Shown here: positions 1-64,000 of the stretch, piece after piece
Layout of the letters: every line of letters starts with the position of its first letter
Numbering within the stretch: the first letter of the stretch is position 1
NCBI GenBank assembly: GCA_963971405.1
Contig: OZ020487.1
Coordinates: 13,985,344 to 14,049,343, forward strand
DNA from: Psococerastis gibbosa
Lineage: Eukaryota; Arthropoda; Insecta; Psocodea; Psocidae
DNA: 64,000 nt
Direction of reading: 5' to 3'
Notes under the pieces: generated by a model
Told to the model about the DNA's origin: nothing
Database searches by the model: none
What the model saw: the letters and a program-made list of their open reading frames with translations, nothing else
Made by a program: the position numbers and the translations under genes

Positions 1-240
1 TGTGGTACTGTGGTAGTCCCGAGGAAGGAGTTCAAGAACTGTGGCCGATTAGTGTTAGTGAAGGTCACATGTCATATTATACCGAACTGTATAAAGGAGC
101 ATTTCAGCTAATTTAACGGTAATTTTTTATGCATCTACGATCGATACTTCCTGTATAAATCGACTTTGTGCAAAAAATACGTTATGGGAGTACCTACTCC
201 GGATTATATAGAGTAGGCCTACTAGCATTGAAATATCTAC

Positions 241-445
241 TCATGTCAGGACATGTAATGAGTAGTGGTACTAGCTTTTACCCAAAAGGTTGTAGGTTTG
301 AGTCCCACACTTGCTTTATTTTCTGGCCATGATTTAGAGGTCATGTGAAGCAAACGACCCCGGGCCTTCCTAAAATAGTTAAGTGTAAGAGAGGGCTTTA
401 TAACCTTAACTTCTCTAGGTCATGGTTTTTCAATAGAACAAAAGT
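241..445 (+). repeat. tRNA-derived SINE (family E)
   Basis: A pol III head with box A-like bases near 258-272 and box B ggtttgagtcc at 295-305, followed by a body (cacacttgct, ggccatga, ccttcctaa, gagagggctttata). Related copies lie at 35008-35130 (plus), 39110-39275 and 40160-40312 (minus), with 3' fragments at 4366-4495 (plus) and 35325-35460 (minus). Confidence 0.75.
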
Positions 446-593
446 CAGTAATTATTTATTTATTTATACCATTTGGCGGAGGGTGGTGCGGTGGTTTGAG
501 AAGCCAAAAGTCCCCCTGCCTCAATCAGTCACATGCGTACCTAGTTTGGTTACTTGAAAGGCTTTTATGGACGTTTTGCCCCCCGCCTTCCCA

Positions 594-770
594 ACGACCC
601 CATCGGTTTTTGGGCATTATTGTTTTTTATGATAAAAACAGAAGGCCCTTTGGAGGCTTACGTTGTATGTTTGTGTCCTTATCAAGTTTCGGCCGTTAGC
701 AAACTGGTTTACGTCGTCGATGTCAACCCACACCACGGCTACAATTGAAAATATACTATTGGACGTTCTG
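594..770 (+). repeat. family D repeat, partial
   Basis: Contains tttcggccgttagcaaactg and gtcgatgtcaacccacacca before decaying at about 770. Confidence 0.55.
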
Positions 771-961
771 GGTCATTATCGTATGTTATCAAATAACAAC
801 AATTTATAGGTGCGGAGACACCTATTTAAATTCGTAAAAAGCTTCTACAGGTAGGGGAAGTAGAGAAGGGAAGAGTATCTAAGTACGGGAAGACGTAGAG
901 ACTTACGCTGCGAAGGAATTAGATCAGCATGTACCGTCCATGTTTCCATGTCTTCCTTTAA

Positions 962-1344
962 GGCGCCCATTCCATTGACCGGCTAGGGCTATTTCCAAAA
1001 CGGTGACGTGGTAGCAGACACTCAAGACTTAGGTAGGGTCTCCACCGACCTCGCATTGCAGATTGCAAGTGACATTGACGGAAATGTTTGTTTTTCTTTT
1101 TATAGAAATCTATTAAAATGTTTGTAATTAACATATCCCATGAAGCCATTTTTTAATTTTAGTTTGTTTGTTTGTGATTTTGTTGTATGATCATTGATCA
1201 ATTTTAACTATGGCATAGAGGAAAATAAACATTTCCGTCAATTCTGCAATGCGTGGTCGGTGGAAACGCCACCTAAGTCTTGAGTGTCTGCTTCCACGTC
1301 ACCGTTGTTGGAAATAGCCCTAGCCGGTCAATGGAATGGGCACC
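962..1344. mobile_element. MITE family A copy
   Basis: About 383 bp with roughly 120-140 bp terminal inverted repeats beginning ggcgcccattcc and ending ggaatgggcacc. The AT-rich core has gatcattgatcaattttaac. Flanks are TAA left and TAT right, a one-base mismatch of a 3-bp target duplication. Non-autonomous; TSD type suggests PIF/Harbinger-like mobilisation (inference). Confidence 0.85.
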
Positions 1345-1621
1345 TATTCTCTATAATAAGCTGAGGCATACTTACCATTGACATTGTAACAGGTTTTAGC
1401 ATGACTTTTGTCAGTGTACGTATAGTGTTGATAGTAGATATTTGTATAGTAATACGTAAGGGTCTGTCGAAAGTTTGTATATTTTTAGCAAGGTCGTTGT
1501 GGCCCGTGGTCCCTACTGGTTTTGCACTGAGCTCATCTGAAAAGTACTAAAACACCGGCAATAATAGACTATCGTTGGTTGGGTCTATTCTGTTTAGCTA
1601 GTCAATCTTTTCCTGTTTTAG

Positions 1622-1748
1622 GTTTTGGCGGGCGATCCAAAACAATTGGCTCCAGTTTGTCATTCAAAGCTAGCCGAGAATTTCGGACTGAGCTTTTCCC
1701 TTCTTGAAAGACTGATTGAGACTATTCCTATCTACCAGAAATCACGCG
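1622..1748 (+). CDS. copy 1 exon: helicase motif III
   Basis: 127 bp, ends in phase 1. It encodes VLAGDPKQLAPVC and then a leucine-rich stretch ending IPIYQKSR. GDPKQL is the Upf1-like motif III coupling ATP hydrolysis to unwinding. The acceptor AG is at 1620-1621 and the donor is gtaatt, the same donor as the matching exon of copy 2. About 37 of 43 residues match copy 2. Confidence 0.88.
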
Positions 1749-4700
1749 GTAATTTATTAATTTAGTAAATCTATTGTAAATTTATTTATTACGCTCTGAT
1801 TCAATCGATACTGCATATGCCGAACAATTTTCACCCACAACTACCCCTCCCCGAAAAAATGGGCTGGATCCGTCCCTGGTTGTACTAATCTGTGCTATTT
1901 TCACAATGCAGCATTTTGTTTGATATATGCTGCCTGCTTCATGTTATGTAGTTTATGGTTTTTGGTTTCCAATTTATACGTAGTATATGGATAGCTTTGT
2001 GACGGTCCAAATTTTCGATTCCGACATTTCAACGGAATTACACGTTTTGAGGTCCCATGAACTCAAAAAAGTGTTTTTTACGAAATGTCTGTCTGTCGCT
2101 CTGTCTATCTGTCTGTCGCTCTGTCTGTTCATCGATTTCCGGGCAAACTACTCGGATACTGGATTTGGATGAAATTTGGCATGTATATAGGTTCACAAAA
2201 ATCATACCTCAGGACCATTTTTTTTTTATTTAGGGCTAACTCAATTTGGGGGGGGGGGGGAATAATTCTCAAAAAACTCCAAATAAACGTCTAAAAAAAT
2301 TATTTCTCAAAACCGGCTCATACGATTTCTTTTACATTCACATATATTGTAGTTGTTATTAATGTTGACAAAATGCGGGGGGTCGCTTCCCCCTTGATAG
2401 TTTGCTTCTGGGGGTAAAAAAATAAAAATAACTAAATTTTAATGAAGAATGACTAAAAAAGAATTTTTCTGCGAAACCTTTCTATCGGTGATTTCTACCT
2501 TCAGGCATGTTTTAGGTGTTAAATTGAGTAACGAAACGGGACAGGTTACTTTCCCAAAACTATTTGGTTTTATGAAAAAAAATGTTTTTTTGAAAAATGA
2601 TACAAAATTCACGCTCAAATGGATTGCGTGCTCTGCCATTATTGCTGTGTGGTAATGTGTTGGTCTGACCTATCTAGAATTTACCTCACCTCCGGTGACG
2701 TTAGATGGACAACCCCCCCCCCCCCCCCCGAGATATCGGAAATTTAACCATAGGAAAATTATTTACCATGAAATTACTAATTTTCTCTATCTACTAATTT
2801 TGATAAATTGGAAAGCATGTTCGAGTAAACTCGGACCGGTTTTTTTTATTCGTCATAAAATAGACAGATAACGGCGCTGTCAGAAAATACAAGGCGGCTC
2901 CATATTTAATATTTGAATAATTACAGGCGAATATAATACCCAGTACATTACTATGCTACGTGACAACTATCGATGCCACCAGCAAATCCTGTCTCTTTCG
3001 AATCGACTCTTCTATGACTGTTTGCTTCGAGCTAAGGTATACATTTCTGATAATTTATTTCCGTGTAACTTAATATTTTTTTTAGTATCTATACTCAGTT
3101 CGGAGTTTATAATAATAATTTGTGTATTTTTTTTACCTTTTTATAGTTTTTTTTACAGATATTGTAGGCCCTCTTAACCGAAGTTGTGCGGGGTACTTAC
3201 TAATTATTCGAGCTGACAAAATTAATATATTAATTACACCAGACATATTGGTATTAATTCAGTAATATATTGTTACGTTGGTAGAAGTGCTTTTTAGATA
3301 CTTTAATTTGACTTATATGATACGTATACATGCAGTATGTACTGTATACTGTAATAAGGTTCCACAATAGTCAGTGATATGTTTCCTATATGGGCCTACG
3401 GCACCTACCGCCTTATTGGTACCAAAAGCTCTGCCTACACGTTTTTTATAGCTGGGAAGACTGACAAGCCCGAGCGCAGCGGGTTTCGTATGTCCGATAT
3501 CAGTTTTTATTAGAGAGGACTCTAAGCACTTTTTGACATAAAGTAAAATCACTTTCTTATGTATGCAGAGAATGTATTAAAGAATAGTGAATGATTAGGA
3601 GCCGATATATACGTACATACTGATCTTACGGATCCCAGATCTTATGTATCCGAGTGAACTAGGGGCGAGAAGTTGATTCTCGACTGAAATGATTTTTATA
3701 CTATAAAAAAAACTATTTTAATTTATTATTCTAAACTATTATAATTTTTCGTATGCCTACAATAGATGTAGAACATGAACCTTGTGTGTTTGGGTGTAGC
3801 ACACATTAAAAAGGAACCTATTGTAGTCAATGCCTAACTGTACGTATGGTACAATACGTATCGTATTAGACTCACCAAATTGTTTTGGAAAATTACTAAT
3901 AGCTTGTGAGGCTAGGTCACAATCGTATGACAATATCGTGCAGTAAATATGCTTTATCGACGTATAGTTCTGATTTTGAGAATTTTCTATTTCAGTGCCC
4001 CTATGATCCATTAAGTGAATATTGCCTCAAGACAAGTTCTCCTAAGAATGGCGGATCCATGATATTTCATGCGGTCATAGGAACTGAACGGCGGTATCGC
4101 GGCTGTTATAGTTATTATAACGACGAAGAAGCCAACCAGGTTATACCGTACTACATAACTTTTTTACTATTACTCTTTCTTACTATGTATAGAGGCGCCT
4201 TCTTCCAGCCAAATATAACAAATTCAAGAAACTATTCGCTTGACTGAGTACAATGGAGCTAGTTGATCCCTTATTGATATATTACAATAAGTTAAATAAC
4301 GAGAAATGTATAATTTGTGGGTTTGCTCCTTCTCTTTTTATTTTTTATTCTATAGGCCTATATGCTTCGGAGGGCATGTAAAGCAGGCGGTCCCGAGTCT
4401 ACCTAGTTGAGTGTAAGAGAGAGCTTTATAGCCCTAACTCCGCTAGGTTGGCTTAGTAATAGAGCAATAAAAGTCAATATTTTATATATTTGTTATTATT
4501 ACTTGTGGGAAAATAATTTACCGTACTGTGTTTATACCTGACAAGTTGTGGATAGTTTTTAGCAGTGTATAAACTCGCAGCTATGTGGTGGTATACACAT
4601 ACATTATTATTATTATTATTTCGATAAATAAAAATAAAATAAAATGAACATTATGAATAAATAACAAAAATAAATTAGTAAGCCTTGTTTAGCAGCACTG

Positions 4701-7700
4701 TATGAGTCTTTTCGCAAGTAAGCGCTAGCTTGGGGATGCGGAATGTATTATTCTGTTTTATTTTTGTAATATATGCTCCTTGTAATATAAAAAAAAAATA
4801 ATAATAATGCCCGCGTCTTATCTTTTTTGTTTAAAATTTCCCTTTAATTGAGAACAATTTTACCGTCAGAAGGCCTAGGACATGCATAAGAAAGTATATA
4901 ATTATTCATTAGTAATGTCTGTTGACAGGTGCTGGATTACGTGAAATTATTTCTGGATCCCTCGTTTCCTATCCCAGTGGCAGTCAAGGAAATCGGCGTT
5001 GTGGCGCCTTACAAGGATCATGTGCTACTAATTGAGAAACGATTGAAACAACATGGCTGGTCTAAAATCACTGTCGGCTCTGCAGAGGCGTTTCAGGGGC
5101 AAGGACGAAGGATCATCATAGTATCTACAGTTAGATCAGAGGTGAAATAGCTATACTAGCATTTTAAATAGCATTCTACTCTAAAAAAATCCTGGCTACG
5201 GGTCTGCGCCCATCGATTTAGTCAGTGCTATGGCTCAAGGAATTTCGAGGCATTCGAAGTTAATTAAACACAGGAAAATTATTTACTACCGGTTTCGAAA
5301 TCATATTATTTATCTCGGTTACTATACTAATTTGATAAATAGGAAAGCATGTTCGAGAAAACATCAGGTATCCATTTTTATATTTTCCTGCTTTGGGCTA
5401 ACTCAATTTTAGGGGGTTTCTATTCTATGTGATCACTAAATCGGACCCTTCTGTATACATACGTGAGAGGGGATAGATAATAGTGATGAGATAGATAATA
5501 TGAGGAATAGTGGACTTTGTTTACATTAATAATGACTACAATATAGGCCTATAGAGTATGTGAATTTAAAAGAAATTGTTTTAAAAAAAACATTTTTAAC
5601 CCTTTTTGACGTTTTTTTTAGAGTAAACCCCCCAAAATTGAATTAACCCGAAATACAAAAAAAAATGTCCCCAACTTATGATATTGGTGAACCTAGGACC
5701 TACATTCCGAATTTAATCAAAATCCAGTAGTATAGTTTGGCAGACACACATTTCGTAAAAACCACTGCTTTTGGTTTCTCAAAACGGGTAAATCTGTTGA
5801 AATATCTAAACATTTCGACCGTCACAAAGCTTCCCTTATTTTTTTATTTTTATTTTTTTTAAATAAATAAATAAAATGTTTAATAATGGAAGAAAATTTT
5901 ATATTTTACATTTACATTTTACCATTACACTACCCACACTAAGTACAACCCAAAAGGGCCGACTTGTTACGTGGGTAAAATTTTTTGTCAATATACACAG
6001 GATGTGTCGTCACATTTACATACATTTATGAGATATACAATTTAATATTTAAAAAGTTAAAAATTTAAAATACATACAAATACAATTATACTAGCTATAA
6101 GTTAGTGACTCCTTTAATAGGAAAGAAATTGGTCATTTTGTCCAAGGGCATACAGAAGACATGTTAAGATGACTCTCACTTAAATTGTGTAAAGAGAAAC
6201 TGCAGGTAGGTACTACTGATTTTATGATTATACTATAGTGCTACGACCGCGTTAAAGGCTACCTTTCATCCCCACCATCAACCTATCATTTTCCTTCACT
6301 GCCTTGAAATCTAATTTTAAAGAAGAGATTCCTCCTAACATTGTAAAATAGCTAATAGAAGCGCTTATATACTCAGATTTTGTATAATACCGGACAAATC
6401 AGGTAAATGCTGGGTTTATGTGACCACCCATTATATTTAATTGTTACAGAGGGATGATGGTGGCAAGCCGCAGCTCGGATTCTTAAAAGACCAACGACGC
6501 TTCAATGTCATGTTGACCAGAGCATCTGCGAAGGTATAGGTTTAATCCAACCATGGGAAATATAGTTGTTAGCTTCTAGGGGGGGGGGGGGCAATGAAAT
6601 TACAGAACCAACTCAGGCTGGTGGCAAGCTGAATTATAGTAGTTTACAAAACATTTTCGTCGGGGTAAAGCTGAATTTCTGTAGATATGCAGTTATACAT
6701 TTGTGTAAACTAGGGGAGCCCCATTCATGGGGCGATCGCTTTAGGCCTCGCTCGCGCTTGACCAAACATGTACGTACCAATTAGGCGCTTATTCCACCAA
6801 CGTCAGTAGTGATAGTAAATGTAGTATTGACGGAAATTTGAATTTTACTCTATGCCACAATTAAAATTGATCAATGATCATAGAGTAAAATCACGCGCTG
6901 CATACAATAACAAACTAAAATGGTGTCATGGAATATGTTAAGTTCAAACATTTTAATAGATTGTTTATAAAAGAGTTTTCATCCATTAAACAGATCGGTG
7001 AAGGTCGATCTTACTTCGGATCTCCTACTATTATTAGGTTGTATTAAAAATAATAAGCGTACGAAGAAAACAAATACAAACAAAATTTCAAAAAAAAAAA
7101 ATGCCAACAAATTTCAAAAATTTGGCGCATAGAAGATAAAGTGATCAATAGTTGAAAAAAACCTGTGGAATGGCGTGTTTCAATGAAACATTGAAATTTC
7201 CGTCAATACTACATTTACTATCACTATTGACGTTGGTGGAGTAAGCGCCTAAACAGACTCACTCCCCCCGCCAATGCTGACAGGGTTGCTTAAAGCAGCA
7301 ATGCGGAAAGCAGGCGTTGGAAAACAACAAACAACATCTCTCCATGTTCTAGACGCACTCAGGTGAAGGTGTCTGGCACCTGGCTTAGGCTGCAGGCTAG
7401 GAGACGCTCATGTTTTTAGTACAGGGCAGAGATAACTTTGTGTTCCTTGAACATAGAACGAGCCGGTATGACCTGTAAACCAGTCTACGCAGGTGCTGCT
7501 AGATACTTTCAAGAGCTGCCCAGGAACTTCGTTGGCTTCGATGGCAAGGTGGTAGCGTGCTTGTACTTGTGCGAGTCTCTGCGCGCCATGCGATCGGAGA
7601 CGTGTCGTAGCTCAGCACAAGTATTAATTTACTCATTGAGGTGACTGAGGAGGTCAATCGGATACATTCATTAAATTGTTTGTATGCGATTAACCTATAG

Positions 7701-8518
7701 TTTAAAAAAATTAGAAAATAGAAATTAGAAATTAGAAACATTATAGAGAGATGGAATCTTATAAGAACTCCTATAGGAAATCTGAAGCAACACCTTGATG
7801 ATGTGGAGGACATAATGTGCAACTATAGGCAACCATTTCCAATTTCGGATAATATTCATATACAGTATATATAGTAGTGAAGATTTGTCAGTACCGTACC
7901 TATGTTTTAGTTCAGTTTTTTGACTGCATATTGTAGTCACTACAAATCAATGCAGACAATTTTTATTCAATTTAATGATATTATAGTCTATATAGGTATG
8001 GTAATCATATTGCAATATTTTTACAGTGCATTGTAATTGGAAATCCGTTTGTCCTTCGGACTGACATGAAGTGGGCCCGCCTGATAGATGAAGCCAAAGC
8101 GGAGAGCCGTTACATTAATATTACTCTCAAGTGCACGAATTCTTCGAAATCGGACAATTTTCGTAAAAGAGGAAACCACTCGAAGTCTTCGATGTCGGAC
8201 AATTGGCGTGAACGGGAAAACCACACAAAGTCTTCGATGTCGGATAATTGGCGTGAACGGGAAAACCACACAAAGTCTTCGATGTCGGACAGTTGGCGTA
8301 AACGGGAAAACCAGACGAAGTCTTCGATGTCGGACAATTGGCGTGAACGGGAAAACCACACAAAGTCTTCGATGTCGGACAATTGGCGTAAACGGGAAAA
8401 CCAGACGAAGTCTTTGATATTGGACAGCAATTGGCGTAGGATGGAAGCCCCTACGAAGTTTTCGGTATTGAAAAATTTGTTGGAAGAGGAAACACCCCGA
8501 GTGGTGACAAGTCAGTAA
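1622..8518 (+). CDS. MOV10/Armitage-like RNA helicase, copy 1 (3' half; 5' end outside window)
   Basis: Joined exons 1622-1748, 2927-3036, 3996-4139, 4929-5141, 6450-6533 and 8027-8518 give 389 residues and a TAA stop with no internal stop; every junction keeps frame. In order they carry helicase motif III (GDPKQL), the motif IV region (LRDNYRCH), motif V (TVGSAEAFQGQG), motif VI (RRFNVMLTRA) and the family's C-terminal block (CIVIGNPFVLRTD). These are the RecA2 half of Upf1-like superfamily-1 helicases, and spacing and wording match MOV10/Armitage. That family unwinds RNA 5'-3' and acts in RNA silencing and piRNA biogenesis in cytoplasmic granules or at mitochondria. Motifs I, Ia and II are not found in bases 1-1621, so the 5' exons lie left of the window or are lost. 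The paralogue at 19032-29614 has the same exon structure. Intact splice sites and frame argue for a functional gene; expression is unproven. Confidence 0.82.
1985..2856 (+). repeat. family F dispersed element
   Basis: About 870 bp with marks in order: gacggtccaaattttcgatt, a CTGT-rich microsatellite (2084-2126), a G run, gtttgcttctgggggtaaaa, a C run and gttcgagtaaactcggaccgg. A near full-length inverted copy is at 38230-39075; fragments occur at 5240-5850 and 61515-62370. Lies in the first visible intron of helicase copy 1. No ORF; probably non-autonomous. Confidence 0.75.
2084..2126 (+). repeat. CTGT/CTGTCGCT microsatellite
   Basis: Repeated ctgtctgt and ctgtcgct units inside family F. The matching inverse GACA tract is at 38935-38963, and a CAGA-type tract is at 62227-62262. 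Confidence 0.8.
2927..3036 (+). CDS. copy 1 exon: helicase motif IV region
   Basis: 110 bp, entered in phase 1, leaving phase 0. It encodes YITMLRDNYRCHQQILSLSN; LRDNYR is the conserved RecA2 arginine motif of this family. The acceptor is ttacag and the donor is gtatac, a normal GT donor. The matching exon of copy 2 has a GC donor here. Confidence 0.88.
3037..3995 (+). other. intron of helicase copy 1, no recognised repeat
   Basis: 959 bp, AT-rich. Short open frames on both strands lack known motifs. Nothing further seen. Confidence 0.6.
3996..4139 (+). CDS. copy 1 exon: RecA2 segment CPYDPLSEYCLK
   Basis: 144 bp, phase 0 at both ends, 48 residues, containing IFHAVIGTERRYRG and SYYNDEEANQ. 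In MOV10-family helicases this segment carries the 'pI.F..v.G.e.r...S.yN..EA' block between motifs IV and V. It follows a ttcag acceptor and is followed by gttata. It is the most divergent shared exon (about 37 of 48 residues identical to copy 2). Confidence 0.85.
4366..4495 (+). repeat. SINE family E, 3' fragment
   Basis: Starts at tgcttcggagggcatgtaaa and runs to the common 3' end (gagagctttatagccctaac, then caataaaagtcaata). It lies in the intron between copy 1 exons 3996-4139 and 4929-5141. The pol III head is missing. Confidence 0.65.
4929..5141 (+). CDS. copy 1 exon: helicase motif V
   Basis: 213 bp, phase 0 at both ends, 71 residues. It contains EIGVVAPYK and the motif V stretch ITVGSAEAFQGQGRRIIIVS. 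The fifth residue of FQGQG is glutamate in most Upf1-like helicases; here it is glycine. The donor gag|gtgaaa is weaker than the gtatgt of copy 2, and read-through meets a TAG at 5148-5150. Confidence 0.88.
5240..5850. repeat. family F fragments in a helicase copy 1 intron
   Basis: 5270-5360 resembles the 3' part of family F (aaaattatttac, gataaataggaaagcatgtt). 5560-5835 resembles the inverse 5' part (gtgaatttaaaagaaattgt, cagacacacatttcgtaaaa, tttcgaccgtcacaaagctt). Confidence 0.6.
6450..6533 (+). CDS. copy 1 exon: helicase motif VI
   Basis: 84 bp, phase 0 at both ends, 28 residues, containing KPQLGFLKDQRRFNVMLTRA. The Arg of LTRA is the motif VI arginine finger contacting ATP. It has one residue more than the matching exon in copy 2 (DDGGK against DGYK). 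Confidence 0.88.
6784..7249. mobile_element. MITE family B copy
   Basis: 466 bp with ends ggcgcttattccacc and ggtggagtaagcgcc, inner arms around cgtcagtagtgatagtaaatg. A unique core has gatcggtgaaggtcgatctt. Shares ends and the gatcaatgatcat core with family A. It lies in the copy 1 helicase intron between 6533 and 8027. Confidence 0.85.
7540..7670 (+). repeat. family G dispersed repeat
   Basis: gatggcaaggtggtagcgtg followed by cttgtacttgtgcgag and cggatacattcattaaat. Copies at 24463-24530 and 32426-32545. An open frame crosses it but is not conserved between copies. Confidence 0.65.
8027..8518 (+). CDS. copy 1 last exon: C-terminal block plus repeat-encoded tail
   Basis: 492 bp from the acceptor ttacag to TAA at 8516-8518. 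The first 36 residues (CIVIGNPFVLRTD to YINITLKC) match copy 2 at about 29 positions and are the normal end of the helicase core. From 8138 the coding sequence becomes tandem 15-residue units of the form KSSMSDNWRERENHT, rich in Ser, Arg, Asn and charged residues, likely disordered. After about seven units comes a short unique tail ending RVVTSQ. The matching exon of copy 2 has only 53 residues and lacks the repeats. Confidence 0.85.
   Translation, partial: CIVIGNPFVLRTDMKWARLIDEAKAESRYINITLKCTNSSKSDNFRKRGNHSKSSMSDNWRERENHTKSSMSDNWRERENHTKSSMSDSWRKRENQTKSSMSDNWRERENHTKSSMSDNWRKRENQTKSLILDSNWRRMEAPTKFSVLKNLLEEETPRVVTSQ
8138..8455 (+). repeat. 45-bp coding minisatellite, about 7 units
   Basis: Unit starts at 8138, 8183, 8228, 8273, 8318, 8363 and 8408. 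The period is exactly 45 bp, and the last unit is 48 bp and degenerate. The middle five differ by only a few bases, for example gtgaacggg against gtaaacggg and cacaca against cagacg. The period is a multiple of three, so reading frame is kept and most alternative frames are also open. The first and last units are the most diverged, the usual pattern of unequal exchange with central homogenisation. Confidence 0.93.
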
Positions 8519-9235
8519 ACTTCAAATTTGTATTTGTTGGGTATCGTATTTCATCGCTTGGTTCGTGAACATTGTTTCCTTTTATCTTTGCTTCTTCATT
8601 GTTTTTGTTTTGCATCTGTTTTGAAACTTTTTTAACGACTTGTTTATTATGGGATGAAAGTCAGCTGCACACCGGTGCACGGTTTTCCTCGAGACACGCG
8701 GCAGGGTCAAAATCTTCGGAAGTTGACTCGGTGGTTATTCATCTACTCGAATGCTTCAATCCAAGGACACAAATCGTCCGCGACTCGCTCGTGCGGATGG
8801 CACCTAGCTCCCTCACCATTTCAGTTTGCACAGCGGTGCCGTCCAGTTTTACATACCGAGATCAGTATCGGCTGATGGCATGGCCTTGCACTGGAACATG
8901 GCCGTGCTGAGGCGTCCAGTATTCCTTGTGGAAACACTTTAAGTGTGGTGTGAACTTAAGTTAACTGCAATATATTAATAATAATCATTTAATTCCCAAA
9001 TAGTACAATACCTAGAGTATGTTCAATAGTAGCTAGGCTATGTTTATATAGTTATTTGTGATAGAAAGCCTACTTACCTAACTGTTTTTATAAAATTACA
9101 TTACGTAGGCTACGATGAGTATGTAGCCCAAATTTAACCTCATTATAATAATAATAATATTAAAATAAAGTCTATTTTCTTAATAATGTTACATTTGTGA
9201 GACAAAAGAAGTGCCCACTCATGCCATCGGCGTGA
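8519..9235 (+). other. 3' flank of helicase copy 1
   Basis: Probable 3' UTR. Candidate polyadenylation signal AATAAA near 9165 in attaaaataaagtc. Open frames at 8572-8910 have no recognised similarity. Confidence 0.45.
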
Positions 9236-10110
9236 AATGAAATGAAATGAAATGAAATATCGTCTTTATTTTCAGGCGAGCTTTAGCCCCGAAGGGCTAC
9301 TCTTCCAGCTAACCTTCACAATTTTTTGTTTACATTAAATTTTTTTGAACAAAGATCGTTTTCCTGTAAAAAAAAAAAAAAAAAAAAAAGATAGCCTAAA
9401 CATAAGAAAAGAAAAATTCATGCACTCACTCATTTACTCGCACACAACATTCCCCAGAAATTGATGGCAGGCTGCCTTAAATCTCCCCAAGCTGCTCTCG
9501 GTCCTTGTTTCGTCAGTCAGGGAATTCCAAAGTTTAGAGGTATTCACTACAAAGGAATGGTTGTAGTTGTTAGTTCGGTGATTAGGAATGGAAAGTTTGT
9601 TTGAAGCTCTTGTATTGAAATTATGGTAGTCTGATAAATATGAAAATAAGGATGATAGGTAGGATGGGTTTTTAGTATGTAAAATCTTAAGGAGGTATAG
9701 CAGTGCATGCTTTTCTCTACGCTCTCTAGCCTTCAGCCAGCCTATTTTATTATAGTAAGGGGTAATATGGCAGTCTTTTTTTAATGAGAATATATAGCGG
9801 ATACATGCATTCATTCTTAGCTGTAGCTTGTAATTGAGTGTTTCATTTAAACCCCCATACAAAACATCCGTGTAATCAAAAACAGGCAGTATGATAGTCT
9901 GTATTAGGGTCTGTCTAACTTAACATCTAGCATATTTTTTAACCTATACATTGCATGAATAGTACCATTAACTTTTTTACATGTATTCTTTATTTGGGCT
10001 TCCCAACTCATGTATTGATCGAATATCACTCCTAGATTCTTTACTTGGGGGCTATACGGTATCGGGACTCCATTTAATTGCGTGCGAGGGTACATAGCAC
10101 TCAACAGCTA
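9236..10110 (-). mobile_element. LINE 3' end (reverse-transcriptase C-terminal region), minus strand
   Basis: Minus-strand reading frames 9904-10104 (LNGVPIPYSPQVKNLGVIFD, SWEAQIKNTCKKVN) and 9434-9862 (LQLRMNACIRYIFSLKKD, GWLKARERREKHALLYLLKI, NTSKLWNSL) match the thumb and C-terminal region after a non-LTR reverse transcriptase. They are separated by a frameshift or stop near 9865-9905. The 3' end reads AATAAAGACGATA followed by a TTTCA tandem tail (plus-strand GAAAT repeats 9236-9258). 5'-truncated and broken. Confidence 0.8.
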
Positions 10111-10179
10111 AAACTAATTTCTAACTAATTGTACACAAATTTAATAGGGACCCACTGACTTCAGCAGGTAGACTCGTAC

Positions 10180-10384
10180 ACCTTTACTTGCTTAAGTCGT
10201 GCCTTATTGGCCTGTTTCATTGCGTCAATGGTAACCTTGTCTCAGCTTGTCCATTATCGCATTGTAGCCGGTGTAGATTGACATCGAGAACGTACGGTAT
10301 ACCAGTTTGCCAATGGCTAAAAATTCATAAGGAAACAATACAAATAATGTCCCAAACCCATGGGGTCATTGGCCTGGGCCCATA
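10180..10384 (-). repeat. family D repeat, minus strand
   Basis: The plus strand reads gtcgtgccttattggcctgt, cttgtctcagcttgtccatt and ccagtttgccaatggctaaa, the inverse of the 32215 copy. Confidence 0.7.
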
Positions 10385-10680
10385 GTCCTTCTGTTATGTT
10401 CTACATGTTTTAAAGTAAAAGACTAGTTTTACTTATCAGTTATTCATTTAATTCATCTTTTATTTCCTTACGGTTACATTTATACTTTATTCCAAATACT
10501 CCATTTTCTAACTTCCAAGGAAGAACAAAGGCAGTTAGTACACCACGCTGCCACTATGCCACAGCACCAAAACAACGCGCGAAACAACTACGAACTTAAA
10601 CTTAGTTCTACTTCTTAAATACCTAAACATTACACCTTCTAAAAATTACATTACTCTGACGTCAGCAGCAGGTGTTACAG

Positions 10681-10960
10681 TACGGTATTCCATGTTCCTG
10701 TGGTGAAGTTTATATAGGTGCTAGTACTACAGAACGTAGCTTGAAGATCAGGATATGAAGACACAAACGTAACTGACTTCCTCTACATTCAGTAAGGTCT
10801 GCAATTGCTGAGTATGCTCTAACACAAGAAAGCCGTATAATACGTTTTCAGGACGCGACAGTAGTCTACTATTTACAACTGCTTCATGGTTGTTATAGTT
10901 CAACCTCTCCAGCAGTATACCACTTTACTAATATAATAGGGCTAAGTTCGATTTTTTGGA
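10681..10960 (+). pseudogene. GIY-YIG endonuclease fragment of a retroelement
   Basis: The plus frame reads IPCSCGEVYIGASTTERSLK, then a stop, RHKRN, and after another stop SAIAEYALTQESRIIRFQDA. This is the GIY-YIG nuclease layout (CxCG.vYIG.t.R....R..EHkr...saiaeHa) of Penelope-like and related elements. Several in-frame stops and a frameshift before it mark it as decayed. Confidence 0.6.
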
Positions 10961-11344
10961 ATGAAACCTTCACACTATACAGATACCTAAATCATGTGTG
11001 TAGACACACCTATACCTTGTATATATCGTATGCTATGGTATTATATGAGCTATACCCCTATACTGCACAGGCTGAACCAGTCTGTTTATTTCGATTGACA
11101 GGCTATGTGAGGGGCATAATATAATTATGTACAATTATGCCATCAACCTTCAAACGACAGTTAACAAACCAGTACAGCTTTCATTAAGTAAGTTAGGTCC
11201 TGTTGTGAAACCTGATAAGATTAAACTTTTTACAAAAACTTAGCATTAGGGTCTTAAGCCCGAAGCACCTTGCAACAGAGGACGATTGTTTAGTAAACTA
11301 CATTATGTTCGCTGTCCGCCGTGTAGGCCTATTTCGATATTGCC

Positions 11345-12215
11345 TATAATGTCCTTCCTCCTCCGTAATGTCGCGTCCCGGCTTAGGGGGGGGGGGGGTC
11401 GCCCGAACCCATTTCCTGAACTCGCCTCTAGCTATGGCTATTTAACACCTTGAACTTGTTTTCCTTCTTGTTCCGGCGCCTTGTTTAATCCTTTTTATTT
11501 TTATTTAATGGGGTACAGGGTGTTACCTATGTGCACTTAAGTCTATTATTGGGCCTATTGTGCCCCTTACAGCAGAGTGGGTATCTAGATCGCTTCACTT
11601 CCTCGAGGCATATCTCCCTCAGGAGAGCCAGGATCTTGGCGGGGGTTTAGAAGCGGTAGGTATAGGTCTTTTACATGACTGTAACTGCGAGCTTCCCAAG
11701 CACTCTTCGTGCGCTTGTATCACAGTGAAGGAGGATCTTCTCGGGGTCATCCGTTCCTTCATTGCAGAATCTGCATGCTTTAGACTCTCTGACACCTAGG
11801 CCTATATGTTAGTCAGATGTCCATTCTAGTTGCAAAGCCCAGAGAGGTAGGCCTAGTTGGTATATACTGTAGTTGTCTCCCCAAGAGACTCCAGATATTT
11901 AATCCCAGGACCAAAGACACCTAGGCCTGTTCTTGGTTTTGACTTTGTACGTCCTAGCCTAGAGCCATCAGTATAAACCACTTGAATGTGTGACTATTGG
12001 GAATTCCTGCTGGTTCGCAGTATTTTTTCTAACCTGACGCCATCGTCGGTGCACACCCAAAGGCCGTCTTTGGTCTCAGTGGTGAAAGGATTGGCCGCTA
12101 AATGTTTCCACTTTGCGTTGCCCAGGGTACGCCCGATCGGTTTTTTATCCACGGTTTTTATAGGGCCTAGATAGTGTATCTTCGGGGAGGCTCCTTTCCT
12201 GTACCACGTGTTCAA
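11345..12215 (-). mobile_element. LINE fragment with RNase H and zinc knuckle, minus strand
   Basis: The minus strand has YTDGSRLG-like sequence at about 11985-11965 (RNase H strand with the catalytic Asp), then RTGLGVFGPGIKYLESLG, and CRFCNEGTDDPEKILLHCD, a CCHC zinc knuckle typical of LINE C termini. The 3' UTR has accccattaaataaaaataa. A related copy on plus is 45240-45832. Frameshifts break the ORF. Confidence 0.75.
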
Positions 12216-12831
12216 TATCGGTTCCTCCTATAATCTTTATGAATTTATAAGAGGAAAAGTGATCAATTTTATGTCGTGCTAGAAATGATGAGACAACTTT
12301 TCAGTAAAGTATATACGAACATTTTATTAACTTTTAGAAAAAGCGATTTAATAGCCCTGGTTTCATAAATGGCCGTCAGGTGTAGCTAAATCGCAGCCGG
12401 TGCCCGGGGGCCCGGCAGCATTATGAGGTGTGCCGTTCCTGTTTTTTTCAGGAGCTTGCGTTACCAGTTCCAATGATTCAAGAGTAAGTAGCCTATATAA
12501 CTATTTTCTATGGTATATAACTGACCGTCAGTCTGGATAATGCATGGATATCCCCATTTTGCATTGCGTTCCTCAAGAACCTAATATTTTTGTATCCGGG
12601 AGCCGTTGCAACTAGTTCCTAGCTGAAGAACCGTTCTTAAGAACGGTTCCAGTAAGAACGACCCACCTCTAGGCAGCACATAGACATAGTAAAACTGTAG
12701 ACTCATCGTAAACATTCGGGTTGCAGCCGCTTGACTTCGGCTATTTCCGTAGTATAGGTGCAGTTTGAGTCTTTTGCCATTTGATACCATGTTAACATTT
12801 TATTTTTTATTTGATTATTTAAAGATTATTT

Positions 12832-13215
12832 AGAGCGGAAAATCATGCCAGCTAACCAGCAATATTTTTATGCAGAACTTGGAGTACTTTTAATTTACAT
12901 TTTAAACAATATTTTTAGCAAAGTTTTCCCTACTTTTAGATAAAAATAAATTTTTTTAATGCAGATCTTTCAGTACTTTTAATTTAAATTTTAAACAATA
13001 TATATAATAAATGTAAATAATAAATATAATTATATATGAAACAACAAAGAAAATTATAAAGAAAACATATAATAAAACTATAAATTTGAATTTCCCGCCA
13101 AAATGCACTTATGAGTGGGCGTGGTCGTGGCTTCAGTCCTCCAGCACGGCCGAAATACGACATGGTGGCTCCATAGTTTTATTAGCTCCATGAGGCAGCA
13201 TGCTGCATGCAGCAT
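12832..13215 (-). repeat. dispersed repeat, inverse of 22518-22790
   Basis: Shares gcagatctttcagtactttt, gaaacaacaaagaaaa, atttcccgccaaaatgcact and gcttcagtcctccagcacgg with the inverse of the later copy at high identity. Both carry two AT-rich stretches. Coding potential is absent. Confidence 0.75.
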
Positions 13216-13534
13216 GGCCAACTTGTCACTTGTGCTTGTTTACATAAACAAATAAAACCAAACTTTCCTAAAACTTGCACTACTAAAACTAAATACTATA
13301 AGCCTGGAGATTTTTTAAACTTATTTCAAAGTAAATTGTAAAACCATTCTCTTGTCTCTGCTTAAAGTGATTGACTTCAAATACTAATCAGCTACTATGC
13401 ATTATCAAACCCAACTCGGTGAACCAGCTTAAATCTAAGGTATTGCTAATTTAATCTGCTGTATTTCTGTAGGCCATCGCATCTTTTCATTATAGTGGCG
13501 TCTGTAAGCAATTTATTTATAACACTAGGAAGGT

Positions 13535-15263
13535 CCTAGGTTAAGCCTGCCATACCTCCCGGTTTACCCGGGAGGCTCCTGGTTTTCAGTCCAATCTCCC
13601 GGCTCCCGGGTGAATGTTGTCGGGAGGCTGTATTCTCCCGGTTTTGGAAAATCTCCCTGTTTTTCTAAGACATGAAATTGAGTGATGTAATTTTACGATT
13701 AAGTATGCCTATAAATTTTAATCGATGAATTGTGTGCAATTTTATTCATCGCCTGTAAATTCTAATCTCCGCAAAACCCCACTATTTCAGGCCTGTTTTT
13801 CACAATTTTCCAACTACCTACTTAATTCCAGAGGCGGACGCAGCGACCGGCACTGCGGGCAATTGCCCCCCCCCCCTTTGGAAGGCAGTTATATTCTTTG
13901 CCTCTAAATATTTGTCCCGGGCCCCCCTCGTGCACAATTGTATTAATTCCCTGTAATATAGAAACCTTGTCCTTATTGCTCTGAAAATTAGTAAAACGCT
14001 AATATTTCAGCCCTATTTTTCAAATATCTTCTCCCGCGGGTGAGACCCCCGGGCCCCCATCATATCCTCCGAACCCTCTGGCTCATGCGCAAAGGGCACT
14101 AAGGTCGTTAATGTAAAAGCTGCGTTCGTCCATGGGAACGGCTTTCCCCATTTTATACACCTTTATGAAAATGGGTGGAGGGGCGCCAAGTTATACACCG
14201 CCCCTTCGAAAACCTATCGTACGCTATACTGACAAGTGCCTCCCCCTCCTTTCATGAGGTCTGGGACCGCCTCTGCTTAATTCATCGCATGTAAAACCAG
14301 AACGTTACTGCTATCAAAACGAGCAAAACCCCACTACATCAAGCCAATTTTTCAAAACATTTTAACCGGGGGAGACCCCCGGGCCCCCCTATGTGCAATT
14401 GTATTTTTCGCTTATAAAATCTAAATTTTACTGCTATCAGTATACGTAAAGCCCCATTATTTTAAGCCAAGTTTTACAAATTTTTCCACCGGGGGAGACC
14501 CGCTGGCCCCCTTGTTTGCCACTACTAACTTAGTATATTTATCGCCTGTAAAATCTGAACATAACTATTTACTGCTAACTAAATGCGTAAAACCACATTA
14601 ATTTAACCAATTTTTCAAAAAAAACTTATACCGGGGGAGACCCCCGGGCCACCTTGTGTGCAATTGTATTTTTCGCCTGTAAAATCAAATAAATGTACCT
14701 GCTATCAATCTGCGTAAAACCCCACTATTTGAGGCCTGTTTTTCAAGAATTTTCAACCGGGGGAGACCCCCGCCCCCCCTTGTTTCCAACTATAAATTTA
14801 CCTACTTCATTCATCGCATGTAAAATCGGAACGTTACTGCTATCAAAATGCGTAAAAGCACATTATTTTAAGCCAACTTATCAACAAAATTCTACCGGGG
14901 GAGACCCCCGGGCCCCCTTGTGAGCAGTTCTATTTTCCGCCTGTCAAACTCCGCTATTAAAATCTGAACGTTACTACTATCGAAGTGCCTAAAACCTCAT
15001 TAATTTAAGCCAATTTTTCAAAACAATTCTACCGGGGGAGACCCCCGGGCCCCCCTTATGTGCAATTGTATTAGTCGCGTGTCAAATCTAAATGTCTAAA
15101 AGCTGCGTACGTCCTTGAGAACGGGTTTCCCGTGGAGGCCCTCTATATTTTTGATGCTAACTTATTGCACTTGCCTAGATGTCGAAAAAAATAGGTATAG
15201 TGTATAATCCAAACTGAAACCTCCCGGTTTTTTGAAAAAACAATCTGGCAGGCTTAACCTAGG
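13535..15263. mobile_element. 1.7 kb element with 18-bp TIRs and internal tandem repeats
   Basis: A perfect 18-bp terminal inverted repeat: CCTAGGTTAAGCCTGCCA at 13535-13552 and its inverse at 15246-15263. The next bases at both ends carry cctcccggtt motifs. The interior holds the GC-rich tandem array 14030-15060. No transposase ORF, so non-autonomous. A second partial start of the same family (cctgccatacctcccggttt) follows at 15270-15330. Confidence 0.75.
14030..15060 (+). repeat. tandem array of 120-140 bp GC-palindrome units
   Basis: Blocks like accgggggagacccccgggc occur near 14034, 14368, 14490, 14631, 14757, 14894 and 15031. Between them are AT-rich arms (gtgcaattgtatttttcgcc, gtaaaatctgaacgttactg, cgtaaaaccccactatt). 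Each GC block is itself a palindrome able to form a hairpin. Related sequence occurs at 19750-19930. Confidence 0.85.
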
Positions 15264-15327
15264 TATAAGCCTGCCATACCTCCCGGTTTACCCGGGAGGC
15301 TCCTGGTTTTCAGTCCAATCTTCCGGC

Positions 15328-15387
15328 TCCTTTCTGTGTCGCCTTCCTGGTACCCGTTGTTTCTTAAGGAAGGCGACGCAGAAAGGA
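15328..15387. repeat. 20-bp inverted repeat hairpin
   Basis: tcctttctgtgtcgccttcc (15328-15347) pairs with ggaaggcgacgcagaaagga (15368-15387) at 19 of 20 positions, with a 20-nt loop. It lies between the TIR element and the Penelope fragment. Confidence 0.85.
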
Positions 15388-15459
15388 TCCTAAGGAAACA
15401 TGAACTCAAGAGCTTAGCACGGATGGTGTACGCAGGACAAGACGTTACCTAGGAGAACA

Positions 15460-16080
15460 AGCAGTGTGTCAAGATCCCGTTCATAGGAGAAGTCAGCATG
15501 AAAGTAGGAAGACTAATAACCCGAACTACTAACAAAGTTGTATCCTTTAGCTGCCCGCCCAACTTAGGAAAATTCCTCATCAACTGTAAGGATAAGGTTA
15601 ATAATAATAGGAAATCAGGGGTTTATAAAATTTCTTGTAATGAATGTAGTGCGAGTTACATTGGACAGAGTGGACGCAATTTTAAGTTTCAGTTACGTGA
15701 GCATAAAAATGCGATCGGTAAAAATGACTGTACCTCAGCTTTTGCGGACCACCTCTCAAGTAACTCGCACTCTTGTAATTTTGAAGATTTTAAAATTTTA
15801 CATTGTTGTAATAAAGGTAGACTATTAGACAAGTTAGAAAGCTTAGAGATTAGAAAGGCTATTAGGAATAACGAGGTTCTCACGAACGATATAATGTTTC
15901 AAACTGTATCCCCACTACTCGATTTATGTACTCAACCCCCGCCTCCACCTCCCACTCCCATCCCGTAGTATATAAGCTGGCGTTTTTTCATGTGTTGTTA
16001 GTCTGATGATGGATTTTATCCGAAACCGGTCACTATTAAAGTATTTTACTGTGGATCATTGCGTTCTTCATCCTCTACGC
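15460..16080 (+). mobile_element. Penelope-like element 3' part with intact GIY-YIG ORF
   Basis: The open frame reads IPFIGEVSMKVGRLITRTTN before the ATG at 15498, then LGKFLINCKDK, SGVYKISCNECSASYIGQSG and FKFQLREHK, ending at a TAG at 15966-15968. IP(F/Y)..G.S.K.GR and the GVY...YIG...R..EH order are the linker and GIY-YIG endonuclease of Penelope-like elements, which nick target DNA for reverse transcription. The tail is a proline run (QPPPPPPTPIP). After the stop comes ctgatgatggattttatccg and gaaaccggtcactattaaag, the typical Penelope 3' sequence. The reverse-transcriptase part is missing. Confidence 0.85.
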
Positions 16081-17985
16081 ATGATGTTCTCCAAGTTCCA
16101 CAAAGTCACCAAGGAAACTCCTACAAGGACTATTTATAATATATAATATAATATATAGGAAATATCCATTGCAGAGCTATTAAAAATGTCATTACTTGCT
16201 TTACTTTTTCCGCACCTTATTCCCAATGCCCTCTGGGTCTTGGTGTGAGAGTTAGGGGTGTTCCCTATCTGCCCAGATCTTTCTTGGTAGCGTCATCTTC
16301 GATGTTCCTCTTCTCTTGTTTTCTGGGACCCTTTTCTGGAGATGAGTTTCGCCTCACCTTTGGATAACCATAACATTTTAACAGGCTTTTTCCCTGACCT
16401 TGAGAGCAGTGTCGCATCCATTAGATGAAATACTCCACATTTTGATATCTGCTATGTGGCCGTCACCAAAACCGCTGGGCCACAGTCCCTGCACTTGTTC
16501 CTCTGGACGCCCTAACCAACCGTTCTTTGCACAAATCACAATCGATAATTATTGTGGCCAATCGGTGTTATATACGGGTACATTATAATATCCAATGAAA
16601 TTTCTGTAATTTGGATTGGATCTACTATTGAAGATGAATGAGATATTTTAATTTTTTGAACTAGTCTAGCTTTCGCCACCCTGTAGCAAGCATGAGCTTA
16701 TTAGCATTATTATATAATCGCCTAATATATATGTATTGTTTTTTTCAGTGTAGACTATTATCATTGGGCAACCTATCGCTCTGTGTAGTAACAAAAACTG
16801 GGCCTTCTTGATAAACAAGGTTGTATCAGAAAAAGGTTACCGTACATCATTTACTTGAAGAATTGGAGCAACAATTGCGATATTGCCTGCAGTTCATACA
16901 TTAGGTACCGTACTTATAAAACAGCTAGTCTACTAAATGGGTTTAGATTACATTATTACAATGCATGAGGTTTCTCATACCGCAGTTTATCCATTCAACT
17001 TTTGCTGCCTCTGATTCTAGATAGATCATTTGAGATTAGAAAACAAAATAGGTAAATATACCTGTTTTGGTATCTACCTACATTACATACAGTACCGTAG
17101 TTAGGACTTACCATTAGTACTGGGTATTAATGATTTATATGCCGACCTAATTTGTTTTGCGGTCAAACAGACAATATTGCAAATTTTCGGTTTTACCAAA
17201 TTTACCAAACAGTTAATAAGCAAAGTCCAAAGAGTCCATAGGGCAATGAGTGACTATGAAATGCTGTGAACAAGAAAATTACTGTTCCTGGCGCCGTGAA
17301 TGAAAATTTCCCAACCAAAAGTTTCTATATTTTAATGGAACTCATGGGGTATTCTATATAAATGATATATTATTAGTCCAATTAGGGGTCCGATCATAGC
17401 ACTATTATAATGGTTAAGCGAACATTTTGAACGAGCGTATCATCTATATCGTACACTTGCTTAAATTATGAAGCAGTCTAGTAGTAAATTATTATAATGA
17501 GTCGAATATATAAATTTACGATTCCCATCGTATTCTAGGCCGGGCCTATATTTTGCAATTCTCTACACTTCGTCTACGGAATGTCCTAGAAAATTTTCGG
17601 AAACCTCATTATTCATTGATATAATTACCTATGTCTAGGCTGAGCATAGATACTCTTTACTTCGGATTTATAATCATTCGAAGCCTAGAATTTTTTGAAT
17701 TTAGCGCCATTTCTCCTGCCACGTCTTTCCAAAACAAATGAATCATGAATGTTATGTTATAAAACAAGCAAGGCGGAGCTCGAGTTTTTGTTTGAATTTT
17801 CAGTTTTGAGATTTTTGTTTAATTATGTATTTCCTGAATTATTATTGAAGTCTCTTCTCATTCTGAACTGCGTTGGTAGGGTACCAATTGCTTGTTAATT
17901 TGAAATACGGTGGCTATCCATACATATTACCGGTATGTCGATCTTTGCTATTCATGGGTCATGGCCCATTGGTACTCTGTACCGG
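16080..17985. other. intergenic, mostly unrecognised
   Basis: Only the family H-like stretch at 16440-16580 is recognised. A TATA palindrome run occurs at 16138-16155. Otherwise nothing identifiable before the decayed reverse transcriptase. Confidence 0.5.
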
Positions 17986-17989
17986 GTGC

Positions 17990-18315
17990 CCGGAATGTCG
18001 ACGTCGGCCTCTATTTATGCGGACGACGCAAGTGGTGTCAGTGGACAGTACCGCTGATGACATAATTATTCGACGTTCCACACTCTGCTCTTGCTCTGCC
18101 TGTAGCCTAGCTATCTGCCTACAAAAAAACAGGCGTATCCTTAATCAAGGCAAAACCTAATTCATTGTCTCGCAATGTGTTCGCTTCCTGGGCCTCACAA
18201 TTGACGCCTTCCTCTTGATTCACCTCTATACAATAAGCTATGTGGTCCTATCTCTTCATCTAGGTACCGTATGTCCGTATCTACTTGCTCAGATATTTAT
18301 CATATCCGGTAAACT
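17990..18315 (+). pseudogene. decayed LINE reverse transcriptase fragment
   Basis: Three plus frames together give an RT palm-like order: SIYADDASGVSG (YADD catalytic box, about 18008-18040), then ADDIIIRRSTL and LQKNRRILNQGKT, then FIVSQCVRFLGLTIDAFL. This matches the fingers/palm order 'YADD - WA..N.L.LN..KT - FLG..ID' of non-LTR elements. Frameshifts separate the blocks. Confidence 0.55.
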
Positions 18316-18330
18316 CTGATAAGCTTAGAA

Positions 18331-18690
18331 ATGTATGTTTCAGTCTTTTTCAGTCCCTTTTATTCTCTCTCTTCAGGTGTAGGGCGAGGTTTTCGCCTCC
18401 AGAAGGGGGATGTGAGAGATCAGAGGGTATCATGTAGGCTTGTAGTTTTTCTGCTGAATTTGGTTAGCCTAGGCCCGGTAGGTACCATACACAGCGGCGA
18501 CACACTGCGGCGACTCGCTGAGAATTTTCAGTCAGCTGCAGAAGATTTCTATGAGCTGTCATGTTTTGGACGTGTCAAGGGGAAAGCCGTGCAGTCAGCT
18601 TCGCGCAAGGCTCAGAAATCTTCTGAAGTTTACTCTGGTTTTCTAACTATACCCACTTTCTACACAATAGAACAGTTGAGGCTATGATGC
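18331..18690 (+). repeat. DNA-element-like repeat related to 43508-44063
   Basis: Contains aggcccggta (18471), cactgcggcgactcgctgag and gcagaagatttctatgagct. The 43508 element reads aggcccggtacacatgg and tcagatgatttctatgatct at matching places. An open frame over this stretch is not similar to any protein I know. Confidence 0.45.
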
Positions 18691-19031
18691 ATGACTCTCC
18701 TTACAGCCCATCCTCTTACCATGCAGAAATTGTGTGTCGATTTTACTTCCAAATGTTATGCCTATACGGCTGTAGAATCTGGTAGTGTGCACAGCGTTGG
18801 CAGGGGAACATGGTGGGACATGATAACGCCCTGAAACGCGTTAGTGGAAAAAAAAACTTCCAAATGTTTCGTCAAAATCTGCATTTAGTGGTACTACGTA
18901 GTTTTCTTAGATTGTATATATCGGAGGCTCGGTAGCATCAGAAGCAACAACCAATTTTAACTAGTCTATTAATTTTACGTATATATTGATGATTTTGATT
19001 AATGCATTCTTTCAGTTTACAAACTGCTGCA

Positions 19032-19220
19032 ATGGGGACATCGTTCAGAATAATTGAACTCATTATCAGGTTCATAACACGCTTTTGGAGAAACCATACT
19101 GCCCCTTCTACTTACAGCCTGAATAAATTTAAGGGTCTCAATATAAATAATAACAATTTAGTGGAGTGTTGCCACGGAAAGACCCCCAGAGCTAGATTTG
19201 ATGAATTGATAGAACCTAAG
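19032..19220 (+). CDS. copy 2 proposed first coding exon
   Basis: An open stretch from ATG 19032 to donor gtaggc, 63 residues, leaving phase 0 as the next exon requires. It begins MGTSFRIIELIIRFITRF, alternating hydrophobic and basic residues like an amphipathic or membrane-associating helix, and ends ARFDELIEPK. A ttcag acceptor lies just before (19015) and the frame stays open back to it, so this may be an internal exon with the true start further upstream. Membership in the gene is inferred from phase, position and strand only. Confidence 0.5.
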
Positions 19221-22200
19221 GTAGGCTTGTTCATTCGTGCTTTACATTGATATGACCATATGATTGATAAAATGGGCGAAACACTTTGATGACTATATTG
19301 GCCGCTATTAGGCCTACACATAATTCACGTAGGGAAGTACTGCCTCAATCAATTACTATGAAGCTATGTGTATAGACGAACCTCATCTCAGGTGGCGGAA
19401 ATGCCAGGCTGCATACGTCTTATTCCTCTATATGATGTGGAATAAGGTAGGCAGCAGCCAGCCTGCAATAACGCTGGTTTATAAACTTATTCACAATTTC
19501 TCTATCGTTGTCACATGTGAGAGGTCTTTCTCTGTATAGAATTTGATTAAAAAACAAATTACGAACGACATTTCCTAAAGTGAGTCCGAGCTCTCTTTTC
19601 CCCGGGGGCGCCCCGTCCATTCGCCCCTTCCATTCGCCCCGTCCACTAAGCGAATAAGGCAACCACTTAATACCTTGCCCTTCAGTAGAAACTCACCATT
19701 TTGCGCCTATTTATTTAAAAGATTGTTTCCTATTTCCAGTTTTGTCAACAATGTTCTAGTCTGCAAAATCGAATATTTCTTGCTCACAAAATACGTAAAC
19801 CCCCACTATTTCAGGTCTATCGTTTCTAAAGGAGCGTCCGTCCAAGAAAACGGCTGTCCCATTTTCTATTTTTTTATGAAAATTGGAGGGGGCGCCAAAT
19901 AGTAAACCTTAGTAAACCTATCGTTACGCCACTGCCTTTAAGTGCAAATCACCAAAGAAAGATACAAATATAACGTCAGATGTATGGCAATTTGTATGGC
20001 GCTGGTGCATGTAGAGTATATGGTATAGAATTTTTTGATTGATATTTTACCTTACTATAGGCCTATATGAACTTAAAATGGCCCCTATTTAAAACAGATA
20101 GCCTGATTAATGTTAATACTAATGTATAAAAATGTGTTTTTCAGGAATTATTTATGTTACTTAAAGACATTGGCAAAAAGAGGGGCTTATCCCCTTCTCA
20201 AAAACTCTACTACGATGATCTTATTAAATTTTATTCAGCGAAGGAACCGACAATGAACAACTACTTTGAATACTTCAAGGAGTTAATACTCATGGAATAT
20301 TATGAAGAGCAGCAAGCTTTTGATTTGTTTAATCATACTAAGATTGTTGTTCACGTGGATCCGAATCCAAAAATCAAGCATGTAAGTCTGACAATCATGG
20401 GCAGATTCAGAGAGGGGGCGTGAGTTCGCCTCCCGAGATGGTTCAGGATGAAGCAGGACAATTCAATATATTGTAATTGGAAGGTACCGAAATAGTATGG
20501 AACCAACCCCCCCCCCCCCACACTGGAGAAATATTTCTGTTGGTCCGCCCTTGCGTTAATAACAGTATCGGAAATTTACCTGACGCTTGGGATGTAACTG
20601 ACAAAAATGGGAATCTCAAAGGATAGTTCAACATATTTCGTATCGGAGGCCATTTAAATAACGGAGTACTCTCCTATAGAGAATGCTACAGCCTTGCTGT
20701 AATCGGCGCAGCGCATTGCCTTACTTATGGAGTATTTAGTTTCCGCAATGTATGAGAACTCTGAGGTCGCCAGGTTCGGTTTGAGTTCTCCTACACCAGA
20801 GCGAGAGCTAAAATTTCAACTAGGCACACCTCTCCCTATAAGGTGGAGGTCAAGAAGAGCTTTTAATTTGTTGTGTTGGCTACTTTTCAGGTCCTGCTGT
20901 ATCTTCCTTTTGTGTACAAGGAACTAAATGTTCTAAAACACTGTCAAGTGGAATTCAAATTTTCATATAAGTATGATACATATTACGTAAGTATCGTCTC
21001 TATCAAAGTTTATAGCGGTAAAATGCTCCCAAGCCACATTTAATGTAGTCTTTTAAGAGGATATGCTACTTAGAAAATGAGAAGCCCAAAATTTGTTGTT
21101 TTTATCGACTTTTTATTTTTTATTTATTTTAATTCACAATGCAAGTTATTAAAGATTTGGCTCATGTAAGTTGTAGAAGACTACTTCATGCATCGTATAA
21201 GAGGAAATATTAAATTTTTTGTAGGCCTACCTTAGTTTTTTCTCAAATACCTGAGAGGACTAAAATTTCGCGTAATCTAGGATTTTTGGAAGAACTACAA
21301 AACCGTAAAATAAACCGTAAATAAAAAATCAAAAGTATTTAGGCTTATTTTGGGGTGCCAATTATCTACGTAGCATATCCTCTTAATAACAATTAATATT
21401 GAGCGATAAATTGTTATCAATGTTATAGAAGACAGAGTTGAAAGAATGCATGGGTACATAATATACCATTAAATACTATATGGAGGTCCAATATAGCAAG
21501 CAATGAGTCTGTTTGCAGAGCGAAGTAACGGAAATTGAAGTGAACGGAGCATTGGTAGTTCCAGCGGATCATGATTTGATTCGTCTTTGCCGTAGAGGAA
21601 GTCCCAAAGTCCGATTTTTGTGCTCGACTTATGGCACACAAGTTCGACTTGACTCTCTTCAAACTATTACTAAGGTATGTTAGTTGTATAGTATTAATAT
21701 CAGTCCATTTTAAGGGCATAGGCTTATAATACACAACAGGCTTTTATGTTTAACTTCTGACCAAAGTATAAAAGCTCAAGCTCATGTAAACATTTATATA
21801 TTTCTACTGTTAATATAATGAAATAAGATGTACTTTAATTTGTTACAATCCGGCCACTGTTTTCTTATTTTGGCCTGAAATTAATTATAAAAAAATCTGG
21901 CGACCACTATAAATATCAGTGTGTTGTATTTTGAGAGCAAATTGGACACCCCACTAAGAATGTTTTGTACAAGGCCGAATTTCACAAGGAATATCCAATG
22001 GAAAAAAAAAACAGCATTGAAAGAAATACTCTATAAATTTTGATACGTGATATGTGGCCGTCACTAACACCGATTGGTCACGGTTTCTCAGGACGCCCTC
22101 TCTGACTGTGTTTACACACGGCTCATTTACTGTGTATCAGCATGTACCGTAACAAAATGTAGAGGAGTATTTCTACTAAGGGATGTGATATTTTTATTTT

Positions 22201-25200
22201 AATATTTCAGGATCCTTCATATTTTAAATATTTATACCCGGAAGAAGCGCCGAAACTTTTTATGAAACGTAGGGTGTTGCGATTCTTCAATAAGAAGATG
22301 GAAAGTAACCAAGAACAAGTCACTGCTGTTTTCAATATTGCTAATAATAGCTCGAACTTGTCGCCTTACATTATTTTTGGGCCCCCAGGCACCGGTAAAA
22401 CTGAGGTTTTAGTTGAAGCCATCTTACAGGTTTTTATTTTATTTTATTTTATTTATTGCCTGTCTTAATGTACATTTAGGAGAGCTTATACGCCTAGTTA
22501 AACCATAAGCCGCCTGTTTGAATGTCGCGTCTGTCATTTCCATGGAGCTAATAAAACTATGGAGCCACCATGTCGTATTTCGGCTGTGCTGGAGGACTGA
22601 AGCCACGACCACGCCCCCTCATAAGTGCATTTTGGCGGGAAATTCAAATTTAATAATTTTATTATATGTTTTCTTTATAGTTTTCTTTGTTGTTTCATAT
22701 ATAATTATATTTATTATTTACATTTATTATATATATTGTTTAAAATTTAAATTCAAAGTACTGAAAGATCTGCGGTGGACATCTTCAGTGTTAGGCTACT
22801 ATATGTAGACCTTTAAGAATGTATCCATTGCTACTAATAATAGTAATAATAATGTCATGAAGGACATTTTTATGAACCTAGGCCCATATTGGTCCCTTGT
22901 CCATGCCAAGGACCAGGGACGGTTTCAGTAAAAAATTTCGGGGGGGGGGGGGCGGTGGCCTGAAACATATCGCGTTTCCCTTACTTGAGTAATAATTTAT
23001 CTTCATTTCCTTCAAAAGTCCATTCTATCTAGTATAAAGCTATTTTTCTCGGGGGGCGGGGGGATTTCGGACATTCTTTTGTATTGTTTCCGTAAGAATT
23101 TTGGGCCACTGGCCCGTTGGTATGCTTCGTCGATGTCAGTTTATATCGGCTACAAGCGATAATGGACAGGCTGTGACAATAAGCTTACCAATGGCGCAGT
23201 GTAACAGGCGGAAGCATGACTTAACCTAGTACAGATACGAGTCAGTTGCCACTAAGCCTTCGAGATGAAATCTTCGAAGAAGGATAGTGCCACTGAAGAT
23301 GTCGACGATGATGAAACGTTTGGAAGTGCGCTTTCAGATTGCTGACCATTTCTATTCTATTGCTTATTCATTACCTTTGCTAATCGTCAGTAGCTAAGTA
23401 AGGCATTTCAAGTATACGCTAAGGAAGTCCATCTGTAGTAAAACAACGGAAAGTGGAATTTAGTGTGATGTCTTGTGGATTGCTGTTTCTGTAGCAATAC
23501 CTACAGTGGTGGGACTCACTGTTGAGTTTATCTTTGGCGCTTATTCCACCGAACGGCTAGGGCTAAATACAAATACGGTGACGTGGTAGCAGACATTCAA
23601 GACTTAGGCGGGGTTTCCACCGACCTCGCATTGCAGAATGCAAATGACATTGACGGAAATGTTTGTTTTTCTTTTTATAGAAATCTATTAAAATGTTTGT
23701 AATTAACATATCCCATGACGCCATTTTTTAATTTTAGTTAGTTTGTTTGTGATTTTACTCTATCATCATTGATCAATTTTAACTATGGCATGGAGTAAAA
23801 CAAACATTTCCGTCATTGTCATTTGCATTCTGCAATGCGAGGTCGATGGAAATCCCGACTAAGTCTTGTCTGTCTGCTACCACGTCACCATATTTGTATT
23901 TAGCCCTAGCCGATCGGTGGAAACCGCGCCTTTGTTCTAGGCCGCAATTCCTTTCCGTAAGGTGTTGGTGTGTGCACCTAGTAATTCAGTGTGTGATCAC
24001 ATCGCAAGAAAAGTGGCAGAATTTAAATCGGAGGTGATTGTGCGTTTTATTGCCAAAGGTTACGATGCTAATCCCGTAGGCGTGCGTTTCACTAAAAAGG
24101 TAACAATACTGTAGAGCCCAGACAATAAGTAGTTGCTTAGGCGTGCTTATTCCACTTGTCACATTTTCATTTGTGCATTAAAAAATGAGAATATTTTTGT
24201 TTGAAGGAGACTATTATGCAGATAGTTAACTTATCTATTATAAATTAAGTTATTATATGTTAGAGACTTATTATTGATGTCTCTACCATATTATAACTTA
24301 ATTCATAATAGATAAGTTAAGTATCTACATAATAGTATCCTTAAAACAAAAATCTCATCATTTTTTAATGCACAAATGAAGAACACATAACAAGTGAAAT
24401 ACAGCACGCCTAAGTTATATTGAACTGAAATTGATATAGTTAAGAACACCATGAGCGACTTCGGTGGCAAGGTGGTAGCGTGCTTGTACTTGCGCGAGTC
24501 TCTACATGCGCCGTAACTCGACACAAGCACCTATTAGGTTACTTTTTGTACGCGCTTAACCCTTTTAAACTGAAGAGAATAAATGTAAATAAACAAAATC
24601 TCGGTTATAAGAAACCTTCTGATCATTTAGATGTAAAATTTACCTGAAATGTCCAGCAATGCTTCGACATGTGGTTATTTGTAGGCTTGTTGCACTGAAG
24701 ATGCAATAGTGACTTGCAGTACCTTAAGTAATGCAGTCCATCTACCTCGATCCAAATACGACCATGTGTTCATTGATGAGGCGGGGCAGGCGATGGAATG
24801 CGAAGCTCTTACTGCTATCTCAAAACTTAAGCAAGGGGGACAACTGGTCAGTATTGTAAACTACCATCAGTTTACCTGCTACTTCTATCACTGGCCGGCC
24901 GTCTGATATTAGTTGTGTGCAGCTACACGTGGACTCACATGGAATGAATCCAATGGCTAGGCAGTCAGCCCGCCTCCTCCATGGCTATAATGGATCTAGT
25001 CCGGACCTACAAAATAACCAGATTCGTATATCCATGTAAACACATAACAGGCATCTAATGTTTCTAGTGTTAAAAATAAGATAGCAATGTCACACGCTAT
25101 ATGTATATGTATATGTTACCTTATAGAAGTCAAAAGAAATATAAATAGAAGAGTGAAAATTGCCCTATTTTCCATTTGGGTGAATTTTGGGTTATTTGGC

Positions 25201-28200
25201 TCACTCATAGCAAGTAATGCCCTATTGGCCCATTTGTTATGGAATAGTCCATGGGATATAATTTCCTCAGGTTCAGAAAAATAGACCTTGTTTAATTTCG
25301 TTGACTTGCTTTTCCCTCTTAGGTTTTGGCGGGTGATCCTAAGCAACTCGCGCCAGTTTGCCTTTCTAAGCTAGCCGAAAATTTTGGATTGAATCTCTCA
25401 CTGCTTGAAAGACTGATAGACAGTATTCCCATCTACCAGAAATCACACGGTAATTATTGTCCTTTTATACAGAAACTATATACAGTAATATTTAGTTAGA
25501 GAAGAAAAAATCTCGACCGGAAGGAGGCAACAGTTTTTGCTCTGACCACAGTTCGTTCGGAGGAAGTAAGTTCCGGTGGATGAGACCGTGGAAAATTTCT
25601 GGATCATGTTGGTTCATTGGAAAGGAATGTCAGGAAGGAACTACACAACTACGTTGAAGCACCTGTTAGGCAGTCTGTTTATGCTGGAAGATGGGTATGA
25701 AGGGGAGAAAGTCTGACGATGAAGATGTTGTAATCAAGATGATGGACCAATCTGCTGCCAGTGGCGGTTTTAGAATTTTCAAAGGGGGGGGGGGGGCGGG
25801 GGCATTGACAAGAGATCAGACCCGATAAGTTTAATAGTGTACCGGTTCTAAGATAAATATGGAGCTGCGCCACGCCTATTTCACAGCTGGATTATCCTGT
25901 AGTTAAGTTTGCCCTTATGAAGGGCTTTGTAAGAAGTTATGTTTATTGTTTGCAGGTGAATACATGAGCCAGTACATAACCATGTTGCGCGACAATTACC
26001 GCTGCCATAAGCAAATTTTATCTCTTTCCAATAGACTGTTCTATAACTCCATGCTTCGTGCAAAGGCAAGTTTCTTATTAATTTTTAGCATCCTGTTTTT
26101 TTTTTTCATTATTAATTGAAATTTGAAGTCTCGATCTTATTATAATTTTTACTTAGTTTCTTACGCAAAATCTTGAAGCTTCTCCCCCCGAATTATCGAG
26201 TTCATGAACAAATTGCAACACCAAAAATTAAAAATATGCACTTCATCTTTAATAATAAATTAATAATAAATTTAAGAACCGGTACGAGTGAACCAGTGCC
26301 TGCTTTCCTATTTATTTATTAGCATGTGATTTTAAAAGAAATAGTTGAAGCCGTTTTTCAGAAATATTATTTTTTGCCGTTTTCTGGAGCGGGAGGGGGG
26401 GCTCATAACGTTTAAATCCGCTGAATAACGAATTGGGTTCTGTAATGGTAGTTTAAAGTTTTATTTTATTCCTATATTTCCTATACTATTGTACTTCACA
26501 TCCAAGGAAGCTCTGGATCACATTTTTTTTTTTTTTTAAAGCAGGTACGGATTTTCAACCAAATATTATCATTGAGTCAACGTTCGTATATATTATAGTA
26601 TTCTGTGCTCTGGATTTTCCATAATTCTGAATCTTTTCTTTTCCAGTGCCCATACGATCCCCTAAGCGAATACTGTCTCAAGACTAGTTCCCTTACAGGG
26701 GGTGATTCCCTGATATTTCACGCAGTTATAGGAACTGAACGGCGTTCCCGCGGCAGTCACAGTTATTATAATTATGAAGAAATCGATCAGGTTATCATGT
26801 TACATTACATCATATTAAATAGCTTTCTTGTATTGTCTTGTTTCCATGGCATATAGGCCACGTGTATTAGGCATATACATATAGCTAGGTACGTGAACAG
26901 TATATTAGGCATATATTAAGTTATATTAGGCTGTATATATTATGTTGTTCTATATTCCAAGGTTTTCATGACTTGTTTATGAGTACGGTACGCGATAAAT
27001 ATTTGAATGTGTAATCAGGGCCAATAGCTATATATTATACGTTTATACCTTTTGTAATTGTTATATTATTTGTTATGACAGGTCCTGGAATACGTCAAAC
27101 TATTCCTGAATCCCTCGTTCCCCGTGCCTGTGGTGGAACAAGAAATTGGAGTGGTGGCGCCTTATAAGGGCCACGTATTGCGAATTCAACAAATTCTGCA
27201 TCAATATGGCTGGTCTAAAATTACTGTCGGCTCTGCAGAGACGTTTCAGGGGCAAGGACGGCGGATCATCATAGTGTCTACAGTTAGATCAGAGGTATGT
27301 AGCATAGATCCCAATTAAAACGGGATCCTCACTACGGCTGTTGCACTCACTTCAAATTTCCTTGTTTTGTGTGGTGATGTGAAAAGAAAAAAATGAAAAA
27401 GGCATTTTTGTGCTTATACTTATAGGCTACCTACTTACTTACTAGCCACAGCCCACCCTTGGCAAGTTAGCCATTTGGAGACGCGCTGACCAGCATCTCT
27501 TTGCTGTCTCCCGGATGGTCTTCCCCGTCTTCTACCAGGGCTGGGCTGTTAGCTGGGATTTTGTAACTTCAGTGGAGACCCATCACCATTGAATATATAA
27601 CACATTTTTATATATTCAATGTCATCACCTAGGTACATTGTATTATGAATATTCCTATTGTTGCAGAGGGACGGTTACAAACCGCAGCTCGGATTCGTAA
27701 AAGATCAAAGACGTTTCAATGTTATGTTGACAAGAGCAGCTGCGAAGGTACTAAAAGTTACTGAAAATTATTTTATGCTACGTTTATAGTTTGATTTGCA
27801 AGATTGGGCGAAAAGACCCAAAATTCGTCCAATGGAAACCATAAACTCTTTTTTTTTTTACGTGAAGCCTAGTAGATTCCAATTTAGACTTACCGTCAAG
27901 GCAGTTTTTCGTAAGTTCCATAAGTGAAATGACGAAAGCAGTTTTATGGCCTTAAGTGGCAGGGTTGGATACTTTTGCGAGACTGTCGTACGACACAGGT
28001 AGGTCTATTAGGTCGGAATCTTTGCTGTGAAAATGTTTACGGTGTATTAGGGCTCTATATTAGACAGGTATTGTCATCCGCCATGTTGTATCCATTATAA
28101 GTCTGGTGTATAAGCCAAGCATTGGGTGTTTACCTATTTATTTTTAGAAATTTACCGTTGTTTATTTATTATTATTTAAAAAAAACGTGCTACCAATTAG

Positions 28201-29614
28201 GGAAGTAGTTCATAAGAAAATACTAAAACGTATATATTCGTTTTTTTCAATATTTTTCAAACTTTTACTTTTCTTACAATACTTACCATATAGGAAATTT
28301 GGGATACAACATGGCGGATGACAATACCCGGGTATATAGTGCCTTACGGTGTATGTATTTGCAGTGTTGTTTATTGATTGTTGTGAAGTGGTTTTTGCAA
28401 TTTTTGGCAATGATTTCCCTCGAAATTTTGGGGTAAAATGACGTAATAGAACAAGCATTCCCCAAAAAATTAAAACCGAAACAAAATTCGAGGCCAACGG
28501 AACTTTTTTGAAATGGCAGACAACAGCATTACAAATCATCGAAGTAGGACACAACTCCATAATAAACAAGAAGAAAAATTTCCGTAAAAAACAACACCGT
28601 AATACATATTGTATTTCACATATACTTTAGTAGCCTACCGGTACATATTTATGTCAACAAACCCCTAGATCGCATCCCCCTGATCGTAAAAAAATAAGTA
28701 AAGGCTTCATTTTCATGAAAAATGACTAAACAAATAATTTGTCTGAGGAATGTTTATGATGTTTTAGAAGGAAAGAAAATTTTCTATATTTTCCATATGG
28801 GTGAATTTTGGGCCTTTCAGCCCACTCTTACAATTAACATAACTTCATATATGATTTAGATGCTAATAAAGAGCATAACAAAACCGAATAAATTAGGTTG
28901 CTTTCCCAATCATGGCTTCATTAGTTTTAAAGATTTTTTTTAAAGATATTATGGGTAATGCAAAGAAAGAAAGAAAGAAAATTGTCGTTATTTTCCATAT
29001 GGGCGAATTTTGGGCCTTTCGCCATTACACACTATGCCATTATTATTGTATAGTATTATATTAATGATCTGCCCATTGTAAACCATGTTATTGTCCCATC
29101 GATCAATCCTGGATCCTGTCCGCAGTGCCATGTGAAGTTGTTATGTTGGGTTGTATTTTATTAATTTAGGTTCTCGAGATAAAAACAAAATCTTCCAGTT
29201 TCCATGTTGAATTTTTTCTGTCAACAAAATGGCGCTCGAAGCGCATAGATTCAAACTCCTTGACAGTGCTTTCATGTAGGGAAAATCTATAGAGAGCCCA
29301 TATATATTATAATGAGGGAACTGTTACAGAACCTATACTAATTGATACGAGGTCACTCGAACCAGTTCTTGTTGCAGACGAAAGAACGATTTATTTTGAG
29401 TTTTCCGGTAGTCCCACATTGATATTGATTAGGCTATGCTACTCTGTTGCAGTGCATTGTTATTGGAAACCCGTTCGTCCTTCGAACTGACTTGAAATGG
29501 GATCGTCTGATAAATGAAGCAAAATCTGACAAACGCTACATCAACATTGCCCTAAAGTGTTCAAAATCGGCAAATCGTCGTAAAAAGGCAGCCTGTTTGG
29601 CGAAAAGTCGGTAA
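19032..29614 (+). CDS. MOV10/Armitage-like RNA helicase, copy 2
   Basis: Proposed exons: 19032-19220, 20145-20381, 20891-20986, 21519-21674, 22211-22429, 23941-24099, 24685-24846, 25323-25449, 25956-26065, 26647-26790, 27082-27294, 27667-27747, 29453-29614. Joined they give 684 residues without internal stops. Motifs in order: ESNQEQ (about 257), Walker A GPPGTGKT (283-290), Ia CAPSNS (310), II DEAG (383-386), III GDPKQL (410), IV NYR (462), V FQGQG (588), VI NVMLTRA (622). This is the full Upf1-like SF1 core, and the wording is MOV10/Armitage type. The family acts in RNA silencing and piRNA biogenesis. About 280 residues precede Walker A, fewer than in typical MOV10, so either the N terminus is short or 5' exons are missing. 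Core exons are secure; the first three are less so. Confidence 0.85.
19750..19930 (+). repeat. fragment related to the 13.5-15.3 kb element
   Basis: Contains cgtaaacccccactatttca, gagcgtccgtccaagaaaac and tttatgaaaattggaggggg, matching unit DNA and the 14120-14240 segment. It lies in the intron after the first proposed exon of helicase copy 2. Confidence 0.6.
20145..20381 (+). CDS. copy 2 exon: N-terminal region
   Basis: 237 bp, phase 0 at both ends, acceptor tttttcag, donor gtaagt. Encodes 79 residues starting ELFMLLKDIGKKRGLSPSQK and containing NYFEYFKELILMEYYEEQQA. The latter resembles the 'YF..LL.lEE.Q...D' helix N-terminal to the helicase core in MOV10-family proteins. The splice sites are strong and the exon is in order and in frame with the Walker A exon. 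Confidence 0.75.
20504..20520 (+). repeat. C homopolymer tract
   Basis: A long C run in intron DNA after exon 20145-20381. Comparable G/C runs occur near 2249, 2707, 6578, 11387, 22940, 25784, 38348, 45789, 48212, 50589 and 51988. Confidence 0.8.
20891..20986 (+). CDS. copy 2 candidate exon, 32 residues
   Basis: 96 bp between an acceptor tttcag and a consensus donor gtaagt, phase 0 at both ends, so including or skipping it keeps the frame. Encodes VLLYLPFVYKELNVLKH and then QVEFKFSYKYDTYY, which could be strands of the beta-barrel inserted in this family. There is no recognisable motif, so support comes only from splice sites, phase and position. Confidence 0.45.
21053..21386. mobile_element. 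TIR element, 17-bp perfect ends
   Basis: TTAAGAGGATATGCTAC at 21053-21069 is repeated inverted at 21370-21386. 334 bp, AT-rich and without ORF. Internal DNA (ggctcatgtaagttgtagaa, actacttcatgcat) is shared with the elements near 42157 and 55782. It lies between candidate helicase exons 20891-20986 and 21519-21674. Confidence 0.8.
21519..21674 (+). CDS. copy 2 exon: pre-core beta domain
   Basis: 156 bp, phase 0 at both ends, acceptor tttgcag, donor gtatgt. Encodes SEVTEIEVNGALVVPADHDL and SPKVRFLCSTYGTQVRLDSL, fitting the region just before the RecA1 domain in MOV10-type proteins. A second AG directly after the acceptor (21519-21520) would shift the frame, so 21517-21518 is used. Confidence 0.72.
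22211..22429 (+). CDS. copy 2 exon: Walker A (motif I)
   Basis: 219 bp, phase 0 at both ends, acceptor tttcag. Encodes 73 residues with the Q-motif-like ESNQEQ and SPYIIFGPPGTGKTEVLVEA. GPPGTGKT is the P-loop binding ATP phosphates, and PYIIFGPPGTGKT is the MOV10-family form. The donor is cag|gttttt, a weak context inside a T-rich run. Confidence 0.93.
22518..22790 (+). repeat. dispersed repeat, inverse of 12832-13215
   Basis: Lies in the intron after the Walker A exon of helicase copy 2. Reads catggagctaataaaactat, ctggaggactgaagccacga and gcattttggcgggaaattca, and ends gtactgaaagatctgc. Confidence 0.75.
23090..23245 (+). repeat. family D repeat
   Basis: Carries tttgggccactggcccgttg, aatggacaggctgtgacaat and ggaagcatgacttaac. 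In the intron before the motif Ia exon of helicase copy 2. Confidence 0.65.
23536..23930. mobile_element. MITE family A copy next to helicase exon
   Basis: Starts ggcgcttattccacc and ends ggtggaaaccgcgcc, with long inverted arms. Target duplication TTT at 23533-23535 and 23931-23933. It ends 10 bp before the motif Ia exon of helicase copy 2. Confidence 0.88.
23941..24099 (+). CDS. copy 2 exon: motif Ia
   Basis: 159 bp, phase 0 at both ends, acceptor ttctag, donor gtaaca. Encodes AAIPFRKVLVCAPSNSVCDH and then a Lys/Val-rich segment ending VGVRFTKK. CAPSNS is motif Ia of Upf1-like helicases. The acceptor sits only 10 bp after the end of a MITE (23536-23930), so the usual branch-point region is transposon DNA. 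Confidence 0.9.
24140..24410. mobile_element. MITE family C copy
   Basis: 271 bp, ends ggcgtgcttattccac and gtgaaatacagcacgcc. Nearly the whole element is an inverted repeat around 24275, with arms including taacttatctattat. It lies in the helicase copy 2 intron just after the motif Ia exon. Confidence 0.8.
24463..24530 (+). repeat. family G repeat, partial
   Basis: ggtggcaaggtggtagcgtg and cttgtacttgcgcgag, ending at acacaagcacc. In the intron before the motif II exon of helicase copy 2. Confidence 0.6.
24685..24846 (+). CDS. copy 2 exon: motif II (DEAG)
   Basis: 162 bp, phase 0 at both ends, acceptor tttgtag, donor gtcagt. Encodes DAIVTCSTLSNAVHL and YDHVFIDEAGQAMECEALTA. DEAG is the Walker B motif coordinating magnesium, and the preceding VTCSTLSN is the family's Ib/Ic-type stretch. 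It joins the motif III exon without phase change. Confidence 0.93.
25323..25449 (+). CDS. copy 2 exon: motif III
   Basis: 127 bp, ends in phase 1, the same length and phase as 1622-1748. Encodes VLAGDPKQLAPVCLSKLAEN and ends IPIYQKSH. Donor gtaatt. Confidence 0.92.
25956..26065 (+). CDS. copy 2 exon: motif IV region, GC splice donor
   Basis: 110 bp, entered in phase 1 and left in phase 0, as 2927-3036. Encodes YITMLRDNYRCHKQILSLSN. The exon ends ...GCA AAG and the intron begins GCAAGT at 26066, the consensus for rare GC-AG introns; no GT donor in frame is close. Copy 1 uses GT at the same point. Confidence 0.88.
26647..26790 (+). CDS. copy 2 exon: RecA2 segment CPYDPLSEYCLK
   Basis: 144 bp, phase 0 at both ends, same length as 3996-4139. 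Encodes CPYDPLSEYCLKTSS, IFHAVIGTERRSRG and SYYNYEEIDQ. Acceptor ttccag, donor gttatc. Confidence 0.9.
27082..27294 (+). CDS. copy 2 exon: motif V
   Basis: 213 bp, phase 0 at both ends, same as 4929-5141. Encodes EIGVVAPYKGHVL and ITVGSAETFQGQGRRIIIVS. The motif V glutamate is again glycine, so the change predates the duplication. Strong donor gtatgt. Confidence 0.92.
27667..27747 (+). CDS. copy 2 exon: motif VI
   Basis: 81 bp, phase 0 at both ends, acceptor ttgcag, donor gtacta. Encodes KPQLGFVKDQRRFNVMLTRA. One codon shorter than the copy 1 exon. Confidence 0.92.
28046..28352. mobile_element. foldback element with 40-bp arms
   Basis: The left arm (28046-28091) has ggtattgtcatccgccatgt and the right arm (28307-28352) its inverse acatggcggatgacaatacc. 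The arms are about 80 percent complementary over 40 bp. It lies in the 1.7 kb last intron of helicase copy 2. Confidence 0.7.
29453..29614 (+). CDS. copy 2 last exon
   Basis: Acceptor ttgcag, then CIVIGNPFVLRTDLKWDRL and a basic tail (SANRRKKAACLAKSR) ending at TAA 29612-29614. The 45-bp repeat tail of copy 1 is absent. The stop overlaps a donor-like string (cgg|taagct), so an alternative spliced 3' end is possible but no further exon was recognised. Confidence 0.88.
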   Translation, partial: CIVIGNPFVLRTDLKWDRLINEAKSDKRYINIALKCSKSANRRKKAACLAKSR

Positions 29615-30476
29615 GCTTAATGCTCGTCACATCTAGTTGTTGTTTCTTATTTGTAACTGTTTCGTTCCTCCAGTTTTCGGTTTGGGTTTCTCCTCTTGTT
29701 TGTCTGGTTTAGTTGACATGTATTAGATTTCCATTAAGTGGCTGTGGATATCCTTCATAGAGAAATTAAATATGTTAACTCTATACAATATAGTTAAGTT
29801 TTAGAACTCAAATTTTATTTTTTTTAAAACTACCCAAAAATTTTGCAACTAAAATTATAATGCGAAACGTATGAGCTGTGAATTCAGACTGACTGTGCTC
29901 TGTGCTTCTCTGCAACGGACCTGCCTTGCACCTCAAGGCCATGTTGTTTTGTTTATTGAGCGTGCCTTCAGCTATGCTCTCAGCTGTAAACATCAGCACC
30001 TTCTGTGACGCAACTATATTATAGTCATTTCAAGATGATAAAATGAAATTACATTTTCTGATTTGCTGCTTTATTGAGAATTTATTTTGATTGGATGGCC
30101 CAATAATAAGTTGAAGATATTTCCCATCCGAAAGATATCCTTTATTTTTTGTAAGTGTCGGCTACTTGTTGATTACAATCACTGCATGTCACTATATTTT
30201 ACAATTATTGTTGATATTATTTGTAATTTGTTCTAAAAGCTAAATTATTCTATCCTAGAGCCTACAATAATAAGTTGTTAACTTTAACTCACACGAGGAA
30301 TTACCAAAAATTATCAAAGGAATACTAATGTTCTACTGTGTTTTATTAATTCTTAAATGTTAACTGTCATATGTAATACCTATAATACCTACCACTACCA
30401 TCACTGTTCCTAAAAGTTTGGCAATATAACCAAGTTACCTTACCAGTAACCAAAATGTTATTTATTTTATATTAAC
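29615..30476. other. 3' flank of helicase copy 2
   Basis: AT-rich, without a convincing exon. No canonical AATAAA stands out close to the stop, so the transcript end is unknown. Confidence 0.5.
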
Positions 30477-30896
30477 AGGCTACTTGACTGTAGTAACAAT
30501 AGAAAATAAGATATGCTAGATAAGGTAGCTTATAGGTTAACAATAATAAGGCTGATAATACAATATTTTTTTTTGGTAAATATTAAAAGAAAAAAAAGAA
30601 ATAAATGTGAGTGTTTTTAGCTGTGGATTACAGGAGCCAAAACGACAACAGACATGGGTAACCTGAAAATGACGCCACAGTCCAATCGTCGTCATGCTGT
30701 GAGTAGCCCATGAAAGCTCCCGCGGCATCACAAATGCCGGCACACTCCAATCCCACGTGATCCGCTTTTAAACCATCAAACTAAAATTGATGGTAAAAAT
30801 ATTTGTACCCCTACTCAATAACGTTAAAAAACGAGAAAAAAATCTAGCCTACTAATTAATGCATTAGATCAGGCTTAAAAAAATGTCAAGTAGCCT
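30477..30896. mobile_element. TIR element, AGGCTACTTGAC ends
   Basis: AGGCTACTTGAC at 30477-30488 and its exact inverse at 30885-30896, 420 bp. The interior (ctgtggattacaggagccaa, taaaccatcaaac) recurs in 35854-36582. No clear target duplication. Confidence 0.75.
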
Positions 30897-32214
30897 ATTA
30901 TTTTTATTATTATTCGTTTTCTACTGAAAATTGAAAACGTGTATTGTAGATATGTGGATGTACAACAAATGAAATTATAGTTGCTGTACGGGAGGTATCT
31001 TATCGTACTTTCGGTGTTCCCACTTTTGGCAATGCTGGTTCAACTGCAGATTTTATGTCTGAAATAGTCATCGCTTCCTTCAAATGACTAGCCTTGAACT
31101 ATTCTTACTTGGAAGCATTGCTCGAAAAATAATAAAATAAATAATAATAAAAATATCTCGTATGGTGATGTGGCAGTGAAATAGGCCTATCAATAATTTA
31201 AAATTAATTACAAAAATTAAAATGACAACCCTAGAAGTAAATGCAATTTGGAATAAAATTGAACAACAGTCTTTAAATCAGAATTTTATTTCACATAAGA
31301 TATTTTTAGCCTACACAATAATAATTTAATCAAATATACTTAAACCTAAATACTACATGTTAACCTTAATAACTTATTACAAAATTAGGCCTACTTACAT
31401 TCGTATGGAACGTTCAATGAAATATAAATTTAGGTCAATAATTAGGTAACCTGTAACTTATATTAATTATATGGTTGGCATAAGTCATAAAATAAATGCT
31501 TTTATATTTAATTTTAGAATAATTGGAACTTTTTAAAAAGTAGGCTATACAGAAACAGCGACGAATATCTTTTCTGATTTTTTAGTCGAATTTAAGCAAC
31601 GGCGAGCCCTTGTTTAAGGCAGGGATGTTTTTTTAAGCGAAGGTGGGCCGAGTAATTTGGAATTTTGGAATTAATGAATTAATATGGTCAAAAATACTCG
31701 GGCGTCATTTGTTTAAATAAAAAATTTGAATTTTTGCCTTTTACAATACCGTAACGTGAGTTTACTATACTGGATTTTTCTGCAAAACATGGTTATGAAT
31801 GCAACCTTGTCGCTTCAGTACATCCAACATTTTTTAATTATTCAATTATATATATTACCAACACAAAAAAAAAATGCAATTTATAGCAATTCGTATCATC
31901 TACCGCAAGACCTTGTCCCGTGTGTGGTTTGTTTGTTGCCTATTTGCCTGCTAAAATTAATGATTAAAAATTACAAAGTTAAAAAAAGTTCATTCATTAT
32001 GAAATCGTCATGGGAGAATTAACAGAAATGACAAATAAACTGTGAACAAGCTAACATTTTAAAAGCAGCAGTACTCATATTCGTACCCTCCCTACAGAAC
32101 TAGGTAGCTCTGAACATGACTGTGTCAAAAATTAAGATTGCCCCTTGCTTTTGGTTGTAATGTAATGTAGGCAACTTTTTGATGGACTTTTTATAGACCT
32201 AGGCCCATAGCCTA
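30897..32214. other. AT-rich intergenic stretch
   Basis: No coding motif and no shared repeat was recognised. The open frame 31726-32022 is low-complexity. Confidence 0.5.
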
Positions 32215-32400
32215 TTATTTGTATAGTTCCCTTATGAATTTTTGGCCATTGGCAAACTAGTATACGTTCTCGATGTCAACCTACACCGGCTACAAGCCAT
32301 AAATGGACAAGCTGAGACAAGCTTACCATGGAGTCATGGACGCAATGAAACAGGCGAAAGCATGACTTAACCAAGTATAGATATACGAATCTTGCTTTTG
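32215..32400 (+). repeat. family D dispersed repeat
   Basis: Marked by tttttggccattggcaaact, cgatgtcaacctacaccggc, ggacaagctgagacaagctt and gcgaaagcatgacttaacca. Other copies: 594-770, 23090-23245, 34507-34690, 48065-48430 (interrupted) and 51540-51720 on plus; 10180-10384 and 54680-54785 on minus. No ORF and no clear inverted ends. Confidence 0.75.
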
Positions 32401-32425
32401 GAGTGCAAAGTATGACATCGACTTC

Positions 32426-32545
32426 GATGGCCAGGTGGTAGCGTGCTTGTACTTGTGCGAGTTCCTACACGCCATGCGACGCAGACTTGTCGTAACACAG
32501 GCACTAACCTATAGAGGCGATTGAAGAGGTAAATCGGATACATTC
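32426..32545 (+). repeat. family G dispersed repeat
   Basis: gatggccaggtggtagcgtg through cgccatgcgacgcagact to aatcggatacattcattaaa, matching 7540-7670 nearly throughout. Confidence 0.65.
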
Positions 32546-33203
32546 ATTAAATTAGAACGAAAATAACCTTTTATAAAAAAAAAAGTTAACTTCGTCAGAT
32601 TTAACTTTCCGGCTGTTGGTGGCCGTCAAGAAGTAACCAGCGGGGGGAGCCTTACGAGAGTAAAAAACTCCACAGGAAATTTAGATGCTATAAATTAGAT
32701 GAAATGTTCCTCTACATTTTATTTGCATTATTAATATCACTAATACCGTTCGGCCACCAGTTACAACAGACACTTAGGATGTCAGGTCGAAGGAGTTCCA
32801 TAACTGGCCAGTTGGTGTTCGTGAGTTCGTGACGGCCACATACTTAATTTCAAAGTGTATAGAAATATTTATTTTACTTTGTGACATCACATTTATGGCT
32901 TACGATCGATTTATATCCTGTGAATTTAGATTTTATTTAATTAAAAAATAAATAAAAAAAAACGCTTGGAAATGTTTCGGTAAAGAATAGTGGACACATT
33001 GGAACATGGCGGCGCCGCGCAGAAGACCTTCCCGATGACTTTTAAGAGCAAGGGCCTTAAAAACACGGTTTATACATAACCAAAGTCTTGCAGAAGGGAC
33101 AGATTTAAAATCCAACCTTTGCGTCGTAATCAATCGGTACATATGCCTTTATTCATGCAAATAAAATTATCGGGATTGACTGGGGGCTGACACGTGTTCC
33201 TAA

Positions 33204-34016
33204 GGCTATTATTACACTTGTCAATTTTTCTTCAATTTTGATGAATGTCATTGACGGAAAATCATCAATGTTGCATTTAAATTTTTACACCTCATTCCAC
33301 TTGTCTTCAATAATTTACCATTTTTGTTTTCAATTTTTTCCAGTTTTGTAAGTTTGCCCGCCGTCTTTCTTTTAATTTTATAATCTATAAGAAATTTTAT
33401 GCTATAAATTATGAAATAATTCAATTGTTCTCAAGAAATTAATTACAATAAAATTATTTATCATCTCCAGACGACGCAATTGTTTAATTTTAGTTTGTTA
33501 TTGTTTGCAAAGCGTGATTTTACTCTACGATTATTGATCAATTTTAACATGCGGATGTAAGGCGCCCATTCCACCGACCGGATAGGGCTATTTACAAAAA
33601 CGGTGACGAGGTAGCAGACATTCAAGACTTAGATGGCGTTTCCATCGACTTCGCATTGCAGAATGCAAATGACATTGACGGAAATTAGAATTTTTCTTTT
33701 TATAGAAATCTATTAAAATGTTTGTACTTAACATATCCCATGACGCCATTTTTTTAATTAATTATAGTTTGTTTGTGATTTTACTGTGTGATTATTGATC
33801 AATTTTAACTATGGTATAGAAGAAAATAAACATTTCCGTCAATTCTGCAATGCGAGGTCGGTGGAAACCCAGCCTAAGTCGTGAATGTCTGCTACCACGT
33901 CACTGTTTTTGTAAATAGCCCTAGCCGGTCGGTGGAATGGGTGCCTTAAAATGGAATAGAGTGAAGATAAAATCTCATCAATTATTGAAGAAAAATTGAC
34001 TAGTGGAATAGCCGGC
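33204..34016. mobile_element. family C-related element split by a family A MITE
   Basis: Left end ggctattattacacttgtc, right end gactagtggaatagccggc, flanked by TAA (33201-33203 and 34017-34019). Arms include ttcttcaa and its inverse. The family A copy 33561-33945 interrupts it, so this element inserted first. Confidence 0.75.
33561..33945. mobile_element. MITE family A copy nested in family C element
   Basis: Begins ggcgcccattccacc and ends ggtggaatgggtgcc. It sits inside the family C element 33204-34016, whose two halves continue on either side. Confidence 0.85.
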
Positions 34017-34456
34017 TAAAGCAATTTCTTAAGTCTTAACAAACATTAAAGTAGGTATAGTATTATTAATTAGCATATCATAAGGCTATAATAATATTTA
34101 CTAAATTTTACAAATTGAAATACAATATACAAAACAGTCTTAATTCTTCTTTCCAGCGGTTCCTTACAAAAATACAGGGTGATAAAAAAATCAACAACTT
34201 AGGCTATCACTTTTAATAGTCATTCTTTTTTTCCTATTATAATATCTCAACAATCCTTTCATTATTCTAATGCCAACAACAATTTTCTAATGATTTTTCT
34301 CTCCATTGCCTAGTCTCTAAACTTTGCATTTTTTTAAGTACGAAATTTACTTAATTTATATTATACTTAGGGACGTTCAAATTCCAATAGATCATGCGTC
34401 CATTAAGCTAACTGTCAATTTTCATGTTCCGACAACCAAGCATAACAGAACTTTTA

Positions 34457-34506
34457 TTATTATTTTATTATTTTATTTTATTATTTTATTTTATTATATT
34501 ATTTTA
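34457..34506 (+). repeat. TTATT/ATTTT simple repeat
   Basis: Alternating ttattatttt units, adjacent to a family D repeat. Confidence 0.8.
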
Positions 34507-34690
34507 TGGAGGTACTGCCAACGGCCCCACGAATTTTCGGTCATGATTGGTATTGTTTCCGCAAGAATTTGGCGGTTGGCAAACTGTGTTGTCAACCTAC
34601 ACCGCGATTCTAGCGATAATGGACATGCTGAGACAAGCTTTCTACTGAACAATGTAACAGGTGTAAATGTGTCTAAGCCAGGTTCGGGTA
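34507..34690 (+). repeat. family D repeat
   Basis: Carries ggtattgtttccgcaagaat, gttgtcaacctacaccgcga and gataatggacatgctgagac. Preceded by a TTATT/ATTTT simple repeat (34457-34506). Confidence 0.7.
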
Positions 34691-35007
34691 CGATTTAAGC
34701 ATAGGTGAGAATAATTGTTGAAATTAACCAGATTTAGCTGTATTCTAACTCAAACTGAATTCCCCTAAATGGCATTTTTGGTTAGGATTGGCTGTCGTAT
34801 AGTGGTAATCGACATCTAGCCTACCAGACGTTTCACCGCATTAAACTCGAACACACCCCTTATTTCATCCATTTCTACTTAAGTCCACGTACTGGACAAA
34901 AATTCGGTTTTGTAACTTTTGTAAAGAAAAAAGAAAAAAAAAGATACCTACTGCTTGAACTCGTATGGTATTACAGTATGTATTTTCGACCTAAAATTGA
35001 CTCAGGA

Positions 35008-35130
35008 CTTGTAGAGTAGTGGTACAGACACCACTTTCACCCGAAAGGTTGTTGGTTCGAGTCCCACACTTGCTATATTTTCTGGTCATGCATCAGAATG
35101 CAGGAGATCCCGGACCTTCCTAGTTGAGAT
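35008..35130 (+). repeat. tRNA-derived SINE (family E), best-preserved head
   Basis: Box A tagagtagtgg at 35012-35022 matches the consensus at 10 of 11 positions. Box B ggttcgagtcc at 35054-35064 is perfect. The body then reads cacacttgct and attttctggtcatg, as in the copy at 241. Confidence 0.8.
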
Positions 35131-35324
35131 TACTTTATTTAAATCTCAATAAAATAATGTAACAATTAAACAATTTAATGACAACCATTGTACCATTGGC
35201 CTACTTGTAGAAAATGTAACACGACCGTGGTTGCCTAATTTAGAATTTTCAGGAGCTGCTCCTATTCAGCCGTCATTGGCAATCACGGATTCATTAGACT
35301 TTTAGACATAATTAAATAATTTTT

Positions 35325-35460
35325 ACCAACCTAGTGGAGCTATACAGCCCAGTCTTACACTCAACTAAGAAAGTCCAGCATCCCCTGCTTTACATGTCCT
35401 CCGAAGCCAGAGTGGGACTCCAAGTCTCGAACCATGTGAATGTGAATGTAAGAGTCCGTA
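35325..35460 (-). repeat. SINE family E fragment, minus strand
   Basis: Plus strand reads ggagctatacagcccagtct, cactcaactaag, catgtcctccgaagcc and ctcgaaccatgtg. That is the inverse of the body and part of the box B region. Confidence 0.6.
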
Positions 35461-35639
35461 CGGCTACACTTAATAATTTAAAGTTTAAACCGAATTTTCA
35501 GTCCAGGTCATGTACCCACCATTCCTGTACTCATTGTGTACCTAATTATTCCTACAAATTCAAACAGTCCTAAAAGACGGCTAGCTACCATTTGACTGAT
35601 TCCCGTAATATGGCAAAATTTATAATGTACGGCTGAATT

Positions 35640-36690
35640 CTACATCGGAGCGAAGGTGCAGATGGGTCATTCACTACCGCCAAAATATGTTTGAATTTCT
35701 GGCGCCTCCTGTGGAGCCTTTGAACCAATCAGAAAACCAATTGGCACGTCTTCTTTTTACAAGTCAGACCACGCTTTGGGCACTTCCAGACAACAATAAA
35801 TACCACCGTGGCTGGAAGGCGTACTCTGATTGGTGAAACGAAGTCGTGTCAATAGGCTACTTGACAGTTGTAACAATAAAATATAAAATGTGCTAGCCTG
35901 TTGTGCTGACAATTGTCCTAAATGGAATAATAATAATTCACTTTGAACAGCTAGGTCCAAAGGTGACACACGTGTGCACCAGTGTACCTATGGCCTACTG
36001 TCATCAATGTGCGTCATTACTAGCCAATCAGAGCGCTAGCTACATGTCTTTTAGACTACTGATGGGTAGGCTCCCTGAAGTGATAAAAGACATGTAACGG
36101 CGATTTAGAGGACAATTGGCAAGGAATTCGAAGACAAGCAGCTGCCATAATGCTATTAGGCTAAGTGTTTCATAATATATTAATTATTTAATCATTTAAG
36201 TCTCTTTTATATGCAGCCTCCTTCATGGTAAGGTAGACCATAACAAGCCTAGATAAGGTTAAACAATTTTGGGTGAAAAATTGTAAACATTAAAAATAAA
36301 TAAATAAATGTCGGTGTTTCTAACTGTGGATTACTAGAGCCAAAACGTTAGTAGACACTGGAAACAAGGATGTGACGTCACTACCAATACAACTGCGCCA
36401 AGTTCCCAACTGGCGGATACTCCTCACGTGACCCCCTTTTTAACCGTCAAACTTAAATTTATGGGGAAACAGATTTCTCCTATACTAAATAACGTTTTTT
36501 TAGGAAAATAAATTTTAAGGGTATAGAATAAATCTACTAAATAATGCATTAAAATAGGTTTTCAAAAATTGTCATGTAGCCCATTGGCCGAAGCTCCGAT
36601 TGGTCGAAGAAAGCAAGTGGCACCAGAAATTCCAAAACAAATATCGTTGGCGGTAGCGAATGGCCCGTCTCTCCTGTAGAATATGAAGAA
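35640..36690. repeat. outer inverted repeat around the 35.9 kb element
   Basis: Left arm: cattcactaccgccaaaata, gaatttctggcgcc, aaccaatcag. Right arm, inverted: gattggtcgaagaaa, ggcaccagaaattcc, ggcggtagcgaatg. The AGGCTACTTGAC element lies between. Confidence 0.6.
35854..36582. mobile_element. TIR element, related to 30477-30896
   Basis: Left end aggctacttgacagttgtaa, right end attgtcatgtagccc. Shared interior ctgtggattactagagccaa and ttaaccgtcaaac. About 300 bp longer than the other copy. Flanking DNA on both sides (35640-35760 and 36590-36690) is itself inverted, so it sits inside an older foldback. Confidence 0.65.
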
Positions 36691-36834
36691 CTCTAATATA
36701 CGGTGTGATCAGTCTACGATATATTTCGAAACTCATGCCGAGGAAAAAATTAAAATTTTCATTGTTAAAGCTTACCATTTGAAGGAACAGGAAACCCGGG
36801 CTAATAGGCCGCGGTCGATCTGACAGCGTACTAA

Positions 36835-37056
36835 GGCGGCTATTCCACTGACGTGCATTTTCAATGGGACTGTGTCATGACGTGATAGCAGACATCAATA
36901 ATAAGTCTCTGCCATATATTATAACTTAATTTATAAAAGATAAGTTAAGTATCTACATAAGAGTCTCCTTAAAATATGGCAGAGACTTATTAATGATGTC
37001 TGCTACCACGTCATGACACATTCACATTGAAAATGCACGTCGGTGGAATAGCCGCC
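36835..37056. mobile_element. MITE family C copy
   Basis: 222 bp, start ggcggctattccac, end gtggaatagccgcc, perfect TAA target duplication (36832-36834 and 37057-37059). The inner arms carry agtctctgccatat and its inverse, sharing the centre with 24140-24410. Confidence 0.87.
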
Positions 37057-37059
37057 TAA

Positions 37060-38229
37060 TCCAAACGTTTTGTCAACTACTTAGCTTCCGGGACACAATA
37101 TTCCATAGTCTTGGCAGTGCCACTGAAGATGTTGACCGCAGTTGACGAATGGTTTGGAACTACTCTTTCAGTCCATTAGACCGGATTCTCCTTATATCTG
37201 AAATCCTTTGTGGTTTGTAATGATGACTATTTCCAAGGAAATTTATACCTATTGTCAAATGGTGGCCATCCATCTTAACATACTCGTACCTATATAGGTA
37301 TACATTACATGTGGGGCAATTTTTAGCCCTGGCTTATATTCCCCATAGTCATTGGGACAAAAATAAATATGCATATAATATGTATACAGTATATGTAAAT
37401 GCAGAATTTAAACTTGAAATATGTATTAGGAAGATATCGACCGTAGAAAATTGTCACTCCCAAATCTTTAGATAATTTACTACGCCCACGAAAGTACGGC
37501 AATAAAACATTTGTACTATACAAGTAGTATACAGGTGGAAAGGCAACTATTTTATAAATTCAATTAACGTTTTTTCAATTGAATATATATAGTAATTATC
37601 TGCAACTTCAACTTGTACTATTGTACTTCTTTGTTTTATCTTCGTAGTAAATTAAATAAGCAAGTGTCCTATTGATGACTGACAGATAGACTTCAGTTTG
37701 GAGTAAATATTTTTTATGGTCCATATCCTCTCGAGGGTAACATAAGTTAAGTAATAAATTATTAATTAACCAGCAGCTTTCATTCTGACAACTAAGCACC
37801 CCTTGGTTTTCTTAATTATTGACTTGCAATTCCTTTATTAAAGGTATTATACAGTATTTTGACGATAAGTCTGTATTATGAATACGGTATCGGTAACATT
37901 AACTTTAGCTTAAAAGATGGCAGTAATGATATTGTACTAGAGATGATGATTTTATTCGCATCCATATGCTAAGAACTGGAAGTGGTGCATTACCGTTGGA
38001 AAATAAAGTTAAATTAAGGGCGGTTCCCACCATTTCCTTGCAAACGCTGCTGAGAGTTTTTCAATATATATTAGGCTACCTAACTTTGTATTTTTACAGA
38101 AACTTAAAAAACTGGCCAAACAGTGGCAATATAGGTACTGTATCAGTATACAGGAGCACAGATTCTACTTTAAATTATGATAGCTCAGTTGTGAATTTTT
38201 CATTAGCAATTGGACATAAATAAATAAAG
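37060..38229. other. intergenic stretch
   Basis: 37090-37160 (cagtgccactgaagatgttg) resembles 23240-23335; otherwise unrecognised. Both follow other repeats and may be element remnants. Confidence 0.45.
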
Positions 38230-39075
38230 AACCGGTCCGAGTTTACTCGAACATACTTTCCAATTTATCAAGTAGTAAATTTTACCTAGAGAAAATGAGT
38301 AATTTCATGGTAAATAATTTTCTTATAGTTAAATTTCGGGCACCTCGGGGGGGGGGGGGGGGGCTTGTTCACCTGACGTCACTGGACGTGAGGTAGATTC
38401 TAGATAGGTCAGGCCAACAAATTACCACACAGCAATAATGGCAGGGCACGCAATGCATTTGACCGTGAATTTTCTATCATTTTTTCAAAAACATTTTTTT
38501 TGCACATAACCGAATAATTTTTTTGGGAAAGCAACCTATCCGGTTTCGTTACTCAATTTAACACCTAAATCATGCCTGAAGGTAGAAATCATCGTTTCAC
38601 AGAAAAATTATTTTTTAGTCAGTTGTCATTAAAATGTAGTTATTTTTATTTTTTTACCCCCAGAAGCAAACTATCAAGGGGCAAGCGACCCCTCGCATTT
38701 TGTCAACAATAATAACGAATACAATATATGTGAATTTAAAAGAAATCGTTGTAGCCGTTTTCGAGAAATAATTTTTTTAGACGTATTTTTGGAGTTTTTT
38801 GAGAATAAAACCCCCCCAAATTGAGTTAGCCCAAAATAAAAATAAAAAAGATCTCGAGGTATGATTTTTGCGAACCTACATGTCGAATTTCATCAAAATT
38901 GACCGAATAGTTTGCTCGGAAATCGACGAACAGACAGACAGAGCGACAGACAGACAGACAGACATTTCGAAAAAAACACTTTTGGGTTTCTGGGACCGCA
39001 AAACTTGTAAATCCGTTGAAATCTCGGAATCGAAAATTTCGACCATCACAAAGCTTTCCTTATACTACGTATGAA
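38230..39075 (-). repeat. family F dispersed element, minus strand
   Basis: Starts gaaccggtccgagtttactc, has a long G run at about 38348-38363, cccccagaagcaaactatc and a GACA-rich microsatellite (38935-38963). It ends gaaaatttcgaccatcacaa. It mirrors 1985-2856 over its whole length. Confidence 0.75.
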
Positions 39076-39109
39076 TTGGAAAGCAATAAATAAATAAATA
39101 ATGAGTTTT

Positions 39110-39275
39110 CTTCTCTTACTAAGCCTACGTCTAGCGGAGTTATGGCTATAAAGCTCTCTCTTACACTCAACTAGGGAGACCCGGGACCGCCTGCTTTACA
39201 TGCCCTCCAAAGCATGGCCAGAAAATGTAGAAAGTGTGGGACTCGAACCAACAACCTTTCAGGTCAAGGTGCGAT
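39110..39275 (-). repeat. tRNA-derived SINE (family E), minus strand
   Basis: The reverse complement shows box B ggttcgagtcc (39239-39249) and the same body ending in the 3' stretch gagagagctttatagcc. The box A end is degraded. Confidence 0.75.
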
Positions 39276-40159
39276 TTACAATTTCAAGTGACAAATCACC
39301 TTTTGTATACATGCTCCTTACGTACGAGTGAGTCATAAGTGATATCCATACTAAACTGCGGTGGTAGACCTCAGGGACGTCCCCAAAGGATCCGCCCCTG
39401 GTAGGTCAACTTTCATATTTTCCATCAGTAAGAAAATAACAGATTAAATTTTCATTGGACAATAAAACGCAGCTTTCAACAATAAAGCTACAAACTTTCC
39501 CTCACAAATGCGTTCAATCTGCGCACAGTTGTGTAATTGAACGAGTGCTAATAAATTTACTAAATACACAAGCTCATTTCAAATTGCGTAACTTAATTTT
39601 CCAACTTTTATAATTGACTGAGAAAATTTCTCAGCTATTTTCTTTTTCTGCACAACTCACAGTCGACTGCACTCTTTGGTACAATCAAATTCAAATATAA
39701 TACACATAGAATTATTGTTTTTGTGTCATACCAATTTTACATTTACAGTGTAGACCTATAAAGGCTTAATTTTCAGCGATCAGAAGCATATAAGTATGTA
39801 ATATACAGTTACATTTCAAATTTTGAAGGGTCAGAGGGTCCGGTCCATCTATAGGCAGGAGAGTTTCTTGGATTAAATTTGGGGAGTTTTAATTTGTTTT
39901 GATGAGTTAAAAAATAAGCTATATTAGCTATTAGCAATAAATAATTCTTATTTCATAAGGTAAGCATGGACATTAGATGTCGATGGGGAAGTTACTGATT
40001 TACTGGTACCTATATATAGGTAAATAATTTAAGGGCCCGCTCGAGTAAAGAACCTCCGACAAAGCGTCATTCAAAAGCACTTTGTTAAAAAAAAGTGCTA
40101 GCATCAAAATGGGACCATAAAATTAATTAATTAATTAACTTTTTAATTTAAATAAATAA

Positions 40160-40312
40160 ATATTGACTTTTTTGTTCTATTACTAAGCCAACCTTGCGGA
40201 GTTAGGGCCTGTTTTACATGCCCTCCGAAGCATGGCCAGAAAATGTAGCAAGTGTGGGACTCAAACAACAACCTTTCGGGTGAAAGTCGGAGTCCATACC
40301 ACTACTCTACAT
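40160..40312 (-). repeat. tRNA-derived SINE (family E), minus strand
   Basis: Inverse of the 35008 copy: tagagtagtggtat head at about 40296-40310, a damaged box B (ggactcaaac on plus) and the body with ggccatgcttcggagggcat. It is preceded by a short AT-rich tail. Confidence 0.7.
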
Positions 40313-40319
40313 GTCCTGA

Positions 40320-41830
40320 CCATAACTTGCTGCATTGTCTGCTGTGTCAGATAATAGGCCATGATAGCTGGTTTCAGTGGTTGTGACCCTTGACCCTTCA
40401 ATGAAAAATAATATGTGTATAGTTTATACACTACATGGAACAGCAAAACAGCCATATAGGCTACAGTAGATTTCCTATATCTATAGTATAACATTTATGG
40501 GGAATGCTAAAATTGTATAATTCTATGAACCTAATTCTTAATTGAAAAGAGAGAAAATAGGCTTGTTATACTGTGTAATGTACTGTACTGTACGTATTAG
40601 ACCTATAGTTACTAGTACTATTTCAATTTTCAAGTAATTTCAAGTGAATATAATATGGAAATAGGGTATTTAATGCGTACCGTATATATACCGTATAGCC
40701 TATATACACGTTCATAGAATCACACAACCTGTAAATAATTTTAGATATTTTTTCTAAAAATAGTCTTTTAACATAAAAACATGATTACCTATGCTACCTA
40801 TTAAATTAAGCTTGGCTCGTACGGAAATAAAACAATTTTGCCTCAAAATTTTAAGGCTTTAATTCTGATTTTGAATGAGAGCCTTGGTCTTAAATATATT
40901 GGGAACTATTTGCTTCGATTTTATACGCTAATGCACCTTAGGTACATATAAATAAAATTAATGTAAAAAAACAATTGTTAAAACTAACAAGATTTCCTCT
41001 AGCACAAAACTAGCCTACAGGCTATCTGAAAACTGCATACAAAAAATTAAGTAAAAAATCTTACCACTATCGATGTGCCTAAACCATTTTACTTTAAAAT
41101 TAACAAATTACATGGTACGATCAGTCGTTTATGTGGTTCTATGTTTTTATATAAAAAGATGTCTAAATTACAAGTTACAGTTGAGTAAGTTCAGAATTAA
41201 AATCATATTTTCATCCGTCCATTGTAACATGGTATCAGTGTGGATGAAAATAGCGGCGTACTTTATTTTATTTTTTTTTCGTTGTTCAAGTAGCATAGAA
41301 ATTTTTTAAATTGTTGTGAACTATTTTGAGAATAAGCACACAAAAATGGGAACTATAGTATTAAAGCCATATTATACGTGAGCATTTTACATTTTTATGA
41401 TTCTCAAAACCCGGAAATCCGGAAGATAATTTGCCCCTGTAACGATTTACTCTAGCCCAAAATATGGGAACTTTTTAATCGTCAAAGAGACAGTCAGAGT
41501 GGTCCTAATTAGCTGAGATTCCAATTTTTTTTGTTAACAACGAATGAGGTCATTTTGATGAAATTAATAAAATTCCTCGTTTCACAGCCGCAAATATATG
41601 AAAATTATGGCAGTATGAAATACTGTATTCATAAAAAATATAAGCTCTCTCCATATGCAGACTATTTACCACAATGATTTACGACTTTTTTTTTGCAATC
41701 AGGATTATCTTTTTACACTTATTATCACTTATTATCTTTTAACACTTTATCGTCTTTTTCTATGGATCGAGTAGCATAATAATTAATTCTTCATTCGAAT
41801 CCGGCCGTGAAAGCCTTTGCTGTTACAGAA
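40320..41830. other. AT-rich intergenic stretch
   Basis: No gene or repeat family recognised apart from short TACCGTA-type motifs (40675-40700). Confidence 0.5.
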
Positions 41831-41974
41831 GCCTGATAGAGGCGATAATAATACCGGTATTTATTTAATCCCCTGGTATTAAAAATGTAAACAAGATAAT
41901 TTTATAATGGAAAGTGCTATTCAAAATTTGTTTGTTTACAGTTATAATCCCGGTATTATAATCGCCTCGATCAG
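41831..41974. mobile_element. small foldback element
   Basis: cctgatagaggcgataataa at the left and its near-inverse ataatcgcctcgatcagg at the right, 144 bp. The interior gataattttataatggaaag and gtgctattcaaaatttgttt is nearly identical in 56848-56997. Confidence 0.78.
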
Positions 41975-42156
41975 GCTGCAGTAGCATAATAATTATTGAA
42001 ATGAGAAAATGAATAGTAGAATTTACTGTGACAGTTCATTGTATACCTAGGGCCTATTTATTACAAATTTTTCATAAATCATAAGATTATTTCATATTTT
42101 TTCGGCTGCGTAACTATGAATTAATTAATTAATATTTTGAAATCTCTACCTTAAAA

Positions 42157-42565
42157 TTGTACGTTCCGTGGGAAATTGGCAGCCCGAAATTTAATAATTT
42201 TTATTTTTTGTTAATTAACTAAGCAAGTTATTAAAATATTAGTTCATTTCAGTTGTAGAAAACAAGTTTATGCAGCAAATAATAGGGCACTGGTACCGGT
42301 ACTATTATAATTTTTAATTTTGTAGTTTTTTCATGGTATCTATTTTGCGTGAAATTTAAGCCCTCAATCATTTTTATTAAAAAGGTACAGTCCCAAAAAT
42401 TAAAAATAGCCTATTTATAATATGCATGTCTTCTTCAACTTAAATGAGCCAAATCTCTAATATTTGTTAATTAAAAATAAATAAATAATAAGAAGTCTGT
42501 TAAAACAACAGATTTTGGGGTAGGGATTTATATATTTCCTACGGGACGTACACTCTTAACAAATG
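42157..42565. mobile_element. TIR element family T copy
   Basis: Left end gtacgttccgtgggaaattg and right end tttcctacgggacgtacact are inverted repeats. The interior has gttagttcatttcagttgta and attatgcatgtc. Related to 55782-56160 and more distantly to 21053-21386. Confidence 0.7.
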
Positions 42566-43049
42566 TTTCCACTGAAAACTAAATGCTCTGAAATAGGCGA
42601 ATTCGTGGCACCCGAAAATAAATAATTGGCAAATAATTTGCCACAGAGTTCGTAGCCATTCCAACCCAGAGAACTCAGGGAACTTGTAGCACTTTCAGTT
42701 AATAAATGCACCATAGTTTTTAGAGATCCCACTAAAAGCTGCTTTGCTGCAGCTTTACTTAGCTCCGAATGATTTTACTTTAAAAGAGAAGGGGCTTAAA
42801 AGCAAGGAAGGATGCATTATTAATGCGTATATTGTATGAGCTCAATCTACAATATCTTTACCATATATATATACGGTATCCGTTGAGCTTAGTTGAAGGG
42901 AATTTTCCCTTACAGCATCAGCCGTAGCACCAACACAAAACTAACCCAGAGGCTTGTAAAAATATAAACAATGGTTTTTTTTTCTAGTTACAGGCCCATC
43001 ATATTCCGCCTGTGTTTAGCTTGCGTAACAATGGGGTTATGGGTTGTAA

Positions 43050-43444
43050 GGCGCATATTCCACCGATCGGCTAGGGCTAAATACAAATACGGTGACGTGG
43101 TAACAGACCTTTAAGACTTAGTCGGGGTTTCCATCGACCTCGCATTGCAAAATGCAAATGACATTGACGGAAATGTTTGTTTTTCTTTTTATAGAAATCT
43201 ATTAAAATGTTTGTAATTAACATATCCCATGACGCCATTTTTTAATTTTAGTTTGTTTGTTAGTGATTTTACTGTATGATCATTGATCAATTTTAACTAT
43301 GGCATAGAGTAAAACAAACATTTCCGTCAATGTCATTTGCATTCTGCAATGCGAGGTCGGTGGAAACCCCGACTAAGTCTTGAATGTCTGCTACCACGTC
43401 ACCGTATTTGTATTTAGCCCTAGCCGGTCGATGGAATAAGCGTC
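43050..43444. mobile_element. MITE family A copy
   Basis: About 395 bp, start ggcgcatattccacc, end gatggaataagcgtc, flanked by perfect TAA duplications (43047-43049 and 43445-43447). The arms are nearly 140 bp and well preserved, suggesting a recent insertion. Confidence 0.9.
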
Positions 43445-43507
43445 TAAGGGAACTTCGCTACTGCTAGTATCACCGCACGATGGTGCACGCGTAGACAATT
43501 TATATTT

Positions 43508-44063
43508 AAGGCCCGGTACACATGGACAATTGCCCCGGTCGCGATTTGCCGATGTCTATTCCATTGTAGGGAGAGGGCTTGATGATTGGTCCATGCAAAA
43601 CCACAGAGTCTAATTCAGATGATTTCTATGATCTGGCGTGTCTAGGGAAAAACTGTTCAGTTTTGTGCGCCAGCTGGCAAAATCGTCGAGAAGTCGACAA
43701 GAAATCTTCTGCTAGCCCTATGACTACATTAGAAAATCATCCCGTGGTTGGAGACCGTTATCAATATGGCTGCTAGTGTAGCCTGCACAAGATAAGTACG
43801 CAATTTGGCGGGGAAAGCCTATGATACGTGTAGCCTGCACAAGCTAAGTACAGAGTTTTTGACCGGGTCCAGGTATCCGTTCTGCTATGCTGCAATGTGT
43901 AAGACTTCGATATTTTTTGCGTTGGTACTTATCTCTGATAGTTGGTTTATGGTTAACGAGTGCCTCGTAAGGCATATTATGGCTCCCGCCACTCCAGTTA
44001 ATGTATTTATACATTTCTATGTGGAAAATACGTTGGCAGATCACGTCTGTATCCGGCCTTAGA
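43508..44063. mobile_element. probable non-autonomous DNA element, TAAGGCC ends
   Basis: The left end taaggcccggtacacatgga and the right end (gtctgtatccggcctta, 44047-44063) form imperfect terminal inverted repeats. Related DNA is at 18471-18640. No transposase frame. Confidence 0.45.
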
Positions 44064-44219
44064 GACAATCGGACGCCTCACAGTCTGTTTAAAAAAAAAT
44101 CACATCCATTTGCACATTTGCACAAATATCGATCGTGGAGCTATAAACGTGATGCCATAAAGCAGATGATACAGCAGGCCTACTATGCTACTATGCATAG
44201 ATGCATTTTGAAACATAGA

Positions 44220-44340
44220 ATGTGGCTGACCTTAACACCAATTAGCCACAGTTCCAGAACTCCTTCGACGTGACATCCACAGTGTCCGTTATTTTACATA
44301 TGACGTTCAGTTACTGTTCGATGCTAGTGACGGCCACATA
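44220..44340. mobile_element. family H small element
   Basis: Ends atgtggctgacct and gtgacggccacata are imperfect inverted repeats, 121 bp. Related DNA: 16440-16580, 22046-22165 and, inverted, 32745-32850 (gtggccgtcac, caccgattggtcac). Confidence 0.5.
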
Positions 44341-45239
44341 ATGTACAATGTGCCTATTAAAATTTAGAGGAAAATTTCTTTTCTACGATCGATATTTTTT
44401 CCAAAGAAATTTGATTTTTTATACCCGACTTCGTCTCTACTTGTGTTTAGTTTATTGTAATTTATCGTAATCCCCAGAGCTAAATTCAGACAACTTATCC
44501 TTTTGCTTTCATGCTACGCCTGCTGGTAGTCTTGTATTTTGCTGCCGCGCTAAGCTAAAACAGGTTAACTTAAAAAGGAAAGGTAATTATCAGAGAAAAA
44601 TTGTTTCTTTTAGTTCAGCAAAGCAAAGGGACTTGTGAAGACGTTTGGTGTGTGGAAATTGTTTTTTTTTAGTAATTAAAAGTTTTTGTCATCAGTATAC
44701 AATATTACACGATTTTCATTGTTTTAATAAGAAAATGGAGTTAGGGTCTTTTAACTGAAATTTTGTATAATTTGCTGCTTTGAGATATGGACTAGGCTAT
44801 ATGGATTGGCGGAAGCAAGGGCACAAGGAAGAAGACCCATCGTCAGACCGAGGACTACCCTAGAGGAAAGGATTGAACAACTCGCTGGAGCAAGAGGGAA
44901 AACAATGGCCGAGCTCACTGCCTGTCTTTTACTGCTGTAACCATACCATTGGTCACGGCTTCATGGACATGGCAAAATCAAACCACATGAGAATTTTTCT
45001 CTGAATAATCCAAATTATGGCTACATTCAGAAGCCCGTATTCTCTAACATGATGCTTTACAGGGGCTATGTAATCTTGTCCCACTGCAGCAATGGAGATA
45101 GTACTGGACTTCCCACCCCTCCATGTTGCAGTGGAAACTTCAGCAGAAATGGCATTACTAGGAGTGGAAGGGCAATTAAGAGAGACTCAGCCTCTCTGAC
45201 TACGTCTGACCACTGCCTGGATATGCCAAGCGATAGAAT

Positions 45240-45832
45240 CCATCTAAAATACTGTTTTAGGACGGAATTCGAAACTATATTAGGGACAATGAAAGAATGC
45301 TGCGAATTAGCAGGAATTCTCAATAGTCACACAATCAAGTGGTATACTGATGGCTCTAGGCTAGGAAGTACCAAACCAAGAACAGGCCTTGGCGTCTTTG
45401 GTCCTGGGGTTAAATATCTGGAGTCTCTTAGGGAGACAACTATAGTCTTGCAGATTCTGCAATGAAGGTGCGGAGGACCTGCGATGCGATGCAATCGCAC
45501 GAAGAAGAGCAGCATGCTCGGAAAGTTTGCAGTTACATGTAAAAGACCTACCACTTCTGAATCCCCTCAAGATCCTGGCTCTCGTGAGGGAGATAGGCCT
45601 CGAGAAAGTGATGTAGAAGTGATGTAGATACTTTGTTGTAGGGGGCACAATAGGCCAATAGGCTTAAGTGCACACAGGTAACACCTGTACCCCAATATAT
45701 ATATATATAAAAAAAAAAAAAAAAAAAGGCCGAGCTCAAGACGTTAGCGTCCAACCGGGGTGAGTTCAGGAAATGGGTTCGGGGCGACACCCCCCCCCCC
45801 CCCCCCCCACGCGTCATTAAGGGGGAAGAAGA
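45240..45832 (+). mobile_element. LINE fragment with RNase H, plus strand
   Basis: Frame 45049-45465 contains TIKWYTDGSRLGSTKPRTGL and GVFGPGVKYLESLRETT, an RNase H domain start, and runs into CRFCNEG zinc-knuckle remains. Compared with the minus copy at 11345-12215, the DNA between the RNase H part and the knuckle (about 45443) is deleted. The 3' end has a poly-A tract at 45710-45727 and a shared downstream segment (gagttcaggaaatgggttcg). Confidence 0.75.
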
Positions 45833-45837
45833 AGAAG

Positions 45838-46300
45838 ACTAAACACGCTAACTCTCGATATTAGCATAGTGGTGTTTTTAATTGCAATATCGGAGAACGG
45901 ACGGATCCACGATGACCATACATACATACAGTATATGAGTATACATATAATAATACAAGCGGTTCCCGGGGCAGCAGCTCGGCCTTCGGCCTCGCGGTCA
46001 CTGCTCATGTAAATAAATCAGGCGGCAGCTCGGCCTACGGCCTCCCAGTCACTGTTCATGTAAATTAATTGTGGTCACACACAACTCACACGCAGCACCA
46101 ACTGTCGGGATAAACGAAAATTAATTAAATTAATTAAATTATTAAAACATTCTCCAGTGGACGAAAGTGTTAATGTAAACCATCCTCGAATCTCCTTGAA
46201 CACACACAACAATATTCATCATAATCGGTCCAGTCGTTTGAGAGGAGGCCCGGAACATACACACGGACAGTCGAAATATATATATTAAGATATAGTATAT
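45838..46300 (+). repeat. LINE-like 3' ends, possibly RTE type
   Basis: Two stretches, 45880-45950 (gagaacggacggatccacga, catacatacata) and 46190-46295 (ataatcggtccagtcgtttg, acatacacacggacagtcga, then TA-rich tail). They resemble the conserved 3' ends of RTE-like retroposons, which I recognise only by general pattern. Confidence 0.4.
45975..46072 (+). repeat. 51-bp tandem duplication
   Basis: cagctcggccttcggcctcg at 45975 recurs as cagctcggcctacggcctcc at 46026. Both continue with gtcactg and tcatgtaaat. Two units. Confidence 0.8.
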
Positions 46301-46600
46301 ATGAATATGAGCATGAAAGCCTGATGTACGATATGTACCCAAATGCCGCAACGTGTGCTCTCGGTCTCGAACATAGGGTCTTCATTCAACATCAGCTGTC
46401 TGAAATTTAAACCAGGGCAAACAGAAATAGTCAAATATCGCAAGAAATAATTTTATTTACGCCCGATTGGTGCTATGGAAAGATGTGTCTACCTCATAGC
46501 AATAGGAAACTGCCAAAAAATGAATTTCAAAAATCGGTAGAGTTATGTTTTAGCTTAGCACGGCAGTATGTTCGGACTACTTATCCTTTTTTCCCTTTTT

Positions 46601-47777
46601 TTATTTCTGGCTGTTACTTCTATTCTGCTGTGAGCCATCTCCGCTCCTGCACATAAGCAGATTTTTATAAGCCTGTCTGTATTCTGAGCTCATGACAACA
46701 TAAATAATTGGGTTCATACACGTAGTCAAATAAATCAAAATATAACCGGCAATGTTCAGTATATCCACTTGTAGAATATGGCGCAATGTCTTTGAAAGAG
46801 TTATTGGCAGATAACAAATTAGAAAATTAAAAAATATAACTAAAATCATCTTGAGTAATTTTTTATCTTTGGCCGTCATTTTGCCCGGTTGCGGATGACC
46901 GGGCCTTCTAGGGGACGAATTTCTCCCAAATACACTGGGGATTCTTTTCTTTTTCATTGGTTTATTTGAGTCATCCGGGGAACAGCTCCTAGTGCTTAAT
47001 TCATCAGATGACCTAATTATGACTGGAGGTTGCAAAAATTGTTTACTGGGCGGTTCTTCCTCGTTTTCTTCCTCCTCTTCATGACAAGGATGGGTATAAA
47101 CGGGTGAAGTTGGATTAGAGGATATGTAATACTTTTTCTGATTGATTTCGATAGATTTCCGCGGCTTACCAAGGAGTCGTTTTTCCAAAACATTCAATTT
47201 GGAGTCCGAGAGCGTTCTTTTATGCATAAACGACGGCTTCTTTGCCACTTTTATCTCTGCAAAATGAACCCGTTCTGCTTTTATTGTGTATCTATTATCA
47301 GCCGTTTTCGCGTTGTAAATGTTCTGTTGAATTTCTCTTTCAAAATGAGCTGGAGACGTTTTTAGATCTAGATAAACCGATGAAGACCTATCGGTACTAG
47401 CGTTCGTTGTGGATGTTCCTATTGCCGAATCTTCGCAGCTGGATGACTTGCTTTTGCTGGCGGACTGGGTTGTCGATGCTGTGGACGCGGGGGCGAGGCA
47501 GCGAGGCATGGGCCGTGATTTGAATGCCGTCTTGCGGACGATGTAGAAGATGCGTGCGTAGCAGACGACGATGGATATGCATGGGATGACGAAGGCGACG
47601 AGAAAGAGGAAGGCCTTGGGGGAGTTGCCGTGCTGGTCGGGTAGTATAGAGCAGGAGCCTATTTCGGGGTCAAGTCCGAACCGGCCCCAGACGCCGGACC
47701 ACGTGGCAATGAGGGCTCCGAAGCCTGAGACCCACGTGCAGGCTACCATGAGTCCAAGGTACTGTTTGCGGTAAAGT
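46601..47777 (-). CDS. GPCR last exon: TM4-TM7 and C-tail
   Basis: 1,177 bp, entered with one base of a split codon after acceptor atttcag. It starts LYRKQYLGLMVACTWVSG (TM4), then GRFGLDPEIGSCSILPD (ECL2), TM5 around LVAFVIPCISIVVCYARIF, a long third loop, TM6 with LICYLPITL and TM7 with TTCMNPIIYVV. It ends in a short Ser/Gln/Asn-rich tail. The third loop includes a run of glutamates (about 47060-47100) and several Ser clusters that could be phosphorylated. Confidence 0.92.
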
Positions 47778-50700
47778 CTGAAATAATGAAAAGAATAAAG
47801 TTTATCTCTTTGCCAGTAGCCTACACTAAGTTGAACTTGGCTCTACAAGACATGGTCGGGCCAAACCGCAAGTTTTTTTTTACTGAGGGCAAGTCGGGGA
47901 AAATGTTCTGGGGGGTAAACATTGTCCTCAGGTCGGCTTATACTGAACTCAAAATCAGAATCACAATAAATAATTGATCAATTAAATAGAACAATGCAAT
48001 ACACAAATATAACACTTAAATCTAATAAAAAAACATAACTGCATATTTTATTTTTACTAATTTAATGTCCTGTCATTATTTGTATTGTTTCCGTAAGAGT
48101 TTATTTTTGGCCAAACTGATATACATTCTCCATGTCAACCTACATCACCGCCTACAAGCGATAATTGGCAAGCTGAGACAAGTAAGGCAATAGCCAGGAT
48201 TTTTTTCGGTTGGGGGGGGGGGGGTTGGTTTGAAATTTCATTGGGTGTTACATAGTGGTTTTTATTTTTTCTCTCAAAATCCGATTCTATCTAGTATCAA
48301 GATATTACATTGAGGGGGGGGGGAGGGTTTGAACCCCCATGAACCCCCCTCCCTTGGCTACGGCCTTGGAGACTAGCTTATACCCTTGACGCATTGTGAC
48401 AGCATGACTTCACCAGGTACAGATACGAGTCCCGAGAGTAAATTGAACTAAATAATTAATTAATCCTCCCCAGAAACTCGTCAAGCCTCAAAAAGTAGGT
48501 AAATATACAGTATATTGTATTATGCTAGGCCAGGAGCTGATATTATTACCAAAAAAAAATAACCATGGTTAGTCGCAGTAGGTACCTTAGGTCAAGATGC
48601 CCCATATTGGTGATGCTTTCACACAAAATCGATGTGATACAATACCTAAAAGCCCCTTCTCTGGTTGCTCAAAAAACATAGAGCTAAGATAAAGATAAGA
48701 TGAAGATAATAACCGGCTACGTTAAGCTGTTGGCAGCCCACATTTTCCGAAGATTTTTCTAAGTGCCCTCTCTGCCATCAAACCCACCTGCTCAAATGAC
48801 GTTCAAGATTTATGATCTTTTGGAGAAAGGGGGAGAAAATAGCGGTTTTTCTTCGGTAGAAAAAATGAGATTACTCGTGACTTCGTGGTATTTTATTTTA
48901 ATGTTACCAAACAAAAAGTTAGTGTTTTAATAAAATTTGTAATAATAACTAGAGTTAGTACAACCTAAATAATTGTTATGATACATTGTAGTATTATATT
49001 GTATAAACATAGGCTATATACATATAACACTGACATTAAATTAACTTTGATAACCGAAATTAGAGGATATAGAAAAAACCAGACTTGGCAGGATTCAAAC
49101 CCACGATCTACGCCTATCCAGGGTTTTTAAGAAATTAACTTTGTCAATGTAATCCACCCCAATGAAACAACTTGTTAGCATAAAACCCTGAGCGTTTTCG
49201 GCTGGAACTGCCACCTACAAAAGGAAACCCACTTACAAAGTTACACCTTATCAACGATTTGAGACTTGCTCAACCCGAAGGGAAGGTAATTGGAGGAAGG
49301 GGGGGGGGTCTGGTTACCTATTCCTAACTTTATGGCAAAATCTGTGAGAAGGGATGATTGTGTAAATAATGTGCCGTTCACTATGTTTCCCTATTGTTTA
49401 AATCTTTTTAATTTCTATGTTTTCGAAAAAAATTGAAGTGTGATCTTTTCTAATTTTTGTAGGGCTGTTCAGTTATGGGGATTGAAAGTGTGGTTTTCTG
49501 AGCTAAGGTGTTTTGCGAATGCGCTGTTTGTGTTTCCTATTACTACTATATGTTCTTAAACCCTGGGTTGAAAGTCACAATAGTTACAACTCAGACGATA
49601 AACTCCACTACCCTTTTTTAGTTTCCGTTTCTTAACCGCCAACAGCAACTTGACTTCTGTATCCGCTAGCGGACGTAAAACCCATATTCGGCACAAAACG
49701 TAAACAACTAAAGAAAAAATAGGTAAGAAAAAATAAACGTATGAAACTATTGTCGGTGTCGCAATAAAAAATTGGAAAATAGTTACTGTGCCTGAGGTGC
49801 CCATTCCATTGACCGGCTAGGGCTATTTCCAAAAACGGTGACGTGGTAGCAGACATTCAAGACTTAGGTGGCGTTTCCACCGACCTCGCATTGCAGAATT
49901 GACGGAAATGTTTATTTTCCTCTATGCCATAGTTAAAATTGATCAATGATCATACAGTAAAATCACAAACAAACAAACTATAATTAATTAAAAAAATGGC
50001 GTCATGGGACATGTTAAGTACAAACATTTTAATAGATTTCTATAAAAAGAAAAATTCTAATTTCCGTCAATGTCATTTGCATTCTGCAATGCGAGATCGG
50101 TGGAAAAAAACCTATGTCTTGAATGTCTGCTACCACGTCACTGTTTTTGGAAATAGCCCTAGCCGGTCAATGGAATGGGCGCCTGACCGAGTGTTAATGG
50201 TGGTTTGCTTGCTTTACTTAATACTTAATAGTTGAGAGTGAGAAAAGAACACGCCTGATTTATGTCTAAAAACCTAACTAGGGGCTGAAGAGCTGACTTG
50301 AAGAAAACCTAAAAGCAATCTGATGGAAAACTCATTTGAAGTAGGCCGAACGATAAGAATTAGACCTATTAATGGCAAGTTAGAGAATAGATAGGGGGAA
50401 GCCAAGTTCGCTGAGCCTATAAATTACCTTTCACCTTTTACCCCATTTCTTAGCTTTCCCCTCGATTTACCCCCTTTTTTCAGCTTCTTTCACAGTTCCA
50501 CCTGCTATATACGGCCCTACTCGATTCCCTTTCTCCAGAGTCCCTACATACCCCCCTCTGTTGATAAAGGTAGGACCCAGAAATATAATGCCCCCCCCCC
50601 CCGGCAATTCCCTCTGTCGGCCAATGCTGATGGTATCCCTCTCCCCTGACTATTACTCTATTTGGGATCAGGTAATGATTTTTTTGTCTTCAAACTAGCA

Positions 50701-53700
50701 GAACTTCTGAGCAATGATTTATGGTGAAAAGCGAATATATGTTACAGACTACAATCATCCTCGTGGTGAAGATGGAAGCGCGTAATGGCTCAATTTACTA
50801 GAAAGATAGTTTTCTGGAAATTAGTGGGAACGGCCCTTATGGATAGGGAATCAGGGATAATTTTGGAGAGGTCCCAGAAACCTGCAAATCCAAATATTTT
50901 TTTTTTATTATTTGCCTCGAAGGTAAACTGAATGCTCGAACCGTTAAAAAAGCCTCGAAAATTCAACAAACTTTTCTCAAATTTTGAAAAATATGTCCCT
51001 CTTCGGGCTTGTAACAAAAACTTTGAAATACGAGCATGTTCCATGCGTTGAGACAATGTAAATTTGAATGAAAGCTCTGGAGATAGATTTGGCTAAAAGC
51101 GCAAATCTTGTTTGGAGTGGAAAGCTTCTCTAGATGCAAACAAATTTGTTTGTGTTGCACGTCTACGTACAAAATGTTTGCCAATCTTTTCCATTTCATT
51201 TTCGATATTTTTCCCTGTAGGATGTTTTCTTATCCCTCATGCACCACTTTCAAGTTTCTTCTGATTTTTTTCTTGTATGATAATATTGAAAATGCGGCAT
51301 TTACTCATATTGCCTGCGAATGGCGGTGAAAAAATACAATACAATTCAAAGAACCAAAAAAATATGTATCCAATGCTTAGCTTATGATTCATAAGTTTTA
51401 TTATTTACACATGATAAAAAAGTAAAAAACAATTTACCATAGAGGTAGCAAACACGAAATTTGAAGCTAGAGATGCAAAAAGACCATACATGTAGTGGTT
51501 CATTGACCCTTGCCCCATGCCAACGACTCCATAAATTTTGGACATTGTTGTTATTGCTTCCACGTGAATTTTGGCATTTGACAACGTATTGGTATACGAC
51601 ACACGGCCTCGATGTCAGACTATACCGGCTACAAGGCTACAATCGATAATGGACCATCTGAGACACAATGAAACAATGTAATAGGTGGAAGTATGACTTG
51701 ACCAGTTCGGGTTAGAATGGGCATTAGGCTACTAGTGGGCCCGCAGGTGGCGGACAGGAAAAAGGCCACCAGAAATGGTGGCTAGCTGCCAATATAACGA
51801 ATATGCAGCGGCATAATCGGAGGGTGTGGTGGCAAGTCTATGGTGGTGGCAAGTCTATGATGGTGCAGGCTTGTCTAGAAAAAGCCACAGTAGCCCAAAG
51901 ATGACTATGTGGCGGGCAGGGGCGGATTTGGCTTTTGCGCGGATATAGGCCTTGTCGCGGACATTAATAATTATTGTATGTATAGTTGGGGGGGGGGGGG
52001 TGCTCACTAATAAAGCCATTTTTTTTGTATAATCCTGGTAACCTACTTTCTTAGCCTTGACTAAAATGTTAAACATAATGTTTTTAATTTATTTACACTT
52101 CACGCCCGTGGATATAGGCATTTGCCCAGTTGCCTACTGGTAAATCTGCCACTGGTGGCGGGGCGAAAAGTTGCCGCCTCTAAATAAGCAACCACTACTA
52201 GGGAACTTTTTTGTCCTGGGGTTGAACCCCGAAGGCGGAGGAACTCAATGAAGAGTCAACGGCATAAGGATGCAGAAGGTAACGGGAAACTACTGCATTG
52301 GAATGCCTTAGTACAGTCATCATGACCAAGTACTAGTCCATTCGATGCTATACAAACTTGACTTCAGTTTAGGGAGTCTGAAGTACGGTAACTACGTGTC
52401 TACGATTGCCATGAAGATCGCTAATCTTTGATAGAAGAGGCATTTGAAGGAGAAGTAGAGTGATTTGACACTGGTAGAGATGGACTGAATCACCAAATAA
52501 CCAAAAATAATGTGATTTTCAGTAGATCCGATCGTCCGTCCGTCCGTCCCTGAGTACCTGTGGCATAAGTTATCCGTAGGATGTCATATTCTTCTAAAGG
52601 TACCAGTCAGTCCCGGGTAACCAAGCCACTAAGGTCCCTATAGCACAGCTGCGCATTGAAATTGAACAACTATAAGCTCCGCTCCGCGCAGAAACTTATA
52701 AGTCGCACTGTGTTTACATACAGCTTGTGTTGTTTTATTATGGCCGAAAAGTCACCACAAAGCGACTCCTACTACGGTAGTTCACATGGATGAAGCGGGT
52801 TCGAGACCAGTTGGGGAATTTTTTTTTCGTGTCGAGCTTTTGTCACCGGCAGGGTCATGGCAATTATCTGGGAAATCAAAACTTCAAAACATCCTTAACA
52901 ACTTCTTGACAATCATTGCCGGAGGATGATGATATTTCTGCATCTGTGCTGTACGATGCTTGAATTGGCTGATGAAGGTAAAATCTTTTTCAGTTTTTGC
53001 ATCATTAGATTTACGACAGCAAAAGCTGGAAAAGTCAGCAGTTATAATCCGCTTAACCCAAGAAAACAAAATTAATTATATTTCAGTTTATGAAAAACAA
53101 CGGGTAATTATTTATAAATTGGACAGCATGGGATTACCGCATGAAAATTAAAGCTACCCGAGGCAGTAAGAACTGGAGAGTGGGGAGGGGTGGGGGGAGT
53201 AGAAAACAGTTATTTAAAAACTGAGCAATTTTGGATGTTGCTCTAATGAACAATGTGTTGGAACAGAATTAAATAGCACTCCGTGAGATTTCACTTTTAT
53301 TGATAGATAGACCTATATATATTTTTTTTTTTTTACAGATTAGTTACCAAAACATGTTACCAACAGACTTGCACCGTTAAAAATAAACAAAAGCTACTAT
53401 TTGTATATAGGCTATAACTTCATAGGTACCATATTAACATAGAATTGGAATAGAATAAAGTGTAGCCTGAAAAGAAAGAGAATTTTTTAGTTGACTTGAT
53501 TTTTAAATTATTCCCTTTACCGTGTTTACCGATCAAAGGGAGCAAATCCTAGCAATCTCTATGGACATCAAAAGCTGCATATAAACAGCCAATCTGTTTG
53601 GTATATTGGAAAGTATGGATCGCTGATCCCACGTAACTTCCAACAAGGGACCGATTCTCACAGAAGCGAGCAGGAGCGGGGGACGATCTGTGAAAACCCA

Positions 53701-56700
53701 CTCATTATCCTATAACCAAGGCCCTAACCTAACAGTTAAGCCCTTTCAGTAGTTTTTTGTATATTGGAAAGCATGGGTCGCTGATCTCACATTACGCCAA
53801 TAGGGGGACCGAAGTGAGTAGGGGGAAGTTCGGTGAAAAATTCATTCATTTGCCTGAAACCTAACCTATAACAATTAAGCTCGTTCTACAATACATGCTA
53901 ATTTTGAAAGCATGGACTGCTGACCACTCATTGGGTTAAGTTGGCTGATGTATATCGGCTGTTACAATATATTGATTGCTAAAGGTTAATCGCAATGGTG
54001 TAATATTATTTAACAAAGGGTTAGTTGGACCTACTCTGCCTGCTGTGTTAATAGTCATTAGAGGCAGGGGCCTCACAGTCATCGCATAATTAGGGCGGAA
54101 CCCATTGTCAAGGGAAGGGGGCGACGTTTTGAAAGTGGGTGCTACTACCATCAACTACCATCATCAGGCTTAGTCCTGAAAAAGACTGATGATTTCTTGC
54201 CGGTTGAGTCACAGCTCTTGTATTCTACTCTAAATTATTGAGTAAATTCAATTCCCTTGAGGATCTACCGTTCTTCCGATTGAAATGCAAGCTCTCTAAG
54301 ATTTCTCTCTAACTATAGTATACTCTGGCAAGGGCCGTCGTCGAGTGGTTAGAGCGCTTGCATTTTATTCGGGCGAACCTCGAACTTCGAATCCTCAAGG
54401 AAATTGGATTTACTCAATAATTCAGAGTACAAGGGCTATGACTCAATTGTTCTGAAATCATCAGTCCTTATCAGGATTAAACTGTCAGTCCTTCTCAGGG
54501 CTAAGCCTGATGATGGGAGTAGCACCCACTCCCGAAACGTTGTCCCCTTCCGCTGACAATGTTCGATGACTGTGAGGCCCCTGCCAATAATGACTATTAA
54601 CACAGCAGGTAATGTAAGTACAGTACAACTAACCCTTTGTTAAATAATTTTACAGTATATATCAATGGTAAGCATTTCTGAGATTGTCCATGGTCGCTTG
54701 TAGCTGAGTCATTGCCGGTATGGGCTGACATCGAGGACGTGAACCTGTTTATCAGCGACCAAAAATTCACGATCAACCATCCACCGAAGCCGATTTATGA
54801 TTTATGTTATATTATACTAGTAAGTTACTAAGTACTCCAGGGCATTTTTAGGTGCTGTTAAACGGTTTCATATGCCTTCGTCACGTCAGCGAACATAGTA
54901 CGATACTTTTAATCATAGTAACAAATTCTCTTTATTTATCTTATTAAATAAATGCTAATTTCCGTTCTATTACTACACGTATTGCATGTAGGCATCTTGA
55001 TTTATGAAGTTTTCCTTCAGCTATGCACAATTACATTCCTATTCATTTTACTACCCCAGCTCGAATTAAACGTATTGCAAACAATAATAAATTTTCCAAT
55101 TGCGTTGGCTTAGTATCAGTGAGATGGCGAAAGAAAAAAGAGAAAATGTGATTGGAACTCTCTGAATCTAATGGAATGGAGATAAATGATGAAATCACGA
55201 GAATAAAGTTGGACAGATACTGCGCAGATTCTCAGATAGATGGAAAGCATTCTTCGTCAAAATTGAGAAACAAAAAAGTTGGCTCCAGCATCAGCTATGT
55301 TTGGTATTCAATCAGCGATCAGCAACCTCACATTTGGAAACAACTTGAGTGAACAAGTTTTTTTACGTTACGATTCTGGTGTGAGTAAGGCTGGATCAAC
55401 CTACATGGAGGGCATGTGTTTGGGAACTTTTTTTACGTGGTAGATTGCTATTCGAACTTCCGCTCTATCGAAATTAAAGCTGCGGGCTATATTTTTTTCT
55501 AGTCATGACTGATGTTGGCGATAGAAATTTATGACGCATTCTTCCGTCTCAGATTTTTCTCGAGGGTTTTAACTTATTTCATCACACTCCGGTATCAGTT
55601 TTTAACCTAATGTAGGGAAATAATGATCGATATACATAATTAAATAGCATATATTTTATTATTGTTGTTATAATTATGGAGGAAAATCTGGCCTCACGAT
55701 CTACAGTATGTCTCAAAGCCTGTCAGCAGCCGAAATTAATTAACTTGGTACGTCGTATACCAAGTTAATTAATTTTATTAAGAGTGTACATCCCGTAGGA
55801 AATTGGCAACCGAAATGTAATAATTTTTATTTCTTATAAAATTAACTAAGTACATTATTCAAAAATTTGGCTCATGCATCATATAATAAGGTATTTTTAA
55901 TTTTCGAAGTTTTAGGTTTTTCATAAACAGGATAATAATTTATTAACAATAACTTTTCACGTAAAATAGATCGGCTACCATGAAACAACTACAACTTCGA
56001 AAATTAAAAATACCTTATTATAATATGCATGAAGTAGTCTTCTACAACTTAAATGAGCCAAATCTTTAAATACCGTACTTCCTTAGCTAATTCAATAAAA
56101 AATAAAAAGTATTAAATCTCGGGCTGCCAATTTCCAATGGGACGAACACTTTTAATGTAAACAAAATATTTGTAGAATTTTTTTCTTCTTTAAATGCCTC
56201 CTCTATCGAAGAATGGCGCCCATCATGGCAAGTTGGACCTTTTCAATTTTTTAAAGAGTTGTGGTTAACATGCACATTTTTGGTTTTCAGCCCCAGCAGG
56301 GAGAGTCGCACCTCGTACCCCTTCTTCCACTCTGGATCCGTTAATACTTAGGCGCAGAGTTTCAAGGCATAGATTTCGAGCAATTTTGTAAACAACGGTC
56401 ATTTTTACGAAATCAATTAATTCGTTCTGTAGCTTTAGTTACCTTCGTAGATGAAATGGGTCAGATAAAAAATTCATAAAAATACAAGTTTTCTCAAACT
56501 CTTCACCAGAATGAATTAATGTTGTTGCATGATATTATGAGTATACTGTAAAGCACTTTGCGTTTTTTGAGAGTAATAATATTTTAGGGGAGAAAATGTA
56601 AATTTAGTATGAAAGCTTGTATTATTCATTCTCATGTGACCATTTTTATGTATCTTTGTATCTACAGAACGAGGAATTATTAATTAATGAAATCAAAATG

Positions 56701-58908
56701 ACTCATTTATTTCTCGCTTGTTTCCAAAATATTTTAGAATCTCATCTTCATCATGAAATATGCAATGCCTACCGTATTTATAAAAATACCTAACACTTTT
56801 TAAATCACTAATATATTAACAAATAAGAAACATGCTTCCAGCTGCCCGATCATGGCGATTATAATACCGTATTAATATAATAACCTGGTATTCAAAATCT
56901 AAACAAGATAATTTTACAATGGAAAGTGCTATTCAAAATTTGTTTGTCTACAGTTTTAACCCCAGGAGTAAGTTAATAACAATCGCCATAATCTGCCCAC
57001 TGAGAAGGTTTATTTATTTAAAATGTAGTCCTGAATTTGAGTAGCAGAAATAGTGTATGTTTTGGGTGCCTCTATCGCTTTTTCTACCTTTCACTCTTGG
57101 GGTTGAAAATCACTGAAACTGAGCAATAAAATTGCCCATCTGTTGCCCATTTACCAGCAACGAAAATCTTAGGCTCTGTTTTTGGTTAAGTAAAGCAAAA
57201 TGAGAAAAAGTTTCAGGGGAAATGCAAGATTTGGTTTAGAAACTCGACGGAAACCGTCGGGAAGCATTTCATTTATCATCCAAGTCCGGCAAGCCGTTTC
57301 CTCCAGCGAATTTCACAAGGCAATCTATTATTACTTATACTTTTATATAATTTATTTCACAAAACCTCTGGCCTTTATAATCATATTTATCTTATGTTTT
57401 GTTTTCGGGTAAGTTCTATTCATCCGAAAAAAGAAAATTATTCTGGAGACATTTTTGGGTATTTATCGTCCCTCTACCCCTGGAGATAAAATGCTGTGGT
57501 TATGCAGTGTCAGGGGCGGATCTGGGATTTTCTCATTCTATTCTATTTATTTTATATATTACCGTATCAGCCTATTATACTGTCACGTTTTTGTTTTCAT
57601 GGTGGATTGAAAAATGCTAACAAAATAGCTGACCTTCCAATTTATAAAGACGTCTGTGGTGTTGACTGTATAGAATGCTGAGCAGTTACTTAAGCGGATG
57701 ATCTGAAATTAGGCACTTGAGTACTTATCCAGACACCCATCACAGGATGAGACCACCATACTAGTTATAATTAGGTACTCTTTCCAACGTCATGTCGAGA
57801 GCGCCACACTTTTTGAACATTCAGGGGCAATTTTTCCCTTCAACAACGCATGCGTAGTTTTTTAAGTTACCGAGTTCGATGGACACAGGTTTCCACACCT
57901 GTCATGCTACCGAACCAGGTTAGGTTTGATTTCCCGGCAGGTATGCAGGTAGTTGAAGTGGAGCGTGCCACTTTCTTTGAAAGCGTGCCACGAACGTCTG
58001 ACTACTAACACGTTGTTTACCCTGTTAAATATAGCATGATGATTCACTCCCAAGGCACTCACGATTGTGTGTTAACTTGGATAGCACATCTAGCTCGATA
58101 ACTCGATAATACCAACGCTGTGAAGACCCCTATTATCACAATATCTGGTGTTCCAGAGTCCCTAGCTACAGGCACCCCTTCTCCGCTCTTCTGTTAAGCG
58201 TTTATTGTACGATATATTGTATGCAACTGTTAATTGTATTCCAGGAAAGGAACTGTATAGGTATTTTACAAACAGTGAGGAAGGGGTGCGCTATTGTAAA
58301 ATTTATCGTGCAGTTCAGCTGAATCGTATACGTCCCACTTCTTTAGTTTTCTCATGTCGCTACCTGCTAAGTTATTCTCACCTATAGACGACTCTAACTC
58401 TCCCCTCAGAGCAAATTTACGATTTTTTCAATAGCTTGGGAGGGGGAGGACGGGGTATCTACACTTATGGGGTATCTACGATTTCCTTTGAGTCCCAGGA
58501 ATACGCCAAACAAACTCATCAACTCATCTCCTATTTAAATGGTTCAGATTTAACTAAATCGTTCTTATAACGTATCCGTCGGGCGTACAGACATAGGCCT
58601 AGTAAAATTCTACGAATGTTCTTCGGGCCCATTTAGAACTTATAATTTAAGACGGATGGTGGTACTTACTTGGGATATAACGTGGGGTGTCCAATCATGA
58701 CATAGCGGTTGATGGTAATGGCTAGGACGGTGAAGAGGGAGACGGCGAGAAGTCCGTACCTCATGAGGGGGAACAGCTGGCAGAGTAAGGCCCCGTGTCG
58801 CCAGGCGCGGTAGTAGAAGGTAGAGGCGGCCAGCGGCAGGTTGAAGCAACAGAACATGAGATCAGACACGGACAGGTTCATTATGAACACTGCGGTTGCG
58901 TTCCGTAC
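46601..58908 (-). CDS. rhodopsin-like GPCR, Moody/Tre1 type (5' exon missing)
   Basis: Two minus-strand exons, 58670-58908 and 46601-47777, join in frame (phase 2 plus 1, making a Lys codon) into 471 residues covering TM2 to TM7 and a stop. Hallmarks: NLSVSDLMFCC in TM2, NRY replacing DRY at the end of TM3, the ECL2 cysteine in GSCSILPD, CYLP in TM6 and NPIIY in TM7. The arrangement and wording match the Moody/Tre1 group of orphan class-A receptors, which in flies act at the glial blood-brain barrier and in germ-cell migration. The third intracellular loop is long, about 225 residues, with Ser/Thr-rich, basic and Glu-rich stretches. The exon with the N terminus and TM1 was not found and probably lies right of the window. 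Moody versus Tre1 cannot be settled here. Confidence 0.85.
48065..48430 (+). repeat. family D repeat split by another repeat
   Basis: 48080-48195 has the 5' and middle parts (gtttccgtaagagt, caagctgagacaag) and 48366-48430 the 3' part (cgcattgtgacagcatgact). The inserted 170 bp, with two G runs and tctatctagtat, resembles 22915-23080. Confidence 0.65.
49430..49625 (-). pseudogene. Penelope-like GIY-YIG fragment, minus strand
   Basis: Minus reading: KKGSGVYRLSCNYCDF, a stop, then NTNSAFAKHLSSENHTFNP. The same order is in the ORF at 15498-15968 (SGVYKISCNEC ... TSAFADHLSSNSHSC). The YIG and EH part between the two blocks is deleted. Confidence 0.65.
49796..50183. mobile_element. MITE family A copy
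   Basis: Start ggtgcccattcc, end ggaatgggcgcc, flanked by perfect TGA duplications (49793-49795 and 50184-50186). Core orientation is opposite to the copy at 962. Lies in the GPCR intron, directly beside a Penelope fragment. Confidence 0.88.
50190..51535. other. GPCR intron stretch, nothing recognised
   Basis: Includes pyrimidine-rich DNA at 50425-50560 and a C run at 50589, but no coding motif or shared repeat. Confidence 0.5.
51540..51720 (+). repeat. family D repeat
   Basis: Carries tggcatttgacaacgtattg, gatgtcagactataccggct, gataatggaccatctgagac and ggtggaagtatgacttgacc. Confidence 0.65.
52190..52420 (+). repeat. possible retroelement remnant
   Basis: gggttgaaccccgaaggcgg and gtaacgggaaactactgcat look like a transposon-derived stretch. 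No second copy was found in this window. Confidence 0.25.
53602..53935 (+). repeat. 158-bp tandem duplication
   Basis: tatattggaaagtatggatc at 53602 recurs at 53760 (tatattggaaagcatgggtc) and partially near 53910. Units share cgctgatc, gggaccg and ctaacct. The spacing is 158 then about 150 bp. Confidence 0.7.
53998..54264 (-). repeat. headless inverted SINE body, left arm of foldback
   Basis: The inverse of 54391-54657 over about 265 bp, sharing taacaaagggttagtt, ggggcctcacagtcatcg, gtgggtgctact and attgagtaaat. It lacks the tRNA-like head. Confidence 0.8.
54332..54657 (+). repeat. second tRNA-derived SINE family, right arm of foldback
   Basis: The tRNA-Ser/Leu-like head starts gggccgtcgtcgagtggtta; box A-like tcgtcgagtgg matches 10 of 11 and box B-like acttcgaatcc 9 of 11. 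The body includes cctgatgatgggagtagcac and ccactcccgaaacgttg. Acceptor-stem pairing is absent, so it is not a working tRNA gene. Confidence 0.72.
55733..55775. repeat. perfect 18-bp hairpin
   Basis: aaattaattaacttggta (55733-55750) is followed by a 7-nt spacer and its exact inverse (55758-55775). It sits directly before the family T element at 55782. Confidence 0.9.
55782..56160. mobile_element. TIR element family T copy
   Basis: Left end gagtgtacatcccgtaggaa with gaaattggcaacc, right end gggctgccaatttcca and gacgaacacttt. Long inner arms (taccttattataatatgcat and inverse) make most of it foldable. Confidence 0.75.
56848..56997. mobile_element. small foldback element, second copy
   Basis: Ends cccgatcatggcgattataa and aacaatcgccataatctg. 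The interior carries gataattttacaatggaaag and gtgctattcaaaatttgttt as in 41831-41974. Confidence 0.75.
57000..58665. other. GPCR intron stretch, nothing recognised
   Basis: Short open frames such as 57200-57412 show no known motif; no repeat shared with the rest of the window. Confidence 0.5.
58670..58908 (-). CDS. GPCR exon: TM2-TM3
   Basis: 239 bp, entered in phase 0, leaving two bases. Reads VRNATAVFIMNLSVSDLMF, then a Cys before TM3 (LLCQLFPLMRYG) and TITINRY-type TM3 end (AITINRYVMIGHPTLYPK). The minus-strand acceptor is tttcag and the donor a consensus gtaagt. It is GC-richer than its surroundings, as expected for constrained coding sequence. Confidence 0.9.
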
Positions 58909-60190
58909 CTGAAACAAGGAGAAGAGTGTAAGATTTTGAAAGGTAATAAGGAGTCAGACCAAATTATTTATTACACGATGGAGAAAAATACAATTGTTGA
59001 AGTTCAAAACCGAAAATCAAAATCGAAAAGTACCCATTCATAGCCCTACCCATCTTCTGTTACTTGGGAAAAAGATAAAAACCTTATCTCCCAATATATA
59101 GCCAATTAGCCATATACTGTACACACTTCTATAGTATATTACAGTTACCGAAAGACTGTATAGACTTCAAAATCAAAGTCCACAACTAGTGTTTACGTTT
59201 GTACTCACGAGGATCAATCATATTTAGAAGGCTAACTTGAGAGCCAATGAAGCATGGGAGGAATTAAAGCAACCTTAGCACTCGAAAGGTTCATCAATCT
59301 TGCTGACCTCTCGGCAGACAGATTGCTTGGCGGTGTGGTGACGCCTCAACTTTCTTTGATTGTATGATTACAGCGCAAGGGGAAGTGGGTCAGAAAGGTT
59401 CAGCAAGTAGGTCAGGGGTCGTGTTTGCTTACCCCCCACATATATAACCTGCTGATTGTAAGGGAGTACAAATCAATTTCGAACCAACCCCCATTCCCGG
59501 TGATATTTTCAGATCCAGAGATGAGTTTCACAGGTTCTATATATCATTATGTCCTCAGGACTCAGGGGCGTAGCGAAGGCAAATTGTTTAAAGGTAGCCC
59601 AAGCCAATTATTAGTCAACGAGAATACTAGCATACTAGTACCTACGGCAACAAAGTCTGATAATTCTGCTAAATTACTACAATAGCATCTAGTTGCATCT
59701 CACACTCAAAAGGTGAAAATCTTACTGTACATCCATTTCAGAGATACGAGTCTCGAAAGACGCTGGGTTGGGGTAGGGATTTATGGAAAAAGGTTGTTTC
59801 TATCCGACGAAATTGAGAGGAGAAGGTAATATACGGGAAAAGGTCATGAAAAGGGATTTGGAAGGAGTTAATATCCTTAGGGTTAAAACACAGTCAACGG
59901 GGTTCTGTAGAATAGTTTCTTATTTGATTCCTAAATTGTTTCTTGACATCAAGATGACAAAGACATTGGGGATGAAAACATTCGTCTAATTGTAACATTT
60001 ATAGTACTATTGTAATTTTCCTAGTGCCTCTGAAGGATCTACTTTGAAGCTTGGCGAATAACAAGAAGCTTTGTCTTCGTCTATTATTTGTTGCAAAGAG
60101 AGTTATAGCCTAAATTCAACTTCAGCAATTTTGTCTGTCGCTGTCAATGGCAATGAGGAAGCGGAAAGATCGCCTGAGAGGGATAGTATT
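58909..60190. other. upstream side of GPCR exon
   Basis: Searched on the minus strand for a TM1 exon and none was found. Open frames at 59425-59685 and 59783-59989 are unrecognised. Confidence 0.5.
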
Positions 60191-60192
60191 CA

Positions 60193-60495
60193 AACAACTG
60201 ACAAACCCATGACTCGAAGTGTCTGCCGAGGGCAGAGCGTTGCTGTTTTCAGAACCACCACCGGCCACGACTACCTCCCTACCCACCTGCATATCATCGG
60301 TGTCCATGCTTCAGACATCTGCCCCCTGTATAACGAAGGCGAAATGACTGCAAAGCATCTACCAAAGTGCCTAGCCCTGATAGAACGATAGAAGACGGGG
60401 AAAACCAAACAGACGACATCTTCTGGGAGACAGCAAGGATATACCGGTCTGCGCGTCAAATGGCTAATCTGCCAAGGATGGGCGTTGGCTAGTAA
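60193..60495 (+). pseudogene. LINE C-terminal fragment with zinc knuckle
   Basis: The frame within 60071-60391 reads VAVFRTTTGHDYLPTHLHII and CPLYNEGEMTAKHLPKC. 'R..TGHd.lp.HL..Ig......CplC.e.e.t.eHll..C' is the common end of LINE RNase H regions; one knuckle Cys is Tyr here. The open frame ends at 60391 and similarity fades by about 60495. Confidence 0.7.
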
Positions 60496-61344
60496 GTAAG
60501 TAATTAGGACTCGAAGTGACTACAGGAGTCATATCAAAAAATTCTTTCAGACCAAGTGCGTGGCAGCCCACAGTACCAACGCTGCTGGAAAGCATGGGGG
60601 AACTTGTGCAGAAGAAACGTACCCAGACCCCACGCAGTGGCAGATTTTCCGCAACAACGAGCCATGGCTACCTCCAAAAACTCCACATAACTTTAGCAAC
60701 GCAACTTATCTGCTGACTGTGGGACACCCAAGAAGAAATGGTCAGAACATACCTTAAGACGTTCCCTGCTCTAATCAGTGGCCGAGGTTCACCTGATCAT
60801 GCATTATGACTGTTGGGCTGCCAGAAAGCTGATAGCGGAAGCCTAATGCTATGGCGCAGGTGGGCTATAATTTTAAAAACTTTCAAGTTTGTAAAAAAAA
60901 AAACTCTCACTGACACAACCTGGGGAAATCACAGCAAGAAAATGTGGCCAAAATAAACAAAAGGAAGCTGTGAAGATAAGGGGGCAACAAATTCAACGTT
61001 GACACGCCACAAAGAAGGCCGATTTGTAACCTGACCTCATTTCCCGCCAAAACTTGTCGCAGAAAATTGAATATCTCTGGCGCCATTATGCAAATTGAAA
61101 AAAGTTATTTAAATTATATGCTTTTCTTGCGGCTCCATTTAGTACGCTGCTTTTATTGGTTTAGATTTTTTTCAGTCGGGGTTTAAATGTTTTATGGTAA
61201 TAAACACCCCGTGACCTTGATATTATGTCTCTTACTAACTTTTCCAATGATTAAAAAAAAGTGGGAGAAGCTATTGTAATTTTCTTAGAGACTGTCAAAT
61301 ATTTAACACCAATGCGTCACGTCGTCACACACAATTCATGCACC

Positions 61345-61407
61345 TGTGCACTTAGGCATTGGCACTGTGCACTTAAGCATTGGCACTGTGCACTTAGGCA
61401 TTGACAT
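61345..61407 (+). repeat. 21-bp tandem repeat, three units
   Basis: tgtgcacttaggcattggca at 61345, 61366 and 61387, differing at one or two bases. Each contains the palindrome gtgcac. Confidence 0.9.
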
Positions 61408-61514
61408 TAATAATGTCCAAAATACAAAATATTTATATCGTGCTATCTAACGATTGCACGAACGCTAGCTATACAGTCAGAATCGATTAAACTTTGGACT
61501 TCGGTGCACTTCAT

Positions 61515-62370
61515 TAAAGAACTGGTCCGAGTTTACTCGAACAATGATGACTACAATATGGCGCTTATTCCACATACGTCAATAGTCAATAGTAGACATG
61601 GTCATTTTTCATTGATACACAACATTCCACACGTTTTTTCAACTATTGATCACTTTTCTTCTATTGACACGTATGCGCCAAATTTTTGAAATTTGTTTTT
61701 TTTAATTTTGTTTGTATTTGTTTTCTTCGTACACTTATTATTTTTAATAAAGCCTAATAATAGTAGGAGATCCGAAGTAAGATCGACCTTCACCGATCTG
61801 TTTAATGGATGAAAATATTTTTTATAAACAATCTATTAAAATGTTTGTACTTAACATATTCCATGACGCCATTTTAGTTTGTTATTGTTTGCAGCGCGTG
61901 GTTTTACTCTATGATCATTGATCAATTTTAACAATGGCATAGATAAAATTGAAATGTCCGTCAATACCATATTTACTATTGACTATTGACGTACGTGGAA
62001 TATAATGTATGTCATATGTGAATGTATAGTAAATCCTTGGAGCATGATTTTTCAGAAAATATTGTTTAGTCGTTTCTTTGGACTTTTTGGATAGTAACTA
62101 GGTACGGTACCCCCTCAAATGGAGTTAACCTAAAAGAAAAAAAAATGACCACGAGACATGATTTCTGTGAACTTACATGCAAAATTGCATCAAAATCAAC
62201 CGAGTAGTTTGCCCACAAATCGACGAACAGACAGACAGCCTGACAGACAGAAGGACAGACATTTCGTAAAAAACACTTTTTTGGTTCTTGGTACCTCAAA
62301 ACGTGTTATTGCACTGAAATCTCGAAATCAAAAATTTTCATCATCACAAAGCTTTTCTTATAGCCTACAA
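61515..62370 (-). repeat. family F copy interrupted by MITE B
   Basis: 61515-61559 carries the F end (aagaactggtccgagtttac) and the F interior up to gactacaatat. After the MITE, 62009-62370 resumes with atgtgaat and runs through CAGA repeats to tttcatcatcacaaagcttt. An internal part of F is missing. Confidence 0.68.
61560..62007. mobile_element. MITE family B copy nested in family F repeat
   Basis: Reverse-oriented relative to 6784-7249, with the same core (aagatcgaccttcaccgatc) and arms around acgtcaatagtcaatag. The right end is degraded (ggaatataatgt). Flanking sequence on both sides belongs to one family F copy. Confidence 0.82.
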
Positions 62371-64000
62371 ATTATAAATATGAAAGCAAAAAATAAATAT
62401 TCAAGAAGAAAACATTTTTTGCAACTTTCACCAAAATCTCGAGACTCATTTCTCAGTACTGCAACCGTGTGAAAATTTGCAAATTGCAGCAATTTTCCTT
62501 TCAGCAATCTCAAAATTATTTTCATTTAATTTCTAGTTTTTATTGTCTTTGCCCAACTTTTTTTTAATGCTGATTGCAATTTTAGGATGATGTTCTACTT
62601 TAGCTTCCCTACTTTATGTCCCTCATCTGCTTTATGAGGAGTACTTCGGATTATTTACTCATTTTAATTTATGTAGATTAATTTTTTTTTGCGGTATATG
62701 CATGTTAAGAGGCGGTCCCAAGCCTTCATGGTTGATTGTGAAGAGAAATATTTCTGACTGACTTCCGGCTGATGGATTTTTGCGAGGCAACGACTAAAAA
62801 AATGGATGCTTTCTCAAGAACAGCTCCAACGATTAGTTTTAAATTCACTTATACTATAGTACTTATTAATTTAACAAAACTCACTAGGCGTAAAAAATTA
62901 AAAAGGCTCTTTTTCATAAAAAAATATTTTCAACCATTTTGTCGATGTTTTTAACTTCGTGTATATTTTAGGTGCTAAATATAGTAACCCAACAGAACAG
63001 AGTGCTTTCCAAAGAGAGGTTTTGGTGAAGGAAAAAAATATTTTTTGAGGTATTTATGGATAATCTGGCTGATGCATTATTGTGCAGTATTATATTAAAT
63101 TAGCCTGCCCATTCTATAGGCTACTATATGCAAGTGTCCCATCGATCAATCCAGTTAGGTTATAGACAACATTCTATAGGCAGCCGATATTTAACCACGG
63201 GACAATTATTTACCGTGGAACTATTACGGTGCAAAGTGACAAGAAAATCATGTACGGTTCCTTTTACTTTATTTATTTCATCGTATGTTAATTTGCATAT
63301 GATACCAAACCCACCACGTTACTTCCATACTGACCGTGTAGTCGGTGTAGATGTCCCTCTTATAATATTCAATCATAAATGACAATTTTGGAGCATATTC
63401 AAATGTAAATTTCCAATTTACTGGGATAGGAAGAGTCATTTTGTATTCGCAAAAAACTATCTCTAGGGAACTTTTGCAAAAAATACTTCTGGGAATTCAA
63501 GAGCATTTGTAGGGAGCCAATTTAATAAGAAGGAAAAAAAGCGAAGTTCTTTCGATAGCATACGGTATATATTGTATTTCAAAGATGTTCTTTTGTTCAA
63601 TTCGCATGGTTCCACTTCCGTTCATCACTAATTTCAATTTGATTGCAAAATTTTGTGAATTTTATTATTGGGCACAGTATGCGTCAATTTTAAGTATTGG
63701 TATTGAAACATGAGCTTCCCTAGTTTTAAATTAGATGGTAAAAATCTGGCCTATTGGGATAAAAGGTAAAACGATGTCACAAATAACGATGAAATAATCA
63801 ATGCTTGAAACCGATCTACTTCCCTAACCTAACCTATATAGTACTTAAAACGCCCATAACGTACCTATAGTAGGCTGCCTAAGAGCTGTACACTCCTAAT
63901 CTTACAATTCCGTGTTCGCTTTGGGAACAAAATGTGAAACCATAATCTTTATGTCAGCACAATCCCAGCGTCTAATGTTTCTATTCTTGATAAATATGTT
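62371..64000. other. right edge, unrecognised
   Basis: 62700-62750 (aggcggtcccaagccttcat) is a weak SINE family E 3' match. Otherwise AT-rich, with no gene or TM1 exon for the GPCR seen. Confidence 0.45.

Follow-up and report, generated by a model that had tools for sequence, protein, structure and literature searches.

Does the last exon of a helicase gene in this window (the whole 64,000-nucleotide stretch analysed, part of contig C12 in a genome of 409 Mb and 68 contigs) encode a protein tail built from a minisatellite, how did that tail arise beside a neighbouring copy that has none, and does it do anything? The best explanation, which we regard as probable, is that copy 1 of a duplicated SF1 (Upf1-like) helicase carries a coding minisatellite whose product is most likely a tolerated tail.

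Joined exon blocks of both helicase copies matched the Pfam families AAA_12 and AAA_11 above cut-off (copy 1: 2.7e-41 and 8.5e-25; copy 2: 7e-42 and 1e-26). The best NCBIfam match of copy 2 was an IGHMBP2-family helicase, below its cut-off, and the C-terminal part of copy 1 gave 19 solved-structure matches, SEN1 and UPF1 among them. From their sequence the window copies are filed as tandemly duplicated Upf1-like SF1 helicases. No MOV-10 domain was matched by any of the four N-terminal fragments of these copies, some exons of which were possibly missed, and MOV-10 Ig-like and beta-barrel domains were not found in the joined models, which do not include the full N-terminus. A gene with a MOV-10 beta-barrel fragment is present on contig C3 (C3:34690001-34710000; L020, L021), where one of five fragments matched PF21634 (MOV-10 beta-barrel) at 7.7e-8 and one matched PF21633 at 0.0039, below cut-off; this gene ends CDLLKEE, similar to the -EE class of degrons that DCAF12 recognises.

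Upstream of the array, the following helicase exon blocks of copy 1 were aligned with copy 2:

1622-1747, + strand, helicase exon, aligned block (VLAGDPKQLAP...)
2926-3036, + strand, helicase exon, aligned block (DNYRCHQQIL...)
3996-4139, + strand, helicase exon, aligned block
4929-5141, + strand, helicase exon, aligned block (AFQGQGRRIIIVSTVRS)
6450-6533, + strand, helicase exon, aligned block (RRFNVMLTRASAK)

The two copies were compared in 11 blocks totalling 554 aligned codons, in which there are no stops; this gave pS 0.613, pN 0.161, dS 1.27 and dN/dS 0.143, the ratio being approximate as dS is near saturation and was not computable in 2 of the 11 blocks. The two most N-terminal blocks are under less constraint (ratios of 0.31 and 0.58). 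The blocks GPPGTGKT, FIDEAGQAMEC, VLAGDPKQLAP, AFQGQG (TFQGQG in copy 2) and RRFNVMLTRA are intact in the paired exons of both copies. The codon comparison indicates that both are under purifying selection. Palindromic MITE-like repeats lie in introns of both copies, at 961-1345 (arms of 38 and 71 nt at 97% and 89%) and at 23536-23930 (arms of 137 nt at 91%); translated matches to relatives also occur upstream on C12.

The join from 6533 to 8027 in copy 1 is in phase 0 (by eye), and the frame continues unbroken past the helicase core end (...CIVIGNPFVLRTDMKWARLIDEAKAESRYINITLKC) into the array. The parts of this exon and the matching exon of copy 2 are as follows:

8027-8518, + strand, last recognised exon of copy 1: core end, repeat tail and TAA; acceptor tttacag before 8027 by eye
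8135-8179, + strand, unit 1 (TNSSKSDNFRKRGNH), 45 bp, ancestral-like, aligns with the copy 2 tail
8180-8224, + strand, unit 2, 45 bp
8225-8269, + strand, unit 3, 45 bp
8270-8314, + strand, unit 4, 45 bp
8315-8359, + strand, unit 5, 45 bp
8360-8404, + strand, unit 6, 45 bp
8405-8452, + strand, unit 7, diverged, 48 bp and thus still divisible by 3
8453-8497, + strand, unit 8, degenerate
8498-8518, + strand, ancestral C-terminus RVVTSQ and stop (TAA at 8516-8518), homologous to LAKSR and stop in copy 2
29453-29614, + strand, counterpart in copy 2, also its last recognised exon, with a short basic tail and no array

TRF placed the 45-bp array at 8134-8426, with 6.5 copies and a score of 432. Read by codon, it has six units of 45 bp, a seventh of 48 bp and an eighth that is degenerate, all in frame, so that the in-frame 45-bp minisatellite of about seven 15-residue units given in the preliminary description is borne out, positions included. 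Tandem units of about 10-100 bp in several copies, as in a minisatellite, are thus present (45 bp, 6.5 copies by TRF); that they are exonic and keep the frame is seen in the continuity of the helicase exon, the 45/48-bp unit lengths and a stop register common with copy 2. Units 2-6 (8180-8404) have 40-44 of 45 bases in common, i.e. 1-5 differences (10 pairs), and units 1, 7 and 8 are diverged relative to them. A 90-bp higher-order repeat was suggestive by eye, but as many as 30 of 120 unit orders do equally well, so that it lacks significance. The stretch 8135-8452 is stop-free in four of the six frames, and for this reason the open frame alone is weak evidence of coding. The better evidence of coding is its continuity with a constrained exon and the homology to copy 2 at both array ends.

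Over 224 kb of genome TRF gave 57 rows, seven of which (six places) had a period of at least 15 and at least three copies; among those seven the copy 1 array had the most copies and the top score. A genome search with 141 bases of the array matched the 8027-8518 locus alone, in two overlapping hits (one candidate scored in one assembly, very common words being skipped by the search). As these fall in a single place, the array is not supported as a dispersed satellite.

Several other elements were recorded around the exon. A 265-bp tandem repeat (TRF; 2.5 copies, 77% matches) lies at 14280-14948, and related GGDPRAPL-type translated matches occur upstream on C12. There are ORF fragments at 9434-9919 (- strand), resembling the end of a LINE reverse transcriptase, and at 15453-15968 (+ strand), resembling a Penelope-like GIY-YIG piece. 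No RNA family reached its gathering score in 7000-31000. Elsewhere in the assembly, contig C68 carries a COX1 gene that is readable in the invertebrate mitochondrial code (table 5); 42 of the 43 PF00115 matches listed are COX1 fragments outside C68 (for example C14:11085363-11086361; the largest covers profile positions 111-436), and these are probably nuclear copies of mitochondrial DNA.

Copy 2 offers a view of the tail without the array. As described earlier, it has no repeat tail and ends within 20 residues of the same point: its exon stops 17 residues past the equivalent LKC. Its last exon is 330 bp shorter than that of copy 1, and 330 is a multiple of 3. At the upstream flank, the alignment of unit 1 with the short tail of copy 2 scored 33 and those of units 2-8 scored 12-20. 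Once the true loci had been taken out, none of 5000 random 60-mers reached 33 (maximum 26); an earlier random run that kept those loci had 1 of 2000 segments at 33. At the downstream flank, alignment of the two copies in the register of the stop gave 19 of 27 identical bases, including the three of TAA. Only 2 of 4217 TAA sites in 154 kb reach 19 matches, as many as the two loci themselves would supply, although the sites were counted and not listed individually. Because both array flanks are homologous to copy 2, the 330-bp difference is an internal expansion: the array is an in-frame expansion within the ancestral tail with the original stop retained. Since units 2-6 are nearly identical and the helicase copies are near silent saturation, the expansion of the array, or its homogenisation, is much younger than the helicase duplication, and the array can be read as a young centre with old edges. 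The recent central turnover proposed beforehand agrees with this pattern of near-identical central units and diverged edge units, set against a dS of 1.27 between the gene copies.

Tandem arrays of this type grow by slippage or unequal exchange. In copy 1, a stretch of about 15 codons of a short ancestral C-terminal tail would have been duplicated in tandem, presumably by one of these routes, and the centre of the array would have gone on turning over after the initial duplication. As the units measure 45 bp, and the odd one 48 bp, the reading frame and the original stop were kept. The protein of copy 1 would thereby gain about 110 residues of charged, Ser/Asn/Arg-rich repeat past the helicase core.

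Further relatives of copies 1 and 2 comprise a third, more diverged copy upstream on C12, three on C14 and one on C19; across the motif V exon, all five are 47-61% identical to the two window copies. The tails that could be read are unlike one another, have no repeats by eye and are about 8 to 37 residues long if unspliced; that of copy 0 is RNGATLHV, and the three C14 copies have other tail sequences and an uncertain true end, donor-like sites following in two of them. The comparison of tails covered copy 0 and the three C14 copies; among the relatives on C19, C3, C15 and C12:43-Mb, the C3 end alone was read. As the tails of relatives are unlike, the C-terminus is suggested to be unconstrained in this helicase family. 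Between copies 1 and 2, a degraded fragment resembling the helicase C-terminal exon (16724-16840; 33% identity, internal stop) is perhaps a dead helicase copy. A search for relatives in viral contigs gave 10 stretches that matched a pattern, none of which encoded a relative.

What the tail would do can be approached from its composition. Units 1-6 contain 21 K/R, 14 D/E, 20 S, 12 N and 5 W in 90 residues, and their FoldIndex is -0.565, in the direction of disorder. For the exon, single-sequence AlphaFold predicted one long helix at low confidence (residues 60-140; mean pLDDT 56.8, pTM 0.21). The disordered tail proposed in the preliminary description is favoured by the composition index, the helix being of low confidence, and the suggested granule role found no support. 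Changes within the array comprise E/K, H/Q, N/S and S/T replacements together with silent ones (pooled pS 0.115, pN 0.055); these unit-to-unit differences are too few to give a clear purifying signal. Most probably the tail is a length-labile appendage that is tolerated at a position where the helicase family appears unconstrained, and at most it would bind RNA or other charged partners weakly and non-specifically.

A selected module is the leading alternative, albeit an unlikely one: the tail would be a multivalent polyampholyte whose unit number sets how strongly it binds RNA or partitions into RNP granules. The richness of units 1-6 in charge, Ser and Asn, the regular spacing of Trp, each unit having a single aromatic residue (Trp in units 2-7) beside basic residues, unit lengths that are all multiples of 3, and the constrained helicase core retained by copy 1 would all fit such a module. 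The authors of a survey of human coding repeats also expect repeats of this kind more often in the defence proteins of organisms with large populations and no adaptive immunity, a remark and not data in the excerpt cited (PMC1273636). The array was, however, found in no other genomic place; changes between units include changes of charge (E/K), without clear constraint, and the structure prediction for the tail is of low confidence. We favour the tolerated appendage over the selected module. A more far-reaching version, in which a recently gained, length-tunable RNA- or granule-binding tail re-tunes a defence-type helicase within populations and helps the copies to diverge functionally, seems very improbable.

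Known systems bear on tolerance in both directions. According to the excerpt cited, a 39-nt in-frame tandem repeat of Drosophila Vasa is missing from some cDNA clones, and Vasa without the residues it encodes shows no measurable effect, whereas deletions of the last seven residues or of most of the N-terminus do have effects (PMC4400588). As in copy 1, an in-frame minisatellite lies outside the core of an RNA helicase there, and in Vasa its copy number differs between clones; the Vasa repeat, as far as that excerpt goes, is N-terminal, sits in a DEAD-box helicase and varies by one copy more or less, whereas copy 1 has about seven C-terminal units in an SF1 helicase. The terminal deletions of Vasa imply that helicase tails can matter. 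This is also the case for MOV10, whose C-terminal -EL degron is read by CRL4-DCAF12 in the portion cited (PMC8161014), so that residues past the core of this broad helicase class can matter; the C-termini of Vasa and MOV10 thus count against simple tolerance (PMC4400588, PMC8161014, both as excerpted). Copy 1 ends VVTSQ and copy 2 LAKSR, with neither -EE nor -EL, whereas the C3 relative ends LLKEE. Coding tandem repeats with copy-number variation are described for human genes, where the excerpt reports no enrichment in defence proteins (PMC1273636). They resemble the present case in having tandem units in coding sequence that alter protein length (here predicted), and differ, by the same excerpt, in that copy-number polymorphism was measured, whereas the copy 1 array is known from one assembly. 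In zebrafish, mov10 is tandemly duplicated and likewise gives neighbouring duplicates of a related helicase, although in a different gene and lineage and with no repeat tail mentioned in the cited portion (PMC9319325). The literature search on in-frame exonic minisatellites in RNA helicases found no such tail, and no wider absence is claimed.

A second rival, which we consider unlikely, places the apparent stop within a splice donor (TCA|GTAAAC in copy 1, TCG|GTAAGC in copy 2), which would make the array internal, with more exons downstream. The copy 2 site does resemble a donor, and the corresponding exon of two C14 paralogues leads into a donor-like GGTATG or GGTAAGG; yet all 16 of the 16 donors inferred for copies 1 and 2 carry G immediately before the cut (by eye; one is a GC donor), where the copy 1 candidate has A, and comparison of 8519-20000 with 29615-40000 on the plus strand gave no convincing common coding block (best E 0.006). 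That best translated match, 16291-16383 against 30723-30809, does not adjoin the end of the copy 1 exon and was rejected as a common downstream exon. Less likely still, an array transcribed outside the main protein, in an alternative last exon or a degraded copy, has against it 554 aligned codons without stops, a low dN/dS and intact GPPGTGKT, DEAG, QGQ and RFNVMLTR blocks.

The array in copy 1 is a real coding minisatellite, ordinary and well known in kind. The locus would gain in importance if populations differed in unit number and this altered the behaviour of the helicase. Because an unexpanded neighbour exists in copy 2, it provides a clear before-and-after view of the birth of a protein tail, which would have arisen by tandem duplication with the stop codon unmoved.
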